A stretch of DNA of 64,000 nucleotides from an uncultured Alphaproteobacteria bacterium (lineage in GTDB: Bacteria > Pseudomonadota > Alphaproteobacteria > Rhodobacterales > Rhodobacteraceae), in assembly GCA_902537215.1 (NCBI GenBank), contig CACBAM010000007.1:1-64000 (forward strand), in the 5' to 3' direction. Below are positions 1-64,000 of this stretch, piece after piece. The notes under the pieces are model-generated. The model made no database searches. It saw nothing but the letters and a program-made list of their open reading frames with translations, and was not told the origin of the DNA. A program made the translations under genes and the position numbers. Positions within the stretch are counted from its first letter, which is position 1. Every line of letters begins with the position of its first letter.

Positions 1-7
1 TTTTCTG

Positions 8-13
8 CTCCTT
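8..13 (-). promoter_or_regulatory. Shine-Dalgarno site of a gene starting just left of the window
   Basis: On the minus strand this reads AAGGAG inside AAAAAGGAGCAGAAAA, about 75 bases downstream of the PHA synthase stop. The spacing to the window edge (7 bases) is right for a start codon just outside. This suggests that another leftward gene follows phaC, but its identity cannot be seen. Confidence 0.35.
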
Positions 14-84
14 TTTATATGCGGATACAGCAATATATGCTGCATTTGCATAAAATGTCAATATATTTTTTTGCAATCGCAGAA

Positions 85-1896
85 TTACTTGTAATTTTTC
101 ATAACGTATTTGCCGGGTGCCAGCCCCAAAGAGGGATAGTCTTTATGAGAACCAGGCACATATGCTTTTTCATGGGAGCTAGATCTAGCTTTGATCCAGG
201 TAGACCAATAGGGCCACCAAGATCCCTCATGTCGATCTGCAGTCTTAAACCAATCGTCGGGATCCGAAAATGATTTCGAGTTTGTCCAATAGCCATATTT
301 CTTACTATATGCTGGATTAATTATACCTGCAATATGTCCACTACCAGCTAAGACAAACCTTTTGTTACCTGAGGACTTATTTAAACCATAGAAGGATGAT
401 CGCCAAGGAGCAATATGATCAGTGTGCGTCGCTACAACGAAAATAGGTATATCAATGTATTTGAGTGAAAGCCTTTCCCCTATTAATGTTAATTCGCCTC
501 TTGACAGTTGATTTTCTTTGTAAAAATTATTCAAATATTCCAGTGCCATTTTTCCAGGTAAATTGGTAGAATCTCCGTTCCAATAGAGCAAATCAAAACG
601 AGGGGGCTTTTTCCCCATTAAATATGATCGAACAGCGGGCCCATAAACTAAATCATTTGAGCGTAAAAAACTGAAAGTTTGAGCAAGAAACGACCCTTCC
701 ATATACCCTACCTTTTCGATTTGTCGATTTATCTCATCTAGATATTCATCTGTAATAAATAATGACAAATCTCCGGGGTCTTCAAAATCGGTTAGCGTAG
801 TAAAAAAAGTTGCAGAATTAACGAAGTTTTCACCCTTTTTGCAAAGGTAAGATAAGGCCGTAGCTAAAAGTGTTCCTCCTATGCAGTATCCTATGCAATT
901 TATTTTTTCCTGCTCTGTAATAGCTTTAACTACTTTTGAGGCTTCAAAAAAGCCTTTTTCAATATAATCTGTGAAATTAACCTCAGTATGCTCCTTACCA
1001 GGATTTACCCAGGAGATAATAAACGTTGAAATGCCTTGTTCTACTGCGAATTTAACGAAACTATTTCTAGGTTGAAGGTCTAAATTATAAAACTTGTTTA
1101 TCCAAGGAGGAACAATGAGTAGGGGAGTCTTTGAAACCGTCTCCGTAAGTGGCTTATAGTGTATTAACTCAAATAAATCATTTCTGAAAATAACCCGACC
1201 TTCAGTAATAGCAAGATTTTCTCCTACTTCAAATGCCTGTGTGTCTGTCAGGGATACTGTTAGATCACCAGTGCTATTTTCTACATCAGTTACAAGATTT
1301 TCGAGACCGTCAACCAAAGACTTTCCATTAGTTTCAAGAGCTTGTGTTAGAGCTTCGGGATTAGTTCCTAGAAAATTAGAAGGAGAAAAAAACTCAATCA
1401 TCTGTTTGGTAAAAAAACTTATTTGCTTTTTATCAGACTTGCTCAATCCATCTAAATCATCAATTGTTTCTTCAATGATCTTTGACGATATAGTGTAATG
1501 CTGTTTTATTAGTTTAAAGTATAGGTTTTCATCCCAACCCTGATCAGTCTTTTCAGGCTCCTTATTTTGATCTTTTTTGGAACCAGCACTTTTAAGAATG
1601 TCATTTTGGATACTTGTCCAATTTTCCAAAGTCGACTTATAATATTTAACTTGATTTTCAATAAGCTTCGTTGGATTAGACAAAATCTCTGAAAAATATT
1701 TTGCAGAAGCTTTATAATATAACTCTTGAGAAGGTTGAGTTTTAACCTCAGGATCAGGTGTTTTAGAAGATAAAGCTATTACTAGTCGCTTTGTAAGCGT
1801 GTCTATTTTGTCAAAATTGTTGAGTAATTCCTTGTATTCTTTCGGACCTACAGCAACGTCATCTTTCAGATTTTTGTTTTCTTCTTGCACTTTCAT
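85..1896 (-). CDS. phaC: class I poly(3-hydroxyalkanoate) synthase PhaC
   Basis: Polymerises (R)-3-hydroxyacyl-CoA into storage polyester at the granule surface. The 603-residue product has the PhaC N-terminal domain (about residues 60-250) followed by an alpha/beta-hydrolase core. The lipase-like box is GYCIGG, with the catalytic Cys at residue 338. The other triad members fit Asp493 (HTDHIAPW) and His521 (AGSGHIAG). Length is normal for class I synthases (about 590). The extreme N-terminus is charged and low in complexity, as is common. It starts at an ATG with no strong ribosome binding site. It is divergent from the depolymerase gene, with 59 bases between. The family assignment is secure; substrate chain length (most likely C3-C5) is inferred from the class. 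Confidence 0.95.
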   Translation of the reverse strand: MKVQEENKNLKDDVAVGPKEYKELLNNFDKIDTLTKRLVIALSSKTPDPEVKTQPSQELYYKASAKYFSEILSNPTKLIENQVKYYKSTLENWTSIQNDILKSAGSKKDQNKEPEKTDQGWDENLYFKLIKQHYTISSKIIEETIDDLDGLSKSDKKQISFFTKQMIEFFSPSNFLGTNPEALTQALETNGKSLVDGLENLVTDVENSTGDLTVSLTDTQAFEVGENLAITEGRVIFRNDLFELIHYKPLTETVSKTPLLIVPPWINKFYNLDLQPRNSFVKFAVEQGISTFIISWVNPGKEHTEVNFTDYIEKGFFEASKVVKAITEQEKINCIGYCIGGTLLATALSYLCKKGENFVNSATFFTTLTDFEDPGDLSLFITDEYLDEINRQIEKVGYMEGSFLAQTFSFLRSNDLVYGPAVRSYLMGKKPPRFDLLYWNGDSTNLPGKMALEYLNNFYKENQLSRGELTLIGERLSLKYIDIPIFVVATHTDHIAPWRSSFYGLNKSSGNKRFVLAGSGHIAGIINPAYSKKYGYWTNSKSFSDPDDWFKTADRHEGSWWPYWSTWIKARSSSHEKAYVPGSHKDYPSLGLAPGKYVMKNYK

Positions 1897-1955
1897 TGCT
1901 ATCGTTATTAATAGAGTAGATATAAAACCTTAATTTTAAAAAGCTAGTAAAAACT

Positions 1956-3182
1956 ATGCTATTACCTACATACGACTATTTCGAAAATTTAAGACAATAC
2001 AATAAGTGGGTCGCGTCAACAACAAGAGCTTTTTGGGAAAATCCATTATTTGGTTTGTACCCAAGTCCTATTCCTTCAACTCTTGCAGCGTGGGGAAAGG
2101 TAACTGAGCACAGCTTATCAAGAATTACGTCTAAGCCTGACTGGGGAATAGACTCTGTTATTTCGGACGGGATTGAGTATCTTGTAGCGTTAGAGACAAT
2201 TAAAGAACTTCCTTTTTGTAATCTGATTAAATTTAAGAGCACACGACGAAAGAAAATAGATCGAAAAGTGCTAATCATTGCTCCAATGTCTGGACATTAC
2301 GCAACGTTGACTAGAAATACTGTTATTTCTCTTCTTCCTAACTGTGATGTGTATGTGACTGACTGGATAAATGCCCGAGATGTTCCTTTTTCTGCAGGTA
2401 AGTTCGATATTGAAGATTTTACAAAGTACTTGGTAGATTTTTTTCGTGATCTATCGCCAGACCTCAATGTTATGGCTGTTTGCCAACCAGCTCCTCTTGC
2501 GCTCGCAGCTGCAGCGATTACTTCAGAAAGATTTCCTGAATTTAATCCAAAATCACTTACTTTGATAGGTGGGCCAATCGATCCTGATGCCAATCCAACA
2601 GATGTCACGGACTTTGGTCGCAGAACCTCGATGGAGGCACTTGAATCAACTGTAACCATGCCTGTCGGCTTGAATTATAAAGGAGTAGGACGTGAAGTAT
2701 ATCCAGGAGCAATCCAATTAGCGTCATTTATGGCAATGAACCAGGAGACTCATAGTAAAGCTTTTATCGATCAAATTGAAAAGGAAGCCGCAGGTCAAGC
2801 ATCAGAATACGATAGACATAACAAATTTTATGACGAATATCTAGCAGTTATGGATATGACAGCTGAATTTTATCTCTCGACAGTAGATAGGATATTTAAA
2901 AAGCGAGAGATCGCTAAGAATGAGTTTTCTATTGATGAACAACCTGTTGATCTTAGAAAAATCACTACCATTCCAACATTTATCATTGAAGGCACTAACG
3001 ATGATATTTCAGCACCTGGTCAATGCTCTGCGGCTTTAAATATTTTGAATAAGTTAGCAAAAAATATGAAGTTTTCACATATACAAGATGGGGCAGGTCA
3101 CTACGGTATTTTTAGTGGAAAGGCTTGGCGAACAGAGATACGGCCACTTTTTCTTGAATTTATAGATAATAAATGCAGTTAA
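1956..3182 (+). CDS. phaZ: intracellular PHA depolymerase PhaZ
   Basis: Mobilises stored polyhydroxybutyrate inside the cell. The 408-residue protein has the architecture of the Ralstonia/Rhizobium PhaZ family: an N-terminal segment rich in aromatic residues, then an alpha/beta-hydrolase fold in which the nucleophile is Cys rather than Ser. Here it is Cys176, in VMAVCQPAP. The likely acid is in EGTNDDISAP and the likely His in GAGHYGIFSG near the C-terminus. There is no signal peptide, consistent with a cytoplasmic enzyme. Divergent from phaC across a 59-base gap that must hold both promoters, so synthesis and breakdown genes are side by side. It ends 13 bases from the convergent gene at 3196. 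Confidence 0.93.
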   Translation: MLLPTYDYFENLRQYNKWVASTTRAFWENPLFGLYPSPIPSTLAAWGKVTEHSLSRITSKPDWGIDSVISDGIEYLVALETIKELPFCNLIKFKSTRRKKIDRKVLIIAPMSGHYATLTRNTVISLLPNCDVYVTDWINARDVPFSAGKFDIEDFTKYLVDFFRDLSPDLNVMAVCQPAPLALAAAAITSERFPEFNPKSLTLIGGPIDPDANPTDVTDFGRRTSMEALESTVTMPVGLNYKGVGREVYPGAIQLASFMAMNQETHSKAFIDQIEKEAAGQASEYDRHNKFYDEYLAVMDMTAEFYLSTVDRIFKKREIAKNEFSIDEQPVDLRKITTIPTFIIEGTNDDISAPGQCSAALNILNKLAKNMKFSHIQDGAGHYGIFSGKAWRTEIRPLFLEFIDNKCS

Positions 3183-3195
3183 TTTAAAAATTGGA

Positions 3196-3516
3196 TTATT
3201 CTTCAGGGTTTATAAGCTTTTGATCTTTAATATTGTCAGCTGTAACAAAACGCTGCATCTCAGAAGGCATAGTTATCATTAGTTCGTGATATCCTCCTTT
3301 ATCAAGCGCGTCCATAATATCATCTGCACTATCGGCATACCAATGACAGAAAAAAAAATCTTCTTTTCCCATCCAATGAGCTAGTGTCTCAGCCTTGTCA
3401 GTTTTGACTGAGTCAAAAAATTCTTGTTCAGTCATATTAGAAGTGAATTCAGTACCTTGTTTTTTCGCATCCTCATTTAACCAAGTATGCGTACAAATGA
3501 AATGTTTTTTTCCCAT
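3196..3516 (-). CDS. small hypothetical protein, possibly a dimeric alpha/beta-barrel type
   Basis: A 106-residue soluble protein starting MGKKHFICTHTW. The frame opens four codons earlier at a TTG, but the ATG at 3516 has GGGAG five bases upstream, so I take that start. Alternating short strands and helices and a HWYADSADDIMDAL segment recall the small ferredoxin-fold dimeric proteins (DUF4242-like, nickel-binding, NIPSNAP-type). I cannot assign it firmly and infer no function. It stands alone on the minus strand, convergent with phaZ and divergent from the first cyclase gene. Confidence 0.7.
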   Translation of the reverse strand: MGKKHFICTHTWLNEDAKKQGTEFTSNMTEQEFFDSVKTDKAETLAHWMGKEDFFFCHWYADSADDIMDALDKGGYHELMITMPSEMQRFVTADNIKDQKLINPEE

Positions 3517-3631
3517 TATATCTCCCAAGCTTTTAATAATAAATTACGAAAAAACGTGATTAAATCAAATTAAATAGGCTGGAAAATAAGAGTAGTCTAT
3601 AATATCTAAATAAAACTTAGAGTAATAAGAT

Positions 3632-5149
3632 ATGTCTAGTGAAATTAAAGCTACAATTCCTGGTGCTTCGCTTGCATCAACAATAAAAGTACTAGCGGGG
3701 CTTGGTCCACTTGGTGAAAAAGTTTTAAAGCAAAATGGAATAAGTGAGATTGATCCAAAAAAAAATTACCCGAGTTCCATTAGACTAAAAATATTTGAGG
3801 AGGTAAGAAGTAGATTTGGTACTGACGCATTATATGCAATTGGTATAGAGCAAGGGCTTTTAATGTTATCTATGCTACCTGATTTTGGTAAGTACATAGA
3901 TAATTCTAGAAAAACATACTCGATGAGATCGGTGTCTTCAAACAATAGAACTAGAAATTTCAACTTTATAGATGAAACTTTGCCTGGGCTACAAAAAATT
4001 ACAAATGATTACATGGGGCAATTTCGTAGCAATAAGCTAAAAGGTGATATAGGTTTCAAACGTATATCAGAAGATACATGGGAAATGGCATTTGTTCTCG
4101 CTCAGCCATTGAAAAATTGGAAATTTGGAATTGGAAATTATCATATTTTTCTTATTAACCTTTTTGGCGATTTGTTCGATATTGATTATAAACTTGATGA
4201 AAAAAGTGAAGATATTGATGATGGTTGGTCAAGTGGAGCTTTTATCCTCAAATTTTTACCAAATGAGACTTTAAGGGATCAGAAAGAGATAATCGCAAAT
4301 ACAAGACTTAAAGCGCATGAAGGTCTCATGAAAGCTGTTTTAGAGGATGCTGAACGAAAAAAAGAGGAAACCGAGAGGTTATCTGTAAATTTGGCTAAAT
4401 ACCTTCCTCCGCAAGTCCACGAAGCAATTTTTTCTGGTGAATTTGATACTGGAATTACTACAAAAAGACGTAAATTAACTATTTTTTTTAGTGATATCTC
4501 AAATTTTACATCTACCTCGGAAGGTCTTCAACCGGAAGATCTAACAAGGTATCTTAATGAATACTTTTCAGAGATGACTGATATTGCGCTCGATCACGGT
4601 GCAACAATTGATAAATATATAGGAGACGCAATGATGGTATTTTTTGGTGACCCAGACAGTAAGGGTGAACAAGAAGATGCAAGAGCATGCGTTAAAATGG
4701 CATTGAAAATGCGCGATAGAATATCTGATTTACAAGATAAATGGCAAAAACAAGGTTTTGCAGATCCATTCGTGATTAGGATGGGCATGAATACTGGTTA
4801 TTGTAACGTAGGTAACTTTGGAAGCGACCAACGGCTTACTTATACAATTATTGGTAGTGAAGTAAATGTTGCTCAACGCTTGGAGGCATCAGCACAGCCA
4901 GGAGGGATATTGATGTCTTATGAAACATACGCACACGCTCAGGACTTGATAGAAGTAGAGCAACTAAATAGCATTTCGATGAAAGGAGTAAAAAGAGAAA
5001 TTAAAGTATTTTCGGTTTTAAATGAAATTAGACAGAGAAATAATAGAAAAGAATCTTCTCATAAAATAAAAAATGTTCCAGAAAGGATAGCGGATAGGCT
5101 GGATGCTCTCGAAACCAAAATTGAAGAGATTTTGGATCGGATAAAATGA
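3632..5149 (+). CDS. class III adenylate/guanylate cyclase with a conserved N-terminal sensor-like domain
   Basis: 505 residues in three parts. The N-terminal domain (about residues 1-225) has no predicted membrane segment. A short charged helix (EDAERKKEETERL) follows, then a class III cyclase domain (about residues 275-455), and finally a coiled-coil tail. The catalytic domain keeps both metal aspartates (FFSDISNF and YIGDAMM), the substrate lysine (TIDKYIGD), the adenine-specifying Thr (YTIIG) and the transition-state Asn/Arg pair (NVAQRLE). It should therefore be active, probably on ATP. The N-terminal domain opens with IPGASLASTIKVLAGLGPLG, which is repeated almost exactly in the next gene; I do not recognise the family. 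Its stop overlaps the start of the next gene by 4 bases (ATGA), so the two are translationally coupled. Confidence 0.9.
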   Translation: MSSEIKATIPGASLASTIKVLAGLGPLGEKVLKQNGISEIDPKKNYPSSIRLKIFEEVRSRFGTDALYAIGIEQGLLMLSMLPDFGKYIDNSRKTYSMRSVSSNNRTRNFNFIDETLPGLQKITNDYMGQFRSNKLKGDIGFKRISEDTWEMAFVLAQPLKNWKFGIGNYHIFLINLFGDLFDIDYKLDEKSEDIDDGWSSGAFILKFLPNETLRDQKEIIANTRLKAHEGLMKAVLEDAERKKEETERLSVNLAKYLPPQVHEAIFSGEFDTGITTKRRKLTIFFSDISNFTSTSEGLQPEDLTRYLNEYFSEMTDIALDHGATIDKYIGDAMMVFFGDPDSKGEQEDARACVKMALKMRDRISDLQDKWQKQGFADPFVIRMGMNTGYCNVGNFGSDQRLTYTIIGSEVNVAQRLEASAQPGGILMSYETYAHAQDLIEVEQLNSISMKGVKREIKVFSVLNEIRQRNNRKESSHKIKNVPERIADRLDALETKIEEILDRIK

Positions 5150-6708
5150 GCACACCCGCCATCAAAACAATAAATGAAATGAAGATACCAGGAGCCGCGC
5201 TAGCTTCCACGATAAAAGTGCTTGCTGGATTAGGGCCTTTGGGAGAAAGGGTTCTTAAAGAGCACGGAATTACTCAAATTGATAATGATAAAGAGTATCC
5301 CAGTCATCTAAGAGCAAGAATTTTTGAGGAGATAAGAACCCGTTTCGGGAAAGAAGCACTTTATGCTATTGGGCTTGAACAAGGTATTTTAATGCTTTCA
5401 ATAGTACCTTCAATTGGCAAATTTATAGACGATTTCAGGATAAAATATAAAAAAGAGCTTTTAGATCACTCTAATTTCTCTAAAAACCTCAAGATTTTAG
5501 ATCAAACTCTGCCAGATTGGGAAAAAATAACAAATGATTACCTTGGGCAAATGCACAATGATAAAGTGCGATCTAAATTAAATTTTATAAAGATAGGTCC
5601 AGGTAAATACGAAGTTCCGGTTATAAGCTCTCAAGTAGTTGAAAATAACAATTTTTTTGAAGCCAACTATTCAGTTTTTTTGATAAGTATGTTTTCAGAA
5701 CTCTTCGACATTAAAATGGCTATCGATGAAGAAAATAGTGAGGATATGGATAACGGTTTCAGCAGATACCAATATACAATAACTTTTAATCAACTACAAA
5801 AAACAAGGAACCATAAAGAACATTTAGCTGAAATCAGGTTTGATGCAAATCAACTTCTTTTGAGAAGGGTATTAGAGGAAGCAGAACAGCAAAAAAATCT
5901 CGTTCAAAAACAAAAAGAAGATACAGAAAAACTGTCTTCAAAACTAGGTAAGTATTTACCGCCTCAAATTCATAATGCGCTCTTTTCTGGCCAATTTGAT
6001 ACTGGAATCGCAACCAAAAGAAAAAAACTAACTATTTTTTTTAGCGATATAAAAAACTTCACATCTTCATCGGAAGGTTTACAACCGGAAGATTTAACTA
6101 AATATCTAAATGAGTATTTCTCTGAAATGACTGACATAGCGCTTACTTATGGAGCAACGATAGATAAATATATTGGTGATGCGATGATGGTATTTTTTGG
6201 TGACCCAGAAAGTAAAGGAGAAAGAGAGGATGCAAGAGCATGTATAAAAATGGCTTTAAATATGCAAAGAAAAATAAAAAGCCTCCAAAGTAAATGGAGA
6301 AACGAGGGCTTTTATGAGCCATTCCAAATTAGAATGGGAATTAATACCGGTTATTGTAATGTCGGAAATTTTGGTAGTGAACAGAGGTTGACTTATACAA
6401 TTATTGGTGGAGAGGTAAATATAGCCCAAAGGTTAGAAGCTGCCGCGCCTAGTGATGGGATATTAATGTCCTATGAAAGCTATGCTCATGCACAAGATTT
6501 AGTCGAAGTAGATGAATTAAACTCAATTAATATGAAAGGTATTAATAGGGAAATCAAAGTGTTTTCAGTTATTCGTGATCTAAAAACGAAAAAAATAGCA
6601 AAAGATGAAAGCAAGATATCTCTGATAAAAAGTGAAAAAAATTCACTCGAATTAAGGATAGATAGGCTAGAAAAGCTTGTTTCTGAAATGATATCAAAAT
6701 TAAATTAA
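5146..6708 (+). CDS. class III adenylate/guanylate cyclase, tandem paralogue of the preceding gene
   Basis: 520 residues with the same layout as its neighbour: an N-terminal domain beginning IPGAALASTIKVLAGLGPLG, a longer charged linker (about residues 235-275), a class III cyclase domain (about residues 290-470) and a C-terminal coiled coil. All key catalytic residues are present: FFSDIKNF, TIDKYIGDAMM, YTIIGGEVN and NIAQRLE. Its start overlaps the upstream stop by 4 bases. The cyclase domains are far more alike than the middle of the N-terminal domains. That suggests a tandem duplication followed by divergence of the input side, perhaps forming a heterodimer or two sensors with one output. 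No terminator is evident, though a perfect 12-base palindrome follows the stop. Confidence 0.9.
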   Translation: MSTPAIKTINEMKIPGAALASTIKVLAGLGPLGERVLKEHGITQIDNDKEYPSHLRARIFEEIRTRFGKEALYAIGLEQGILMLSIVPSIGKFIDDFRIKYKKELLDHSNFSKNLKILDQTLPDWEKITNDYLGQMHNDKVRSKLNFIKIGPGKYEVPVISSQVVENNNFFEANYSVFLISMFSELFDIKMAIDEENSEDMDNGFSRYQYTITFNQLQKTRNHKEHLAEIRFDANQLLLRRVLEEAEQQKNLVQKQKEDTEKLSSKLGKYLPPQIHNALFSGQFDTGIATKRKKLTIFFSDIKNFTSSSEGLQPEDLTKYLNEYFSEMTDIALTYGATIDKYIGDAMMVFFGDPESKGEREDARACIKMALNMQRKIKSLQSKWRNEGFYEPFQIRMGINTGYCNVGNFGSEQRLTYTIIGGEVNIAQRLEAAAPSDGILMSYESYAHAQDLVEVDELNSINMKGINREIKVFSVIRDLKTKKIAKDESKISLIKSEKNSLELRIDRLEKLVSEMISKLN

Positions 6709-6888
6709 ACAGTTAACTGTGTAAGTATATGTTTTTATTTGGTTTTGCCATAAATTGTTAAAGTAAAAAAATAACATAATATATATTATGCGCCAAATTA
6801 ATAAAGCAACAATGTCTTATTCTATTTTTTAAAAGCTAATCTAATTAGAAAAAAAATTTCTTTACACAACTTATTCTATTCACCCTAT

Positions 6889-8037
6889 TTAAATGACAAC
6901 CTTTTTATAGAAGTCTAGTATGTCTTTTATTAAGGAAGATGGTTGCTCTAGAGCGGCAAAGTGACCGCCTTTATCCATTTCAGTCCAATGAACCAAGTTA
7001 AAAAGCCTTTCAACATATGACTTAGGAGGCCATGTTAAAAACTCTTTTGGATAAACAGCGCATCCAGTTGGAACCTCTACCCTTCTTCCATCCTGAGAGA
7101 GTATTCGTCCCCCTTCTTTGGCTCTGCCATAATAAATCCAGGATGATGTATTAAATGATTTCGTTAGGATATAGATCATAATATTAGTTAATAAATCGTC
7201 TTTTTGGTATGTCAGTTCTATACTTCTATCCTCTAAATCGGACCAATAATAAAATTTTTCTATTATCCATGCAGCTACACCTACAGGACTATCCATCATA
7301 GCGTAACTAAGTGTTTGAGGCTTTGTGCTTTGTATGGCAAAATATCCGCTCTGAGAGACGTAATCTTTACTAAATTGCCTATCCCAACTTTTTTCTTCCT
7401 CTGTTTTTGGCCCATCTATATGTCTTGCGGGGAGCATGTTAATATGAATACCTTTACAATTCTTCGAGTGATCGAACCCAAGCCACGTGGAAATTGCACT
7501 CCCCCAATCACCTCCTTGAGCAACATATTTTTTATAACCAAGCTTTTCAGTCATAAGTTTATTAAAAATGCTAGCAATTTTTCTTGGTCCAATAGGATTC
7601 TCTGGTTTCCCAGAAAATGCAAAACCTGGAATAGAGGGTGCAATAATATCAAAGCAAACTTCATTATTATTACCATATTTTTCAGGTTCACAAAGTGGAT
7701 CAATGATTTCAAGAAATTCAACTGTTGAACCGGGCCATCCATGAATTAAAATCAACGGAATAGCCTTTGGAGAAGAAGATTTTTTAATTATGAAATGAAT
7801 ATCAAGATCATCTACTTTTGTTTTGTAATTAGGAAATTGGTTTAATCTGGCTTCTTGAGATTTCCAGTCATATTCCTTTGTCCAATAGTCAGCTAAATTT
7901 TTCATATAATCAATATTTGTTCCGAAAGACCAGCCTCCATCTTTAGGCATTTCATGCCATGGGAAGGATGCTACCTTGGTTTTTACGTTTTGTATTTCAA
8001 CATCTGAAAAATTTATTTCAAAAGCATTAATATCCAT
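6889..8037 (-). CDS. epoxide hydrolase, EHN-domain alpha/beta-hydrolase
   Basis: 382 residues matching the microsomal-type epoxide hydrolase family found in bacteria: an N-terminal EHN domain (about residues 5-110) followed by the alpha/beta-hydrolase core. The oxyanion motif HGWPGS lies at residues 99-104. The nucleophile is Asp177 in QGGDWGS, and the His is in DKGGHFAALEQP near the C-terminus. There is no signal peptide or membrane anchor. It would hydrolyse an epoxide to a diol; the substrate is unknown. It lies between the cyclase pair and a crotonase gene on the same strand, 116 bases apart, so co-transcription is possible but not shown. Confidence 0.9.
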   Translation of the reverse strand: MDINAFEINFSDVEIQNVKTKVASFPWHEMPKDGGWSFGTNIDYMKNLADYWTKEYDWKSQEARLNQFPNYKTKVDDLDIHFIIKKSSSPKAIPLILIHGWPGSTVEFLEIIDPLCEPEKYGNNNEVCFDIIAPSIPGFAFSGKPENPIGPRKIASIFNKLMTEKLGYKKYVAQGGDWGSAISTWLGFDHSKNCKGIHINMLPARHIDGPKTEEEKSWDRQFSKDYVSQSGYFAIQSTKPQTLSYAMMDSPVGVAAWIIEKFYYWSDLEDRSIELTYQKDDLLTNIMIYILTKSFNTSSWIYYGRAKEGGRILSQDGRRVEVPTGCAVYPKEFLTWPPKSYVERLFNLVHWTEMDKGGHFAALEQPSSLIKDILDFYKKVVI

Positions 8038-8153
8038 TTTTTTATCCTGAATTTTTACTTGATTTCATCTTTTTTTAGAGTCCTAGAAAATAAAGACTCA
8101 AGCTGATCAAATCATTAATTGTTAGATTTTCACTTCCGATTACATATTGAATA

Positions 8154-8951
8154 TTAAATATTCTCGAAATCACCATGCCGACCCGCACCGGTTGAGAACC
8201 TCTCTAAACCCGCTAGACCTTCCTTGGGATTAGCATCTACTCCATTCATCCATTCCAACTTCAAACCCTCTCGGATAGTCAGTCCCCGTGTCTCGATTAT
8301 AGACCTACGATCAGCCAATACTGCTGCCTGAGGAAATCGAGCTATTTCACGTGCCATGGCCTCTGCCTCTTGACGAGTACTTCCAGTATTCACAATTTTC
8401 TCGCATAATCCTATTTGATATGCTTCTTGAGCTGTTACTTTCCGACCAGTCATCGCAATCTCAAGTGCTTTACCTTGACCAACAAGTCTCGGAAGACGAA
8501 CTGTACCTCCATCAAGCAGTGGTATACCCCAACGACGACAATAAACTCCAAAATAAGCGTCCTCTGCCATAATTCTTATATCGCACCAAAGCGCGAGCTC
8601 CATTCCCCCGGCTACTGCAGGACCCTCTATAGCACCGATTAAAGGTTTATTCAGTTCCATTCTAGATGGCCCTAATGGACCTCTCGGCGGCTCAGAAGAC
8701 CCTATAGGGAAATCTAGCTTGTGAAGCTCTTCTCTACTTTCACCCAAGGTATGAGCATACTTGAGATCCCAACCAGCACAAAATGCTCCTCCCTCTCCAT
8801 AAAAAACTCCAACTTTTGCATCGCTATTATTGAATTCATTAAATGCTTCTACCAAATCATCAGCTGACTCTGGATCCATCGCATTCCGTGCCTCAGGACG
8901 ATTGTGAATAATTGTCCAGACATCATCTGTTTTAACTATTTCTACTGTCAT
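8154..8951 (-). CDS. enoyl-CoA hydratase/isomerase (crotonase) family protein
   Basis: A 265-residue crotonase-fold protein. The first oxyanion segment is FCAGWDLKYA and the second GPAVAGGMELALWCD. In the usual active-site stretch the sequence is GVYCRRWGIPLLDGGTVRLP. Arg and Cys stand where standard hydratases carry the first catalytic Glu, and an Asp is near the second Glu position. This variant is common in a subgroup annotated only as crotonase family, so simple enoyl-CoA hydration should not be assumed. Starts at an ATG. The CoA substrate cannot be deduced from the neighbours (epoxide hydrolase, GGCT-like protein). Confidence 0.88.
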   Translation of the reverse strand: MTVEIVKTDDVWTIIHNRPEARNAMDPESADDLVEAFNEFNNSDAKVGVFYGEGGAFCAGWDLKYAHTLGESREELHKLDFPIGSSEPPRGPLGPSRMELNKPLIGAIEGPAVAGGMELALWCDIRIMAEDAYFGVYCRRWGIPLLDGGTVRLPRLVGQGKALEIAMTGRKVTAQEAYQIGLCEKIVNTGSTRQEAEAMAREIARFPQAAVLADRRSIIETRGLTIREGLKLEWMNGVDANPKEGLAGLERFSTGAGRHGDFENI

Positions 8952-9087
8952 TTTTAAACCTTTTTAGTTTTTATTACCTGATAAATTTATTATATTTATC
9001 TATATTTATTAAAAAAGATCTTATTATTCCAAATTTATATGAGTGAGCTATATCTATATTAATTTACTTATGTGTTTTGAGCCAAAT

Positions 9088-9609
9088 TTAGGTCCTCAAC
9101 CAAACCCATAAGTATACTCTTAAAGAAAAAATCTCGGATAAAATCGGATAATAAACACTAGGCCTTCGCTCTAAACTATCTATATATTTCTGCGATAAAT
9201 TGTTTTCTTTAGCGGCGCTTATTAAAATTTTTAAGTATCTTTTGGATGGAGGAATATCTTTAGCTTCGTTTGTTTTATATATAAGCGTATATGCTGTTTT
9301 TCTTAAGCCTTCTACATAAACTGATAATTTCACTAACTTATAATCTTCTCCCTCTGTATTCACTATCTTTTGCAAATCTTCTTTATCAATTCTATGTATT
9401 ACACCTTCAACTTTTACACCTTTACAATTTCTTATATTTGCAAAGGAGGGCTCCAGAAAATTTGGGCCACCCATATTCATTATTAATTGGTAATCTTTTA
9501 AAACCCCAACATTGCTCTCATGAGGGATAATTTTTCTTCTTTTTATGAGATACTGAGTTGACATATTTGACCCATACCCAAAATAAAGAACAGTTTTTGC
9601 TCGATCCAT
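9088..9609 (-). CDS. gamma-glutamylcyclotransferase-like protein
   Basis: 173 residues beginning MDRAKTVLYFGYGSNM. The YGSN loop near the N-terminus is the hallmark of the GGCT/AIG2 fold, and a Glu in the NTEGEDY stretch fits the catalytic acid. Length matches the small GGCT family (about 150-190). Such enzymes release 5-oxoproline from gamma-glutamyl amines or peptides, but substrates vary widely. The last dozen residues (hydrophobic, Trp-rich) look unlike the family, so a late frameshift in the tail is possible. It stands alone with 136 bases on one side and the decayed gene region on the other. Confidence 0.75.
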   Translation of the reverse strand: MDRAKTVLYFGYGSNMSTQYLIKRRKIIPHESNVGVLKDYQLIMNMGGPNFLEPSFANIRNCKGVKVEGVIHRIDKEDLQKIVNTEGEDYKLVKLSVYVEGLRKTAYTLIYKTNEAKDIPPSKRYLKILISAAKENNLSQKYIDSLERRPSVYYPILSEIFSLRVYLWVWLRT

Positions 9610-9799
9610 AACTAAATATTCTCAAAAATTATTTGTAAGCTTAAAATAGTCTTTGCGTATCCTAACATTATATTAATTCTCTATTGTTGAGAATTGCAAA
9701 TCATAAGATAGTTCTATATGTTATTTTGCTATTAAAATGAAAAAATAAAATTGTATGTGATGCGGTTATTAACTTTTTAAAAGAGAATGGAAAGTCTAT

Positions 9800-10433
9800 A
9801 TGCTTGTAACTCTCTTTAGATTTACTTGTTTATCTTTAGCCCTTTTTTTGTGCTAGATATCTTTTTCTTTTCGGGGTCTAAAGTTTTCTTGGAGACCGGA
9901 TTTGGAAAGCAGTTACGATTTTTTACTTTGTGGTCACTGATAGCGAATTTTGTTGCTTTGATCTTTTTAACTCTATCTTCTAGTTTTAAAATATTTGATA
10001 GATCGGCACCATTTATTGCTATATCGGCTTTGATGGGCTTCTTTACAATTGTACTATATTGGGGACTTTTTTTATTGATCCAACTTTGATTATTATGCAG
10101 GAGAAAGACTAAACTTTTCTCGTGAAATCTATTTGCACTTTGCTGGACCAGCACTTTTATTTTTTGATGCATTTTTTTTTGAAAAAGGCATTTAGTGATT
10201 TCTATAGAATTACAACATTTGCCTTTTTTATAAACTTTGGATATTTCGGATGGCTGGAGATTTTTGTTCAACCGAATAGTGATATTCCAGTTGGTAAAAT
10301 AACTGCCGGCCTACCCTACCCCTTTATGAATGATATGCCTTTTGAGCATCGATTAATTTTTATGTTGATGTGTTTTATATTTGGGGCGTTGTTTATATGG
10401 ATTTTGACAAAAGTTCAGAAAAAATATGCCTGA
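9800..10433 (+). pseudogene. frameshifted multi-pass membrane protein gene (Pr6Pr / FAR-17a-AIG1-like)
   Basis: Four consecutive stretches in three frames join into one plausible six-helix membrane protein of about 210 residues. Frame 1 starts at the ATG at 9800 and fails after the T7 run at 9843-9849. The next frame carries GFGKQLRFFTLW and ANFVALIFL and stops at 10089. A third frame (DYYAGERLNFSREIYLHFAG) runs to 10191. The last (GYFGWLEIF ... GLPYPFMNDM ... FIFGALFIW) ends at 10433. Restoring one base at the T7 run, and removing one T near 10085 and one from the T9 run at 10172-10180, reopens the frame. Internal features (RFFT...N near the first helix, PYPF before the last) resemble Pr6Pr/FAR-17a membrane proteins; that family call is tentative. 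It is either a decaying gene or has homopolymer sequencing errors. Confidence 0.55.
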
Positions 10434-10554
10434 AGTAGCTTTTAAACTATTAAATTCTTATTGATTGAAAGTTTACTAAAAAAAAATCTATATTTAATCA
10501 GTCGGCCTTTAATTTATTTAACATGTAGAATTTTCTTCTTTGAGAAAATCTGTC

Positions 10555-11850
10555 TTATACAGTTAACTTATGAAGTGTTATTTTTTTATCTCTTCCCCGA
10601 ACCTCAAAATTTTTTACTTCTTGTGTAGGTAAATTTTCACTGAGTCGCAATTTAACGTCGTCAGACATTAAAACATCGGATTTAACCTCTTTACATGCCT
10701 CACAAATTCTACTAGCTACATTCACAGTATCTCCAATGACAGTAAATTCAACTCGATCTTCACTCCCAACGTTTCCAACGAAGCATGATCCATAATGCAC
10801 CCCCACTCTATGCTTTATAACGGGCAAATTTTTATCTGAACGTTCTTTCTCCCATTCTCGCATTGAAATCTGCATCTGTCTAATGCAATTGAGAGCATTT
10901 TGAGCATCATTACCTCTAGATACTGGAGTTCCAAAAGTCGCCATTACGCTATCACCAATGAACTTATCTACCGATCCACCGTTCTGAAATACCGCAGCTA
11001 CCATTTTGGTTTGATACTCTGAAAGTAGCTCAAGAACCTCCTTGGGCTCCAATCCCTCAGATAGCTTTGTAAAATCAGAAATATCAGTGAACATAACGGC
11101 GATGTTTTGTTCTTTTTCCGCAGTTTGATTGAAATCAAGTTTACTGCTTTCTATTTCTTCTCTAACTTCTGGAGAAAAGTATCTGCCTAATAAATTATTA
11201 GATCTTTCTTGTAATGTAGCTTCCTTAAGATTTCTATCAATTACCCATGCCAGTGTTATTAGTCCGGCAGTTACTACTATGAGATACGTTGAGTTATTAA
11301 ATAAAACTTGACCATTAATTGCATTAATATTTGTTGCTATTTCATTGTAATTAAATGAGAAAAATAATTCTGGAGTTGAAGAAATAGCAAATATTTGAAA
11401 TATTGTTATCGCTAAGACATAAAAAATAAGAAAAAGTGAAAGGTAAAATCTAGCAAACATAACCGACACTACCATCGGACCTGCAGCACCAATAAAAGCG
11501 TAGTCCATAATTCGACCACCCATGAGATCTGGAAATTTAGCAAAAGTATACTCATAGTTCAGTATAAAAAAAATCGCTATGGGGAAACACATCTGCATGA
11601 GTACCGCTAAAAAAAGACAAATACGATAGCGGGACTCGTTCACAAAAACAGCAACACTGCCATAGATTAGCAAGCCACCTAAAAATAGAAAAGTAAGTAT
11701 TTGCCTTGTAAAAGGTGCTTCTAAACCAGGCAAAATTATTGCTGTTGATACTCCCATTAAGTATAAGCCAAAAAGGGTAATTGCTGCAATCTTTAAGCCC
11801 TGCACATAGCGCTTGTTAATAGATTTTTCGTTACTGATCGATGAACTCAT
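10555..11850 (-). CDS. membrane-bound class III adenylate cyclase (six-helix + cyclase domain)
   Basis: 431 residues. The first 200 or so hold about six hydrophobic helices, starting with IAAITLFGLYLMGVSTAIIL, and form a membrane module. The C-terminal half is a class III cyclase domain (about residues 240-425). Metal aspartates are in MFTDISDF and FIGDSVMATF, the substrate Lys in SVDKFIGD, the base-selecting Thr in FTVIGD and the transition-state residues in NVASRI. It should be active on ATP. The module lacks an obvious ligand pocket, so the input signal is unknown. It is the third of four cyclases in 10 kb and is followed 98 bases upstream by the fourth on the same strand. Confidence 0.9.
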   Translation of the reverse strand: MSSSISNEKSINKRYVQGLKIAAITLFGLYLMGVSTAIILPGLEAPFTRQILTFLFLGGLLIYGSVAVFVNESRYRICLFLAVLMQMCFPIAIFFILNYEYTFAKFPDLMGGRIMDYAFIGAAGPMVVSVMFARFYLSLFLIFYVLAITIFQIFAISSTPELFFSFNYNEIATNINAINGQVLFNNSTYLIVVTAGLITLAWVIDRNLKEATLQERSNNLLGRYFSPEVREEIESSKLDFNQTAEKEQNIAVMFTDISDFTKLSEGLEPKEVLELLSEYQTKMVAAVFQNGGSVDKFIGDSVMATFGTPVSRGNDAQNALNCIRQMQISMREWEKERSDKNLPVIKHRVGVHYGSCFVGNVGSEDRVEFTVIGDTVNVASRICEACKEVKSDVLMSDDVKLRLSENLPTQEVKNFEVRGRDKKITLHKLTV

Positions 11851-11948
11851 TTTTGAATCAAGCCCTTTTTTATAGGTTCCAAATATGAACTATCTTGATA
11901 CAAAATAGACTAATAGGCAAGAGGTCAATATGGATCTCAGATGAAATT

Positions 11949-13850
11949 TTAGGACGGTATTCCTGCCTTTTTAAAATTACTTGATAACTTTTCCATAAAA
12001 GATCTATCCATAATTATGAAGGTTTTCATGGCTCTTCTTAATTTTTTAAAATTAATACTACCATCAATTTCTAATATCCTTTCGGCTAATTTCTTGGCAT
12101 CATTTGACCTGCCCTTTTCCATATCTATAAAGGCTCTGATTCCAAGAGCCCCCATTTGTGACCCTCCAAAGTATTGTTCGTTTTCTGATAACTCAGACGC
12201 CAACTTATAGGCTTTCTCATACTCTTTCAAATATGTAAGCGCTAAAGCATAGTTTAACTTTACGTTCCCTGGTGGATGAGGAGCTACTTTTAAAGCTTTT
12301 TCATAACTCTCAACCGCCTGATCATACAGGCCTACGATAAAAAGAGAATTTGCAGCGGATAAAATACTTATGATGCCGGTCGGATTTAAATCTGATGAAT
12401 TAATCGCATATTTCCTAGCGGCTTCAAGCAATTCTTCTTCTGAATATTCAGGGAATTCCTTAGGATTTTTAGCCATTAAAGTTGCTAGAAGGCTATTGGC
12501 ATCTGATAAATCTGGGCCATATTTGACTGCTCGCTTGGCAGTTTCTATCATATCTTTTCCAATATTCCAATCACGTAGCCCTACATTTGCCTCAGCTGTG
12601 AAATACCAGGCATACATAGAAAGAACAACAGGGTTATTTGGTTCTGTCTCAAAAATAGTCTCAAATAATTTCCCAGCTTCCTTGACACCCTCTAATGACA
12701 TAGAAAGGAAAAGAGGGTTAGCTTTTAGAAACCTTTGCCAATTTTCGGGGTCCTTAAAATATTTTCTATCATCATCAAAGGACTCTCCTAGAGTTAGTTT
12801 AATTTGAAGTTTTTTTAGTACTTTTTCAGAAATTGTATCTTGAATTTTAAATATATCATTCAATTGAAAGTCAAACTTGTCTGTCCAGACTATCTTATTC
12901 TTTACAACATCTGAAAGCTCTACCGTAGTTCTAATTTTTTCTCCTGAAACTTGGTTGTATCCTCTTAGGATATAGTTCACATAATATTCATTCTTTATTT
13001 CTTGATCAGACATACCTTTTTTCTTTATGAAATTACTAGTGCTGCTTGATTGCACTAAAAGCCTTGGATGACTGGCTAATGAAGAGATAATTATATCGGT
13101 CATCCCACTACTGAGCTGGTCGTCTGATTTATTTCCTGATCTATTTTCAAATGGCATTACTAAAACCATTGGCCGATCAGACTCGGCAATAATTTGTTCA
13201 GCATTCTTTATTTCCGTATCGTCATTTAAATAAAAGGAAAACACACCTATAGTTAAAACTAAAATGCCTACAGCTAGAATGCTTATGAGACCTTTTGACC
13301 GCTTAGGCTTCAGAGTTCTTTTTTGGGAAGGATCTAACACAATATCAAAAGCATGGAATTCGTTTTGTTTTACTTTTTGAATGCCAAGATCATTGAATTT
13401 ATGTTTTGTTTTACCTTTCACATAATCAAAAACACTTTTTGATATTGAGATTCCACCTGCTAATGCTAATGCTTCTAGTCGGGCTGCTATATTTACCCCT
13501 TCACCCAATAAATTTCCCTTTTCCTTTATTACGTCTCCCGTATTGATACCAATACGAAAGTCCAGCGCAATCTTTGTAGATGATGATAAATTACTAGTTT
13601 TTATCTCTTTTTGAAAATCAACAGCGCACTCCACCGCATCTACAGCGCTAACGAATTCCGCCAAAAAAGAGTCGCCCCCCGAATTAAATAAATTGCCATT
13701 ATATTTTTTAAACAACCCTTTAAGTATCTTTTCATAAAATCTAAGACTTTTTACAGTTTCGCTTTCATCTATTTCCATATGCTTACTGTAATTCACTACG
13801 TCAGTAGCAAAAATTACTGCAATCTTTCGGTCAATTTCTTTTTTGGGCAT
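11949..13850 (-). CDS. cyclase-domain / TolB-like / TPR fusion protein
   Basis: 633 residues. An N-terminal class III cyclase domain (about residues 5-170) is followed by one membrane helix (about 186-208, ILAVGILVLTIGVFSFYL). Then come a TolB-like N-terminal domain (VMPFENRSG onward, about 228-350) and a series of TPR repeats to the C-terminus. The topology would place the cyclase in the cytoplasm and the TPR part in the periplasm. The two metal Asp positions (FATDVVNY, SGGDSFLAEF) and NIAARLE are kept. The usual substrate Lys before GD is not present (NGNLFNSGGD), as in the many rhizobial-type members of this architecture, so ATP specificity is uncertain. It is divergent from the Ldi-like gene. 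Confidence 0.88.
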   Translation of the reverse strand: MPKKEIDRKIAVIFATDVVNYSKHMEIDESETVKSLRFYEKILKGLFKKYNGNLFNSGGDSFLAEFVSAVDAVECAVDFQKEIKTSNLSSSTKIALDFRIGINTGDVIKEKGNLLGEGVNIAARLEALALAGGISISKSVFDYVKGKTKHKFNDLGIQKVKQNEFHAFDIVLDPSQKRTLKPKRSKGLISILAVGILVLTIGVFSFYLNDDTEIKNAEQIIAESDRPMVLVMPFENRSGNKSDDQLSSGMTDIIISSLASHPRLLVQSSSTSNFIKKKGMSDQEIKNEYYVNYILRGYNQVSGEKIRTTVELSDVVKNKIVWTDKFDFQLNDIFKIQDTISEKVLKKLQIKLTLGESFDDDRKYFKDPENWQRFLKANPLFLSMSLEGVKEAGKLFETIFETEPNNPVVLSMYAWYFTAEANVGLRDWNIGKDMIETAKRAVKYGPDLSDANSLLATLMAKNPKEFPEYSEEELLEAARKYAINSSDLNPTGIISILSAANSLFIVGLYDQAVESYEKALKVAPHPPGNVKLNYALALTYLKEYEKAYKLASELSENEQYFGGSQMGALGIRAFIDMEKGRSNDAKKLAERILEIDGSINFKKLRRAMKTFIIMDRSFMEKLSSNFKKAGIPS

Positions 13851-13900
13851 TAATTAATTCTCAATTTGATAAATGAAGTAAGTGGCCAGCATATATTTTT

Positions 13901-13917
13901 ACTAATAATTAATTAGT
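13901..13917. promoter_or_regulatory. inverted repeat in a divergent promoter
   Basis: ACTAAT-AATTA-ATTAGT is a perfect 6-5-6 dyad in the 100-base gap between the TPR cyclase gene and the Ldi-like gene, ending 33 bases before the latter's ATG. It could be an operator, but AT-rich dyads of this size also arise by chance. Confidence 0.25.
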
Positions 13918-13950
13918 TTCAAATAGAAACTTACCACTATTTTTTTATTT

Positions 13951-15627
13951 ATGTTAAAATTCAGCATGAATATTGAAAGTCTTCCATCATTAAATGATAA
14001 AACGCTTGGCTGGCTAACTTTTTTACACCGGAAAGTTTCAATTAATGATGATTGGTCTGAAGACGGCGAACCCTTAGATTGGTGGGATAAAACATCTAAC
14101 CCCCCAGTATTGAATTTTGCTAGATTTGATCTTTCAGAGTCTAGCTACGCACTCGGGTTGATGGCGGATGTTACACCAGCATGGCGAGAAGTGTATGCTT
14201 TCATTTTAAAAGGGTTGAGTGAACGACATCTTACTTTTTGGGCTGCTTACGATTGGTTAACCCAAATTGGCCCTGATCCTAATCGAGGCAAATATCCTCA
14301 AGAATGGATAGATCTTTGGATACCAGATCACTTGGTAGGAAAATATGATACTCCAGGCTGGGTTGCAAACGGCATTGAGCCTTGGGGTCTACAGAAAGAT
14401 CCAATTGGTGCAGATGGAAATTTATTTTTTAAAGGTTGGCTAAATTTGATCCAAAGCTTACATGTCTACACGACCGGCGAAGACACATGGGGTTCAAGTT
14501 TCCAGGTAGCTGGGTTCGATAGATCGAAGTTTGATTGGACACAACATAGATTAGTTGAACATTTATCTTCACAATGGACAAAAAACAAGATGGGCCCACA
14601 TTGTGAAAATACAAAAATATGGCCATATTGCTTATCGGCAGCAGGATTAGGTCTTCAACTTTATGACGCAATTTTTCAAAAAAATACACACTCTGTTTAT
14701 CCAGAATGGGTAGAACATACGAAAGATAAATATTACGGCTTTGATAGTTCAGGAGCGCTAGAATGGACACCAATCTATTATGATCCATTAATTGATCATA
14801 TTCATGCAGCTGGACCATCTAATGGATTGACAATAGCCTTTTATATGATGCCTCAAGATCCAATTTTTGCGGAGTTTTTATATCGAACAGCGGTTAAAAA
14901 ACTTGGTTGGGACAATATCAACAAAGAAATAAAAATGAAGCCTGAACCACGATTTATGGCTCTTGGGTTAGCCTGTGCAAAGGAATTTGGGGATACAACA
15001 GTAGAAATGCGTTTGAGAGCTTTTGCTGAAGAACACTTTGAGCCGCGATGGTTTGGGGAGAATAATATAAACTTTGGTTATTGGTTTAATTTGAATGAAA
15101 AATGGCCAAGAGGACAATGGGCTGCACTGGCTATGATGGCTGAAGTTGGGAAATCAGGTGCATGGTCAAACCTATTTAGAAACCCTAATTTAGAAAAATT
15201 CGATGCTCCATCGCTTGAAGGTGTCGACTTTCCAAATATTTTGGTCGAGCAGGCATTCAACGACCCTAACAGCCAAACATTACATATAAAACTTAAAGTA
15301 GCAAATAAAAGCAAGGAGAATAGTCCTTCTAAGATATTTATAAAAAAGATACCAGACTTATCTGCTGTTAAGGTCAAAAGGGATGGATATCTCTACGACA
15401 TGTGGAAAGCAACTGGAAAAAGCTCAGTTGAAATTGATATTTCTTATTCTGATATGAAACTTGAAATTTATACTGGATGGTCTGGTGCGAAGAAAAGAGG
15501 TGAATTCAACAAGGTTATTAAAAAAGATAATTTAACAAGCATTGGAACAGGAATAATGCAAAGACCACAATCTCTTAAAATAATAAATACGTCATCATGT
15601 CCGTGTTGTTCTTCCATTGGCAATTAA
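13951..15627 (+). CDS. linalool dehydratase/isomerase-like protein (Ldi family fold)
   Basis: 558 residues, soluble, rich in Trp and Tyr, with the helix pairs of an (alpha/alpha)6 barrel. The segment HCENTKIWPYC has two Cys nine residues apart (Cys218, Cys227). This matches from memory the spacing of the catalytic pair in Castellaniella linalool dehydratase/isomerase (CEPDNYFVQC). The preceding GNLFFKGWLNLIQSL also aligns with that enzyme's GNIMYKGHLNLM, but Trp163 replaces the active-site His. An Asp in the early ARFDLSESSY stretch (Asp60) may match its catalytic Asp. There is an unusual Cys-rich end (SSCPCCSS). No signal peptide is present, whereas LinD is exported. It may act on an alkenol or related isoprenoid, or on an unrelated hydroxylated substrate. 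The start is the first ATG; one 15 bases later is also possible. Confidence 0.65.
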   Translation: MLKFSMNIESLPSLNDKTLGWLTFLHRKVSINDDWSEDGEPLDWWDKTSNPPVLNFARFDLSESSYALGLMADVTPAWREVYAFILKGLSERHLTFWAAYDWLTQIGPDPNRGKYPQEWIDLWIPDHLVGKYDTPGWVANGIEPWGLQKDPIGADGNLFFKGWLNLIQSLHVYTTGEDTWGSSFQVAGFDRSKFDWTQHRLVEHLSSQWTKNKMGPHCENTKIWPYCLSAAGLGLQLYDAIFQKNTHSVYPEWVEHTKDKYYGFDSSGALEWTPIYYDPLIDHIHAAGPSNGLTIAFYMMPQDPIFAEFLYRTAVKKLGWDNINKEIKMKPEPRFMALGLACAKEFGDTTVEMRLRAFAEEHFEPRWFGENNINFGYWFNLNEKWPRGQWAALAMMAEVGKSGAWSNLFRNPNLEKFDAPSLEGVDFPNILVEQAFNDPNSQTLHIKLKVANKSKENSPSKIFIKKIPDLSAVKVKRDGYLYDMWKATGKSSVEIDISYSDMKLEIYTGWSGAKKRGEFNKVIKKDNLTSIGTGIMQRPQSLKIINTSSCPCCSSIGN

Positions 15628-15646
15628 CGGTTTAAATAAAGAGAAT

Positions 15647-16315
15647 TTATTTATTTAAACTCAGCTTGTAAATTTTCTCTTTCGCTAAAGGAAAAATTTC
15701 GTATTGGGCATCAAATAGCTCTTGTATTTGTACGCTCTTTATAGAAAGACCTCCCGTATAGTAACCATATGACGGCATCAATATTCTTTCTTTATTTAAT
15801 ACAAAGCATGCAACCCAAATTCCTCTAGCATTAATTATAAGCTTAACTTTTGGATGATAGTGACCAAAAACAGAAAACCTCTGATCAATTGATGGGTAAT
15901 GGCTGAAACAAATACCATCAATAACAATCTTGTCAGTTAAGGTTAATCCAATATCTTTTAGAAAACTAATATTATCATGGTTACCGACGGTTAAGGTACA
16001 ATCGATATTTTCAAGGATTTTAAAAAAAAGTTTTTTTGATTTTGCAGTCATCCTTTGAAAAGCTAATTTGTCATGGATCAAATCGCCTAGAAAAATTATC
16101 TTTTCGACAGGATGATTGTGTATAAAATTTGAAAGTTGTCTAAGTGTCTCAATAGTATCAAAAGGTGGAATATACTGATTTGACTTATTGAAAGACGAAC
16201 CTTTTTCAAAGTGTAAATCAGAAATAATCAAAGTCTTTTTACTTGGCCAATAAAGTTCGCCATTTGCAAAGAAGGAGAACTTTTTATTAGCAAAAATAAC
16301 GTCCTTATAATGCAT
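15647..16315 (-). CDS. pdeM: ligase-associated DNA damage response endonuclease PdeM
   Basis: 222-residue calcineurin-like metallophosphoesterase. All five metal motifs are visible in order: DLHFEKG, GDLIHD, GNHDN, SHYP and GHYHP. This combination, placed directly after an Lhr-type helicase gene, identifies the ligase-associated subfamily. Its start overlaps the end of the helicase frame by 11 bases, so the pair is translationally coupled. It probably processes DNA ends or abasic sites together with the helicase, exonuclease and ligase encoded beside it; that role is inferred from the conserved gene set. Confidence 0.9.
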   Translation of the reverse strand: MHYKDVIFANKKFSFFANGELYWPSKKTLIISDLHFEKGSSFNKSNQYIPPFDTIETLRQLSNFIHNHPVEKIIFLGDLIHDKLAFQRMTAKSKKLFFKILENIDCTLTVGNHDNISFLKDIGLTLTDKIVIDGICFSHYPSIDQRFSVFGHYHPKVKLIINARGIWVACFVLNKERILMPSYGYYTGGLSIKSVQIQELFDAQYEIFPLAKEKIYKLSLNK

Positions 16316-18689
16316 TAACTTCTTCGAGCAATTCGTTCTCTAGCTTCTCTAAGTAAAAATTATCTAGTTCATTTTTATCTGGTGTCTCTTTATGATATTC
16401 AAAGAGTAAAGAGAAGGCTAGAGCAGATGCTCTATTGAGTTTGTTTATCTTAATTTTGTTTTTAATTCTGAATAGAAACGTTGAAAGCCTATCAAGATCA
16501 ACAAGGTCTTTCTTAGCATTTTCTGTAGTGATTTTTAATAATATATGGTGCGGCTCATGCTTTCTTAATACTTCATAAATCAAGTCAGTATTAAAGGTCA
16601 CTTGTTTACCCGTTTTTTGGTTGCCTGGAAGATTTTTATAAATTAATCCGGAAATTATAGCGATTTCTCTAAATAATCTTTTTATTAATGGAGTTTCTTC
16701 TAACCATTCATATAAATCCTCGATTAAAATATCTTTAGAAAAAAGGAAGTCGATGTCTTCAATTTCTTTAGAAAATGAAAATAAAATAGAATAATCATTC
16801 GCAACAAATCCAAATGGTTGCACGCCAAGCTTTTTAATTCGTCTTAGAATAAGAAATCCTAGAGTTTGGTGCGTGTTTCTTCCTTCAAATGGGTGAACTG
16901 CCATATAATATTTTTCCTGCTTACCATTTTTTCTCTTAAAGGTTTCGACAAGGAATTCATTCTCTTTCGGGAAGGAAGAAAACTTTGTCTGCAGCTCTGA
17001 CCATTTTTTTAAACTATCAGGAAGATCTACTGCATCAAGTCGTTTAGAAAAAATCTTTCTTACGGTTCTTGAGAGATGGGTCGACAGTGGTAAATTTCCT
17101 CCTTTAAAAGATGGTATTTTTTGATGCTCGAGGGCAGTTATTTTAGCATATGCGATATTACCAATAACTTTCTCAAACATCAGCCTCTTTCCGCCGAATA
17201 TAAATGTGTCCCCTGCTGATAAACCACTAATGAACCACTCCTCAATATTTCCTAAATATCTATTGCCTACCCTAAGACGCAACATTTCCGCTTCAACAAT
17301 AGTTCCAACATTCATTTTATATTTTGTGACTAGTGATTTATCTCTAATTTCATAATATTCTCCATCCCTCCTCAGCCGTGAATACTCCTCATAAGCCTGA
17401 AGGGAATAACCTCCATTTTCAACAAATGAAAGAGTTTTTTCAAAATCCTCAATATTAAGATTTCTGTACGGCCATGCCTCTTTAATTTGTTTGTATAAAT
17501 CTTCTTTTTTAAATCTTTGGGAAATTGCAACACCAACAATATGCTGGGCAAGTACATCTAAAGAGCCTTCAGAGTATATTTCATCTTCAAGAAAATTTAA
17601 CTCTACACACTTTTTTGCAGCAATACATTCTACATACTCGAAACAATTAGTTGGAACTAGAATAGCTCTTGAAGGAGTATTTATCGTGTGATTTGCTCTA
17701 CCAATTCTCTGAACCAACCTTGCAACACCTTTAGGAGCTCCTATCTGCATAACCAAGTCAATATTACCCCAGTCAAGACCCAAGTCTAATGAACTGGTGG
17801 CAACTACACACTCTACATGCCCTTCTACTATTTCCTTTTCTACTTTTTTCCTAAGCTCTTTTTCCAGACTTCCATGATGAATCGCTATTTTTTTATTCTT
17901 ATTGTTAATCGCCCAGAGGCTTTCAAATAATATTTCCGCCTGAGCTCGTGTGTTTACAAAAAGAATAGATGACCTAAATTTAAGTATTTCTGAATATATT
18001 TCTGAAAGAGCATATCTCGGGGAATGGCCCGACCAAGGAATTCTATTTCCTGAATTTAATATCGTAATTTCTGGTGCGGCCTTTGAATGAGTACTAACAA
18101 GCTTTGTATTCTTATTATTTGAAAGATATTTTTTAGCAAGATTAGTATTCTTCAAAGTAGCCGAGAGCCCAATTACTTGAAACGGTTTTATAGATCGTAG
18201 CCTTGCTAAATTTAAGCTTAATAAGTGCCCTCTTTTTGAATCGAAAAATGTATGTAGCTCATCAATAATAACAAATTTTAAATTCTTAAACAAATTAATG
18301 ACATCCGTCCTTGCCATCAGAAGTGCGAATGACTCAGGAGTTGTCATCAGAAAATTAGGAGGCTTTCTAATTTGCTTAGCTTTATTGTACGTTGACGTGT
18401 CACTCGTGCGGGTCTCTACTGTAATATTAATTTTTAAATCATTAATAGGATTGAGTAAATTTCTTTGAACATCAGTTGTTAAGGCTTTTAAGGGTGATAT
18501 ATATAAAGTATGGAATTCCTGGCTTTTGTAATTATTATTTATAAAATCATCAATTGATGGCATAAAACCACCAATTGTTTTACCTCCACCGGTTGGCGCA
18601 TGTAAAATTACATCAAATCCCTCCTTAATCAATCTTAAGGTTTCAATTTGATGGTCATATAAAGACCAACCTTTTTTCTTGAGCCACAC
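16305..18689 (-). CDS. ligase-associated Lhr-type DEXH helicase
   Basis: 794-residue superfamily 2 helicase of the bacterial short Lhr (Lhr2) type. Visible motifs are the Q-motif region WSLYDHQ, Walker A (HAPTGGGKT, about residues 31-39), DELH box, LSAT (motif III) and QRIGRANH (motif VI), followed by the winged-helix and Lhr core domains. The start is a GTG giving WLKKKGW; upstream codons in frame offer no ATG, GTG or TTG before a stop. It is divergent from the exonuclease gene across 50 bases and drives PdeM expression. The length (about 800) excludes the long Lhr-Core form of about 1500 residues. Confidence 0.93.
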   Translation of the reverse strand: MWLKKKGWSLYDHQIETLRLIKEGFDVILHAPTGGGKTIGGFMPSIDDFINNNYKSQEFHTLYISPLKALTTDVQRNLLNPINDLKINITVETRTSDTSTYNKAKQIRKPPNFLMTTPESFALLMARTDVINLFKNLKFVIIDELHTFFDSKRGHLLSLNLARLRSIKPFQVIGLSATLKNTNLAKKYLSNNKNTKLVSTHSKAAPEITILNSGNRIPWSGHSPRYALSEIYSEILKFRSSILFVNTRAQAEILFESLWAINNKNKKIAIHHGSLEKELRKKVEKEIVEGHVECVVATSSLDLGLDWGNIDLVMQIGAPKGVARLVQRIGRANHTINTPSRAILVPTNCFEYVECIAAKKCVELNFLEDEIYSEGSLDVLAQHIVGVAISQRFKKEDLYKQIKEAWPYRNLNIEDFEKTLSFVENGGYSLQAYEEYSRLRRDGEYYEIRDKSLVTKYKMNVGTIVEAEMLRLRVGNRYLGNIEEWFISGLSAGDTFIFGGKRLMFEKVIGNIAYAKITALEHQKIPSFKGGNLPLSTHLSRTVRKIFSKRLDAVDLPDSLKKWSELQTKFSSFPKENEFLVETFKRKNGKQEKYYMAVHPFEGRNTHQTLGFLILRRIKKLGVQPFGFVANDYSILFSFSKEIEDIDFLFSKDILIEDLYEWLEETPLIKRLFREIAIISGLIYKNLPGNQKTGKQVTFNTDLIYEVLRKHEPHHILLKITTENAKKDLVDLDRLSTFLFRIKNKIKINKLNRASALAFSLLFEYHKETPDKNELDNFYLEKLENELLEEVNAL

Positions 18690-18739
18690 GTCAATTGGAT
18701 TATGTTTAAAATTTACCGCAATAACTAATCTTTCTAAAT

Positions 18740-19729
18740 ATGATATCTATTGATAACAAACTGTATATTAGAGACATCGATACATATATAGACCCTTTTT
18801 TTCCTGTAGAAAGGGCAATAATAACCCATGGGCACGCTGATCACGCAAAAGCAGGTCACAAGCATGTACTCTGTACTCCTGAAACCTCTGAGATTATGAA
18901 AATTAGATATGGTGAGAACTGTGCAAGAAGTTTTCAAACAATTAAATATGGGCATTCGGTGAAAATAGGAAGGATAAGCGTTACGCTCTATCCTGCGGCA
19001 CATATATTGGGAAGCGCACAAGTTTTATTAGAAACACCAAAGCATAGAATTGTGATTACTGGGGACTATAAAACAATATTAGATCGACATTTAGATCCCT
19101 TTGAGGTCGTTCCATGTGATTTGCTTATTACCGAGGCTACCTTCGGATTGCCAATATTTAAATTTAATGAACCAGAAATGGAAATTGAGCGATTGCTGGA
19201 TAATATTTCCAAACATAGAGAAAATACATTCTTAATTGGAGCTTATTCACTCGGTAAAGCGCAGAGGATTATCTGGCTTCTTCGAGAGGCAGGTTTTTCA
19301 GACGATATTTTTGTTCATGGATCAATGGATAAATTGTGTGACTTTTATCAGAGCAAGGGAATTAGGCTTGGCACCCTAAGAAAGGCTACTTTAGACAATA
19401 AAAAAGACTTTAAAGGGAAAATCATTGTAGCACCCCCTTCTGCACTCAAGGATAGATGGTCACGACGTTTTGAAAATATTACTAGATGTTATGCTTCAGG
19501 CTGGATGCAAGTTAAACAGCGCGCTAAGCAGAGCCAAATTGAAATTCCTCTTGTTATATCGGATCATTCCGATTGGAATGAGCTTACCAATACTATTAAA
19601 CAGACTGGTGCACAAAAAGTTTGGATAACACACGGAAGAGAAGATGCTCTGAAATATTGGTGCGAAAAAAACGGAGTTCAAGCTGAGCCGCTTTCTCTTC
19701 AACATAGAGATGAAGCAAACGAACTATAA
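18740..19729 (+). CDS. ligase-associated DNA damage response exonuclease (metallo-beta-lactamase/beta-CASP)
   Basis: 329-residue metallo-beta-lactamase-fold nuclease related to SNM1/Artemis and CPSF-type enzymes. The zinc motif is THGHADHAKAGH near residues 30-42, with further ligands at HILGSAQ and TGDYK. The beta-CASP Asp/His motifs appear toward the end (SDHSDWNEL, WITHGRE). The stop overlaps the ligase ATG by one base (TAATG), giving translational coupling. It presumably trims DNA ends before ligation; known only as part of the conserved four-gene repair set. Confidence 0.92.
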   Translation: MISIDNKLYIRDIDTYIDPFFPVERAIITHGHADHAKAGHKHVLCTPETSEIMKIRYGENCARSFQTIKYGHSVKIGRISVTLYPAAHILGSAQVLLETPKHRIVITGDYKTILDRHLDPFEVVPCDLLITEATFGLPIFKFNEPEMEIERLLDNISKHRENTFLIGAYSLGKAQRIIWLLREAGFSDDIFVHGSMDKLCDFYQSKGIRLGTLRKATLDNKKDFKGKIIVAPPSALKDRWSRRFENITRCYASGWMQVKQRAKQSQIEIPLVISDHSDWNELTNTIKQTGAQKVWITHGREDALKYWCEKNGVQAEPLSLQHRDEANEL

Positions 19730-21297
19730 TGAAAGCTTTTTCGAATTTACTATCAGATCTTATTTTGACGAGCTCGAGGAACAGAAAACTATCACTATTA
19801 GAACAGTATTTTAGCTCAACACCTGACCCCGACCGAGGCTATGCTTTGGCAGCACTTACCGGCTCACTTAACTTTAAAAACATAAAAGCTTCATTCTTTA
19901 AAAATTTAATCAAAGAAAAGCAAGACGAACACTTATTTGACCTATCTTACGACTATGTAGGTGATTTAGCTGAAACTATATCTTTGTTATGGGACCAAGA
20001 AAAAAGTGGCAACATGCCAAGACTTTCTTCTTTATTCGAAAACCTAAAAAAGGCTAAAACTGATGAGCTCAATAACTATATAATTAATATTCTAAACATT
20101 AGTACGGCTGATCAGAGATGGGCTTTCATTAAACTTTTTACAGGAGGCTTACGCATTGGGGTATCAAGCAGGCTGGTAAAGCAAGCACTAGCAAATTATG
20201 GCAACGTTGATCTTGATGAAATTGAAAAGATTTGGCATGGGTTACACTTTCCTTACATTAATTTGTTTTCGTGGCTTGAGAACAAGGGTAGTAAACCGAA
20301 AATTTCGATCTATGACATTTTTCATCCAATGATGCTTGCTCATCCGGTTGTGATGGAAAAAGATTTGGCAGTAGCAAATCCAAAAGATTTCGTTGCTGAA
20401 TATAAATGGGACGGAATTAGAGTTCAAATTGTAAGCCATAGTGAAGGATGTCGCCTTTATTCAAGGACAGGTGATGAAGTTTCTAAGTCTTTTCCAGAAA
20501 TAATTAAGACAATACAAGGTGATTTTGTACTAGATGGAGAATTACTCGCTGGAATTAACAATGATCCAAAAACATTTAACGATCTTCAGCAAAGGCTGAA
20601 CAAAAAAGCTCCTTCAGAAAAGTTTATAAAAAAAAATCCATGTTTTATAAAGATATATGATGTTTTGTTTTTCAACGGCGATGATTTAAGAGATAAAACG
20701 CTACTTGAAAGGAAAAAAGTTCTGAATTCCTATTTTAGCACGAATAGATCTCCAATGTTTTTATCGGAAACAATTGATTTTAAAGACTGGAGATTTTTAG
20801 ACAAAATAAGAGATATATCCAACAAACAAATACATGAAGGCGTGATGATTAAATCAGTTTCCAGTCCTTATATTGCTGGGAGACCGCGCGGCAAATGGTT
20901 TAAATGGAAAAGAAACCCAAAGAATGTAGATGCGATAATCATGTATGCACAAAGAGGACATGGAAAGCGGAGTTCTTTTTACTCAGACTATACTTTTGGT
21001 GTATTCAACAAGGAAAAGGAACTTGTGCCTATAGGCAAGGCATACTCCGGCTTTACCGATGAAGAGTTAAATAGATTAGATAAATTTGTAAGAACAAAAA
21101 CTATAAACCGATTTGGACCTGTTAGAGAGGTTGAAAAAACATTAGTCGTAGAGATTGCATTTGATGAAATGTCTTTGAGCAATAGACATAAGTCAGGAAT
21201 TGCTTTACGTTTTCCTAGGTTCAAAAGAATTAGATGGGATAAGCCAACTAATGAAGTAGAAACTTTGGAGCAAATTAGAAAAAGTTTTTTAGACTAA
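19729..21297 (+). CDS. ATP-dependent DNA ligase (cisplatin-type, LigB-like)
   Basis: 522 residues: an N-terminal DNA-binding domain (about 1-190), the nucleotidyltransferase domain and an OB-fold domain. The adenylated lysine lies in the motif I segment EYKWDGIR (about residue 225). Other ligase motifs are visible: SRTGDE (III region), DGELL (IIIa/IV), EGVMIKS (IV) and the motif V stretch KWFKWKR. This length and layout match bacterial ATP-dependent ligases of the non-LigD class that travel with Lhr, PdeM and the exonuclease. Together they would form a back-up DNA repair set separate from NAD-dependent LigA. Confidence 0.93.
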   Translation: MKAFSNLLSDLILTSSRNRKLSLLEQYFSSTPDPDRGYALAALTGSLNFKNIKASFFKNLIKEKQDEHLFDLSYDYVGDLAETISLLWDQEKSGNMPRLSSLFENLKKAKTDELNNYIINILNISTADQRWAFIKLFTGGLRIGVSSRLVKQALANYGNVDLDEIEKIWHGLHFPYINLFSWLENKGSKPKISIYDIFHPMMLAHPVVMEKDLAVANPKDFVAEYKWDGIRVQIVSHSEGCRLYSRTGDEVSKSFPEIIKTIQGDFVLDGELLAGINNDPKTFNDLQQRLNKKAPSEKFIKKNPCFIKIYDVLFFNGDDLRDKTLLERKKVLNSYFSTNRSPMFLSETIDFKDWRFLDKIRDISNKQIHEGVMIKSVSSPYIAGRPRGKWFKWKRNPKNVDAIIMYAQRGHGKRSSFYSDYTFGVFNKEKELVPIGKAYSGFTDEELNRLDKFVRTKTINRFGPVREVEKTLVVEIAFDEMSLSNRHKSGIALRFPRFKRIRWDKPTNEVETLEQIRKSFLD

Positions 21298-22614
21298 TTA
21301 AGTGCCAGGGATCCAGTTGGTTCCAGCTAATGGCACTCCAGCCATCGCAGCCGCCTCCACCGTTAAAGCGCATAGATCTTCTGGCTCTAAGTTTCTAAGA
21401 TCATTTTTACCACAAGCTCTTGCAATGGTTTGCGCTTCCATTGTCATTACGTTAAGATAATTTGCCAACCGCCTTCCCCCTAGCTTAGGGTCTAAACGCT
21501 TAGCCAGTTTTTTATCTTGAGTAGTTATTCCTGCAGGATCGAGACCTTCGTGCCAATCATCAAAAGAACCAGCTGTTGTACCTAATTTTTCATAATCTTT
21601 CTGATACCTGGGATCATTGTCTCCAAGTGCAATCAATGCAGCAGATCCAATAGATACTGCATCAGCACCTAAAGCCAATGCTTTTGCTACATCAGCACCA
21701 TTCCTTATTCCTCCTGAAATAATGAGCTGTACCTTTCTATGCAAGCCTAATTCCTGCAATGCTCTTACAGCAGGCCTTACACACGCCAGCGTGGGCATAC
21801 CTACATTTTCGATAAATACCTCTTGAGTCGCTGCTGTACCTCCTTGCATTCCGTCAACAACTACGACATCGGCACCAGATTTAGCAGCTAGAGCTACATC
21901 ATAATATGGCCTGGAACCAGCAATTTTTACAAAAATAGGAACCTTCCACCCAGTAATTTCTCTCAACTCAAGTATCTTTATCTCCATATCGTCTGGCCCT
22001 GTCCAATCAGGATGCCTACATGGTGATCTTTGATCAATTCCTTTTGGCAGCGTTCGCATTTCTGCAACTCTATCATTTATCTTTTGACCAAGTAACATTC
22101 CTCCACCACCTGGCTTTGCACCCTGACCCACAACGATTTCGATTGCATCTGCCTTTCTAAGGTCATCAGGGTTCATTCCGTATCTAGAAGGAAGAAGTTG
22201 ATAGACTAACTGTTTTGAGTGACCTCTTTCCTCTTTTGTCATTCCTCCATCACCTGTTGTTGTTGACGTTCCAACTAAACTAGCACCTCTTCCTAAAGCC
22301 TCTTTTGCTTGTGCGGATAGAGCTCCAAAGCTCATTCCTGCTACAGTAATTGGAATTTCAAGATTAAGAGGATTAGAACTAAATCGGTCACCCAAGATCA
22401 CTTTTGTATTGCAAGATTCTCTATAGCCCTCTAAGGGATACCTAGAAATTGAAGCTCCAAGAAATAATAAATCATCAAAGTTCGGTAAATTTCTTTTAGA
22501 TCCCCCTCCCCTTATGTCATATATACCAGTCTCAGCTGCTCTTCTAATTTCAGAGTTTGTATATGCATCGAAAGTATGCGAAGTTCTTGGCTCTGTTATT
22601 GATTTTCTTTTCAC
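21298..22614 (-). CDS. glxD: GlxD: FMN-binding glutamate synthase-like protein
   Basis: 438-residue FMN/[3Fe-4S]-type glutamate synthase domain, the stand-alone version (GlxD / MgsC). Recognisable pieces are the FMN barrel segments (PITVAGMSFGALS, GQGAKPGGGGMLLG), the DGMQGGTAAT loop and a final C-terminal AGTNWIPG. It would transfer ammonia to a 2-oxo acid, making glutamate or N-methylglutamate, using GlxB as glutaminase and GlxC as third subunit. The start is a GTG preceded by AGGA; no in-frame ATG lies close by. It is last in glxB-glxC-glxD, 9 bases after glxC. It ends immediately against the convergent ligase gene. Confidence 0.9.
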   Translation of the reverse strand: MKRKSITEPRTSHTFDAYTNSEIRRAAETGIYDIRGGGSKRNLPNFDDLLFLGASISRYPLEGYRESCNTKVILGDRFSSNPLNLEIPITVAGMSFGALSAQAKEALGRGASLVGTSTTTGDGGMTKEERGHSKQLVYQLLPSRYGMNPDDLRKADAIEIVVGQGAKPGGGGMLLGQKINDRVAEMRTLPKGIDQRSPCRHPDWTGPDDMEIKILELREITGWKVPIFVKIAGSRPYYDVALAAKSGADVVVVDGMQGGTAATQEVFIENVGMPTLACVRPAVRALQELGLHRKVQLIISGGIRNGADVAKALALGADAVSIGSAALIALGDNDPRYQKDYEKLGTTAGSFDDWHEGLDPAGITTQDKKLAKRLDPKLGGRRLANYLNVMTMEAQTIARACGKNDLRNLEPEDLCALTVEAAAMAGVPLAGTNWIPGT

Positions 22615-22623
22615 GTAATTTTC

Positions 22624-23301
22624 CTAATATATTTTAGCGTTATCTACATTAAAGTTATAAAGTGAACGAGCAGATCCAAAGCGCCTAAAGGTATCAAGAT
22701 TATAATCAGAAACATTAGCATTTGATAAAATATTTTCTAATTTACTAAGATGCTTTTTTGTCATTTTTTTCTCAATACAATCTGCACCTAAAGAGGCAAC
22801 TTCACCTGCGACATATATATTGGCTTCGTATATGCTATCCCCTAATGCATGTCCAGCATTACCGAAAATAACCAAATTCCCCTTCTGTGCCATAAAGGCA
22901 GACATGTGGCCAACATTTCCCTTTACAATGATATCTACACCCTTCATTGAAATACCACATCTTGAAGAGGCATTTCCTTCGACTAGGATACTTCCCCCAT
23001 GTCCCGAAGCTCCTGCATATTGGCTTACATCACCGGTAACATGAATGTTACCTGACATCATATTTTCGCCTAACCCTGGGCCAGCTGATCCTTCAACTTT
23101 GATATCAGAAAATTTATTCATTCCTGCACAGTAATATCCAACACTACCAACAACTTTCACAGTAATCTGTTTATTAATACCAACAGCTAACGCGTGGCTT
23201 CCTTTTGGATTTCTAATAGAAAAAAAGCTATTTTTATCAGATCCTTGCAAAGTCTTATTAATGTCTCTCAAGGACAATTTATTAAAATCAAGAATAGTCA
23301 T
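22624..23301 (-). CDS. glxC: GlxC: GXGXG-repeat subunit of glutamate synthase-like complex
   Basis: 225 residues of right-handed beta-helix with repeated Gly motifs (for example GSVGYYCAGM, GSAGPGLGENM, GNVGHMSAFM), matching the GXGXG domain that forms the C-terminal part of large glutamate synthase. As a separate subunit it is GlxC (MgsB). I take the ATG at 23301, two bases after the glxB stop. A TTG five codons earlier would overlap glxB but adds only poorly conserved residues. It has no catalytic residues of its own and serves as the structural partner of GlxD. Confidence 0.88.
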   Translation of the reverse strand: MTILDFNKLSLRDINKTLQGSDKNSFFSIRNPKGSHALAVGINKQITVKVVGSVGYYCAGMNKFSDIKVEGSAGPGLGENMMSGNIHVTGDVSQYAGASGHGGSILVEGNASSRCGISMKGVDIIVKGNVGHMSAFMAQKGNLVIFGNAGHALGDSIYEANIYVAGEVASLGADCIEKKMTKKHLSKLENILSNANVSDYNLDTFRRFGSARSLYNFNVDNAKIY

Positions 23302-23303
23302 TT

Positions 23304-24200
23304 TCAATGTCCCCAAAAATAAACAGTAGCGGGCTCTGGCTCCCAGACCTTAGCCTTTTCTATTTTTGGTAAAGAGGTTAAGGCTCTATACTCGGAGCCA
23401 AAAGCTACATAATCTGGTGTCTCTGCCAGTACAGCGGGCTTGCAGGCGATCGGATCTCTTAGAACGCCAAAACCATTTTCCGTACCAACAACGAACGTAT
23501 AAAAACCATCAAGCTCTAAGAGGGCGCTTTCCAAAGCTTCTTTAAGCGTTTTTCCACTATTCATTCTGTAAGTAATAAAGCTGGCAGCTACCTCAGAGTC
23601 ATTTTCTGTTTCAAAAGTCATCTCTTTTCTCATTAGTTCTCTTCGAAGAGAGTTATGATTTGATAGCGACCCATTATGTACCAAACACTGATCTTCACCT
23701 GTGGAGAATGGATGTGCACCAAGTGTTGTAACTGCAGATTCTGTTGCCATACGGGTGTGCCCAATACCGTGGGAACCCTTCATTTTAGCTATTTCAAATC
23801 TTTTTACTACTTCAGCAGGCCTGCCTACCTCTTTATAAATTTCCATTTTTTTACCAACACTTAATATTCTCAAATTGGGGAAGGTATCATTTATGAGATT
23901 AATAACCTTATCTTTTTGCTTCACGTCAAGCTTTATGACTGCATGTGTGGAATGAGTTTCAAAACTGAAGGATATTTCTTTCTTAGTAGATAAAAACTTT
24001 TTTAGCTTTTGAAAATCATCTTCGGGGGACTGAGACTGAACCATTATTTTAGCTCTCTTTGCAATTGGCTTCCCAAAAATCGCTAATCCAGCACTATCGG
24101 GACCTCTATCGCTCATACTTTCAAGCATTTTTGATAGATGAAGCCCTAGATTTGAAGATATATTCTCTTTTTTTGCGTACAGACCAACTATCCCACACAT
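23304..24200 (-). CDS. glxB: GlxB: class II glutamine amidotransferase subunit
   Basis: 298-residue Ntn-type glutamine amidotransferase. The sequence starts MCGIVGLYAK, so the catalytic Cys is residue 2 once Met is removed. Further class II markers are GHTRMATES, HNGSLSNH and the SEV stretch. It hydrolyses glutamine and passes ammonia to GlxD. GAGG precedes the ATG. It leads glxBCD. The classical neighbours, a type III glutamine synthetase (glxA or glnT) or gmaS plus mgdABCD for methylamine use, are not in the window. The complex's product is therefore open: glutamate, or N-methylglutamate. Confidence 0.9.
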   Translation of the reverse strand: MCGIVGLYAKKENISSNLGLHLSKMLESMSDRGPDSAGLAIFGKPIAKRAKIMVQSQSPEDDFQKLKKFLSTKKEISFSFETHSTHAVIKLDVKQKDKVINLINDTFPNLRILSVGKKMEIYKEVGRPAEVVKRFEIAKMKGSHGIGHTRMATESAVTTLGAHPFSTGEDQCLVHNGSLSNHNSLRRELMRKEMTFETENDSEVAASFITYRMNSGKTLKEALESALLELDGFYTFVVGTENGFGVLRDPIACKPAVLAETPDYVAFGSEYRALTSLPKIEKAKVWEPEPATVYFWGH

Positions 24201-24269
24201 AACAAACCTCGATATAAAATTTTCAAGCTTTAAACAATATTATGTCATGAAAATATATTTAATTTTTTC

Positions 24270-24800
24270 TTACTTAAAATTTTCAATAGCTTTTTTTAAA
24301 CCTTTATACTCATCACAGTTTACACCGCAAATTCGTTCAAGCAACTTCAGATTAGCATTTGCCTTTTCTAAATTTTTGTACTGTAGAAATAACTCACCCT
24401 GATACTCTAAGGCTCCTTTGTGCATTGGGTTTAATTGAAGTGCCTTTTTGTAGTAAGCATCACTTTTCCCTAATTTACTCATTTTACGGCTAACAAAGCC
24501 CAAATAATTCTGAATGTCTGCGTTTTGTGGAAATTTTACCTCAAGTGAAATTAATTTAATTTCAGCCTTTTCATATTTTTTTCCATATACAAGTGATTGC
24601 ACCATATTTAGACCGTTTTTTAATTCAAGCGCGGTTAAGGGATTTGATAAAGAATTACTGGCACCCCCTGAATAACCGTTTGAGGATGAACCACTACTTG
24701 AAGATGTTCCACCTGAATTTGAGGTGGGCAACCCTCCAGCGCCCACTAGGGTGAAAAACGAAAAAGCATACGCAGCGAACGTTAAGAACCTTATTATCAT
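24270..24800 (-). CDS. secreted TPR-containing protein
   Basis: 176 residues. An N-terminal signal peptide (IIRFLTFAAYAFSFFTLVGA) is followed by a Ser/Gly/Asn-rich low-complexity linker (about residues 25-55). Two or three TPR motifs come next (for example NADIQNYLGFVSRKM, SDAYYKKALQLNP). The ATG at 24800 has AGGAG six bases upstream; the GTG just before it is less likely. It probably sits in the periplasm as a small scaffold. It lies between the ureohydrolase and glxB genes on the same strand with about 65-70 bases on each side, and no functional link is evident. Confidence 0.8.
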   Translation of the reverse strand: MIIRFLTFAAYAFSFFTLVGAGGLPTSNSGGTSSSSGSSSNGYSGGASNSLSNPLTALELKNGLNMVQSLVYGKKYEKAEIKLISLEVKFPQNADIQNYLGFVSRKMSKLGKSDAYYKKALQLNPMHKGALEYQGELFLQYKNLEKANANLKLLERICGVNCDEYKGLKKAIENFK

Positions 24801-24864
24801 CACAGTCTCCTTAGAACTCTTGATATATAGTTAGTCAAATTCTTGAAAAAAACAAAAAATGACT

Positions 24865-25851
24865 TCACATTTTTGAAGTTTTCTTGTTTTCGGCCATTAC
24901 ACATATCATCTCAAACATTATAGCCATAGCTGTATGTGCGGTTATATTATTTGGACTATCTTTTGTTGGCATCATACAAACAATATCTCCACCAATGATA
25001 TTCATGCCTCTTGTGAGCCTTACTAAACTTATTGCTTCATCTATATCGAAGCCTTTAGAGCTTGCTTCCAAATTTGCAACAGCAGGTGCTATTGTTGGAT
25101 CAAGGCAATCAAGATCAAACGTAATATATACAGGCCTTCCATCGAGTATTTGTTTTGCTTGAGCGATTACAGATTCAAGACCCCTCTCCCTAAATTCTTT
25201 CATTGTGACAACATTGTATCCGTACTCATAACTTGGTTCCAGCCAGTCTAATGTACGTGGGTGTCCTCTTAGACCAATTTGCATAGATGACTTTGGATCA
25301 ACATTACCCTGATCAGCAAGATAAGCGCCCCAATGCGCGGCAGACTTCTTTGAACCTAAAAAATGATCGACTTTCGTAAAAACATCGGTATGCGCATCTA
25401 GATGCAGCAAACTAACAGGCTTCCCATCCGAAATTTTGCCTTTTCCAAGAGCTTGAATTATCCCACCAGTTATGGAATGGTCACCCCCAATAGAGATAGG
25501 TTTAGAGTTGGCATTATCTATTGTTTTAAAAAAATTAGTGATTTGCGCTATACAATCTTCGTTATCGTTTGCCTTTGGGAAAGGTACGTCACCTGCATCA
25601 ATAATTTTTGCAATATCCCAAGGATTTATTCCAAAATCTAAATGTGCTCGTCTACCAATTGCTGAGATATTCCTAAGCGCTCTTGGCCCCAAATGTTGGT
25701 CTCTTTCCGTTGTCCCATTTCCGGTAGAATGCGGAACGCCCACCAATGAAATATCGCTTCCTAAAACTTTTTCCTGAGGACATCTGAAGAGAGTGGGCAC
25801 ACCCCACCAGTATAAGTTTTCCATCATTGAGTTATCGTGCTCTAGTGCCAT
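24865..25851 (-). CDS. agmatinase / guanidinobutyrase-family ureohydrolase
   Basis: 328-residue manganese ureohydrolase. The three metal-binding signatures are present: GGDHSITGG, LHLDAHTDV and TFDLDCLDP. The N-terminal WWGVPTLFRCP region is typical of the agmatinase, guanidinobutyrase and guanidinopropionase branch rather than true arginases. The reaction would release urea from agmatine or a guanidino acid; the exact substrate cannot be read from sequence. AGGAG precedes the ATG. It is the upstream gene of a leftward group leading into glxBCD, which would suit nitrogen salvage, though the link is inferred from order only. Confidence 0.88.
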   Translation of the reverse strand: MALEHDNSMMENLYWWGVPTLFRCPQEKVLGSDISLVGVPHSTGNGTTERDQHLGPRALRNISAIGRRAHLDFGINPWDIAKIIDAGDVPFPKANDNEDCIAQITNFFKTIDNANSKPISIGGDHSITGGIIQALGKGKISDGKPVSLLHLDAHTDVFTKVDHFLGSKKSAAHWGAYLADQGNVDPKSSMQIGLRGHPRTLDWLEPSYEYGYNVVTMKEFRERGLESVIAQAKQILDGRPVYITFDLDCLDPTIAPAVANLEASSKGFDIDEAISLVRLTRGMNIIGGDIVCMMPTKDSPNNITAHTAMAIMFEMICVMAENKKTSKM

Positions 25852-25959
25852 CTAAAACTCCTCGCTGTAAAAAATACTTTCGATTTTTTGACCGATTTAT
25901 ATTATAAACTAAACTGAGATATCTGGTTAGTCCACCTTTTGGATAACAGGAGATGTAAT

Positions 25960-26820
25960 ATGAGAACAATTATACTTGCTATTTTTTCTTTTTTCGTAGT
26001 GACAAGCAACGCGTTTTCCGATCAAATTCCTTTAAAGTATCAAGGGTATTGGTCTGGTAAATCTTGTAAGTTTTCAATAGAACAATATGCTTTATTTGTA
26101 GGAACCAACGGTTATATTTATGAAGATGATAGTCAAGTTGAATTTAATTTTGTGTTTCCTAAAAATGTAGAAAATTGGACAGCATTCCAAACAAGCGATA
26201 ACAATCCAGATTTCAACTTCTTTTATCAAATAGATAGAGGACAACTAGTAGAAAGATATCCTCCAGAAGACTGGGATGGGTCTGATTACAGTTTTCTAAA
26301 AAACCAGCAAACGCAAGACACAATATACTATAAATGCGAAAGTAATGATCCGTTAATAGAGAGCAAATATGGAGAATTACTTAGCTTGCTAAACAGCTCA
26401 GTAGTACAGTCATGCAGAAACCCTGAGCAAGACAAATGCCTTCAAGATTTATTTAAATTTTTAGATGTAAACAAAGACAAGAGACTTCACCGAGCTGAAT
26501 TAAATAGAGGACTACGTTCCCTAAGCTTGGTTTCAGTTCTCTTAGGCCAAAATACTAATGATGACTTAGATAAGACTACCACCTTTGGAGTGTATATTGC
26601 AATTGTACCTTTTTTGCCTCTGATTACCCAAACGTTAATGGCTAATATTGATTACGATGGATCTAATAGTCTTTCAATTGATGAAATATCACAGGATCGA
26701 AATGACTTGTTTTCAGCAATCGTATCAGCAAAAGATGGGGTAATTGAAGATATAAGGTCGCTTCCTGGTGTGCTTCAAAATTTTGCGCCATTGTTACAAG
26801 GCTTGGGTAATTTTAACTAA
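25960..26820 (+). CDS. secreted EF-hand calcium-binding protein
   Basis: 286 residues. The ATG at 25960 follows AGGAG and starts a clear signal peptide (MRTIILAIFSFFVVTSNAFS). An in-frame TTG seven codons earlier would disrupt it. The mature protein has an N-terminal domain with a WSGKSCKF start that I do not recognise. Two canonical EF-hand loops follow, DVNKDKRLHRAE (about residue 170) and DYDGSNSLSIDE (about residue 235); both have acidic residues at positions 1, 3 and 12. A hydrophobic stretch lies between them. It probably binds calcium in the periplasm. No partner gene is recognisable; it is divergent from the ureohydrolase gene. Confidence 0.82.
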   Translation: MRTIILAIFSFFVVTSNAFSDQIPLKYQGYWSGKSCKFSIEQYALFVGTNGYIYEDDSQVEFNFVFPKNVENWTAFQTSDNNPDFNFFYQIDRGQLVERYPPEDWDGSDYSFLKNQQTQDTIYYKCESNDPLIESKYGELLSLLNSSVVQSCRNPEQDKCLQDLFKFLDVNKDKRLHRAELNRGLRSLSLVSVLLGQNTNDDLDKTTTFGVYIAIVPFLPLITQTLMANIDYDGSNSLSIDEISQDRNDLFSAIVSAKDGVIEDIRSLPGVLQNFAPLLQGLGNFN

Positions 26821-26825
26821 CAAAA

Positions 26826-27440
26826 TTAATCATTATCTATATTTCCAGCCCCTGCTCCCGTTTTTCGAGATAGTTCGCTTTCGGGAACCAGCATGTTAGA
26901 TGCTAGATTAGAAAGTTCTTTGAATACATTTTCATCTAAAAACATTCTTGAGCGTTTAGCTATTGGATTATTCAGCTCACTATTGTTTAAGCGTATCTCT
27001 ATTTCATTGCTACGTCTGAGGTTGTCGTTTTTCCAATTAAGTTGATCATTAAAAAGTACAGCACAGATTTCTTTATTTTTATGGAAACTAAAACTAAAAC
27101 CATAATAGTTAGAAGCTAGTCCAACCAAAAGCATCGAAGAGTCAATATTTTCCAATATCACACTTTTACAAGACTCTGAAACAAGCAAATCAATTGCGCT
27201 AACCCCTTCGAAAATTGCTCGCGAATTGCTAAAAATTAAACTTACGCCGTTCTTTTGAGGTGATACGGGTGGGTGGCGTTTACAATTTAGGGAATATAAA
27301 AGCTCTTTGCAACCAGGCAGAGAACGAGACTCTAGAAAACTAACACCAAACGATAAATCTTCACAGACCCCAGCAGGAAGGTTGCTACCCATACTTGCGT
27401 TAAATACTAAGTCTTTTAGCTCCGAAAAAGAAAGATCCAT
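26826..27440 (-). CDS. DUF3726 family protein
   Basis: 204 residues beginning MDLSFSELKDLVFNAS, the usual opening of DUF3726 proteins, with the next motif GVCEDLSFGVSFLESRSLPG. The ATG at 27440 overlaps the TAA of the upstream gene (TAATG), giving tight translational coupling; a GTG nine codons earlier is less likely. No membrane segment or enzyme motif is visible. The family has no established function. It is the last gene of the seven-gene leftward operon that starts at RidA. Confidence 0.75.
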   Translation of the reverse strand: MDLSFSELKDLVFNASMGSNLPAGVCEDLSFGVSFLESRSLPGCKELLYSLNCKRHPPVSPQKNGVSLIFSNSRAIFEGVSAIDLLVSESCKSVILENIDSSMLLVGLASNYYGFSFSFHKNKEICAVLFNDQLNWKNDNLRRSNEIEIRLNNSELNNPIAKRSRMFLDENVFKELSNLASNMLVPESELSRKTGAGAGNIDND

Positions 27441-29134
27441 TAGGAATATTCGAGTGTAGGCATCCACCAGTCGTCATTTTTTTGGTCATTAAGTTCGTTT
27501 TTTAGAGGTGCTCCTTGAAATAAGTTTACTCTAACCCACCTGTCTGATTTCGGATCAAATTTAGACGCGCCAAAAAAGGATAATTTACAACGTAGCATAT
27601 CAATAGGTTTGCAATGTTCATCAATTAAATTATCGTGTATTTCGGAGTATGGAGCCCAAGCATTCGTTTGTATCCTGCGAATAATAAATCGATGTTCAGG
27701 GTGTTTCATTAAAAATTCTGCTACGATCATATCATCATGGAAACTTCCAAGATCGGCATGCAAAGAATACACCCTCCTAGCAATATCTAAAGGCCTTTCT
27801 AAATCCTGGCCTTCCTCTTCATACCTGTTCCCCAATCTTGGCTCCAATTTTTCTTCTGAAACGTACCAAAATCTTGATTGATTTTCTTTCAAAGAAAAAT
27901 CTATTTTCAAAGCCCAAGAGAAGTTCTTTTTTATTAAGTCAGCTAACTCATGCACTCTCATTTTAGGGTAGAGCATAGGCAATTTGGTGCTCTCTAAACA
28001 TAGATCAAGCCCATCAATCAGATCTCCACCAACTTCCAAAAACAATGAAACGATTAGCTCTTGGCATTCTGTCGAATAATTTTTCGAAACATTAAAAATT
28101 TTTCTTAAAGCGTTGATTTTTAATAATTTTTCTAAAGTAAATTCATTTATTAATGATACCCACTCAGCTTTTAAAATATCAATTCTTTTCTTCTGTCTAT
28201 CATCGTCAGTATTCCAAGAGTTAATAAAGGCTTTAACTCTAAATGTAAGCTCAATTAATCTTTCAGCCTTTTCCTTAGAGAGCTCCGCTAAATCAATCAT
28301 CCGCGATAATGCAGTTTCTCGAACTTGAAACCAATTATTCAATAAGACAGGATGTTTCACCAAAAATGGAGCCATCCCAAGCCCCGTTGCATTACCAATT
28401 CCTAGATATCTTTGAATTTTTTTATCAAGGGGAACAAATTTTTTAGGATTACGGGCTTTTGCAATATGATTAACTAGGTCTAGTGAAAAGCCTCTGATTA
28501 AGTACACGGTCAGCATTTCAAGCTGAAACGGCACAGAAAAGTCAGAAAGATCACTATGATTTTTTCTATCATCAATGCCGAATTTTCCGTTTCCATACAC
28601 CGCTGTGGTTCGCATTAAATATCCAATATCATTTATCAGCTCGCTTGGAGGTTGCTTGCCTTCACTTAATGACTGCGCTACCAGCTCAAACATCCTTACA
28701 GACTTATTAGCCCTACTCAGAACTAGCTCTGTATTTTTATACCTACCCGCCTCTTGAAAAGGTAACTGCGTTTTAAGCCTTTCAATATCTGAAATTGATG
28801 GAACGCCATCAAACAGAGCAAAAGAGGTATCCCAAGCAGATGCAATAACTCTATCAGTCCTTTGTGAAGTCTCTAGAAAATTAGAAAATGCAATTAAAGC
28901 CAAGTCTTTACCAAAGAGGTTCAATTGATAAACCGCATTACCAAATCCGTTCTTATCCATTTCCCAGCGCGTACAACTAATGCGCGTTTTTTGCTGTATC
29001 ATTTTACGGATCAATATTCTTGAAAAGGACAGCCTTGATGGATGGATGGACCCCATTCTTTCCAGTTTCATAACATCGGAAGGCTTCCTAATATTTGGCT
29101 GTGGGCCACACAACTGTACTTCTTTTTCTATCAC
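27440..29134 (-). CDS. conserved hypothetical protein coupled to DUF3726
   Basis: 564 residues, soluble, mostly helical, with no signal peptide, membrane helix, P-loop, zinc cluster or known catalytic motif that I can see. An early segment (MGSIHPSRLSFSRILIRKM) is basic and likely helical. The middle contains YGNGKFGIDDR and GNATGLGMAPFLVKHP, which look like conserved motifs. The start is a GTG four bases after the stop of the M19 dipeptidase gene. Its stop overlaps the DUF3726 ATG, so the two products are likely partners made in equal amounts. I do not recognise the family and give no function. Confidence 0.8.
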   Translation of the reverse strand: MIEKEVQLCGPQPNIRKPSDVMKLERMGSIHPSRLSFSRILIRKMIQQKTRISCTRWEMDKNGFGNAVYQLNLFGKDLALIAFSNFLETSQRTDRVIASAWDTSFALFDGVPSISDIERLKTQLPFQEAGRYKNTELVLSRANKSVRMFELVAQSLSEGKQPPSELINDIGYLMRTTAVYGNGKFGIDDRKNHSDLSDFSVPFQLEMLTVYLIRGFSLDLVNHIAKARNPKKFVPLDKKIQRYLGIGNATGLGMAPFLVKHPVLLNNWFQVRETALSRMIDLAELSKEKAERLIELTFRVKAFINSWNTDDDRQKKRIDILKAEWVSLINEFTLEKLLKINALRKIFNVSKNYSTECQELIVSLFLEVGGDLIDGLDLCLESTKLPMLYPKMRVHELADLIKKNFSWALKIDFSLKENQSRFWYVSEEKLEPRLGNRYEEEGQDLERPLDIARRVYSLHADLGSFHDDMIVAEFLMKHPEHRFIIRRIQTNAWAPYSEIHDNLIDEHCKPIDMLRCKLSFFGASKFDPKSDRWVRVNLFQGAPLKNELNDQKNDDWWMPTLEYS

Positions 29135-29138
29135 CGAC

Positions 29139-30143
29139 TTATATCTCTTTACTAAAAGAATTTTTAAAAAACTTCATCCAATTGAGTCCCATAATAGAAT
29201 TAATTTCATCATTATCAAATCCAATATGCTTTAATCCATCCTTAATATTGATAAAATCTTTGTTTGTTTTGAACCAATTAGGCTGAATAGGAAAGCCAGG
29301 GTTAGAAGAATCTCCTTCTCCAAAGTCTCTTGTTTTGGTCCATCTTCCATTTCTCATCCACTCTACGATACTATCAGGCTGGTTTTGACAAAGATCGCTT
29401 CCTATCCCAATATTTTTTGATCCAAATTTTTCTGCCGTTTTTGCAATCATTTTACAAAAGTCTTTAATAGTACAATTACTCCCATTATGTAAATGGTGAG
29501 GATAAAGAGAAAATCCCAGCATACCACCATTTTTAAACATTCGGTCTAGAACTTCATCTGACTTATTTCTTAAGGCAGAATGCCAGAAAGCTGGATTAGC
29601 ATGAGTAATTGCAATCGGCCGCGACGAATTATCAATTGCCTCTAAAGTTGACCGATCAGAAGAATGGCTCATGTCAATAACAATACCAAGCCTATTCATT
29701 TCTTTAATAACCTCTTTCCCCATTCTTGTTAAGCCAGGGTCATTCTTTTCATAACAACCTGTAGCAAGGAGCGATTGATTATTATAAGAGAGCTGCATAA
29801 ATCGAACACCAAGCTTTTGCCAAACTTCTAACAAAGAAATATCATCTTCTATCGGAGACGGATTTTGAAAACCAAAAATAATCGCTGTTTTATTATTTTT
29901 CTTAGCAGATAATATTTCATTATAGCTACCTGCTTGCACTATATACTTCGAATAACTATTGAAATATTCGTTCCATTTCTCAAGGTTTAAAACAGCTTCC
30001 CGAAAGTTTTCATGGTAAGCAATAGTTACGTGGACACAGTCAACTCCACCTTGTCTCATCTGCTCAAAAATTTCCTTAGACCAATTAGCATACTGCAAAC
30101 AATCTACTGTAAAATTATTGCTTGTTTCCGAGTCAATAGACAA
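29139..30143 (-). CDS. M19 membrane dipeptidase family protein (renal dipeptidase-like)
   Basis: 334-residue TIM-barrel amidohydrolase of family M19. Metal-site stretches visible are VIDMSHSSD, ITHANP and GIGSDLCQ. At the N-terminus, where standard M19 enzymes have HxD, the sequence reads TVDCLQYANW, so the first His is missing and the metal centre may differ. The start is a TTG: the frame closes just upstream and AGGGGGA lies about seven bases before it. There is no signal peptide, so it is cytoplasmic. Given RidA, hydrolase and aldehyde dehydrogenase genes in the same operon, it may cleave a small amide or cyclic substrate rather than a dipeptide. Confidence 0.82.
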   Translation of the reverse strand: MSIDSETSNNFTVDCLQYANWSKEIFEQMRQGGVDCVHVTIAYHENFREAVLNLEKWNEYFNSYSKYIVQAGSYNEILSAKKNNKTAIIFGFQNPSPIEDDISLLEVWQKLGVRFMQLSYNNQSLLATGCYEKNDPGLTRMGKEVIKEMNRLGIVIDMSHSSDRSTLEAIDNSSRPIAITHANPAFWHSALRNKSDEVLDRMFKNGGMLGFSLYPHHLHNGSNCTIKDFCKMIAKTAEKFGSKNIGIGSDLCQNQPDSIVEWMRNGRWTKTRDFGEGDSSNPGFPIQPNWFKTNKDFINIKDGLKHIGFDNDEINSIMGLNWMKFFKNSFSKEI

Positions 30144-30167
30144 ATCAAATCCCCCTGCTGATATCCT

Positions 30168-31583
30168 TTACTCCATTATAGCTTTAGTCTCTAAGAATTC
30201 TTCCAAACCCCACTCAGCCTTCTCTCGCCCATTACCCGATTGCTTAAACCCGCCAAATGGTGCATTAGTTCCACCGCTACCATAATTAATATGGATTTGA
30301 CCTGCTCTAATTTGCCTTGCGACACTCCTTAATTTTCTGGGGTCGCTACCACATACATAAGCAGAAAGGCCATAGCTTGTATCATTCGCAATCTGAACCG
30401 CATTATCAATATCTTCATACGGGATTACTGATAAGACGGGGCCGAATATTTCTTCTTGCGCAATTTCCATGGAGTTATTTACATCTCCAAAAACAGTTGG
30501 CTTAACAAAATAACCGGCATTAAGCCCTGTAGGCTTGCCTAAGCCACCAGTTACTAATTGAGCACCAGCCTTAATCCCAGATTCAATTAACCTTTGTACC
30601 TTATCAAATTGAGCTTGACTTACTAGAGGACCAATGTCTGTGTCTTCTTTTGTAGGGTCACCAGTTATCAATTTTTCTGCAACATTTTTTGCAATTTCCA
30701 AAGCTTCATGTTGTCGATTCTTTGGCACTATCATTCGAGTTGGCGCATTACAAGACTGTCCAGTATTCTCCATAATTTTTTGCACACCAACAGTGACCGA
30801 TTGTTCAAACTTTTCATCATCAAAAATTATATTTGGTGATTTTCCTCCAAGTTCCTGACTTACTCTCTTGACCGACTTTGCTGCAGCCTGAGCAACAGCG
30901 ACCCCTCCCCTCGTTGAACCAGTAAAAGACATCATGTCTACATCCTTATGGTTGGATAAGGCCTCTCCTACAACCGGACCCAAGCCATGCACCATATTAA
31001 AAACTCCTTTAGGAACTTTTGCAGTATCCATTATTTCAGCAATTATATTAGCTGATATTGGTGATATTTCGCTTGGCTTCAGAATTGCCGTACATCCTGA
31101 GGCAAGACACGGTCCAAGCTTCGATATAGTTTGGTTTATTGGCCAATTCCAAGGTGTGATTAGCCCGCATACTCCAATTGGCTCGTGCCTTACAGTGTAG
31201 CCATTAAAAGGGTATTCAAATTTATGCTCCTCTAAAACTCTAAATGCTGTCTTTAGATGGTTCATGCCCACAGCAGCTTGTGCACTACGAGAAAGCTTAA
31301 CCGGCGCTCCCATTTCTTTTGTTATAGCTTCCACAAAATCCTCAAAGCGATTTTCGAATTGGCTTCTTATTTCTTTCAATAGATCTAAACGCTCAGCTAC
31401 ACTTGTCCGTGCAAAGCTTGAAAACGCAGCTTTTGCAGCCTCTACTGCCTTGTCAATATCCTGCTGAGAGCCAACGTTTAGTGTCCCAATAACTGATTCA
31501 TCAGATGGATTAATAATATCAATTTTTTCATCTTTTACAGGGAAGACCCATTCGCCATTAATGTAGAATTTATCTAGTTTCAT
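30168..31583 (-). CDS. NAD(P)-dependent aldehyde dehydrogenase
   Basis: 471 residues with the complete aldehyde dehydrogenase fold. The cofactor-binding and catalytic markers are PWNWPINQ, the Glu in SQELGGKSPN (about residue 250), the Cys in NTGQSCNAPTR (about residue 283) and a C-terminal EEIFGPVLSV. Length is normal. It lies 17 bases after the AA_synth gene and 24 bases before the dipeptidase gene on the minus strand. Specificity is not evident. It is a different subfamily from the aldehyde dehydrogenase at 33612, judged by the region around the Cys (NAPTR against VAGSR). Confidence 0.92.
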   Translation of the reverse strand: MKLDKFYINGEWVFPVKDEKIDIINPSDESVIGTLNVGSQQDIDKAVEAAKAAFSSFARTSVAERLDLLKEIRSQFENRFEDFVEAITKEMGAPVKLSRSAQAAVGMNHLKTAFRVLEEHKFEYPFNGYTVRHEPIGVCGLITPWNWPINQTISKLGPCLASGCTAILKPSEISPISANIIAEIMDTAKVPKGVFNMVHGLGPVVGEALSNHKDVDMMSFTGSTRGGVAVAQAAAKSVKRVSQELGGKSPNIIFDDEKFEQSVTVGVQKIMENTGQSCNAPTRMIVPKNRQHEALEIAKNVAEKLITGDPTKEDTDIGPLVSQAQFDKVQRLIESGIKAGAQLVTGGLGKPTGLNAGYFVKPTVFGDVNNSMEIAQEEIFGPVLSVIPYEDIDNAVQIANDTSYGLSAYVCGSDPRKLRSVARQIRAGQIHINYGSGGTNAPFGGFKQSGNGREKAEWGLEEFLETKAIME

Positions 31584-31600
31584 TGATTGAACCTTTTCTG

Positions 31601-32203
31601 TTATATACCAGCTGGATTATCAACAGATTTGCCGAGGGCTTTTAGATCCGAGTATCGATCACCTATTCTATGATGAGGCCTGCCGCTTGTAGCAGCTCCG
31701 AGAGCACACACTATTTCGTCGACATCAGGCGCATCATATATGGAAAACTGAACAGTTAAATAATGTGATCGCCTCCCAGTGTCATGCTTATCCATTAATG
31801 GTATTTGAATTTGTGTATTTGCTGGACCCCTTGTGTTTGTGAAACCTAGGTAACTTTTTGCACCAACCGCTTCCCTATAAAAGTTTCCAAATTGTAACGT
31901 ATGAATAATAGCCGAAGCATGCTCTATTTCACAACTGGTCCCAGCTAATGCTGCCTTCCCGTATGCTTCAATTTTTTCTCCACTACCAACCATTGAAATC
32001 AAACGGTCGGTCAAAGCTTTTCCCATCACAGGAGCAATTCTTTTAATTTCTGGTTGCAAGTCCTCTACAAACCCCCGATCTTTCCACGGATTAGATAATA
32101 CTGCAGCAACACCTATTATGCGAAGAATAGGTTTGGCTTCTTTTCCTCCTTCACTGTATATATCTTCATCAAAGGTTACAATCTTTCTCAGTTCTTTAAG
32201 CAT
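31601..32203 (-). CDS. amino acid synthesis (AA_synth) family protein
   Basis: 200 residues matching the PF06684-type family: N-terminal ILRIIGVAAVLSNPW and a C-terminal half with the conserved GRRSHYLTVQFSIYDAPDVDEIV and GRPHHRIGDRY segments. A strong AGGAG precedes the ATG. The family name reflects an old guess; its biochemical role is not settled. Members often sit with amidohydrolases, RidA and flavin-dependent enzymes in catabolic operons, as here. Cytoplasmic, with no signal peptide. Confidence 0.82.
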   Translation of the reverse strand: MLKELRKIVTFDEDIYSEGGKEAKPILRIIGVAAVLSNPWKDRGFVEDLQPEIKRIAPVMGKALTDRLISMVGSGEKIEAYGKAALAGTSCEIEHASAIIHTLQFGNFYREAVGAKSYLGFTNTRGPANTQIQIPLMDKHDTGRRSHYLTVQFSIYDAPDVDEIVCALGAATSGRPHHRIGDRYSDLKALGKSVDNPAGI

Positions 32204-32280
32204 CTGGAGCTCCTATTCTTTTGCAAATAAAGCGCGTAGCGATCATTAAAGATACTTTGTAATTAAGTATCAAAAAAATG

Positions 32281-33075
32281 TTAATGTAAATTCAATGATA
32301 CAAGAAATTCATCGATTTTTACAAAAACCTTTTTATAGTCTTCGACCAATGCCATATGCCTCAAGTTTTGTAAAACACAGACATAGCTTTTTTTAAAATT
32401 TTTTGCAATTTCTTTTGCAGAATTAGGACCATTAGCAAAATCTTGGTCGCACGTTATTATAAGTGTCGGCTTGCTTTCATGTAGCGATTTAAGGTCAATA
32501 GATCCGTAATATAGTATAGGGTAAACTTTTGAATAAATTTCTTTTCTATTGTTATTTACCCAGTTACGTACAAGCTGAACGATATGAGGATTGCTTTTCT
32601 GAAAAGGAATACTAAACCATCTTTTAATCGCCGCATCAGTCGTGGACTCTGGGCCTTCGTCTTTCAACAACTTTGCTCTTTTTAAAATTTCATCCCTTTC
32701 CTGATCCAACAGCCTATTGGGTGAATTTAAAAGAACTAGTGCTTCAACTATGCTTGGGTGTAAAGACGCAAATTTTCGAGAAATCATTGATCCCAGAGAA
32801 AACCCAATAAGTATAAATTTTTCTAATTTAATGTGATTGATTATTTGTAGCAGTTGATCTGCAAACAGGTTTAAAGAAATCTCACCTTCAGGATCTATAC
32901 TATCACCATGACCAAGAAGATCATATATAAGTACATTATGGTTTTTAAACAATGAAACCTGCCATGACCAGACATCTTGGTTGAGTCCTAAACCATGTAC
33001 AAAAACAATAGTTTTAAACTTAGGATCCTTAAAAAAATATTTAAAGCAGTTTCCGTTAAAATATTGCCTCTTCAT
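32281..33075 (-). CDS. alpha/beta-hydrolase (PcaD/RutD-like)
   Basis: 264-residue single-domain hydrolase. The oxyanion motif is VHGLGLNQDVW, the nucleophile elbow GFSLGSM (Ser about residue 95), the acid in ITCDQDFANGP and the His in NLRHMALVED. No signal peptide is present. In this operon it directly follows RidA (one base between the RidA stop and this start), the order seen in pyrimidine- and aromatic-type degradation operons. It could open a lactone or carbamate ring or hydrolyse an ester, but the substrate is unknown. Confidence 0.88.
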   Translation of the reverse strand: MKRQYFNGNCFKYFFKDPKFKTIVFVHGLGLNQDVWSWQVSLFKNHNVLIYDLLGHGDSIDPEGEISLNLFADQLLQIINHIKLEKFILIGFSLGSMISRKFASLHPSIVEALVLLNSPNRLLDQERDEILKRAKLLKDEGPESTTDAAIKRWFSIPFQKSNPHIVQLVRNWVNNNRKEIYSKVYPILYYGSIDLKSLHESKPTLIITCDQDFANGPNSAKEIAKNFKKSYVCVLQNLRHMALVEDYKKVFVKIDEFLVSLNLH

Positions 33076-33076
33076 T

Positions 33077-33463
33077 TCACAACTCAGGTTTATAAGCTAC
33101 TACTTCTACTTCAACTAAAACATCTACCAAAAGATCGCTGACCACGGCTGATCTAGCTGGTGGATCATGGTCGAAATACTCCCCGTAAATTGAATTGAAC
33201 CCTGGGAAGTCTTCTTTATTTTTCAGCCAAACCATAGCTTTAATAACATCCTGTAACTCACATCCAGCCTCTATCAAGGTATTTTTAATTTCATCGAGCA
33301 CTATTCTTGTTTGCTCTTCTATGGAACCTTCAGTTATTACCACACCGTTTTTCATAGGAACTTGACCCGTTAAATACACAAAGTCACCAGCTCTAACGGC
33401 CTTAGATAATGACAGCTTTCGTCCATTAATAATCAATGGATCGCCAATAATTTTTTTAGACAT
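33077..33463 (-). CDS. RidA/YjgF family protein
   Basis: 128 residues with the RidA trimer fold. The recognisable pieces are GDFVYLTGQVPM, the middle VIKAMVWLKN and a C-terminal PPARSAVVSDLLVDVLVEVEVVAY, where the conserved Arg can bind carboxylates. The ATG at 33463 has AGGTGA upstream; a GTG three codons earlier is less likely. It either deaminates enamine/imine intermediates or acts in a pathway such as the RutC step. It is the first gene of the seven-gene leftward operon. Confidence 0.88.
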   Translation of the reverse strand: MSKKIIGDPLIINGRKLSLSKAVRAGDFVYLTGQVPMKNGVVITEGSIEEQTRIVLDEIKNTLIEAGCELQDVIKAMVWLKNKEDFPGFNSIYGEYFDHDPPARSAVVSDLLVDVLVEVEVVAYKPEL

Positions 33464-33515
33464 TTTATTCACCTATATTGATAGTTAGATTATTCGTAAA
33501 AATAACGGTTGTGAA

Positions 33516-33551
33516 AATAACTTTTTATTTATTATACAATAAATAGTTATT
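33516..33551. promoter_or_regulatory. nested inverted repeat in divergent promoter, candidate operator
   Basis: Two concentric dyads lie in the 148-base gap between ridA and the rightward aldehyde dehydrogenase gene. The outer arms are AATAACT (33516-33522) and AGTTATT (33545-33551). The inner arms are ATTTATT (33527-33533) and AATAAAT (33538-33544), around ATAC. The arms are contiguous on the right and separated by TTTT on the left. This could be a regulator binding site shared by both operons. Confidence 0.35.
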
Positions 33552-33611
33552 GTTTTTGATCATTTTTCTCTTGTAAACTTAACGGCGAATAAACAGAAAG
33601 TGTGAGCAAAA

Positions 33612-35093
33612 ATGGGCAGATTAGAAAACTTTAAAATGTTGATTGATGGAGAGTGGGTCTTATCCTCCGATAATAAGACCTTTGAAAGCTCAAATCCCAC
33701 AACGGGAGAGAGTTGGTGCACTATACCAGAAGCATCAACAAAGGATGTTAATAGCGCGGTAGAAGCGGCTCACAAAGCATTTATTGATGGACCATGGTCA
33801 AAAATGACTCCGACAGAAAGAGGAGAGCATCTCAGAAAATTAGCCGATATACTAGCTAGTAAATCTGAGGAATTGGGTAAAATTGAAACCATAGACACCG
33901 GAAAAATGTTAAAGGAAACTAAATGGCAGGCAAAATATATCTCACAATTTTTTAACTTCTTTGCTGGGTGCGCTGATAAAGTCTCTGGTCAAACCTTACC
34001 AATTGATAAACCAGATTTATTTGTATTTACAAACAGAGAGCCACTGGGCGTTGTAGCAGCAATTGTTCCTTGGAATTCACAATTGTTTCTTGTTGCCGTA
34101 AAGATTGGTCCAGCATTGGCTGCGGGAAATACTATCGTTTTAAAAGCGTCCGAACACGCATCTGCAGCTATGCTTGCTTTTGGTAAATGCGTTGAAGAAG
34201 CAGGTATCCCTCCTGGAGTCGTAAATATTATAACAGGCCATGGAGATCCTTGTGGAAAAGAATTAACAAGCCATCCCAAGGTCGCCAGGATTTCGTTTAC
34301 TGGAGGACCAACTTCTGCGCGTCATGTTATTAGAAATTCTGCCGAAAATTTTGCAGAAGTGTCCTTAGAGCTGGGGGGTAAATCACCTTTTATTGTATTT
34401 GATGATGCGGATATAGAGAACGCAGTTAATTGTTCTATAGCTGGAATTTTTGGCGCAACAGGTCAAAGCTGTGTAGCTGGGTCGAGATTATACCTTCAAG
34501 AAAATATAGCAGATGAATTTTTAAGCTTAATTGTTAAGCAGGCAAAAAACATAAAAATTGGAGACCCATTATTGGACGAAACCCAAATGGGCCCTCTATG
34601 CACTAAAGGCCAACTTGAAAATATTAAAACTGAGCTTGCGTTTGCTGTAGAAGAAGGTGCAACCTTGTTGTGCGGTGGCAAATCGCCCGAAGGTCTTGGT
34701 GAATTGTTTTTCGAGCCAACAATAGTAGAGTGCCCTAGTCAGAAACTAAAAATAGTAGATACTGAATTATTTGGACCTGTACTATCCGTAATAAAATTTA
34801 AAACTGAAGAAGAGGTCATATCTCTTGCTAATGATACAAAACATGGTTTGGCAGCAGGCATTTTTTCAAAAAGTAATTCTAGGTGTCTAAGAGTAAGTAA
34901 GGCAGTTCATGCTGGAATAGTATGGGTTAACACATATAGGGTTGTGTCTCCGATTGCAGAATTTGGAGGATTTAAAAACTCAGGTTATGGTAGAGAAAGT
35001 GGTTTTCAAGCGATATATGACTACACTCGACCTAAAACGGTTTGGATGAATATGTCAGATGAACCGGCAGCTAATCCATTTGTAATGAAATAA
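33612..35093 (+). CDS. aldehyde dehydrogenase (betaine-aldehyde-dehydrogenase-like group)
   Basis: 493 residues with the full aldehyde dehydrogenase fold. Catalytic Glu is in LELGGKSPF, catalytic Cys in ATGQSCVAGSR (about residue 290), and a typical C-terminal NTYRVVSPIAEFGGFKNSG follows. It leads the rightward operon containing LLM, CaiD, carnitine dehydrogenase and BKACE. In that context it may oxidise 4-trimethylaminobutyraldehyde to gamma-butyrobetaine or handle a related amino-aldehyde; this is inference from position only. Confidence 0.9.
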   Translation: MGRLENFKMLIDGEWVLSSDNKTFESSNPTTGESWCTIPEASTKDVNSAVEAAHKAFIDGPWSKMTPTERGEHLRKLADILASKSEELGKIETIDTGKMLKETKWQAKYISQFFNFFAGCADKVSGQTLPIDKPDLFVFTNREPLGVVAAIVPWNSQLFLVAVKIGPALAAGNTIVLKASEHASAAMLAFGKCVEEAGIPPGVVNIITGHGDPCGKELTSHPKVARISFTGGPTSARHVIRNSAENFAEVSLELGGKSPFIVFDDADIENAVNCSIAGIFGATGQSCVAGSRLYLQENIADEFLSLIVKQAKNIKIGDPLLDETQMGPLCTKGQLENIKTELAFAVEEGATLLCGGKSPEGLGELFFEPTIVECPSQKLKIVDTELFGPVLSVIKFKTEEEVISLANDTKHGLAAGIFSKSNSRCLRVSKAVHAGIVWVNTYRVVSPIAEFGGFKNSGYGRESGFQAIYDYTRPKTVWMNMSDEPAANPFVMK

Positions 35094-35125
35094 AGGATAA
35101 AGGATTTTTTAGGGGGATAAAGTAT

Positions 35126-36163
35126 ATGAAATTTGATTTAGCAATAAATCTAGAAAGAGCAGACAACTCTTTATCAATGAAAGACGTGAAAAACCATACA
35201 CTAGAGATGGTACAAATGGCTGATCAAAGTGGTTTTAATATTGTATGGGCTGCCGAACACCATGCCTTGGAAATGACAATTGCACCAAACCCTTTTCAAA
35301 TAATTACATGGTGGGCAGAAAATACAAACGATGTAAGGCTCGGTACTGCTGTAGCAGCAGCCCCGTACTGGCATCCAATCAAACTTGCTGGAGAGGCTGC
35401 TTTCACAGACCTAATTACTGAGGGTCGCCTTGAATTTGGTATAGGTTCGGGGGCATACCAACGAGAATTTGATCGAATGCACCCAGGACTCAAACAATCT
35501 GATGCATGGAAATATATGCAGGAGAGTCTTCCAGTTATCAAGAAGCTATGGGAAGGAGATTATGAGCATAATGGTGAATTTTGGTCTTTCCCATTATCTA
35601 CGTCTGTTCCAAAACCTGTGCAAAAAGGTGGTCCCCCTGTATGGGTAGCTGCTAGAGCACCTATAACCTATGACTATGCAGTAAAAAATCATTGCAATAT
35701 AATGTCTTGGCCTCTAACTAGACCATTTTCAGAAGCAGAGCTCTATAAACAACGCCTTGATGATGCTTTAGAAAGTGCCTCTAATGGCTTCAAACCTATT
35801 TTTGCGATGATGAGGCATGCTGCTGTCTATAAAAACAAAGAGGAATCTAGTATCTATATCAGAGCTATTCAACGTATATTAGGCCAATTTGAAAATTTGT
35901 TTAAAAATTTAGGTGACGTTAAAGACGGATTCCCCAAGGAAATTGCTTTGAAAGAACTAGAAAATAGGGAAGAATATAATCCAACTATGCTTGAAGAAAA
36001 TCTACTGTTTGGAACACCAGACGAGGTTATTAAAAAATTAAAGCGTTATGAAGATCTTGGTGTGGATAATTTTATCTATTACGCATCGATGGGGTTGGAT
36101 CATGGTTCACAGAAGAGATCACTAGAGTTGTTCTGTGAAGAAGTTCTTCCTGCTTTTCAATAG
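35126..36163 (+). CDS. LLM class flavin-dependent oxidoreductase
   Basis: 345-residue bacterial-luciferase-like TIM barrel: N-terminal MKFDLAINLERAD, then WAAEHHALEM, the FGIGSGAYQREFDRMHPG segment and GTPDEVIKKL near the end. These match the F420/FMN-dependent monooxygenase superfamily. AGGGGGA precedes the ATG. It needs reduced FMN from a separate reductase, which is not in the window. It sits between the aldehyde dehydrogenase and the CaiD-like gene. A C-N or C-S oxidising step on a betaine-like compound is possible, but no member of the characterised carnitine pathways uses an LLM enzyme. Confidence 0.9.
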   Translation: MKFDLAINLERADNSLSMKDVKNHTLEMVQMADQSGFNIVWAAEHHALEMTIAPNPFQIITWWAENTNDVRLGTAVAAAPYWHPIKLAGEAAFTDLITEGRLEFGIGSGAYQREFDRMHPGLKQSDAWKYMQESLPVIKKLWEGDYEHNGEFWSFPLSTSVPKPVQKGGPPVWVAARAPITYDYAVKNHCNIMSWPLTRPFSEAELYKQRLDDALESASNGFKPIFAMMRHAAVYKNKEESSIYIRAIQRILGQFENLFKNLGDVKDGFPKEIALKELENREEYNPTMLEENLLFGTPDEVIKKLKRYEDLGVDNFIYYASMGLDHGSQKRSLELFCEEVLPAFQ

Positions 36164-36172
36164 GAATAAAAA

Positions 36173-36976
36173 ATGACAAGTCATCTAGAGGTAGAAGTAA
36201 AAGAAAAAATTTTAGAAATCAAAATCAATAAGCCAAAAGTAAATGCTATAGACCTTAAACTTAGTCAAGATCTTGGAAAAGCTTTTGCGGAATTACGAGA
36301 TAATCCCGACCTTAGAGTTGGAATAATTACTGGTGAAGGAGATAAGATATTTTCAGCTGGATGGGACCTCAAAGCCGTTAATTCTGGAGAGATGGCGCTA
36401 GACAATTGGTGGGAAAAGGCGGACTACGGAGACGGTGGTTTTGCCGGATTAACAGAAAATTGGAATTTGAACAAGCCAGTGATTTGCGCTCTAAATGGTC
36501 ACGCAATTGGTGGCGGTTTTGAGCTTGCAATGTCCTGTGATTTGATTATAGCAGCAGAACACGTTGAATTTGGTCTGCCTGAGATGCCGCTAGGTATTGT
36601 TCCTGATGCAGGTGCACTTCAAAGGTTACCTAGAAGAATTCCATATAATATTGCAATGGAAATGTTTTTTCTTGGTCGTAGAATGTCAGCTCAGGAAGCA
36701 AAAAGCTTTGGATTGGTAAATAAAGTGGTTGATAAATCCTTACTTTTGGATTCTGCAAGAGAGTGGGCAGAAAAAATGTCGCAGACAGCTCCACTAGCAA
36801 TGCAAAGCGTAAAGGAAGTTTTAAGAGCGATAGAATGTAAAGCTTTAAAAGAGGCTTTTTCAGAAATGCGGTCAGGCAATTTGTCGACATATTCGAATAT
36901 GCTTAAATCTGACGATGCAGCTGAAGGTGTGGCGGCGTTTGTTGAAAAAAGAGATCCAAATTTTAAAGGAAAATAG
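36173..36976 (+). CDS. caiD: CaiD-like crotonobetainyl-CoA hydratase (carnitinyl-CoA dehydratase family)
   Basis: 267-residue crotonase. It resembles E. coli CaiD along its whole length in motifs recalled from memory: KVNAIDLKLS at the start, FSAGWDLKA, GGFAGLTE, GGGFELAMSCD, FGLPEMPLGIVPDAG, FLGRRMSAQEA, and ending EKRDPNFKGK. The Glu of GLPEMPLG fits the catalytic base that the other crotonase (8154) lacks. It would interconvert crotonobetainyl-CoA and L-carnitinyl-CoA. It lies directly upstream of L-carnitine dehydrogenase, which strengthens the assignment; a hydratase for another short-chain acyl-CoA is the main alternative. Confidence 0.82.
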   Translation: MTSHLEVEVKEKILEIKINKPKVNAIDLKLSQDLGKAFAELRDNPDLRVGIITGEGDKIFSAGWDLKAVNSGEMALDNWWEKADYGDGGFAGLTENWNLNKPVICALNGHAIGGGFELAMSCDLIIAAEHVEFGLPEMPLGIVPDAGALQRLPRRIPYNIAMEMFFLGRRMSAQEAKSFGLVNKVVDKSLLLDSAREWAEKMSQTAPLAMQSVKEVLRAIECKALKEAFSEMRSGNLSTYSNMLKSDDAAEGVAAFVEKRDPNFKGK

Positions 36977-36977
36977 C

Positions 36978-37925
36978 TTGGAAAGTTTAAATAAGATCTC
37001 GACAGTAGCCAGCATTGGAGGTGGACCCATAGGAGCTGGTTGGGCTGCTCACTTTCTAGCCAAAGGCCTAAATGTAAAATGTTATCTCCACTCAGAGAAT
37101 GAAATAGATGATTATAAATTATTAATCAAAACGGCTTGGGAAACATTGGAAAAATTAGGCATTGATAAAACAGCATCGTTAGAAAAAATGCAAATCTTCA
37201 CCAACTTAAAAGAGAGCTTAACCGAGGTCGACTTCGTACAGGAAAGCATTCCGGAGATATTAGATATAAAGCAAGATTTTTATTCCCAAATTGATTTATT
37301 TTTAAACCCAAGCATTATTATAGCTTCATCAACTTCTGGGCTATTAATTTCAGACATCGTAAAAAACTGCAATACAAAAGATAGAGCAATAGTAGGCCAT
37401 CCTTTTAACCCTCCATACTTGCTTCCACTGGTAGAGGTTGTTGCTAGTGAATACACAAATAAACTATGTGTTGATCAGGCAGTCAGCTTCTATAAAGCGG
37501 TCGGTAAAGTCCCAATTGTGCTTAAAAAAGAAATTCCAGGATTTATTGCAACTCGTTTACAGGAAGCATTGTGGCGAGAGGCATTACACATGGTCGCAAA
37601 TGATGAAGCAACACCCGAACAAATTGATTTAGCACTAATTAATGGGCCAGCACCTAGGATGGCTTACCAAGGTCAATGCATGGCATTTCACGTGGCCTGT
37701 GGTGAAGGAGGGATGGCTACAAATTTAGACCAATTCGGCCCTACATTACAATTACCATGGACTAGACTTAAAGCACCTGAATTAACACAAGAATTACGTG
37801 ATAAGATGGTTGATGGGTGTAAAGACATGTCAAAAGGTAAGCATTTTCTTGAAATGGCTAAAGATCGTGATAACGCAATTGCTGCGATTTTGAGTGCCAT
37901 ACAAAATAATCATCCAACTAAATAA
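36978..37925 (+). CDS. L-carnitine dehydrogenase-like 3-hydroxyacyl-CoA dehydrogenase family protein
   Basis: 315 residues. The NAD-binding [17 protein letters not shown] is at the N-terminus. Middle motifs are [19 protein letters not shown] and [16 protein letters not shown], and the C-terminal domain has [21 protein letters not shown]. This pattern and length match bacterial L-carnitine 3-dehydrogenases. The long open frame starts inside caiD, but the TTG at 36978 with AAGGA nine bases upstream gives the expected N-terminus. It would oxidise L-carnitine to 3-dehydrocarnitine with NAD, which the next gene product can cleave. Confidence 0.85.
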
Positions 37926-37935
37926 TGAGGTTAGC

Positions 37936-38823
37936 ATGAATTTTGAGGTAATAGTGACATGTGCGGTTACAGGAGCCGGTGAGACTGTTGATAAAAGTCC
38001 TCATGTTCCAGTAACCCCAAAAGAGGTTGCAGATGCTGCTATCGAAGCTGCGAAAGCAGGTGCTTCTGCAGCCCATGTTCATGTGCGAGATCCAGAAACT
38101 GGTAAAGGATCCCGAGATGTAAACTTATTTAAAGAAGCGGTTGACAGAATAAGAGATGATAAAACTGATGTAGTGATAAATCTTACTGCAGGAATGGGCG
38201 GAGATTGGGTTCCTGATGAAAATGATTTTGCGATGCCTGGCCCCGGAACGGACATGATAGGTCCTGATGAGAGGCTAGCGCATATAGAGATGTGTAAGCC
38301 AGAAATTTGCTCCTTAGATTGTGGAACCTTAAATTTTGGTGTCAACGATCATTCTATTTATATATCCACTCTACCTATCCTGAGAAAAATGGCCGAATTG
38401 ACAAAATCTTGGGGAGTAAAACCAGAATTAGAGGTTTTTGACTTAGGTCATATTAGATTAGCCAAACAGCTAATTGAAGAGGGATTAATTAAAGAACCTC
38501 CAATGTTTCAAATATGTTTAGGAATACCGTGGGGCGCTGATCAAAGTGTTGATACTATGAAGGCAATGAAGGATCATCTACCATCAAACGCAACTTGGTC
38601 TGGGTTTGGTATTTCAAGAATGCAAATACCAATGGCTGCTGCAGCCGTTACTATGGGGGGCAATGTTCGTGTTGGCTTAGAAGATAATCTTTATCTTTCA
38701 AAAGGCGTGCTTGCTACGAATGGACAATTGGTTGAAAAAGTTATAAAAATAATCACCCTAATGGGTGGAAGAGTTCTTACCCCCGATGAAACAAGAAAAA
38801 AGCTTTTATTAATAAAAAACTAA
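37936..38823 (+). CDS. BKACE-family beta-keto acid cleavage enzyme, probably dehydrocarnitine-cleaving
   Basis: 295-residue TIM-barrel Zn enzyme of the PF05853 family. The zinc histidines are in [10 protein letters not shown], with the substrate-binding region [11 protein letters not shown] and C-terminal [15 protein letters not shown] six bases upstream supports the ATG at 37936; the open frame upstream overlaps the previous gene and is not used. BKACE enzymes use acetyl-CoA to split a beta-keto acid into acetoacetate and an acyl-CoA. Next to carnitine dehydrogenase, the natural substrate is 3-dehydrocarnitine, giving glycine-betaine-CoA plus acetoacetate. Confidence 0.85.
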
Positions 38824-38838
38824 TTATTGAGATAAACT

Positions 38839-39996
38839 ATGTATGACACTTCAAGCGACTCAAAAATTCTATTAGATACTGTCCAAAAATTCATGGCTGA
38901 CGAAATTTATCCTCATGAAGACCGTGTGGATAAACTTGGTTATGTTCCTGATGAAATAGGCAAACAAATAGAAGAAAAATCAAAGGAAGTAGGATTATTT
39001 GCAGCTAATCTTCCAGAAAAATACGGTGGGGGGGGATTGGATTATTCTTCAATGATGATAGTTGAAAGGGAGTATGGAAAAACTTCACATGCTTTACATT
39101 CATGGATAGCACGTCCTACCGAAATACTTCTAGCCTGCAACGAAAAGCAAATGGAAGAATACCTTTATCCCTGTGTAAAAGGTGATAAACGAGAATTATT
39201 TGCATTAACAGAACCTGACGCGGGCTCCGATATCATGAGTATGAAATCTAACGCCAAGAAAGAAGGAGATGACTGGATTTTGAATGGTTCCAAACATTTT
39301 ATTTCTGGACCATGTATGCCAGATTTTGCGATTGTATTTGCTGCTACAGGAGAAGATGAAACGCCTCGCGGAAAAAGAAAAAGAATTACAGCCTTCCTAG
39401 TAGATGTTGGTATTCCCGGATTTGATATTCAAGAGGGTACAAAGTGTATCAGCTACCGGGGATATAAAAATTACCAGCTAAGCTTTAACGACGTTAGGCT
39501 TTCTGCTGATAAGATACTAGGTACTGAGGGTAATGGACTTTCATTATCTGGGAAATGGCTTGGCATGGGTCGTATTTGGGTAGGAGCGACTTGTTGTGGC
39601 AAGGCAGAACGAATTCTTGATTTAGCTTTAGACTGGGCTGCTCAAAGAAAACAATTTGGCAAGCCAATAGGAACTTTCCAAGCTACAGGTTTCAAGCTAG
39701 CAGATATGAAGATGAACTTACGAGCCGCAGACCTTTTAGTAAAAGATGCTGTAGACAGGGCTCTTACTGGTCAAATGATGGATGAGGATGCGGCTATTGT
39801 TAAGATTTTCTGTTCAGAAATGCTTAATAAGGTAGCAGACGATACTGTTCAGATTTTTGGAGGAATGGGCTTAATGGAAGAGATGCCTATTGAGAGGCTT
39901 TGGAGAGACTCACGTTTGGAAAGAATTTGGGATGGAACCTCTGAAATACAAAGGCATATTGTAACACGCTCAATGCTTAGACCTCTTGGGGCATGA
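38839..39996 (+). CDS. acyl-CoA dehydrogenase, possibly for gamma-butyrobetainyl-CoA
   Basis: 385-residue flavoprotein with all three acyl-CoA dehydrogenase domains: LTEPDAGSD (FAD/CoA contact), FNDVRLSADKILG and RKQFGKPIGTFQ. At the C-terminal base position many family members have Glu in a YEGT motif; here Asp365 is in RIWDGTSEIQR. CaiA of the carnitine pathway also departs from the standard residue at this place. A dehydrogenase making crotonobetainyl-CoA from gamma-butyrobetainyl-CoA would supply CaiD in this operon. Its stop overlaps the next start by 4 bases (ATGA). Confidence 0.85.
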   Translation: MYDTSSDSKILLDTVQKFMADEIYPHEDRVDKLGYVPDEIGKQIEEKSKEVGLFAANLPEKYGGGGLDYSSMMIVEREYGKTSHALHSWIARPTEILLACNEKQMEEYLYPCVKGDKRELFALTEPDAGSDIMSMKSNAKKEGDDWILNGSKHFISGPCMPDFAIVFAATGEDETPRGKRKRITAFLVDVGIPGFDIQEGTKCISYRGYKNYQLSFNDVRLSADKILGTEGNGLSLSGKWLGMGRIWVGATCCGKAERILDLALDWAAQRKQFGKPIGTFQATGFKLADMKMNLRAADLLVKDAVDRALTGQMMDEDAAIVKIFCSEMLNKVADDTVQIFGGMGLMEEMPIERLWRDSRLERIWDGTSEIQRHIVTRSMLRPLGA

Positions 39997-42068
39997 TTTT
40001 AAACTCTTTTAAAAGCATTGATCGTTTTTTTAAAGCAAAATCAGTTGTTTTTATCGGTGGCAAAGACATATTTGTTCCCATAAGGGAGTTAAAAAGAAGA
40101 GGCTATAAGGGGAAAATATTTGTTGTTAACCCAACCAGAAATAAAATCGATAATTATAAATGTTTAAGAAAGGTTTCTGACCTTCCGTTGAGTCCGGATG
40201 CTGCGTTCATCGCTGTGCCTGCTAAAGAGGTTATTTCAACTGTAAGAGCTCTTAAAGCCATTAAGTGCAAGGGAATAGTATGTTATTCGGCAGGGTTTAA
40301 AGAAATCGGTAAGACTGGAAAATACCTTGAGGATAGACTTATTAAGGAATGCGGTGATACTCCATTAATTGGGCCTAATTGTTATGGATTTATTAATTTT
40401 TCTGACAACCTTGCACTTTGGCCGTTTTCACACAAAGGCAAGCATTGCAAAAAGGGAATTGCGCTTATTACTCAAAGTGGAATGCTATCATCAGATATTA
40501 TTATGGCGACTAGATCACTTCCAATTAGCTTTATGGTATCCGCGGGGAACCAAGCTGTAACAAAGATTGAAGACTTAATTCACTATTTCAGCAAAAAGAC
40601 AAATGTGTCCTGCATTGCTATACACATCGAAGGAATTTCTGATTTAACTAGATTTGTGGAGGCTTCAAAATTTTCATTTAATGCAGGAAAACCTATTATT
40701 GTTTACAAATCTGGTAAATCACAAATTGGTAAAAGGATTGCTAAAAGCCATACCGGATCTCTTTCCGGAAATAATGAAATGTATTCAGCACTCTTTAAGC
40801 AATTGGCTATCACGGAAGTGTATGACCCAATACAATTACTTGAAACAGCTAAATTATTTAGTATTTCGTGCCCAATAAAAACAAATAAAATTTTAGCACT
40901 TACCTGTTCTGGAGGTGGAGCTGCAATGGTTGCAGATAACGCAGAAGATTTAGAATTAAAGTTACCAAACTTTAGAAAAAGTCAGAAAAAATCACTGGAC
41001 AAAGTGTTACCAAAAATAGCAACGATATCAAACCCCTTGGATTACACAACTCCCATATGGGGTATTCCAGAAAAGACAGGTCCAGTATTTAAAAACGCAT
41101 TGAAAAACGACTATTCCACAGCAATTTTGGTACAGGATTTTCCTCATACGCAAATAAACGATACTGAACAACTCTATTTAAACGATACAAAGGCTTTTAT
41201 AGATGAGAGTAAACTCGTGGGTCTTACTCCCATTATCTGTTCAACTCTGCCTGAAAATATAAATGAAAATGTTGGCAATAAGATTTTGAGGTTAGGTGGT
41301 GTCCCAATGCAGGGCATATATAACTGTTTAAACGCAGTAAGACAATTCTTAGATTACAATAATTTCAGTGATAAAAAAGAGTTACAAAAATTTAAGCTAG
41401 CGCAACGCAAAAATGATAAATTTCTAAATGCAAACGAGTACCAAGGAAAAATTTGTATTAGAGAACAAGGAATAAAGGTTCCTAATGCTCAGCTTGTAAA
41501 AAATATAAAAGATTTAGAAAAAGTAAAAATTAAATTTCCAATCGCTTTAAAGTTTACTAGCTCAAAAATTTTACATAAGACCGAGTTAGGAGCTGTTAAA
41601 TTAAACATTAATAGTCGAACAGAGCTCGTATCAAAATATCATGAAATTAAAAAATCATTGGGCTTAAAGGCGATTAATAATGGTATATTTTTTATTGAAG
41701 AAATGCTTCCAGCTCCAATTGCAGAAATGTTTTTAAGCATTCGAAGTGACAAAACATTTGGTGATGTATTAGTTGTTGGTATGGGAGGAGCATTAACTGA
41801 ATTATACAGGGATACAAAAACTTTTATATTACCTGTATCAAAAAAGTATATTTCACAAGAAATTAAAAAAATGAAATTTTTCAATTTAATCAATGGCTTT
41901 CGCAATAATAGTAAAGTAAAATTAAATATGGTTATAAATGAAATATTTAAAATAGCAGATTTTCATAGCCAAGAAGAAAATGGGTGCGCATCAATAGAGA
42001 TAAATCCATTTTTTATATACGAAGATAGCATGATAGCAGCTGATTGTGTTTTAAGTCGAAAAATATAA
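39993..42068 (+). CDS. NDP-forming acyl-CoA synthetase (acetate-CoA ligase family)
   Basis: 691 residues that fuse both halves of the ADP-forming acyl-CoA synthetase: a CoA-binding domain (about 10-130), succinyl-CoA-ligase-like domains with the phosphohistidine in AKSHTGSLSG (about residue 255), and a C-terminal ATP-grasp domain (about 475-690, FPIALKFTS ... KTELGAVKLN). It makes an acyl-CoA from an acid with ADP or GDP formation, or runs backward to conserve energy. It could activate gamma-butyrobetaine or carnitine, or recover ATP from glycine-betaine-CoA. Last gene of the operon; it ends 4 bases from the convergent ABC transporter gene. Confidence 0.85.
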   Translation: MILNSFKSIDRFFKAKSVVFIGGKDIFVPIRELKRRGYKGKIFVVNPTRNKIDNYKCLRKVSDLPLSPDAAFIAVPAKEVISTVRALKAIKCKGIVCYSAGFKEIGKTGKYLEDRLIKECGDTPLIGPNCYGFINFSDNLALWPFSHKGKHCKKGIALITQSGMLSSDIIMATRSLPISFMVSAGNQAVTKIEDLIHYFSKKTNVSCIAIHIEGISDLTRFVEASKFSFNAGKPIIVYKSGKSQIGKRIAKSHTGSLSGNNEMYSALFKQLAITEVYDPIQLLETAKLFSISCPIKTNKILALTCSGGGAAMVADNAEDLELKLPNFRKSQKKSLDKVLPKIATISNPLDYTTPIWGIPEKTGPVFKNALKNDYSTAILVQDFPHTQINDTEQLYLNDTKAFIDESKLVGLTPIICSTLPENINENVGNKILRLGGVPMQGIYNCLNAVRQFLDYNNFSDKKELQKFKLAQRKNDKFLNANEYQGKICIREQGIKVPNAQLVKNIKDLEKVKIKFPIALKFTSSKILHKTELGAVKLNINSRTELVSKYHEIKKSLGLKAINNGIFFIEEMLPAPIAEMFLSIRSDKTFGDVLVVGMGGALTELYRDTKTFILPVSKKYISQEIKKMKFFNLINGFRNNSKVKLNMVINEIFKIADFHSQEENGCASIEINPFFIYEDSMIAADCVLSRKI

Positions 42069-42072
42069 GATC

Positions 42073-43116
42073 CTATTTATATTTTTCTTTATTTCTAGAA
42101 GCTTTCTCTCTGAAAAGTGCACCTATAGCTGCGTCTAATGTGACTTTTCCTATTTTTTTACCTTTATTATCGACGACGCTACACTCATTGTTCTTTTCAT
42201 TATTTAAGACCTTTAAAGCGTCTTCGAGAGAACAAGAGCTATCTAAAGAAGTGCCTTTACTACTACCTTTTTGCATAATGGATTTAACTTCAATTACTTT
42301 CCCACGGTTAATATCTTTAATGAAATCAGAGATATAGTCATCAGCTGGCTTCATAATTATTTGTTGAGGATCACCTTTTTGAATAATCTTTCCATCCCTC
42401 AATATTGCAATGTTATCTCCAATTCTGAGCGCTTCATCTAAATCGTGCGTAATAAAGATAATTGTCTTATGTAAATCTTTTTGAAGTTCTAAAAGAATAT
42501 TTTGCATGTCAGTTCTTATTAAAGGGTCTAAGGCTGAAAATGCTTCGTCCATCAATAATATGGGAGCATCTGTTGCCAATGCTCTAGCCAAACCAACTCT
42601 CTGTTGCATACCACCGGAAAGTTGAGCAGGATATCTTTCCTCAAAACCTGATAATCCCACACTCTCAATCCACTTATGACTTTTCTCCTTCGCTATACTC
42701 TCTTGCTCTCCTTGGATGGTCAGGCCATACGCAACGTTTTGCGCTACTGTTTTATGCGGTAATAGAGCAAATTTTTGAAAAACCATAGACGTCTTCTTTC
42801 GCCTGAATTCACGCAACTGAAGTTGTGACATGGAAAGGATATCCTCATCATCTACGGTAATTGCGCCTGCTGTAGGTTCAATCAAACGATTGATATGTCT
42901 TATCAGAGTTGACTTTCCAGAGCCTGATAGTCCCATAATCACTTGTATTCTTTGTTCAGGAATATCTAAATTAATATTGTTTAGTCCAAGGACATGACTA
43001 TGATTATCCAATAGCTCCTGTTTTGACATTCCATTTTTTACAGGATCTATAAAAGATTTACCTCTAGGACCAAAGATTTTATAGAGATTTTCTATTTTAA
43101 GCTTCGTTTTACTCAT
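42073..43116 (-). CDS. proV: glycine betaine/proline-type ABC transporter ATPase (ProV/OpuAA-like)
   Basis: 347 residues. Walker A GLSGSGKST, signature LSGGMQQRVGLARAL, Walker B ILLMDEAFSALD and the H-loop ITHDLDE are complete. A C-terminal CBS-like stretch (about 275-330) is of the type that senses ionic strength in OpuA. The open frame starts 20 codons earlier, but the ATG at 43116 (MSKTKLKIENLYKIFG) matches the family N-terminus and overlaps proW by 8 bases. Third gene of proXWV. It would power uptake of a quaternary amine, probably the substrate for the adjacent carnitine-type operon. Confidence 0.9.
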   Translation of the reverse strand: MSKTKLKIENLYKIFGPRGKSFIDPVKNGMSKQELLDNHSHVLGLNNINLDIPEQRIQVIMGLSGSGKSTLIRHINRLIEPTAGAITVDDEDILSMSQLQLREFRRKKTSMVFQKFALLPHKTVAQNVAYGLTIQGEQESIAKEKSHKWIESVGLSGFEERYPAQLSGGMQQRVGLARALATDAPILLMDEAFSALDPLIRTDMQNILLELQKDLHKTIIFITHDLDEALRIGDNIAILRDGKIIQKGDPQQIIMKPADDYISDFIKDINRGKVIEVKSIMQKGSSKGTSLDSSCSLEDALKVLNNEKNNECSVVDNKGKKIGKVTLDAAIGALFREKASRNKEKYK

Positions 43117-43999
43117 GCTCTTTTCCGTAGCGATGAGCCTGAAGTCGTTGTCCGTATCGCTGTGATACCCTATCAAAAATTATTGCCAACGCGACAATTG
43201 CTAAACCGTTCATCAAGCCGAGTGTTAAATATTGATTTTGAACAGCTTGCAGAACCGGCATACCTAACCCTTTAACACCAATCATTGAAGCTATAACAAC
43301 CATTGCAAGCGCCATCATGATAGTTTGGTTTACTCCAGCAAAAATATTTGGTAATGCCAAGGGGATTTGAACCGAAAAGAGCTTTTGTCTGTAGCTAGAG
43401 CCAAAAGCATCTGCAGCCTCAAGAATTTCTTTATCCACTAACCTTATGCCTAGATTAGTTAAACGAATTATTGGAGGTATCGCGTATACACAAACAGCTA
43501 TCAAGCCTGGCACTCTTCCAATTCCTAAAAGCATTACCACCGGCAACAAATAGACGAAGATTGGAATAGTTTGCATTAAATCTAAGATTGGCGTTATTGC
43601 ACTTTGCACACGATCATAGCGTGACATTAGTATTCCAATTGGGATTCCGACGGCTATACAAATGAGTGTAGAGACAGATATTAATGAAATAGTTGCCATC
43701 ATATCTTTCCACATTCCAAAATAACCAATTAACATAAAAGAAACTACAGATCCTAAAGCTAGCTTCCAGCTTCTAGATCCAAGATAGGCAAGCCCCGCAA
43801 CAATTATAAGTATTATTGGCCATGGTGTCGCTATTAGGAGTTTTTCTAACCACACTAAGAAGAAATAAAGAGGATCAAAGAATGCTTCAATAGCATCTCC
43901 ATTTGACCTAGACCATTCTCTAAAAGATCCATCAATACCTTTTTTCAAATCTCTTAAGTCTCGTTTGCCTAAGCTTGGAAACTCTGCCAACCAATCCAT
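43109..43999 (-). CDS. proW: glycine betaine/proline-type ABC transporter permease (ProW-like)
   Basis: 296 residues with a long hydrophilic N-terminus (about 60 residues), as in ProW, then about six membrane helices. The EAA loop is visible as EAADAFGSSYRQKLFSVQIP. It pairs with the ATPase encoded immediately downstream and with the binding protein encoded upstream across a 74-base gap that holds a hairpin terminator. Substrate is inferred from neighbouring genes: betaine, carnitine or a similar amine. Confidence 0.9.
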   Translation of the reverse strand: MDWLAEFPSLGKRDLRDLKKGIDGSFREWSRSNGDAIEAFFDPLYFFLVWLEKLLIATPWPIILIIVAGLAYLGSRSWKLALGSVVSFMLIGYFGMWKDMMATISLISVSTLICIAVGIPIGILMSRYDRVQSAITPILDLMQTIPIFVYLLPVVMLLGIGRVPGLIAVCVYAIPPIIRLTNLGIRLVDKEILEAADAFGSSYRQKLFSVQIPLALPNIFAGVNQTIMMALAMVVIASMIGVKGLGMPVLQAVQNQYLTLGLMNGLAIVALAIIFDRVSQRYGQRLQAHRYGKEHE

Positions 44000-44023
44000 T
44001 AGGAGCCCTTTTTTAACAAAATT

Positions 44024-44056
44024 AAAAAAAGGTCGCCTCAGTTACCCAAGACGACC
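44024..44056 (-). terminator. intrinsic terminator between proX and proW
   Basis: Read on the minus strand, GGTCGTCT and AGGCGACC form an 8-bp stem (one G-U pair) around a 10-base loop, followed by seven T residues. It lies 18 bases after the proX stop. It should stop part of the transcripts, so that the binding protein is made in excess over the permease and ATPase. Confidence 0.8.
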
Positions 44057-44073
44057 TAAATAAAAGTATATCT

Positions 44074-45078
44074 TTAGAGAGATGCCTTAACCTTCTTAGC
44101 AACGTCTGCAGACACCCAAGGTGTCCATACATCTTCATATTCGATTAAGAACTCAACAGCTGCGTCTGGACCATTAGCTTGGTTATCTTCCATATATACC
44201 AACATTTTGTTCATTATTGGACCTGGAAAAATACGTTTCGCAAAATAACCCATAGCATCTGCGCCAGCAGACTCTTTGAAGTTTGTAGTCACAATAGTGT
44301 GAACTTCTGACTTAGTCCAAGCCGATGGCTTAGGATCAGCACAGTCTTGTTCTGCTTTTGCAATACAACCATCCCAGTTCTCTGCACCAGCAAAGGGAAC
44401 TCCAAAAGGAACAAGCTGCATATTATATTTTCCGATAGGAGCTGTTGGAGCCCAATAGTACCCAAACCAGTTATCCCCTCTTTGCACAGCTTTTGCCATT
44501 GATGCATCAAGACCAGCTTGTGAACCTGGGTCAATTAAGATCCAGCCTTTATCTTCCATTTTAAACGCTCTAAAGAGGTTTATGTTTGAAAGTTGGCAAC
44601 CCCATCCTGCAGGGCATCCAATGAATTCACCTTTTGAAGGATCCTCTTTTGCCGGGAATAGATCTGGTCTTTCAAGAATATCTAAAACAGTCTTTAGACC
44701 TGGGTTCTTTGTGAGCACGTAATCTGGAACCCACCATCCTTCTCCAAGGTCAGTGATTGGCATTTCTCTTGCTGAATGCAATCTACCTTCGTCCATTGCC
44801 TTGAAAAGTGGTTCCCTTACGGCGTTTATCCATAATTCGGCAGCAACATCAGGTTGACCCTTCTCATTCATAGACGCAAAAGTCGTAGTAGTTGCACCGG
44901 CAACCATTTCGATTTCACAGCCATAGCCCTCTTCAAGGATAATTTTATCGACATTTGCCATTAGTGTAGCTGATGGCCAGTTCATATCAGCCATAGAAAT
45001 TGATCCACATGCCGCATAGACATTTGTGGCTAAAGCCATGGTGCCAGCAACGACAGTTGACATCAAAAATTTATACAT
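44074..45078 (-). CDS. proX: glycine betaine/carnitine-type periplasmic binding protein (ProX-like)
   Basis: 334 residues with an N-terminal signal peptide ending near NVYAAC; a type II fold binding protein of the OpuAC/ProX family. Trp-rich stretches (EGWWVPDYVL, NWFGYYWAPT, EDVWTPWV) can supply the aromatic cage that holds trimethylammonium groups. AAGGA precedes the ATG. It would deliver betaine, choline or carnitine to ProWV. A terminator follows. Upstream are 166 bases containing a 13-base palindrome (45214-45226). Confidence 0.9.
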   Translation of the reverse strand: MYKFLMSTVVAGTMALATNVYAACGSISMADMNWPSATLMANVDKIILEEGYGCEIEMVAGATTTTFASMNEKGQPDVAAELWINAVREPLFKAMDEGRLHSAREMPITDLGEGWWVPDYVLTKNPGLKTVLDILERPDLFPAKEDPSKGEFIGCPAGWGCQLSNINLFRAFKMEDKGWILIDPGSQAGLDASMAKAVQRGDNWFGYYWAPTAPIGKYNMQLVPFGVPFAGAENWDGCIAKAEQDCADPKPSAWTKSEVHTIVTTNFKESAGADAMGYFAKRIFPGPIMNKMLVYMEDNQANGPDAAVEFLIEYEDVWTPWVSADVAKKVKASL

Positions 45079-45213
45079 ATCTCTTTCCTTCCATTTTAGG
45101 TCATACGTTAAAGACCAAGATTTGTTTATAGTAAGGCTACCCGTTTCATTAAGCCCTTGTCAATAGCAACAACCTTTTTTGTACCGAGCTTTACAATTGA
45201 GGCCCGATTTTCA

Positions 45214-45226
45214 TTCAATTATTGAA
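45214..45226. promoter_or_regulatory. small palindrome upstream of proX
   Basis: TTCAAT-T-ATTGAA is a perfect 6-1-6 dyad in the gap between the divergent proX and the small gene at 45338. It may be a regulator site; a dyad this short and AT-rich could also be chance. Confidence 0.2.
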
Positions 45227-45337
45227 CTAGCCCTTTAAAAATGCTTGAAAAAAACGCCGGCTTGTTGTAAGTCTATCAGTAGAGGTCGGTCGCTAGCCCT
45301 CTATAAAAAAAGGCCTAAAATGTATCCGGAGGCTATA

Positions 45338-45595
45338 GTGGCAATGTTCAATTATATATTATCCAAGATAAATAGTAAAAAAACTTCATATCAAGTAGGG
45401 CAAAGACTCTATTCAAGAACAAAACGCAATGCCCTCTTCTTGGAAAAGGAAATCTTTGTAAATGAGATAAAGCATTTTCGCGTGAGCATTGAGGGCTCAC
45501 CGATAAGAAAAGCCGTAATTTTAAGTGAAAACGCTTTACAAAATGACCAATACAAAGCCCTTGAAAATAAATCTAAGACAGAAACACTGCTTTGA
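45338..45595 (+). CDS. small hypothetical protein
   Basis: About 85 residues, strongly basic, with no membrane helix or recognised motif. The frame is open from 45245, but a perfect GGAGG (45328-45332) lies five bases before a GTG at 45338 and 11 before an ATG at 45344, so I place the start there. An ATG at 45320 is also possible. It contains LYSRTKRNALFLEKEIF and a charged tail. It sits alone between two leftward genes. The good ribosome binding site supports it, while the lack of a recognisable family argues for caution. Confidence 0.45.
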   Translation: MAMFNYILSKINSKKTSYQVGQRLYSRTKRNALFLEKEIFVNEIKHFRVSIEGSPIRKAVILSENALQNDQYKALENKSKTETLL

Positions 45596-45625
45596 TTTTC
45601 TTTGTCTTTTAAGCCTAATTTACAC

Positions 45626-47257
45626 TTAACGATCAGGAGTCAGCATTATAACGTCATCTGTTAGGCCTTCCTTTCTGACATCTACCTTACTTAACTTCCC
45701 AGACCCAGTTTTTCTGATACTATCTACAAACCTGATATACTTTGGAACAGCAAACCGAGGTAACTTTTCTTGACAAAATAGCAAAAATTTATCGTTATCT
45801 ATTTTGTCTTCTTTATTTTTAACAATACAAACGAGGACTTCATCTTCACCGCCTGATTTTTCTGTTTTTACCCCTATTGCTGCACTTTCATCTACTTGCG
45901 GGTATGAATTAATAACTTGTTCCAACTCAAAAGCAGAAATGTTCTCACCTCTACGCCTAATGCAGTCCTTTATCCTATCAAAATAATGCATCCTTCCCTT
46001 TTCATCAAAATGGCATGCATCGCCAGTATGAAACCATAAATTTCGCCAAGCCTCTACGGTTTTCTCTGGCATTTTATAGTAACCCGCTGAAAAAATTCCC
46101 GGGTGTTTAGGCCTAATTAGTAACTCACCAACTTTATTTACAGGCAGAGCTTCATCATTCTCAGGATTAGCAATTCTGACCTCATATAATTCATTTACTG
46201 GGTAACCAGCACGCCCTGGGACACAAGTCTCTTCATTAAGTGAAGCCCAAAAACTCATGCCGCTCTCAGTCATTCCGAAACCTTGCAAAAACTTAATATT
46301 AAAACGTTTTTCAAAATCTTTTCCCCATTCACCGATAGGAACGGCACTAACTAATCTTAATGAATGATTTTTATCTTCCTTGCTCTCCTCCGTGCTATAA
46401 ACAAACTCAGGCATGACACCAAGTAGATGTGTAGTTGTTGCTTTTGAGATTTGAACGTCACTTAACCATCGATTGGGGCTAAATCTTTCTACGCAATAAA
46501 CACTCATGCCCGCATATAGAGCTGCGAAGCACTGAATACTTAGTGCGTTAATATGGAATAACGGCATGCAGATATACTGTGTGTCTCTATCAGAAAACTC
46601 AGCAACCTCAGCACTTATAATTGCGTAAGAAAAGAAGTGTCCATGAGGCAACAAGACACCTTTAGACGGACCAGTGGTTCCAGACGTATACATTATCGCA
46701 CAAATTTTATGAATTGAAGCAGTTTCCAGTAAACTTATTTCGCTATCATTAATAATATTATCTAAGCACGATTGAAAGTTTAAAATCTCTTCGGCATGAA
46801 GAGCCGTTGGCAATGATTTTTTATCAAAAGACTTAGTTACTATAGTAGCCTTCAGTTGGTTTTTTTGTGACTTTATATTTTTAAAAACCTCTAATAAAGT
46901 ATTGTCTATTATAGATATTTTTGGCTCGCAATTAAGAAACTGGTGCTCTAAGAATTGCCCTCTTAATTCTGTATTTATCGGAACAAAAATAGCTCCAACC
47001 TTCATTACAGCAAATAGAGAAATAAGAAATTCTGGACTATTTTTTAGAAAACAAAAGACATTTTCATCTTCTTTAAGTCCGATATCTAAAAGTTTATAAG
47101 CAAATTTGTCTGACTGCTCATCAAGCAATTTAAACGAGAGAGAAGTGCCGCAGTCAAATCTTATGAATTCTTTATCCCCATATTCAGACGCTCTGATCTT
47201 TAACAACTTCAAAATATTCCAGTTGGATTTCTCTGCAAAAACACCTCTTTCTTTCAT
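45626..47257 (-). CDS. CaiC-like AMP-forming acyl-CoA ligase
   Basis: 543-residue ANL-superfamily enzyme. The P-loop is MYTSGTTGPSKGV, the adenylate motif GFGMTE, the WFHTGD stretch and a C-terminal hinge DRIKDCIRRRGENIS; the catalytic Lys is in GSGKLSK near the C-terminus. It is of the E. coli CaiC type in layout and length. It would activate carnitine, crotonobetaine or gamma-butyrobetaine for the CaiD-like and acyl-CoA dehydrogenase enzymes encoded nearby, though another short acid is possible. Leftward, between the small gene at 45338 and an EamA transporter gene. Confidence 0.85.
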   Translation of the reverse strand: MKERGVFAEKSNWNILKLLKIRASEYGDKEFIRFDCGTSLSFKLLDEQSDKFAYKLLDIGLKEDENVFCFLKNSPEFLISLFAVMKVGAIFVPINTELRGQFLEHQFLNCEPKISIIDNTLLEVFKNIKSQKNQLKATIVTKSFDKKSLPTALHAEEILNFQSCLDNIINDSEISLLETASIHKICAIMYTSGTTGPSKGVLLPHGHFFSYAIISAEVAEFSDRDTQYICMPLFHINALSIQCFAALYAGMSVYCVERFSPNRWLSDVQISKATTTHLLGVMPEFVYSTEESKEDKNHSLRLVSAVPIGEWGKDFEKRFNIKFLQGFGMTESGMSFWASLNEETCVPGRAGYPVNELYEVRIANPENDEALPVNKVGELLIRPKHPGIFSAGYYKMPEKTVEAWRNLWFHTGDACHFDEKGRMHYFDRIKDCIRRRGENISAFELEQVINSYPQVDESAAIGVKTEKSGGEDEVLVCIVKNKEDKIDNDKFLLFCQEKLPRFAVPKYIRFVDSIRKTGSGKLSKVDVRKEGLTDDVIMLTPDR

Positions 47258-47292
47258 AATAAAACTCCGTACTACAAAATCGCTTTAAATTA

Positions 47293-48165
47293 TTATTTTA
47301 TCAATTTGTCGGTGTTAGAATACAATGCATTATATACTACAGCAAAGCAAATTAAAGATCCTCCCAGAATGGTATTGAGTAAAACCTCTTCCCCAATAAA
47401 GATCCATACCCAAACCGGTCCCAAAAATACCTCTCCAAGCATTAGTATGGTTAGTTGCGTTGCAGGCACAAATTTTGAGCCTAGAGTATATAAAACAAGG
47501 CCACCACCTACCTGAAAGACACCTAAAATGAAAATAATGAAGAAGTCTTTGCCGATAAGCTGAAAACTATAATTTGAAAACAATATAATTAAGAAAGCAA
47601 CAGAGGATGCGATGATCCCAGAAGCGAAAACAGATGGCAACATTTGCATATGTTTGTTTAGTCTTAGATTGATAGTAAAAAAAGAAAAGCCAATGGCTGA
47701 AATAATAGCGGATAAGTTTCCTTTCCAATCACCGCCACCAAAATCACCCCAAATCATAATAACGACGCCCGTAAAAGCAATGGCAATGGACAGCAATGTC
47801 TTGATTGATATTGTTTCTTTTAGAAATATTGGTGACAAAATAGCTGTAAATATTGGGGCACAAGCAAATAATAGGAGAGCATTTGCTGCTGATGTAGTCA
47901 ATAAAGCGTAAATTCCTCCTATATATGCAAAAAATAGTGCAGTACCACCGGACAAGTAAGACACCCAGTTTCTTAAAAGAAGAAAAAAGTTAAACCTGAA
48001 AAAAAAATGGAGCAAAATCCCAATAAAAATTGAAATAAAAATTGAACGGAAAAATAATATTTCAAACGCATTGGCCTGCTCAATGCTCTTGATACTTAAT
48101 CCTATAGTAGACCAAAGTATTCCTGCGGTAACAGCTAAAAGAATACCAAAATTCTTATCTGTCAT
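47293..48165 (-). CDS. EamA/DMT-family metabolite transporter
   Basis: 290 residues with about ten hydrophobic helices arranged as two EamA repeats. It starts GILLAVTAGILWSTIGLSIK, with a conserved GEVFLGPVWVW segment in the second repeat. It exports or imports small metabolites such as amino acids; direction and substrate cannot be told. It lies 35 bases upstream of the CoA ligase on the same strand, so the two may be co-transcribed. Confidence 0.88.
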   Translation of the reverse strand: MTDKNFGILLAVTAGILWSTIGLSIKSIEQANAFEILFFRSIFISIFIGILLHFFFRFNFFLLLRNWVSYLSGGTALFFAYIGGIYALLTTSAANALLLFACAPIFTAILSPIFLKETISIKTLLSIAIAFTGVVIMIWGDFGGGDWKGNLSAIISAIGFSFFTINLRLNKHMQMLPSVFASGIIASSVAFLIILFSNYSFQLIGKDFFIIFILGVFQVGGGLVLYTLGSKFVPATQLTILMLGEVFLGPVWVWIFIGEEVLLNTILGGSLICFAVVYNALYSNTDKLIK

Positions 48166-48278
48166 AGTCTTCTAAAATTTGCAATATTTTCATTAATCTT
48201 TTCTCAAATAGACAAAGAATCTCTAATAGCTTTAAGTAATAAAGTAAACATGTTAACCTTTCCGTAGGGGGAAATTAA

Positions 48279-49700
48279 ATGGCAGGAAAAGAATTTTTAG
48301 AGTCGATTGAAATCAATTTCAAGCAAGCTATAAAATTTTTAAACAGTAATAAATCAGAGAGTGCTTTAACTGACGATCTTGCAAAACAAATTATGCAAGC
48401 AAATTCAACTTATTTAGTAAGATTTGGCGTTAGATTAAGGAATAAAGTTTATACATTTCAAGGATATAGATCAGTACACTCCGATCACTTTGAACCTGTT
48501 AAAGGAGGCATAAGGTACGATTTAGATGTAAATCAAGAGGAAGTTGAGGCTTTAGCAGCTCTTATGACTTATAAATGTTCGCTTGTTGAGGTACCTTTCG
48601 GGGGATCAAAAGGAGGTCTAATCATTGACCCGAAAGAATGGAGTGCGGAAGAACTAGAAAAAATTACCCGACGGTTTACTCAAGAACTGGCTAAAAGAGA
48701 TTTAATTCATCCATCACAGAATGTACCAGCACCTGATGTGGGAACTGGGGAACAAGAAATGGCCTGGATGGCAGATGAATATAGGAGATTGAACCCCACA
48801 GATTTAAATGCATGGGCCTGCGTTACTGGAAAACCTGTAAGAAAGGGAGGGATTGCTGGCAGAACTGAGGCTACGGGGCGTGGTGTAAAATACGCACTAA
48901 ACGCATTCTTTGACTGTAAAATTGATTTAGAAAAAACTGGGCTCTCACCAGGGTTAAGTGGAAAGCGAGTAATAATACAGGGTCTCGGTAATGTTGGTTA
49001 TCATGCTGCACTATTTTTATCTAAAGAGGATGGTGCAAAAATAACTCATGTATTGGAACGGGATGGGGCTATAATAAATGAACAAGGGATCGATATCCAG
49101 AAATTACGAGACCATATAATAAAAAATGGCTCAATAAAAGGCTATCAGGGATTTACCAATAAAGGGCCAGAGCTTCTCGAAGCTGATGCCGATATTTTGA
49201 TTCCCGCAGCAATGGAGTTGGTAATAACTGAAGAAAATGCTGCAAGAATTAAGGCCCCTCTAATCATCGAAGCAGCAAACGGACCAATATCGTCCAATGC
49301 TGATAAGATATTAAATAAAAATAGTAAAATCATTATTCCAGATTTATACGCTAATGCTGGAGGAGTTACAGTTAGCTACTTCGAATGGATCAAAAATTTA
49401 AGCAGAATAAGATTTGGTAGACTACAAAGACGTGCGCAAGAAAACCAACTGTCTTCTTTAATCAGTGGAATTGAGTCTATGACTAAGGAAAAGTTTTCTG
49501 ACGAGTTTAAAAGAGAGATTGTTAAAGGCGATTCAGAGCTTGATTTAGTAAGATCAGGACTAGAAGATACCATGCGAACTACGTATGATGTAATAAGTGC
49601 TCGTTGGAACTCAGATACAGATATTCCTGACCTGCGCACTGCTGCTATGATGGTTTCGATAAGTAGAGTAGCTAGCACCTATTCAACGTTAGGCATTTGA
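48279..49700 (+). CDS. glutamate dehydrogenase (Glu/Leu/Phe/Val family)
   Basis: 473 residues with the glutamate dehydrogenase signature VPFGGSKGGL holding the catalytic Lys, PAPDVGTGEQEM, and a Rossmann domain with QGLGNVGYHAA. The following IPDLYANAGGVTVSYFEW is typical. GGGGGA lies before the ATG. It interconverts glutamate and 2-oxoglutarate plus ammonia; the NAD or NADP preference is not clear. It could assimilate or release ammonia from the amino compounds handled by the neighbouring catabolic genes. Confidence 0.92.
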   Translation: MAGKEFLESIEINFKQAIKFLNSNKSESALTDDLAKQIMQANSTYLVRFGVRLRNKVYTFQGYRSVHSDHFEPVKGGIRYDLDVNQEEVEALAALMTYKCSLVEVPFGGSKGGLIIDPKEWSAEELEKITRRFTQELAKRDLIHPSQNVPAPDVGTGEQEMAWMADEYRRLNPTDLNAWACVTGKPVRKGGIAGRTEATGRGVKYALNAFFDCKIDLEKTGLSPGLSGKRVIIQGLGNVGYHAALFLSKEDGAKITHVLERDGAIINEQGIDIQKLRDHIIKNGSIKGYQGFTNKGPELLEADADILIPAAMELVITEENAARIKAPLIIEAANGPISSNADKILNKNSKIIIPDLYANAGGVTVSYFEWIKNLSRIRFGRLQRRAQENQLSSLISGIESMTKEKFSDEFKREIVKGDSELDLVRSGLEDTMRTTYDVISARWNSDTDIPDLRTAAMMVSISRVASTYSTLGI

Positions 49701-49731
49701 TAAACTATAAATATGTATGCAATCTAATTTC

Positions 49732-50499
49732 TTACATTCTACTTTCTCTGATATCAGAAATAATTAGTTCAAGCTCCTCTAAAGGCACAAAGCCCGGGAA
49801 AAATTTACCCTCTATTATAAATAGAGGTGTGCCAGAAAAACCTATTCGTCTTGCTAGTGCGGTAGATTTTGCTATGTGGTTTATTACGAATTCACTTTCC
49901 ATATCCTTTTTCAAGCTAGCGATATCAATTTTTAAATGTTTTGCTATTTCAAAAATTTTAGTCTCAGTTAGACTACCTTCCTTCATAAGCCGCCAATGAT
50001 ATTCTTTGTACTTGCCTTGTGCGATTGATGCTAAAGCCGCTTTTGCAGCAATAACACTATTATTGTTTAAAATAGGCCACTCGCGTGGAATAAACTTTAT
50101 GTTCTCATCAGCTTTAATTAAATTTTGAAGATCTGTTGCGGCCGTTTTGCAATACGGACAGTTATAATCAAAGAATTCAACAATCGTAATATCTCCAGTT
50201 GGATTACCAATAACAACTGTATCTTCAGTATTGGTTAGTTCTGAACTATATTCTCTTATAAGATTTGAAACATTATCATTCCTTTGCTGTTCTTCCCTAG
50301 CTTGAAGAATTCTAGAGGCCTCTCTCAGTATTTCAGGATTTTCTAGCAAAGCTTCCAGTGCTAACTGTTTTATTGTTGCCATCTCACTTTCTGAAAAATC
50401 GTCACTCTTTTTTTCTTGAGCTAACAAAGGAAAGCTTGTGAAAAATGTAACTACGAAGAGGATTGTACACGAGATAGATTTTAGTTTTCCAAATATCAA
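49732..50499 (-). CDS. DsbA-family periplasmic thioredoxin-fold protein
   Basis: 255 residues: a signal peptide (about 1-27, ILFVVTFFTSFPLLAQ), a helical segment and a DsbA/Com1-like thioredoxin domain with the redox motif CPYC in FDYNCPYCK. It ends with the cis-Pro region GFSGTPLFIIEG. The start is a TTG with GGAGG nine bases upstream, and it overlaps the stop of the upstream M20 peptidase gene by 4 bases. It is a periplasmic disulfide oxidase or isomerase. Pairing with a dipeptidase is probably an accident of packing. Confidence 0.88.
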   Translation of the reverse strand: MIFGKLKSISCTILFVVTFFTSFPLLAQEKKSDDFSESEMATIKQLALEALLENPEILREASRILQAREEQQRNDNVSNLIREYSSELTNTEDTVVIGNPTGDITIVEFFDYNCPYCKTAATDLQNLIKADENIKFIPREWPILNNNSVIAAKAALASIAQGKYKEYHWRLMKEGSLTETKIFEIAKHLKIDIASLKKDMESEFVINHIAKSTALARRIGFSGTPLFIIEGKFFPGFVPLEELELIISDIRESRM

Positions 50500-51875
50500 G
50501 AACTTAGACCTCCAATTTTATGAAATAATTGCCGATATGCCTCCTGTCCCTTATAGAAGCTTGATAAACGAAAAAATTCGTTAGGTGCGTGCCAGTTTTC
50601 ATCATCTAGCTGAAAAGCAAACATAGTAGCGTGTATTCCAAGATATTTGTAGAACGCGGAAAGAATAGGTATCGACCCCCCTACTCTAATCATATACGGT
50701 TCTTTACCATAAACATTTTTGAGTACATCTCTTGCAACTTCTGTTGACCTATGGTTTTCTGGTATCAATAGTGGGTCACCTTCATCTTGCAATGGAATGA
50801 CCTTTCCAGTTACTCCTCTAGGTAAAAATTTTTCAACGTGCTTTTCTATTTTTTTTAAAATTTCCTTCGGTTTTTGATTGGCAACCAATCTACAAGTTAT
50901 TTTTACGTTTGCCTTAGCGGGTAAAACTGTTTTCGTACCTACGCCTTGATACCCACCCCATATGCCGTTTATGTCCAATGTAGGACGCGCACCTATTCTT
51001 TCCGGCGCAGTATATCCAATTTCGCCATCTAAACCTACGGATCCTGTTAACTTCAAGTACTCTTTTTCATTAAATGGAACTCGAGCAATCTCAGCTTTAT
51101 CTTTATCATTTAAAGGCACGACCTCGTCATAAAAACCATCTATCGTGATCTCGCCATCAGAATTTTTCATAGAAGAAAGTAATTGTGTAATTGCCATAAT
51201 GGGATTGGCGATTGCTGCTCCAAATAATCCTGAATGCTTATCGGTTTCTGGACCAACAACCTCGATATCAAAACCTAATATGCCCTTAAATCCAACTGCT
51301 AGATTTGGCTCATCTTCAGAAAATTGCCCGCCATCAGCAGAAAAAATCATATCGCACTTTAATTTATCTACATTGCTTGATACAAACTCAGGCATTTTAG
51401 GCGACGCAATTTCTTCTTCTCCTTCGAAGAGGAATTTTATATTAAAGGGAAAGGACCCACTGCTTTTATAAATGGCCTCAAAAACTATAATAGGTATAAA
51501 CATAGATCCCTTATCATCTGAGGCTCCTCTTGCGAAAATCTTTTCATCTTTTATTGTTGGTACAAACGGGTCATGATCCCATAATTCAACTGGATCTACG
51601 GGTTGCACATCAAAATGGCCATATATTAGTACTGTTGGCTTCCCATTTCCTGCATGCATCCAGTCACCATATACAGCTGGCTGGCCTCCTGTATCCATGA
51701 CCTCTGCATTTTCAATACCTGCTTCAGACAATCTTTCCTTTAACCAGACAGCAGCCCTTTGAACGTCTTTAGCATGTTCTGGTAAAGCAGCTATCGAAGG
51801 TATTGAAACAAAATCCAATAACTCTTTATTAAATTTTTCTCTATTATTTATGAGAAATTTTTGATCATTTTCCAT
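50496..51875 (-). CDS. M20 family dipeptidase/carboxypeptidase
   Basis: 459-residue M20 zinc peptidase. Metal residues are in YGHFDVQP (His), RGASDDKG (bridging Asp) and FEGEEEIAS (Glu pair). A dimerisation domain is in the middle (about 190-350), and a late GGSIPI plus HAPNEF complete the site. It splits dipeptides or related N-acyl amino acids in the cytoplasm (no signal peptide). It is coupled to the downstream DsbA-like gene by a 4-base overlap. Confidence 0.92.
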   Translation of the reverse strand: MENDQKFLINNREKFNKELLDFVSIPSIAALPEHAKDVQRAAVWLKERLSEAGIENAEVMDTGGQPAVYGDWMHAGNGKPTVLIYGHFDVQPVDPVELWDHDPFVPTIKDEKIFARGASDDKGSMFIPIIVFEAIYKSSGSFPFNIKFLFEGEEEIASPKMPEFVSSNVDKLKCDMIFSADGGQFSEDEPNLAVGFKGILGFDIEVVGPETDKHSGLFGAAIANPIMAITQLLSSMKNSDGEITIDGFYDEVVPLNDKDKAEIARVPFNEKEYLKLTGSVGLDGEIGYTAPERIGARPTLDINGIWGGYQGVGTKTVLPAKANVKITCRLVANQKPKEILKKIEKHVEKFLPRGVTGKVIPLQDEGDPLLIPENHRSTEVARDVLKNVYGKEPYMIRVGGSIPILSAFYKYLGIHATMFAFQLDDENWHAPNEFFRLSSFYKGQEAYRQLFHKIGGLSS

Positions 51876-51967
51876 TTCTTAAGCAACCCTCTTACTATTA
51901 ATCCTCGATAAGTGAATATTTTATATTTACAAATATATTTGAAGTAACCCTAACACTCCATTAGTAT

Positions 51968-52840
51968 TTAATTATAATAAAAACTAACCGAATGTTTAGC
52001 CTCAGCAAAAAATAACCATCTTGAAAAATAAATTCCTACAAGGTGAAAGACAAGCATAAAAACGCTAACGCTAAAATTACCTGGAAAGATTAAAGTTAAT
52101 GACATTGGAAAAACAAATGCCGCAAAGAAAGAGATATATCTTATTTTTATTGCATGTTTCCTAGCAACTTTGTAAACCATCTCATTAAGCAAATAGTTTC
52201 TATTAGTATGAGCAACATCAAAAGCTCTGATATTTTCATTTTTACTAAATCCCAGAGCAGTACCAATAGTTGTTTCTTTATACATAAAACTTTGGTCAGC
52301 AATATACCAAAACCAGACTTGAAGAATCCCAAAAATTAGTAGCAAAACTAAGCTGGCGTAATCCATTAATAGAATGGAGCCACCACCCAAAGCTGCAAAA
52401 ATAAAAAGAGCAGGCGTTAATATATTATTCCAAGATGGAACGGTTTTTAACTGTGCATAAATCATGGAAGTAGTAAAAATAGTAAATAAGGATAAAAGAA
52501 ATAACACTATGCCAACCTCATTGATATATCGATTTTGAATAAAAACCCAACCAATGTTTCCTACAACAACTGATAGGCAGAAGATCGAGGAAATTGCCTC
52601 TCGACTGAGCCAGCTAGTTTGCCATTGAGACATGGATTTGATTGCATTTTTTTTGTTTGCAAGATGAAAAAAAGAGGAGATTAATCCAACGGTTGAAAAA
52701 ATAAGGCCTATTAAAGAAAAAATAATAATATTAACTGCGCTGATCTGACTCAAAAATTGCAGCAGCCCGACAATTGAAATCAGCCCAAAACCAAAACCAG
52801 AAAGAACAGTAAAAAGAATTATTGATGGAGCAGGATGCAT
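51968..52840 (-). CDS. soeC: DmsC-type membrane anchor, probably SoeC of sulfite dehydrogenase
   Basis: 290 residues with about eight hydrophobic helices, matching the DmsC (PF04976) anchor family; it begins MHPAPSIILFTVLSGFGFG. The start overlaps the SoeB stop by one base (TGATG). It would pass electrons from the cytoplasmic SoeAB pair to the quinone pool. Assigning it to SoeABC rather than to a DMSO reductase rests on the catalytic subunit lacking a Tat signal and on the xsc gene nearby. Confidence 0.82.
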   Translation of the reverse strand: MHPAPSIILFTVLSGFGFGLISIVGLLQFLSQISAVNIIIFSLIGLIFSTVGLISSFFHLANKKNAIKSMSQWQTSWLSREAISSIFCLSVVVGNIGWVFIQNRYINEVGIVLFLLSLFTIFTTSMIYAQLKTVPSWNNILTPALFIFAALGGGSILLMDYASLVLLLIFGILQVWFWYIADQSFMYKETTIGTALGFSKNENIRAFDVAHTNRNYLLNEMVYKVARKHAIKIRYISFFAAFVFPMSLTLIFPGNFSVSVFMLVFHLVGIYFSRWLFFAEAKHSVSFYYN

Positions 52841-53583
52841 CAGAACTTACTAAGAGCTCTATCTACCCAACCAAGTAGTCCTGTAGCATCTGTTTCCTCC
52901 TCACCAACTGACCCAACAGACCCAACGGAGTCCTTAGACTTTATTCTAGGAAGTAGATATTTATTAACTGGTTTTGTTTGCATTTCAGGCATAAGATCAA
53001 CCCCACCTCTCTCTTTGACCTTTTTTGAAACATCTGAGTTAGGGTCATTGAAATCGCCAAATGCTCTTGCGCCAGTGGGACAACTCTTTACACACACAGG
53101 CACTCTGTCCTCTGGTGGAAGCTCTTCGCTATAAATTCTATCAATACACAAAGTACACTTTTTCATCACACCGCTTACTAAATCTAACTCTCGAGCGCCA
53201 TAGGGACACGCCCAAGCACAAAGCCCACAGCCCATACAATCATCTTCATTAACAAGAACTATCCCATCTTCTTCTCTCTTATAACTTGCTCCTGTCGGGC
53301 AAACAGTCACACATGGTGCATCTTCACAATGAAGGCAAGATCTTGGAAAATAAAAGGTCTCAGTTTCATTCGTACAGCTGTTTTCTCTCTCATATGAATG
53401 AACTCGATTTAAAAAAGTTCCAACTGGATCTTTCTGATGGGAGTTAATGTCACTTAACTGTTTTTCGCTTCCCGATGAATTCCATTCCTTACAACTCACT
53501 ACACATCCGTGACATCCGACACAAGTGTCAAGATCAATTAAAAGCCCTAGTTTTTTATCTTCGCATTTAGGTAATTTTGTCAA
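52840..53583 (-). CDS. soeB: four-cluster ferredoxin subunit, probably SoeB
   Basis: 247 residues with four Cys clusters for [4Fe-4S] centres: CVGCHGCVVSC, CLHCEDAPCVTVC, CMGCGLCAWAC and CTLCIDR...CVKSC. A C-terminal tail has the repeat SVGSVGSVG. The start is taken as a TTG seven bases after the soeA stop; no in-frame ATG is near. It carries electrons between the molybdenum subunit and the DmsC-like anchor. Confidence 0.85.
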   Translation of the reverse strand: MTKLPKCEDKKLGLLIDLDTCVGCHGCVVSCKEWNSSGSEKQLSDINSHQKDPVGTFLNRVHSYERENSCTNETETFYFPRSCLHCEDAPCVTVCPTGASYKREEDGIVLVNEDDCMGCGLCAWACPYGARELDLVSGVMKKCTLCIDRIYSEELPPEDRVPVCVKSCPTGARAFGDFNDPNSDVSKKVKERGGVDLMPEMQTKPVNKYLLPRIKSKDSVGSVGSVGEEETDATGLLGWVDRALSKF

Positions 53584-53590
53584 TTCTTGC

Positions 53591-56389
53591 TCATTTCTTT
53601 TTATCTACCCCAACATTTACAGGAGAGCCCAATACTGGAAACTGTGGGAGAGATATCTTAGTGGGGTTGTCGACTTTTTCAATATTAACCAATAGGTCAT
53701 ACCATGCAGCTTGTCCAGTAATAGGATCAGAATTACTATATCTGTAGCCGCTATCATTTTTGGGTAGGAGGTCAGAAATAAGGTGATTTATTATAAAACC
53801 TTCATTAGCCTCCTCCACATTTTCATCTAAAGCCCAGGATCCTTTTCTTTTGCCGATTGCATTCCATGTCCATACCGTATTTTCGTTTTGGCTCTTCATA
53901 AGCGCAACCGGAACAACTATTGATGAATTTTCTGACGTCAATCTTGCCCAGTCTCCATCTTTGAAATTCTTTTCTTTCCAAATACCTTCAGACACAAATA
54001 ATTTATTGGAACCATGAATTTGTCTCAACCAAACATTCTGACTGCCCCAACTATGATACATTGCTGCAGGTCTCTGTGTAATTGCATGTATTGGATATTG
54101 TTTGACTTTATTTGGATCATGATTTGACCACCAAATTGGTAACGGATCCATTTTTTCTTCAATTCTTTTATACAAATGCTTCTGAGGTTTCAAATTATCT
54201 GGCAATTGGTGGTAATTTTGCAACTTTGCTAGTGGTTCTAAATAGATTTGAAAGACAAATGGCTCTTCTTTATCGTAGAAACCCATTTCAACAGCCCACT
54301 TTTGATACGCTTTATTCCATGGTTTATAATATTGGGCTTCCTCGGGGATTTTTTCACTCCAAAATCCTCCGTTCTTTATATAATTCTCAATTTGATTTAA
54401 GCTAACGTCTCCTCTGCCACAATCTGTATTAGTCTCACCTCTAAATCCTGCTAAGGGCCCAATGCCTGGGCGTCTCTGATGCTTCTGCATGTAATCAGCG
54501 TAATCCTCATATAATGGCCGCTTGTCGCTGTCTACCATTCCTGGTAGCTCCAGCATAACGCCAAGTTGGAGCAAAACATCTTGAAAGCTTCTCACATCTC
54601 TATCTGGCTCAACAACTGGCCAGCGTATTGCATCACTAACTTGGTCGGGCTCACCTATAGGCCTATCCAATAACGATATACAATCATATCTTTCTAAATA
54701 TGTCGTATCCGGCAAAATAAGATCAGCATATGCAACAGTTTCCGAGTAATAGCTATCGGAGTATATTATCCTAGGGATTCTATACGCGCCTGAGTCAGGG
54801 TCTCGTTCTGTTAATTTCTTGATTGTTTCCTCGGTATTCATAGAGGAATTCCATGCCATATTTGCCATGTAGAGAAATAAAGTATCTATTTTATAAGGAT
54901 CTCCACTGTGACAGTTAGATATTACAGTATGCATTAATCCATGTGAAGACATAGGGTTTTCCCATGTAAAACCTTTATCAATTCTTGCTGGCTTACCATC
55001 CTCTGTATAAGCTAAGTCTTCGGGTCCACTTATATATCCAAGATGAGGTCCATCTAATTCACTATCAGGACTAAATTTAAAATGTGGTCTAGGGTGCGCA
55101 TCAAACGGCTTAGGATAAGGCGGTTTATACCGAAATCCACCTGGAACATCAACGCTACCAATTAAAATTTGAAGCAAGTGTATAGCTCGGCAGGTTTGAA
55201 ATCCATTGGAGTGCGCTGAAATACCTCTCATCGCATGGAAACTAACCGGCCTGCCGGTGAACCCCGACCTTTTTTCCCCTCTAAAGTCCACCCAACTTTG
55301 ATCAATGTATATTGACTTGTTAAACGCAGTTATAGCTATATCATCGGCCAACCTTAATATTTGCTCTTCCTGCAATCCGCACTGCGGTGCAACTAATTTT
55401 GGACAATATGCGTTATCCAAATATTTTTCAGTTAACAAACTAAATACAGTCTTATAGGAACCATCTTGATTTGAATAAGACTTGGTCAAAGACGGCCTCA
55501 CTCCCTTATCTGAAAATCTCTTTAATTCACCAGAAAAATGATCTATCACAAGAGGACTGCCTTCTTTATCCTTTAAAAACAATCCCTTGCTATCATTAGT
55601 TGATGTAATACTCACAAGGAATGGTGAATTTGTAAAACTTTGCAAATAATCTAAATCAATTTTTTTCTTTTTAAGCAGCGTATGCACAATCGAAAGAACC
55701 AAGAGGCCATCGGTTCCTGGGCGTATCCCTAACCATTGATCTGCAACTGAATTATAGCCAGTCCTTACTGGATTAATTGCGATAACTTTTGCACCTCTAT
55801 TTTTCAACTTTCCTAACCCTCTTTTAATAGGATTACTGTCATGATCTTCTGCCACACCAAAAAGAAGCATTAGCTCTGTTTTATCCCAATCAGGAGAACC
55901 AAATTCCCAAAATGAACCTCCCATAGTATAAATACCTGCAGCAGCCATATTTACAGAACAAAAGCCACCATGGGCTGCGTAGTTGGGTGTGCCAAACTTT
56001 TGTGCCCACCAACCAGTAAATGACTGAGATTGATCTCGACCAGTATAAAAGACAAGTTTTTCTGGCGATTTTTTACGAATGGGAGATAACCACTCAACCG
56101 CTATCTTAAGAGCCTCATCCCAGGATATCTCTTCAAACTTCCCCTCTCCACGCTCACCAACCCTAAGTAGTGGCTTTTTTAGCCTAGAGGCTGCTTTATG
56201 CTGAAAAATACCAGAAGCACCTTTTGCACATAAAACACCCTTATTTACTGGATGATCTCTATTACCTTCTATATGGACGACTTCATTGTCTTTTATATGC
56301 ACATCAATGCCACAGCGACATGCACACATATAACAAGTCGTTTTAGAAACTTTTACAAGGCTTTCAGTGGCGTAAATTTCTTTATCCAT
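53591..56389 (-). CDS. soeA: molybdopterin oxidoreductase, probable cytoplasmic sulfite dehydrogenase SoeA
   Basis: 932 residues of the DMSO reductase superfamily. The N-terminal cluster motif is C19-x2-C22-x3-C26 with C54 (GVLCAKG), so it has a [4Fe-4S] centre. Molybdopterin-binding regions follow, for example HGGFCSVN and PGGFRYKPP. It starts MDKEIYATESLV with no twin-arginine signal, so it is cytoplasmic, which fits SoeABC of Allochromatium and roseobacters but not periplasmic DMSO or thiosulfate enzymes. Sulfite would come from Xsc, encoded 6 kb away. Polysulfide- or arsenite-type activity cannot be excluded from sequence. Confidence 0.8.
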   Translation of the reverse strand: MDKEIYATESLVKVSKTTCYMCACRCGIDVHIKDNEVVHIEGNRDHPVNKGVLCAKGASGIFQHKAASRLKKPLLRVGERGEGKFEEISWDEALKIAVEWLSPIRKKSPEKLVFYTGRDQSQSFTGWWAQKFGTPNYAAHGGFCSVNMAAAGIYTMGGSFWEFGSPDWDKTELMLLFGVAEDHDSNPIKRGLGKLKNRGAKVIAINPVRTGYNSVADQWLGIRPGTDGLLVLSIVHTLLKKKKIDLDYLQSFTNSPFLVSITSTNDSKGLFLKDKEGSPLVIDHFSGELKRFSDKGVRPSLTKSYSNQDGSYKTVFSLLTEKYLDNAYCPKLVAPQCGLQEEQILRLADDIAITAFNKSIYIDQSWVDFRGEKRSGFTGRPVSFHAMRGISAHSNGFQTCRAIHLLQILIGSVDVPGGFRYKPPYPKPFDAHPRPHFKFSPDSELDGPHLGYISGPEDLAYTEDGKPARIDKGFTWENPMSSHGLMHTVISNCHSGDPYKIDTLFLYMANMAWNSSMNTEETIKKLTERDPDSGAYRIPRIIYSDSYYSETVAYADLILPDTTYLERYDCISLLDRPIGEPDQVSDAIRWPVVEPDRDVRSFQDVLLQLGVMLELPGMVDSDKRPLYEDYADYMQKHQRRPGIGPLAGFRGETNTDCGRGDVSLNQIENYIKNGGFWSEKIPEEAQYYKPWNKAYQKWAVEMGFYDKEEPFVFQIYLEPLAKLQNYHQLPDNLKPQKHLYKRIEEKMDPLPIWWSNHDPNKVKQYPIHAITQRPAAMYHSWGSQNVWLRQIHGSNKLFVSEGIWKEKNFKDGDWARLTSENSSIVVPVALMKSQNENTVWTWNAIGKRKGSWALDENVEEANEGFIINHLISDLLPKNDSGYRYSNSDPITGQAAWYDLLVNIEKVDNPTKISLPQFPVLGSPVNVGVDKKK

Positions 56390-56403
56390 ATTTTTCTTTT
56401 AGA

Positions 56404-56631
56404 TTAATCTTTAGTATTTATTTCTATTAATTTTTGGTCTTCATCGACCATTTCGCCTTCAACTACAAAAATAGAGACAACCGAGCCAGAAACATTTGAA
56501 ACAACGGGGATTTCCATTTTCATAGATTCAATAACTATCACGTCTTGACCAGATTCAACAACATCCCCAACTTTACAATTAATTTTCCAAATCGATCCTG
56601 ATATTTCTGACGAAAGAATAGCTCTTCCCAT
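56404..56631 (-). CDS. stand-alone biotin carboxyl carrier protein
   Basis: 75-residue biotinyl-domain protein. The biotinylation site is in ESMKMEIPV, with the preceding GDVVESGQDV and final VDEDQKLIEI typical of such hairpin domains. GAGGGG lies before the ATG at 56631. It has no biotin carboxylase or carboxyltransferase neighbour in the window. It is the first gene of the leftward unit ending in soeABC, 14 bases before soeA. Its partner enzyme, probably an acyl-CoA or urea/amide carboxylase, must be encoded elsewhere. Confidence 0.85.
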   Translation of the reverse strand: MGRAILSSEISGSIWKINCKVGDVVESGQDVIVIESMKMEIPVVSNVSGSVVSIFVVEGEMVDEDQKLIEINTKD

Positions 56632-56652
56632 TGTATTTCCCCTCAATAAATG

Positions 56653-56672
56653 AATTACAACCTAACGTAATT
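56653..56672. promoter_or_regulatory. inverted repeat in divergent biotin-carrier/dddP promoter
   Basis: AATTAC-N8-GTAATT is a perfect 6-8-6 dyad in the 101-base divergent gap, 61 bases before the dddP ATG. It could bind a regulator that controls the soe unit and dddP together. No regulator gene is nearby. Confidence 0.3.
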
Positions 56673-56732
56673 AAAAAATATTTAAAAGATTTAAAAAAAA
56701 TATTAACATAAAAATTGTATTGGGAGATTCAA

Positions 56733-58031
56733 ATGCAGGCACCTTCTTTTAAAAATAAAATAAATCCTGGCAAGGCCCCAGAAAAAATCAATGTTTTTTC
56801 TGAACCAACAGAACTAGCTCTTAAAGAATGGAATAATAAAGGCTTACAATTGCCGGACGTATCTATAATTAATTCATATAGAAAAGAACAAGTCGTAACG
56901 CAATTAAAGAAGAACAGAGTCGATGCCATTTTGCTTTTTGACCCATTAAATATTAGGTACGCAACTGGCACATCAAATATGCTTTTGTGGAATACACATA
57001 ACCCTTTTAGATCCTGCTTAATTTTTGATGACGGCCACTGTATTCTTTGGGATTACCAGGAAAGCACGCATTATTTAGAATCCAATTATCTGTACGTCGA
57101 TGAAGTTAGAACTGGCGCATCTATGTTTTATTTTGCAAAAGGAGATAACGTGAAGTCTGCCGCTGAAGATTTTTCTCATCAAGTAAGTCAATTCTTCGAA
57201 AAAAAAAGAAAAAACAATAAGAAATTGGCGATAGATAAAATAATGCTCGATGGGTTTAAAAGTCTAGAAAGTAGAGACTTTAAAATCGAAAATGGAGAAA
57301 AAATTATGGAGCATGCGCGATCGATAAAATCTGCCGAAGAGATAAAAGCTATGAGATGCTCTATTTCGGCATGTGAAACCTCAATAAATGTTATGGAGAA
57401 AGAAACAAAGCCAGGTATGACTGAAAATGATATCTGGTCAATTCTTCATTCGGAAAACATTAAAAGAGGTGGAGAGTGGATTGAAACTCGATTACTCTCG
57501 TCCGGTACCAAAACAAACCCCTGGTTTCAGGAATGTGGCTCTAGAATACTTCAGAATAATGAAATAGTGGCTTTTGATACTGATCTGGTTGGTTGTTACT
57601 CAATGTGCACTGATATTTCTAGAACATGGTGGATAGGAGACCAAGAGCCAACAAAGGAAATGAAACAAGATTATCAAATAGCATTAGAACATATCCAAAA
57701 GAATGCTGAACTTGTTGCTCCTGGTGTTCACTTTAAAGATTTAACCTTTAAAGGACATCAACTTGATGATATGTATAAAAAACAACAATACAGTTGCAGG
57801 TTTCACGGTGTTGGGCTGTGCGACGAGTTTCCTCTGATAACATATCCAGAGGACTATGAAGAGGGTGCATTTGACTATGTCCTTCAGCCTGGAATGACGT
57901 TATGTGTAGAGGCATTAATCAGCCGTGAAAACGGCGAATTTTCAATTAAGCTTGAAGATCAATTACTTGTGACAGATAGTGGATTTGAAAATCTTACCTC
58001 TTATCCATTCGATGAAAAGTTTTTAAATTAA
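56733..58031 (+). CDS. dddP: DMSP lyase DddP
   Basis: 432-residue M24-fold enzyme that cleaves dimethylsulfoniopropionate to dimethyl sulfide and acrylate. The sequence follows characterised DddP closely, with DPLNIRYATGTSNM, WNTHNPFRS, RGGEWIETRLLSSG and NPWFQECG. The metal ligands Asp282, Asp284, Asp294, His358, Glu393 and Glu408 sit at a constant offset of 13 from those I recall for Ruegeria DddP (295, 297, 307, 371, 406, 421). GGGAG seven bases upstream fixes the ATG at 56733; an in-frame TTG six codons earlier is not used. It stands as a single gene, divergent from the biotin carrier. No acrylate-processing genes (acuI, acuK) are adjacent. Confidence 0.93.
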   Translation: MQAPSFKNKINPGKAPEKINVFSEPTELALKEWNNKGLQLPDVSIINSYRKEQVVTQLKKNRVDAILLFDPLNIRYATGTSNMLLWNTHNPFRSCLIFDDGHCILWDYQESTHYLESNYLYVDEVRTGASMFYFAKGDNVKSAAEDFSHQVSQFFEKKRKNNKKLAIDKIMLDGFKSLESRDFKIENGEKIMEHARSIKSAEEIKAMRCSISACETSINVMEKETKPGMTENDIWSILHSENIKRGGEWIETRLLSSGTKTNPWFQECGSRILQNNEIVAFDTDLVGCYSMCTDISRTWWIGDQEPTKEMKQDYQIALEHIQKNAELVAPGVHFKDLTFKGHQLDDMYKKQQYSCRFHGVGLCDEFPLITYPEDYEEGAFDYVLQPGMTLCVEALISRENGEFSIKLEDQLLVTDSGFENLTSYPFDEKFLN

Positions 58032-58037
58032 TCCTCT

Positions 58038-59123
58038 TTAAATTTTACCTTCTGTTAAAAACACAAGAGCAAACGAATCCTCATTTATCTCGAAAATTTG
58101 GTTTTCTGTGGCATATATCAAGGCTGCAATGCCTGCACCCCCGGAAGGGCTAGTTGTAATTCCAAAATCATTTATAAATTTCAGTTTTTTCTCGACATAA
58201 TCATCTTCCAAGTGCATGAAATAATTGGCTGTCTTTGAAAGCGAATAAAATGCTGACCAGGATGGCTCTTTGCAATCTAAACGCCCCATTGTTGACACTT
58301 GGCCTTCGGCAACACTTGGTTTTTCATTTTGTAAAGACAAAAACAACGTTTTTGCTTGGCTAGGCTCAACAACAATTATCTGGGCATCTTGCCTTAAAAA
58401 CTTTCGAAGAGATAACGCAATGGCAGCTGCAAATCCACCAACTCCTGCCTGCAAAAAGACATGTGTTATTTGATTTAAGTTATATGATGATAGTTGTTTA
58501 CGAACCTCTTCACCTATAATCATGTATCCTTCCATGACATCAACGCCCGACTGGCAAGTTTCCCAAGTTGAGTCAGATAATAAAACATAATTATTATTTC
58601 GTGCATATTTTTCGGCCTCAATCATACTTGCCTCGTAGCTATCCCCTTTAAACTTAACATCTGCCCCTATGTTTTTGAGCTGATCTGCAAAAGCTTTAGG
58701 TACGTTTTTTGAAAGAAAAACAATCGCATTTGCACCAAATAATTTAGCTCCTACTGACATTGAAATACCATGGTTCCCGGCACTTGCTGTCACAAAAGTA
58801 ACACCTCTCAACGTATTTCTTAGATTTTCTAATGAAACTTCGACCTTTGCGCCCAAGCGTGAATAAGCCATTTTTCCTATAGCATATGTTGCGCCTGTTG
58901 CTTTAAAGCTACCTAAGTTAAACCTTTTCCTTTCATCTTTTATAAGCACAGAGTTTAAACCTAGATTTTCTGCAAATGTCTTTTGGTCATAGAAGTCTGT
59001 CGGCATGTACTCTGGGCAGAAATCTAAAAGCTTTAACAAAATATCTGTACTATCATTCAAATCTTTTACATTGGAGGGCTTCTTTAAACCAATAGGAAAA
59101 AAAGGATTAGATATATAGTTCAC
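58038..59123 (-). CDS. PLP-dependent lyase of the diaminopropionate ammonia-lyase type
   Basis: 361-residue fold-type II PLP enzyme. The PLP Lys is in GSFKATGATYAI (about residue 73), phosphate loop GVGGFAAA, and the SAGNHG substrate loop is present. The ISDSTWE region and VEPSQAKTL match diaminopropionate ammonia-lyase (DpaL) and threonine dehydratase relatives. The start is a GTG overlapping the stop of the upstream hydrolase gene by 4 bases. Substrate could be diaminopropionate, serine/threonine or another beta-substituted amino acid such as a sulfonate; the neighbours only hint at the last. Confidence 0.78.
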   Translation of the reverse strand: MNYISNPFFPIGLKKPSNVKDLNDSTDILLKLLDFCPEYMPTDFYDQKTFAENLGLNSVLIKDERKRFNLGSFKATGATYAIGKMAYSRLGAKVEVSLENLRNTLRGVTFVTASAGNHGISMSVGAKLFGANAIVFLSKNVPKAFADQLKNIGADVKFKGDSYEASMIEAEKYARNNNYVLLSDSTWETCQSGVDVMEGYMIIGEEVRKQLSSYNLNQITHVFLQAGVGGFAAAIALSLRKFLRQDAQIIVVEPSQAKTLFLSLQNEKPSVAEGQVSTMGRLDCKEPSWSAFYSLSKTANYFMHLEDDYVEKKLKFINDFGITTSPSGGAGIAALIYATENQIFEINEDSFALVFLTEGKI

Positions 59124-59908
59124 TTATTATTCTCTAAAAACTGCAAAAATAAAGATCCCACTTCATTTGGCTGCTCAACACACGGCAGGTGTCCAGCCTT
59201 TTTTATTACTTTAAAAATACTACCTCTAATTAGACTCGCAGCATTTTGAACAAGATTAATCGGAGTAGAGCCGTCTTCCTCACCTACTATTACTAAAGTA
59301 GGCATGTTAATTATTTTTGCCTGTTCAGTTAGATCGCAGCGGGAAATAGCTTCACAACATCCAATATAACCAGATTTTGTTGTCCTTGTGAGCATTGATC
59401 TCCACATTTGTAATTCATCAATACTATATTTTAAAAAAGAAGTAGAAAACCATCGCGTCAAAATATCATCTGAAATTGCTTCTATCCCTCCTTCTTTTAC
59501 ACGCTTTATTCTTTCGGTCCACATCTCATTTGAACCAATTTTTGGTGCTGTATCACATAAGATTAATTTATTACAAATGTTTGGTCTTTGCTTAATGAAT
59601 TCCAGGGCAATCAAGCCCCCTATCGATAGTCCTACCAGACAAATATTTTTAAGATTTAGATAATCAACTAAATTACTCACATCTTTTGCAAGGCTCTCAA
59701 TAGAAATGTCGTTTTTGAAATTCGTTGACAATCCATGACCTCTTTTATCTATTCTGACAGTTCTAAAACGTTCTCCTAAAACATATAATAGTTTATCCCA
59801 TACCCTAAAATCAGTTCCTAAAGAATTTAGAAAAACAATTGCAAAATCATCCTTGGGACCCCTGTCATCAAAATGAATATTTTCTAATCCTGATTTTAAA
59901 CTTTGCAC
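59120..59908 (-). CDS. alpha/beta-hydrolase (3-oxoadipate enol-lactonase-like)
   Basis: 262 residues: oxyanion region LNSLGTDFRVW, nucleophile elbow GLSIGGL (Ser about residue 97), acid in GEEDGSTP and His in KKAGHLPCVEQP. Its layout resembles PcaD but such genes span many substrates. The start is a GTG with AGGAG about 12 bases upstream. It is coupled to the PLP lyase gene through a 4-base overlap, so the two probably work in one pathway, possibly opening a lactone or amide made by, or before, the lyase. It is divergent from xsc. Confidence 0.82.
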   Translation of the reverse strand: MQSLKSGLENIHFDDRGPKDDFAIVFLNSLGTDFRVWDKLLYVLGERFRTVRIDKRGHGLSTNFKNDISIESLAKDVSNLVDYLNLKNICLVGLSIGGLIALEFIKQRPNICNKLILCDTAPKIGSNEMWTERIKRVKEGGIEAISDDILTRWFSTSFLKYSIDELQMWRSMLTRTTKSGYIGCCEAISRCDLTEQAKIINMPTLVIVGEEDGSTPINLVQNAASLIRGSIFKVIKKAGHLPCVEQPNEVGSLFLQFLENNK

Positions 59909-60002
59909 CTTTATTAAATTCTCCTATAAATTAAGTACATGTTAGAATATTAAATTTAAATTTTTTAATCAATTTTATATTCCTAAAAAAAAGGAAACCG
60001 AT

Positions 60003-61778
60003 ATGACTAAGATGACCACTGAAGAAGCTTTTGTAAAAGTATTACAAAAACATGGAATCGCTAACGCATTTGGGATTATTGGCTCTGCCATGATGCCAAT
60101 TTCTGATTTATTTCCTTCAGCTGGTATTCAATTCTGGGACGCTGCTCATGAAGGTAACGCTGGAATGATGGCTGATGGTTACACAAGAGCAACCGGAGAA
60201 ATGTCTATGATGGTAGCTCAAAACGGACCAGGTATCACAAACTTTGTTACTCCGGTAAAGACAGCTTATTGGAACCACACCCCTCTTCTTTTGGTAACTC
60301 CTCAGGCTGCTAATAAAACAATAGGTCAAGGAGGTTTTCAAGAAGTTGAGCAAATGGCGCTATTCAAAGACATGGTGGCATATCAAGAAGAAGTAAGAGA
60401 TCCTCAAAGAATAGCTGAGACGTTGAATAGAGTTGTATCTAGAGCAAAAAAGGCATCTGCTCCTGCCCAAATAAATATTCCTAGAGATTTTTGGAACAAG
60501 AAAGTTGATATAGATATTCCAGAGTTAATTGAATTTGAATTACCTGATGGGGGCGAGGACACTATAAAAACAGCTGCTAACCTCCTAAAAAATGCAAATT
60601 TTCCTGTTATTCTTAATGGAGCTGGAGTGGTATTGAGCGATGCAATAAATGACACTATACAATTAGCAGAAAGGTTACACGCACCGGTATGTACCGGTTA
60701 CCAACATAATGATGCTTTTCCAGGCTCACATCCGTTTCATTGTGGACCTCTTGGATATAATGGATCGAAGGCTGCTATGGAAATAATAAAGAAAGCTGAT
60801 GTTGTTTTGGCCGTTGGAACGCGTCTTAACCCTTTTTCAACTTTACCTAGTTACGGCATCGACTATTGGCCAGAGAAAGCAAAAATAATCCAAATAGACT
60901 TAAATAGTGATCGTATAGGATTAACAAAAAAAGTGTCTTTGGGTATTATTGGTGATGCTAAGAAGGTAGTTAAGAAAATTCTCACTTTCATGCCTGAAAT
61001 AGCAATAGACGATAAAGTTAAAGAACGTACTGATTATATTTCGCAAACTAAATCAAAGTGGGCTCAAGAGCTAAGTTCTTTAGATCACGAAGAGGACGAT
61101 CCAGGAACAACTTGGAATGAGAGAGCAAGAAAGAGAGAACCCAAAAAAATGTCGCCTCGAATGGCTTGGAGAGCCATTCAATCAGCATTGCCTAAAGATG
61201 CTATTATTTCATCAGACATAGGGAATAATTGTGCAATAGGTAATGCATATCCTACTTTTGAAAAAGGGAGAAAATATCTAGCTCCGGGTTTATTTGGGCC
61301 GTGCGGATATGGGTTGCCTTCAATCGTAGGCGCAAAAATTGGAGTGCCAAGTGTTCCTGTAGTTGGATTTGCAGGGGATGGCGCATTCGGAATTTCGGTA
61401 AATGAAATGACTTCTATTGGTAGGTCTGAATGGCCAGCTATAACTATGATTATCTTTAGAAATTATCAATGGGGAGCTGAAAAAAGAAACACTACGCTTT
61501 GGTTTAAAGACAATTTTGTAGGCACGGAATTAGACACCAAGGTATCTTACGCGAAAATGGCAGATGCTTGTGGCTTCATTGGAACAACTGCTAACTCTAT
61601 GGAAGAATTAACATCTATTTTAAAAGAAGCCATTAACCAACAAATGGAAAACAATAAAACTACATTCATTGAAGTGATGCTAAATCAAGAACTTGGAGAA
61701 CCTTTTAGAAGGGATGCTATGAAAGCCCCTGTTCCTGTTGCAGGAATATCAAAGGGCGATATGAAAGCAGTTGGCTAG
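60003..61778 (+). CDS. xsc: sulfoacetaldehyde acetyltransferase Xsc
   Basis: 591-residue thiamine-diphosphate enzyme that turns sulfoacetaldehyde plus phosphate into acetyl phosphate and sulfite, the key step of taurine, isethionate and related sulfonate degradation. The full pattern of Xsc is visible: catalytic Glu50 in DAAHEGNAGMMADGY, the GQGGFQEVEQ stretch, PRDFW, the ThDP motif GDGAFGISVNE and RNYQWGAEKRN. AAGGA precedes the ATG. The adjoining pta takes the acetyl phosphate on. The genes making sulfoacetaldehyde (tpa, tauXY, iseJ and so on) are not in the window. Confidence 0.93.
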   Translation: MTKMTTEEAFVKVLQKHGIANAFGIIGSAMMPISDLFPSAGIQFWDAAHEGNAGMMADGYTRATGEMSMMVAQNGPGITNFVTPVKTAYWNHTPLLLVTPQAANKTIGQGGFQEVEQMALFKDMVAYQEEVRDPQRIAETLNRVVSRAKKASAPAQINIPRDFWNKKVDIDIPELIEFELPDGGEDTIKTAANLLKNANFPVILNGAGVVLSDAINDTIQLAERLHAPVCTGYQHNDAFPGSHPFHCGPLGYNGSKAAMEIIKKADVVLAVGTRLNPFSTLPSYGIDYWPEKAKIIQIDLNSDRIGLTKKVSLGIIGDAKKVVKKILTFMPEIAIDDKVKERTDYISQTKSKWAQELSSLDHEEDDPGTTWNERARKREPKKMSPRMAWRAIQSALPKDAIISSDIGNNCAIGNAYPTFEKGRKYLAPGLFGPCGYGLPSIVGAKIGVPSVPVVGFAGDGAFGISVNEMTSIGRSEWPAITMIIFRNYQWGAEKRNTTLWFKDNFVGTELDTKVSYAKMADACGFIGTTANSMEELTSILKEAINQQMENNKTTFIEVMLNQELGEPFRRDAMKAPVPVAGISKGDMKAVG

Positions 61779-61795
61779 TTAATAGGATTAGAAAA

Positions 61796-62749
61796 TTGAG
61801 CCCAAGCTCTTTCATATTAGATCAATCAAAAGTATTTGCTCCAAAAAGCTTGCTAACAATGGCAAAAAACAGGGCAAAAGTAGCTAAAGTAGCAATCGCA
61901 TTTTCTCACAGCAAGTCCGCTATTTCAGGGGCTAAACAAGCTTTCGATTTAAATTTGATTGAACCAATCTTTGTAGGCCCTAAAGATCAAATTGAAAAAC
62001 AGGCTAGAGGTTTAAGCTGGGATATATCTTGTTTCAGAATAATAAATGAAACTGAAGAAGAAAAAGCTGGGGATATCAGTGCCCTTTTGTGTGGGAACGG
62101 TGAAGCAGATATCCTTATGAAGGGGGATTTGCATTCAGATACTTTCATGAGATCTGTAATTGCGAAAAAAAATAATCTGAGAACAAAAAACAAGATTGTT
62201 CACCAATTTTATATAACTAATGACGATATGAATACAGGAATTATGGTCTCAGATGCAGCAGTAAACATCAAACCTAGTGAGAAAACTCTAAAAACAGTGA
62301 TTGAAATAATGGTTAAAAGCTTGAAAACACTGGGTATAAAAACCCCAAAAATTGCATTTTTATCTGCTAGTGAGATTGTTATGGAAAATATGGAGTCAAC
62401 TATAACTGCTCATAACTTGAAGGAATGGGCCACAGAAAATATTAAAGAAGCATTGTTTTCTGGCCCTCTAGCTCTTGACCTTATAATTAGTAGAGATGCT
62501 GCAATTAAAAAAGGATTGGGGAATGACCCCGTTGCGGGCCAATCGAATGGGATCGTAGTACCAGAAATTGTATCCGGTAATACTCTTTACAAGTCACTTG
62601 TATATTTTGCTGGAGGGTGCGCAGCAGGCATAGTTCTAGGAGCTAAAGTACCTGTTCTACTCACAAGTCGAGCAGATCCACCGGAAGCAAGGCTTGCTTC
62701 TATAGCACTAGCCAGCATCTTGAGTGATGACAGGGCCCAACATGGCTAA
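61796..62749 (+). CDS. pta: phosphate acetyltransferase Pta (short form)
   Basis: 317 residues, the catalytic domain only (PF01515 type), without the regulatory N-terminus of long Pta forms. It converts acetyl phosphate made by Xsc to acetyl-CoA. Late motifs GNDPVAGQSNGIVVPE and LYKSLVYFAGGCAAG fit the family. The start is a TTG (AGGAT about nine bases before it), 17 bases after xsc. Its stop overlaps the end of the convergent M16 gene by four bases. The xsc-pta order is usual in sulfonate operons. Confidence 0.9.
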   Translation: MSPSSFILDQSKVFAPKSLLTMAKNRAKVAKVAIAFSHSKSAISGAKQAFDLNLIEPIFVGPKDQIEKQARGLSWDISCFRIINETEEEKAGDISALLCGNGEADILMKGDLHSDTFMRSVIAKKNNLRTKNKIVHQFYITNDDMNTGIMVSDAAVNIKPSEKTLKTVIEIMVKSLKTLGIKTPKIAFLSASEIVMENMESTITAHNLKEWATENIKEALFSGPLALDLIISRDAAIKKGLGNDPVAGQSNGIVVPEIVSGNTLYKSLVYFAGGCAAGIVLGAKVPVLLTSRADPPEARLASIALASILSDDRAQHG

Positions 62750-64000
62750 ACATTATGAATAGATAAACCAAGATCTTTAATCTCTTTTTCAAAATGCTTT
62801 CCGGAAATCACGGATCTCTTAGGTTTGCCAGTCAAATATTTGTTTGACACTTCTACAAGTCTTTCAACTGAACAATTAATAACACGGCTCCTGAAAATTT
62901 TTCTTTTGGATTGGTCTATTCCTCTTATATTTTGATTAAAATCCGCTCTTGCCTCGCCAGCGGGTGAGCCGGGTTTGTCAATCGAAGAGATAACACCTAA
63001 TATTCCTTCTTCCAATTTTTCTGAGTTTATAGATTTCAATGACCATTCAATAGATTCATTGAATGCGTTAAAAGTCTCCTTGCAATTTGGGTCTCGATAT
63101 GAAAAAAACCTAAAGGAACGAGATGCAGAATCCTGCTGAGCACCTGAGCCGTAAGCTCCTCCCTTTTCCCTTATTGCAGAGTGAAGAAATCCATTTCGTA
63201 AAACAGCTCCTAAGACAGTAAGTATCGGTGCATCTGGATGATCATAACCGACGGTGGGGAATGCCTGAGCACAAAAATTTACATCCGATCCAGTAATCCA
63301 CGCAATTTCCTCAGATTGCAAGTCTACACCATTTAGAACGTCTAAGGTTTCTAAACCGGTTTTGGTTGTAGTTTCCTTATCAAAATTTTGATTACTTGCA
63401 CTTATAACTACCTCTATTTTTGAAGCAGGATTAATGAAGCTCTTTAACTTTGAAAATGACTCGAGCAACACTTCCATTTTTATTTTTCCGTTTGAATCTC
63501 GTAGCGTTTTGAGATTATGTATAGACGACACGCCGCCGACATATTCTGACACAGCACCAAACTTTGAGATTTGAGCTGACGCACCATTCATCGCTAGTAT
63601 GTGGCCACTCTGAGTAATTGATTTTTCTTTTCCAGCGATTTCGAATTGTGTAAGTTCTTCCAATCTCTTTATTTCATCAAGTCGAAATCCATGGATAGTA
63701 TCGTTCATTAAACTTTCAAGCTTCGAAAAGTTTTTTTTAAGGGCACTACCATGCAAACCAGCACTGAGGAGAAATTTATTACCTGAACTATCCGGAAGAA
63801 CATTGAAACTTAATCCTATTCCACCAGTACTTAGTGACTGTTCTTTTTGAACTTTTTCATAATCTTTCTCTCCTACGCCTACGCTTGTCACAACATCTGA
63901 GAAAAAATTACTATATCTAAGATCATCCAAATTTGCTGACTTTAAGGAGAACACTTTTGTAGTGTAATCTATCCCATTCGTTCCAGCATGGTAAAGATAT
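62746..64000 (-). CDS. M16 family peptidase (PreP/Cym1-like), N-terminal part outside the window
   Basis: The frame stays open to the right edge, so only about 416 C-terminal residues are present. The first in-window residues include HAGTNGIDY, a conserved stretch of presequence-protease type M16C enzymes that marks the middle of the protein. Later motifs are HGSALKKNF and REKGGAYGSGAQQ, the latter corresponding to the R/Y substrate-binding segment in the C-terminal half. The zinc HxxEH would lie in the missing part. A GTG at 63954 is not a true start. It would degrade peptides; location cannot be told without the N-terminus. Confidence 0.88.
   Translation of the reverse strand, partial: YLYHAGTNGIDYTTKVFSLKSANLDDLRYSNFFSDVVTSVGVGEKDYEKVQKEQSLSTGGIGLSFNVLPDSSGNKFLLSAGLHGSALKKNFSKLESLMNDTIHGFRLDEIKRLEELTQFEIAGKEKSITQSGHILAMNGASAQISKFGAVSEYVGGVSSIHNLKTLRDSNGKIKMEVLLESFSKLKSFINPASKIEVVISASNQNFDKETTTKTGLETLDVLNGVDLQSEEIAWITGSDVNFCAQAFPTVGYDHPDAPILTVLGAVLRNGFLHSAIREKGGAYGSGAQQDSASRSFRFFSYRDPNCKETFNAFNESIEWSLKSINSEKLEEGILGVISSIDKPGSPAGEARADFNQNIRGIDQSKRKIFRSRVINCSVERLVEVSNKYLTGKPKRSVISGKHFEKEIKDLGLSIHNV

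Follow-up and report, generated by a model that had tools for sequence, protein, structure and literature searches.

The window analysed here is a stretch of 64,000 nucleotides from a small, uncultured marine alphaproteobacterium of the family Rhodobacteraceae, and the gene under study is an open reading frame on its forward strand (13951-15627), starting with ATG and encoding a protein of 558 amino acids. In Pfam, this protein matches the Ldi family (PF18566) from residue 149 to residue 367 (14395-15051, + strand), scoring 55.4 bits (E 8.8e-15) where the cut-off is 26.1, and no other Pfam family is found at E ≤1; no NCBIfam match was obtained at E 0.01. Within the window genome, this reading frame is the single place over the PF18566 cut-off, with one other place at E 0.13 lying below it. 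By homology to the linalool dehydratase/isomerase LinD, the matched stretch is predicted to be part of an (alpha/alpha)6 barrel. It is followed by a less conserved C-terminal domain with boundaries drawn by eye (residues 421-512; 15211-15486, +), by a linker that varies among lineages (residues 513-546; 15487-15588, +) and by a conserved cysteine tip, CPCC (residues 550-553; 15598-15609, +). Regarding its cysteines, the protein has six, at positions 218, 227, 342, 550, 552 and 553. The AF2 model has a pLDDT of 33.2, too low for the fold to be used, from an input of 14 sequences where the other 13 are 87-99% identical to the window protein. The gene is matched in 17 of 22 genomes of its own genus, with completeness of 58-92%, and strong purifying selection acts on it, as seen in six same-genus pairs with a barrel dN of 0.026-0.043 and dS of 0.98-1.42.

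The first 60 residues hold no hydrophobic segment (best 19-residue hydropathy mean of 0.15), and the highest such mean across the whole protein is 0.97, so that N-terminal membrane spans of the type present in the linalool isomerase Lis are absent. The protein is thus probably cytoplasmic and apparently soluble, an export signal having been judged by hydropathy only. The sequence-only reading had also seen no export signal, and on this it agrees with the hydropathy profile; its emphasis on a cytoplasmic variant as something special is lost, as the Ldi-like domain of Lis is likewise predicted to be cytoplasmic in the available text of PMC4791888.

A tree of 16 sequences places the window protein in a clade set apart by a branch supported at 100/100, together with two same-genus proteins, the alphaproteobacterial proteins L023, L025 and L024 (56%, 52% and 44-45% identical to the window protein, respectively) and one Streptomyces plasmid protein (42%). 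Support is weak for how the remaining Ldi groups relate to one another, and L027 sits on a long branch. When profiles are compared, the clade matches that of the larger proteins L019, L026 and L020 with a probability of 98.2 and an E-value of 5e-14 over 441 columns, a match in which the domain of residues 421-512 is included. A further short Ldi group (L021 and L022, 347 and 348 aa) has C-Y-H-H replacing C-E at the first catalytic cysteine. In the literature that was searched, nothing was found on this clade and PF18566 was not mentioned.

Although phmmer of the PDB with the single sequence did not recover LinD, the profile of the seven clade sequences recovered eight LinD sequences among the PDB chains, with E-values from 1e-5 to 3.8e-4. 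The naming of the protein as linalool dehydratase/isomerase-like is therefore borne out twice, by this recovery and by the profile search against PF18566 that the sequence-only reading had proposed, where the match exceeds the cut-off and stands alone among Pfam families. In the profile alignment, GNLFFKGWLNL lies opposite E-NIMYKGHLNL of LinD, as had been claimed for these surroundings, and CENTKIWPYC lies opposite CEPDNYFVQC, thus placing C218 and C227 at C171 and C180 of LinD (in the PDB numbering, which exceeds that of PMC6600392 by one) and W163 at H129. The motif running from H217 through C218, E219, N, T, K, I, W, P and Y to C227 is encoded at 14599-14631 (+) and W163 at 14437-14439 (+).

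For the comparison of residues, 16 sequences were used, seven from the clade and nine from outside it, LinD being among the nine. The cysteine pair (C-x8-C) is present in all 16, so the spacing noticed earlier is that of the LinD pair, and the Glu after the first cysteine (E219 in the window protein) in 14. The replacement of the LinD histidine by Trp163 had also been pointed out, and the position is confirmed; however, it is not special, because His is found there in just three of the nine outside sequences (LinD, L027 and L052), the rest having Tyr (3), Arg (2) or Phe (1), and within the clade it is Trp in six and Phe in one. What is peculiar, as judged from the alignment, is the clade motif HCENTK[IV]WP[YF]C[LV]SAAGLGL, where the His before the first cysteine (H217) occurs in 7/7 clade sequences and 0/9 outside. 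Meanwhile, the Asn that follows C180 in 9/9 outside sequences is Leu or Val throughout the clade (0/7; Leu in the window protein), and the position of LinD Y66 is Phe in 7/7 clade sequences and in 3/9 of the others. The cap cysteines 49 and 102 are found in LinD alone (1/16), and the window protein has no cysteine before residue 218, so that the cap disulfide of LinD (C48-C101 in the numbering of PMC6600392, as far as that source was available) is absent. Among 15 same-genus sequences, C218, C227 and W163 are all retained, and C218, E219 and C227 are kept despite synonymous codon changes. Finally, the columns of D39 and Y45, which we take to be active-site residues of LinD, fall in a gap of the clade within a weakly aligned part. 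With H129 and Y66 replaced as well, the reaction may be different from that of LinD.

The CPCC tail described in the first reading stands out more clearly in the wider comparison, as a cysteine cluster ends all four full-length proteobacterial lineages, CPCC in three of them and CSSSCC in L024. Of the 34 positions in the preceding linker, only 1, 3 and 7 are shared with L023, L024 and L025, respectively, and the only cysteines invariant over the four lineages are C218, C227, C552 and C553, with C342 not retained in L023, L024 or L025. In addition, all 15 same-genus sequences have C550, C552 and C553, and the codons for C550 and C552 differ synonymously among them. Among open reading frames of at least 200 codons called mechanically in the window, one in 48 has three cysteines in its last 25 residues, and it is the Ldi-clade gene, while across six stretches the count is four in 176, two of them clade members. 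The Streptomyces clade protein ends before the linker and lacks the cysteine tail. Aligned in this way, a cysteine tip on a variable tether is a conserved feature of the proteobacterial members, and together with the clade-specific His before the first catalytic cysteine it marks, at the level of sequence, a separate Ldi clade. On the preferred reading, the tail would be redox- or metal-active. LinD is described as oxygen-sensitive and requiring a mild reductant in the consulted parts of PMC6600392 and PMC6013536, and the Lis assays reported in the available text of PMC4791888 used reductants, with an activity that varied with the choice of reductant; by analogy, a reducing arm would fit this need, which is the boldest reading of the tail.

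The clade is sparsely distributed. Among 292 genomes of the same order (113 genera), a full-length match occurs only in the window genome, with weak matches of 53 and 55 residues in two others. In the class, clade members were assigned by alignment in 4 of 385 genomes of a first draw (of seven with any Ldi match) and were found in 5 of 386 of a second, the two draws sharing genomes. Four other alphaproteobacterial lineages carry it, one as a fragment only; the G229 sequence covers the N-terminal part, where the contig runs out, and is 66% identical over 65 residues. Regarding mobile elements, the clade was found in 2 of 72,556 plasmid records, both from Streptomyces, with none among 50,697 phage records at E 0.1 and no relative in two scans of viral contigs. 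This patchy pattern suggests horizontal transfer.

Regarding the surroundings of the gene, the epoxide hydrolase placed 6 kb away by the sequence-only reading does exist, as the gene at 6889-8037 matches the epoxide hydrolase N terminus (PF06441, E 1.4e-35) at 5.9 kb from the Ldi gene, but it is no stable neighbour. Among the ten same-genus loci with about 8 kb of leftward sequence, it is present in four (L003, L004, L011 and L018) and was not found by tblastn at E 1e-3 in L006, L007, L012, L014 and L015, each long enough to hold most or all of the gene, while in L017 its position lies beyond reach. It was thus rejected as a fixed partner. An operon in common with Streptomyces, consisting of a hydrolase and an enoyl-CoA hydratase, was also rejected by pairwise comparison: the window epoxide hydrolase has no match at E 1e-3 among 13 Streptomyces proteins, and the Streptomyces hydratase is closer to the window crotonase at 36173-36976 (85.5 bits) than to that at 8154-8951 (75.5 bits).

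Two class III nucleotide cyclase genes lie on the reverse strand, one at 10555-11850, whose association with the Ldi gene is uncertain, and a second at 11949-13850, divergent from the Ldi gene and not found in every same-genus locus. Of the 16 same-genus loci, 13 hold the 10555-type cyclase, and the remaining three end too early to reach it: L009 and L010 break off within the 11949-type cyclase and L016 within the Ldi gene. The 11949-type cyclase was not found in L003, L004 and L014 beyond weak paralogue matches, and in L013 (1204-1299) a 32-residue remnant of it, 75% identical, lies beside the Ldi gene with the rest of the cyclase absent. In L018 the gene order is rearranged, and an open frame (L018:2-2683) joins the Ldi-clade gene to the cyclase gene that points the other way in the window; this is probably a chimera made during amplification or assembly. 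A membrane cyclase of the 10555-11850 kind, 37% identical to it over 198 residues, also adjoins the Ldi-clade gene of G027 (L029), and no cyclase is annotated near the Streptomyces gene. However, the adjacency in the window genome may be chance, because this genome (G000, 2.1 Mb) holds 22 class III cyclase matches, against three in G027 (3 Mb) and none in G349. Four of the 22 lie in its first 14 kb (3632-5149, 5146-6708, 10555-11850 and 11949-13850).

Directly downstream, at 15647-21297, genes assigned by eye as a phosphoesterase, an Lhr-like helicase, an exonuclease-like protein and an ATP-dependent DNA ligase keep the same order in 15 of the 16 same-genus loci, L018 excepted. Further away in the window, a carnitine-type degradation cluster (33612-42068) and a sulfoacetaldehyde acetyltransferase/phosphotransacetylase-like pair (60003-62749) were recognised by eye. 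In other lineages the surroundings change. In G027 (L029:621-1178) and on the Streptomyces plasmid (L043:13345-13962), the gene directly upstream encodes a protein of 185 aa and 205 aa, respectively; the two are homologous (39% identical), and by eye we take them to look like SCP2-type lipid carriers. As a partner they were rejected: the window genome holds no match, Pfam gives none at E 10, and nothing in the PDB scores better than E 0.37. CoA-transferase-like genes adjoin the gene in G229 and an enolase-superfamily-like gene lies nearby in G007, both by eye, and the annotated neighbours in Streptomyces include an enoyl-CoA hydratase, alpha/beta hydrolases and an acyl-CoA dehydrogenase. In L028, a magnesium transporter resembling MgtE is encoded about 3 kb from the Ldi-clade gene. 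The neighbours therefore vary by lineage, and a terpene-alcohol operon or a common pathway is not apparent.

A link to isoprenoids was sought elsewhere in the genomes. On Rhodococcus plasmids, Ldi relatives from outside the clade have genes for alcohol and aldehyde dehydrogenases nearby, and one of them (L052) also adjoins a gene for an AMP-binding protein, a setting that would be expected for terpenol breakdown. On another contig of the window genome (G000:C15), an AtuA protein (1.9e-137) belongs to a cluster (L059:8129-17301) where look-alikes of a ligase, a carboxylase beta subunit, an enoyl-CoA hydratase and a biotin carboxylase follow it, with an acyl-CoA dehydrogenase look-alike on its other side. 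The gene set resembles the atu genes, but none of the NCBIfam cut-offs naming a geranyl-CoA enzyme is reached in this cluster, gamma-carboxygeranoyl-CoA hydratase for instance scoring 147 of 426 bits. AtuA was matched in three of five clade genomes (not in G349 and G027) and in two of five genomes with other Ldi genes, so no association with the clade is seen and AtuA was rejected as an obligate partner. An isoprenoid alcohol is a possible substrate, and the algal isoprenoids put forward by the sequence-only reading are a guess, for which the AtuA-type cluster offers the sole indirect backing.

Considering these data together, the explanation given the most weight, tentatively and at a little under an even chance, is that the protein may be a cytosolic enzyme of the LinD superfamily, a cysteine-pair (de)hydratase/isomerase that acts on a lipophilic alcohol and whose tail takes part in redox or metal chemistry. 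The thiols of C218 and C227 would act as an acid/base pair; on an allylic or tertiary lipophilic alcohol they would remove the hydroxyl, shift it or add water, and H217 and E219 would carry out work that falls to H129 in LinD. The tethered cysteine tip, likened to the C-terminal cysteine array of a class II ribonucleotide reductase, would keep C218 and C227 in the reduced state in an aerobic cell, or would bind metal. As the weakest step, the substrate may be an isoprenoid alcohol that enters the genome's own AtuA-type carboxylase pathway. As reported in the accessible part of PMC6600392, LinD produced in the E. coli cytosol is inactive, which its authors attribute to its disulfide and its assembly; that the window protein has no cap cysteines counts for the cytosolic reading. 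Against the enzyme proposed here stand the lineage-varying neighbours, the AtuA count of 3/5 versus 2/5 and the tail-less Streptomyces members.

The strongest competitor, somewhat unlikely in our estimate, keeps the fold and the cysteine pair and assigns them another chemistry, in which an unsaturated substrate, CoA-bound or resembling a fatty acid, is hydrated or isomerised in place of a free terpene alcohol. It draws on the CoA-related neighbours in Streptomyces, on the CoA-transferase-like genes beside G229 and on the paired upstream proteins, whose resemblance to SCP2 the Pfam and PDB searches do not support; however, these neighbours change between lineages, and LinD and Lis, both characterised, use free terpene alcohols, according to the portions of PMC6013536 and PMC4791888 at hand. 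A plain linalool or short prenol dehydratase/isomerase, with the Trp and the tail as neutral relics of the clade's past, is a decidedly improbable alternative: the H129 position is variable outside the clade (His, Tyr, Phe or Arg) and the Streptomyces protein does without the tail, but the position is restricted to Trp or Phe within the clade, H217 never varies there, and the tail cysteines are kept where the linker is not. Lastly, a metal-handling protein on an Ldi scaffold, passing a soft metal between the cysteine tip and the cysteine pair as mercuric reductase does with its cysteines, would agree with the tail, the internal pair and the lack of a visible export signal, but is very unlikely, as no soft-metal resistance gene was seen by eye next to the gene and the conservation of the barrel appears to exceed what a carrier would need.

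Returning to the lipophilic-alcohol (de)hydratase/isomerase, its most far-reaching form is improbable, though worth stating: the clade would be a self-maintaining aerobic thiol lyase, where a cysteine-tipped swinging arm, possibly that of the neighbouring ring subunit, re-reduces the oxygen-sensitive catalytic pair, the acid/base His has moved from LinD 129 to H217, and a lipophilic alcohol in seawater is (de)hydrated or isomerised in a new way. The removal of water from alcohols without a cofactor is sought for alkene production; a clade without the cap disulfide, H129 and Y66 could reveal which residues the cysteine-pair chemistry truly requires, and the tail may reveal how an oxygen-sensitive enzyme works in an aerobic cytoplasm.

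Among known systems, the available part of a 2018 review (PMC6013536) names Lis as the sole protein similar in sequence to LinD. LinD/Ldi from Castellaniella defragrans (PDB 5G1U, 5HLR and 7AD2) has in common with the window protein the Ldi core, the C-x8-C pair and the Glu after the first cysteine. The window protein differs from it in having no signal peptide that could be seen, no cap cysteines, Trp for H129, Phe for Y66 and Leu for the Asn after C180, with H217 as a new residue, a longer C-terminal part and the cysteine tail. Lis from Thauera linaloolentis, compared by its published description, resembles it in the predicted cytoplasmic location of the Ldi-like domain (given in the accessible text of PMC4791888), as proposed for the window protein, but has four predicted N-terminal membrane spans where the window protein has none. 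The larger Ldi proteins from Alphaproteobacteria and a Rhodococcus plasmid (L019, L026 and L052) lie outside the clade and carry the motif CEPN.....CN, while the profile of L019, L026 and L020 extends over the clade in the 441-column match. Finally, the tail may be likened to that of the class II ribonucleotide reductase NrdJd, an unrelated protein with six cysteines that serves as an analogy only, where, according to the part of PMC5704485 at hand, cysteines at the extreme C-terminus serve the active site, the array relaying electrons to it and binding zinc.
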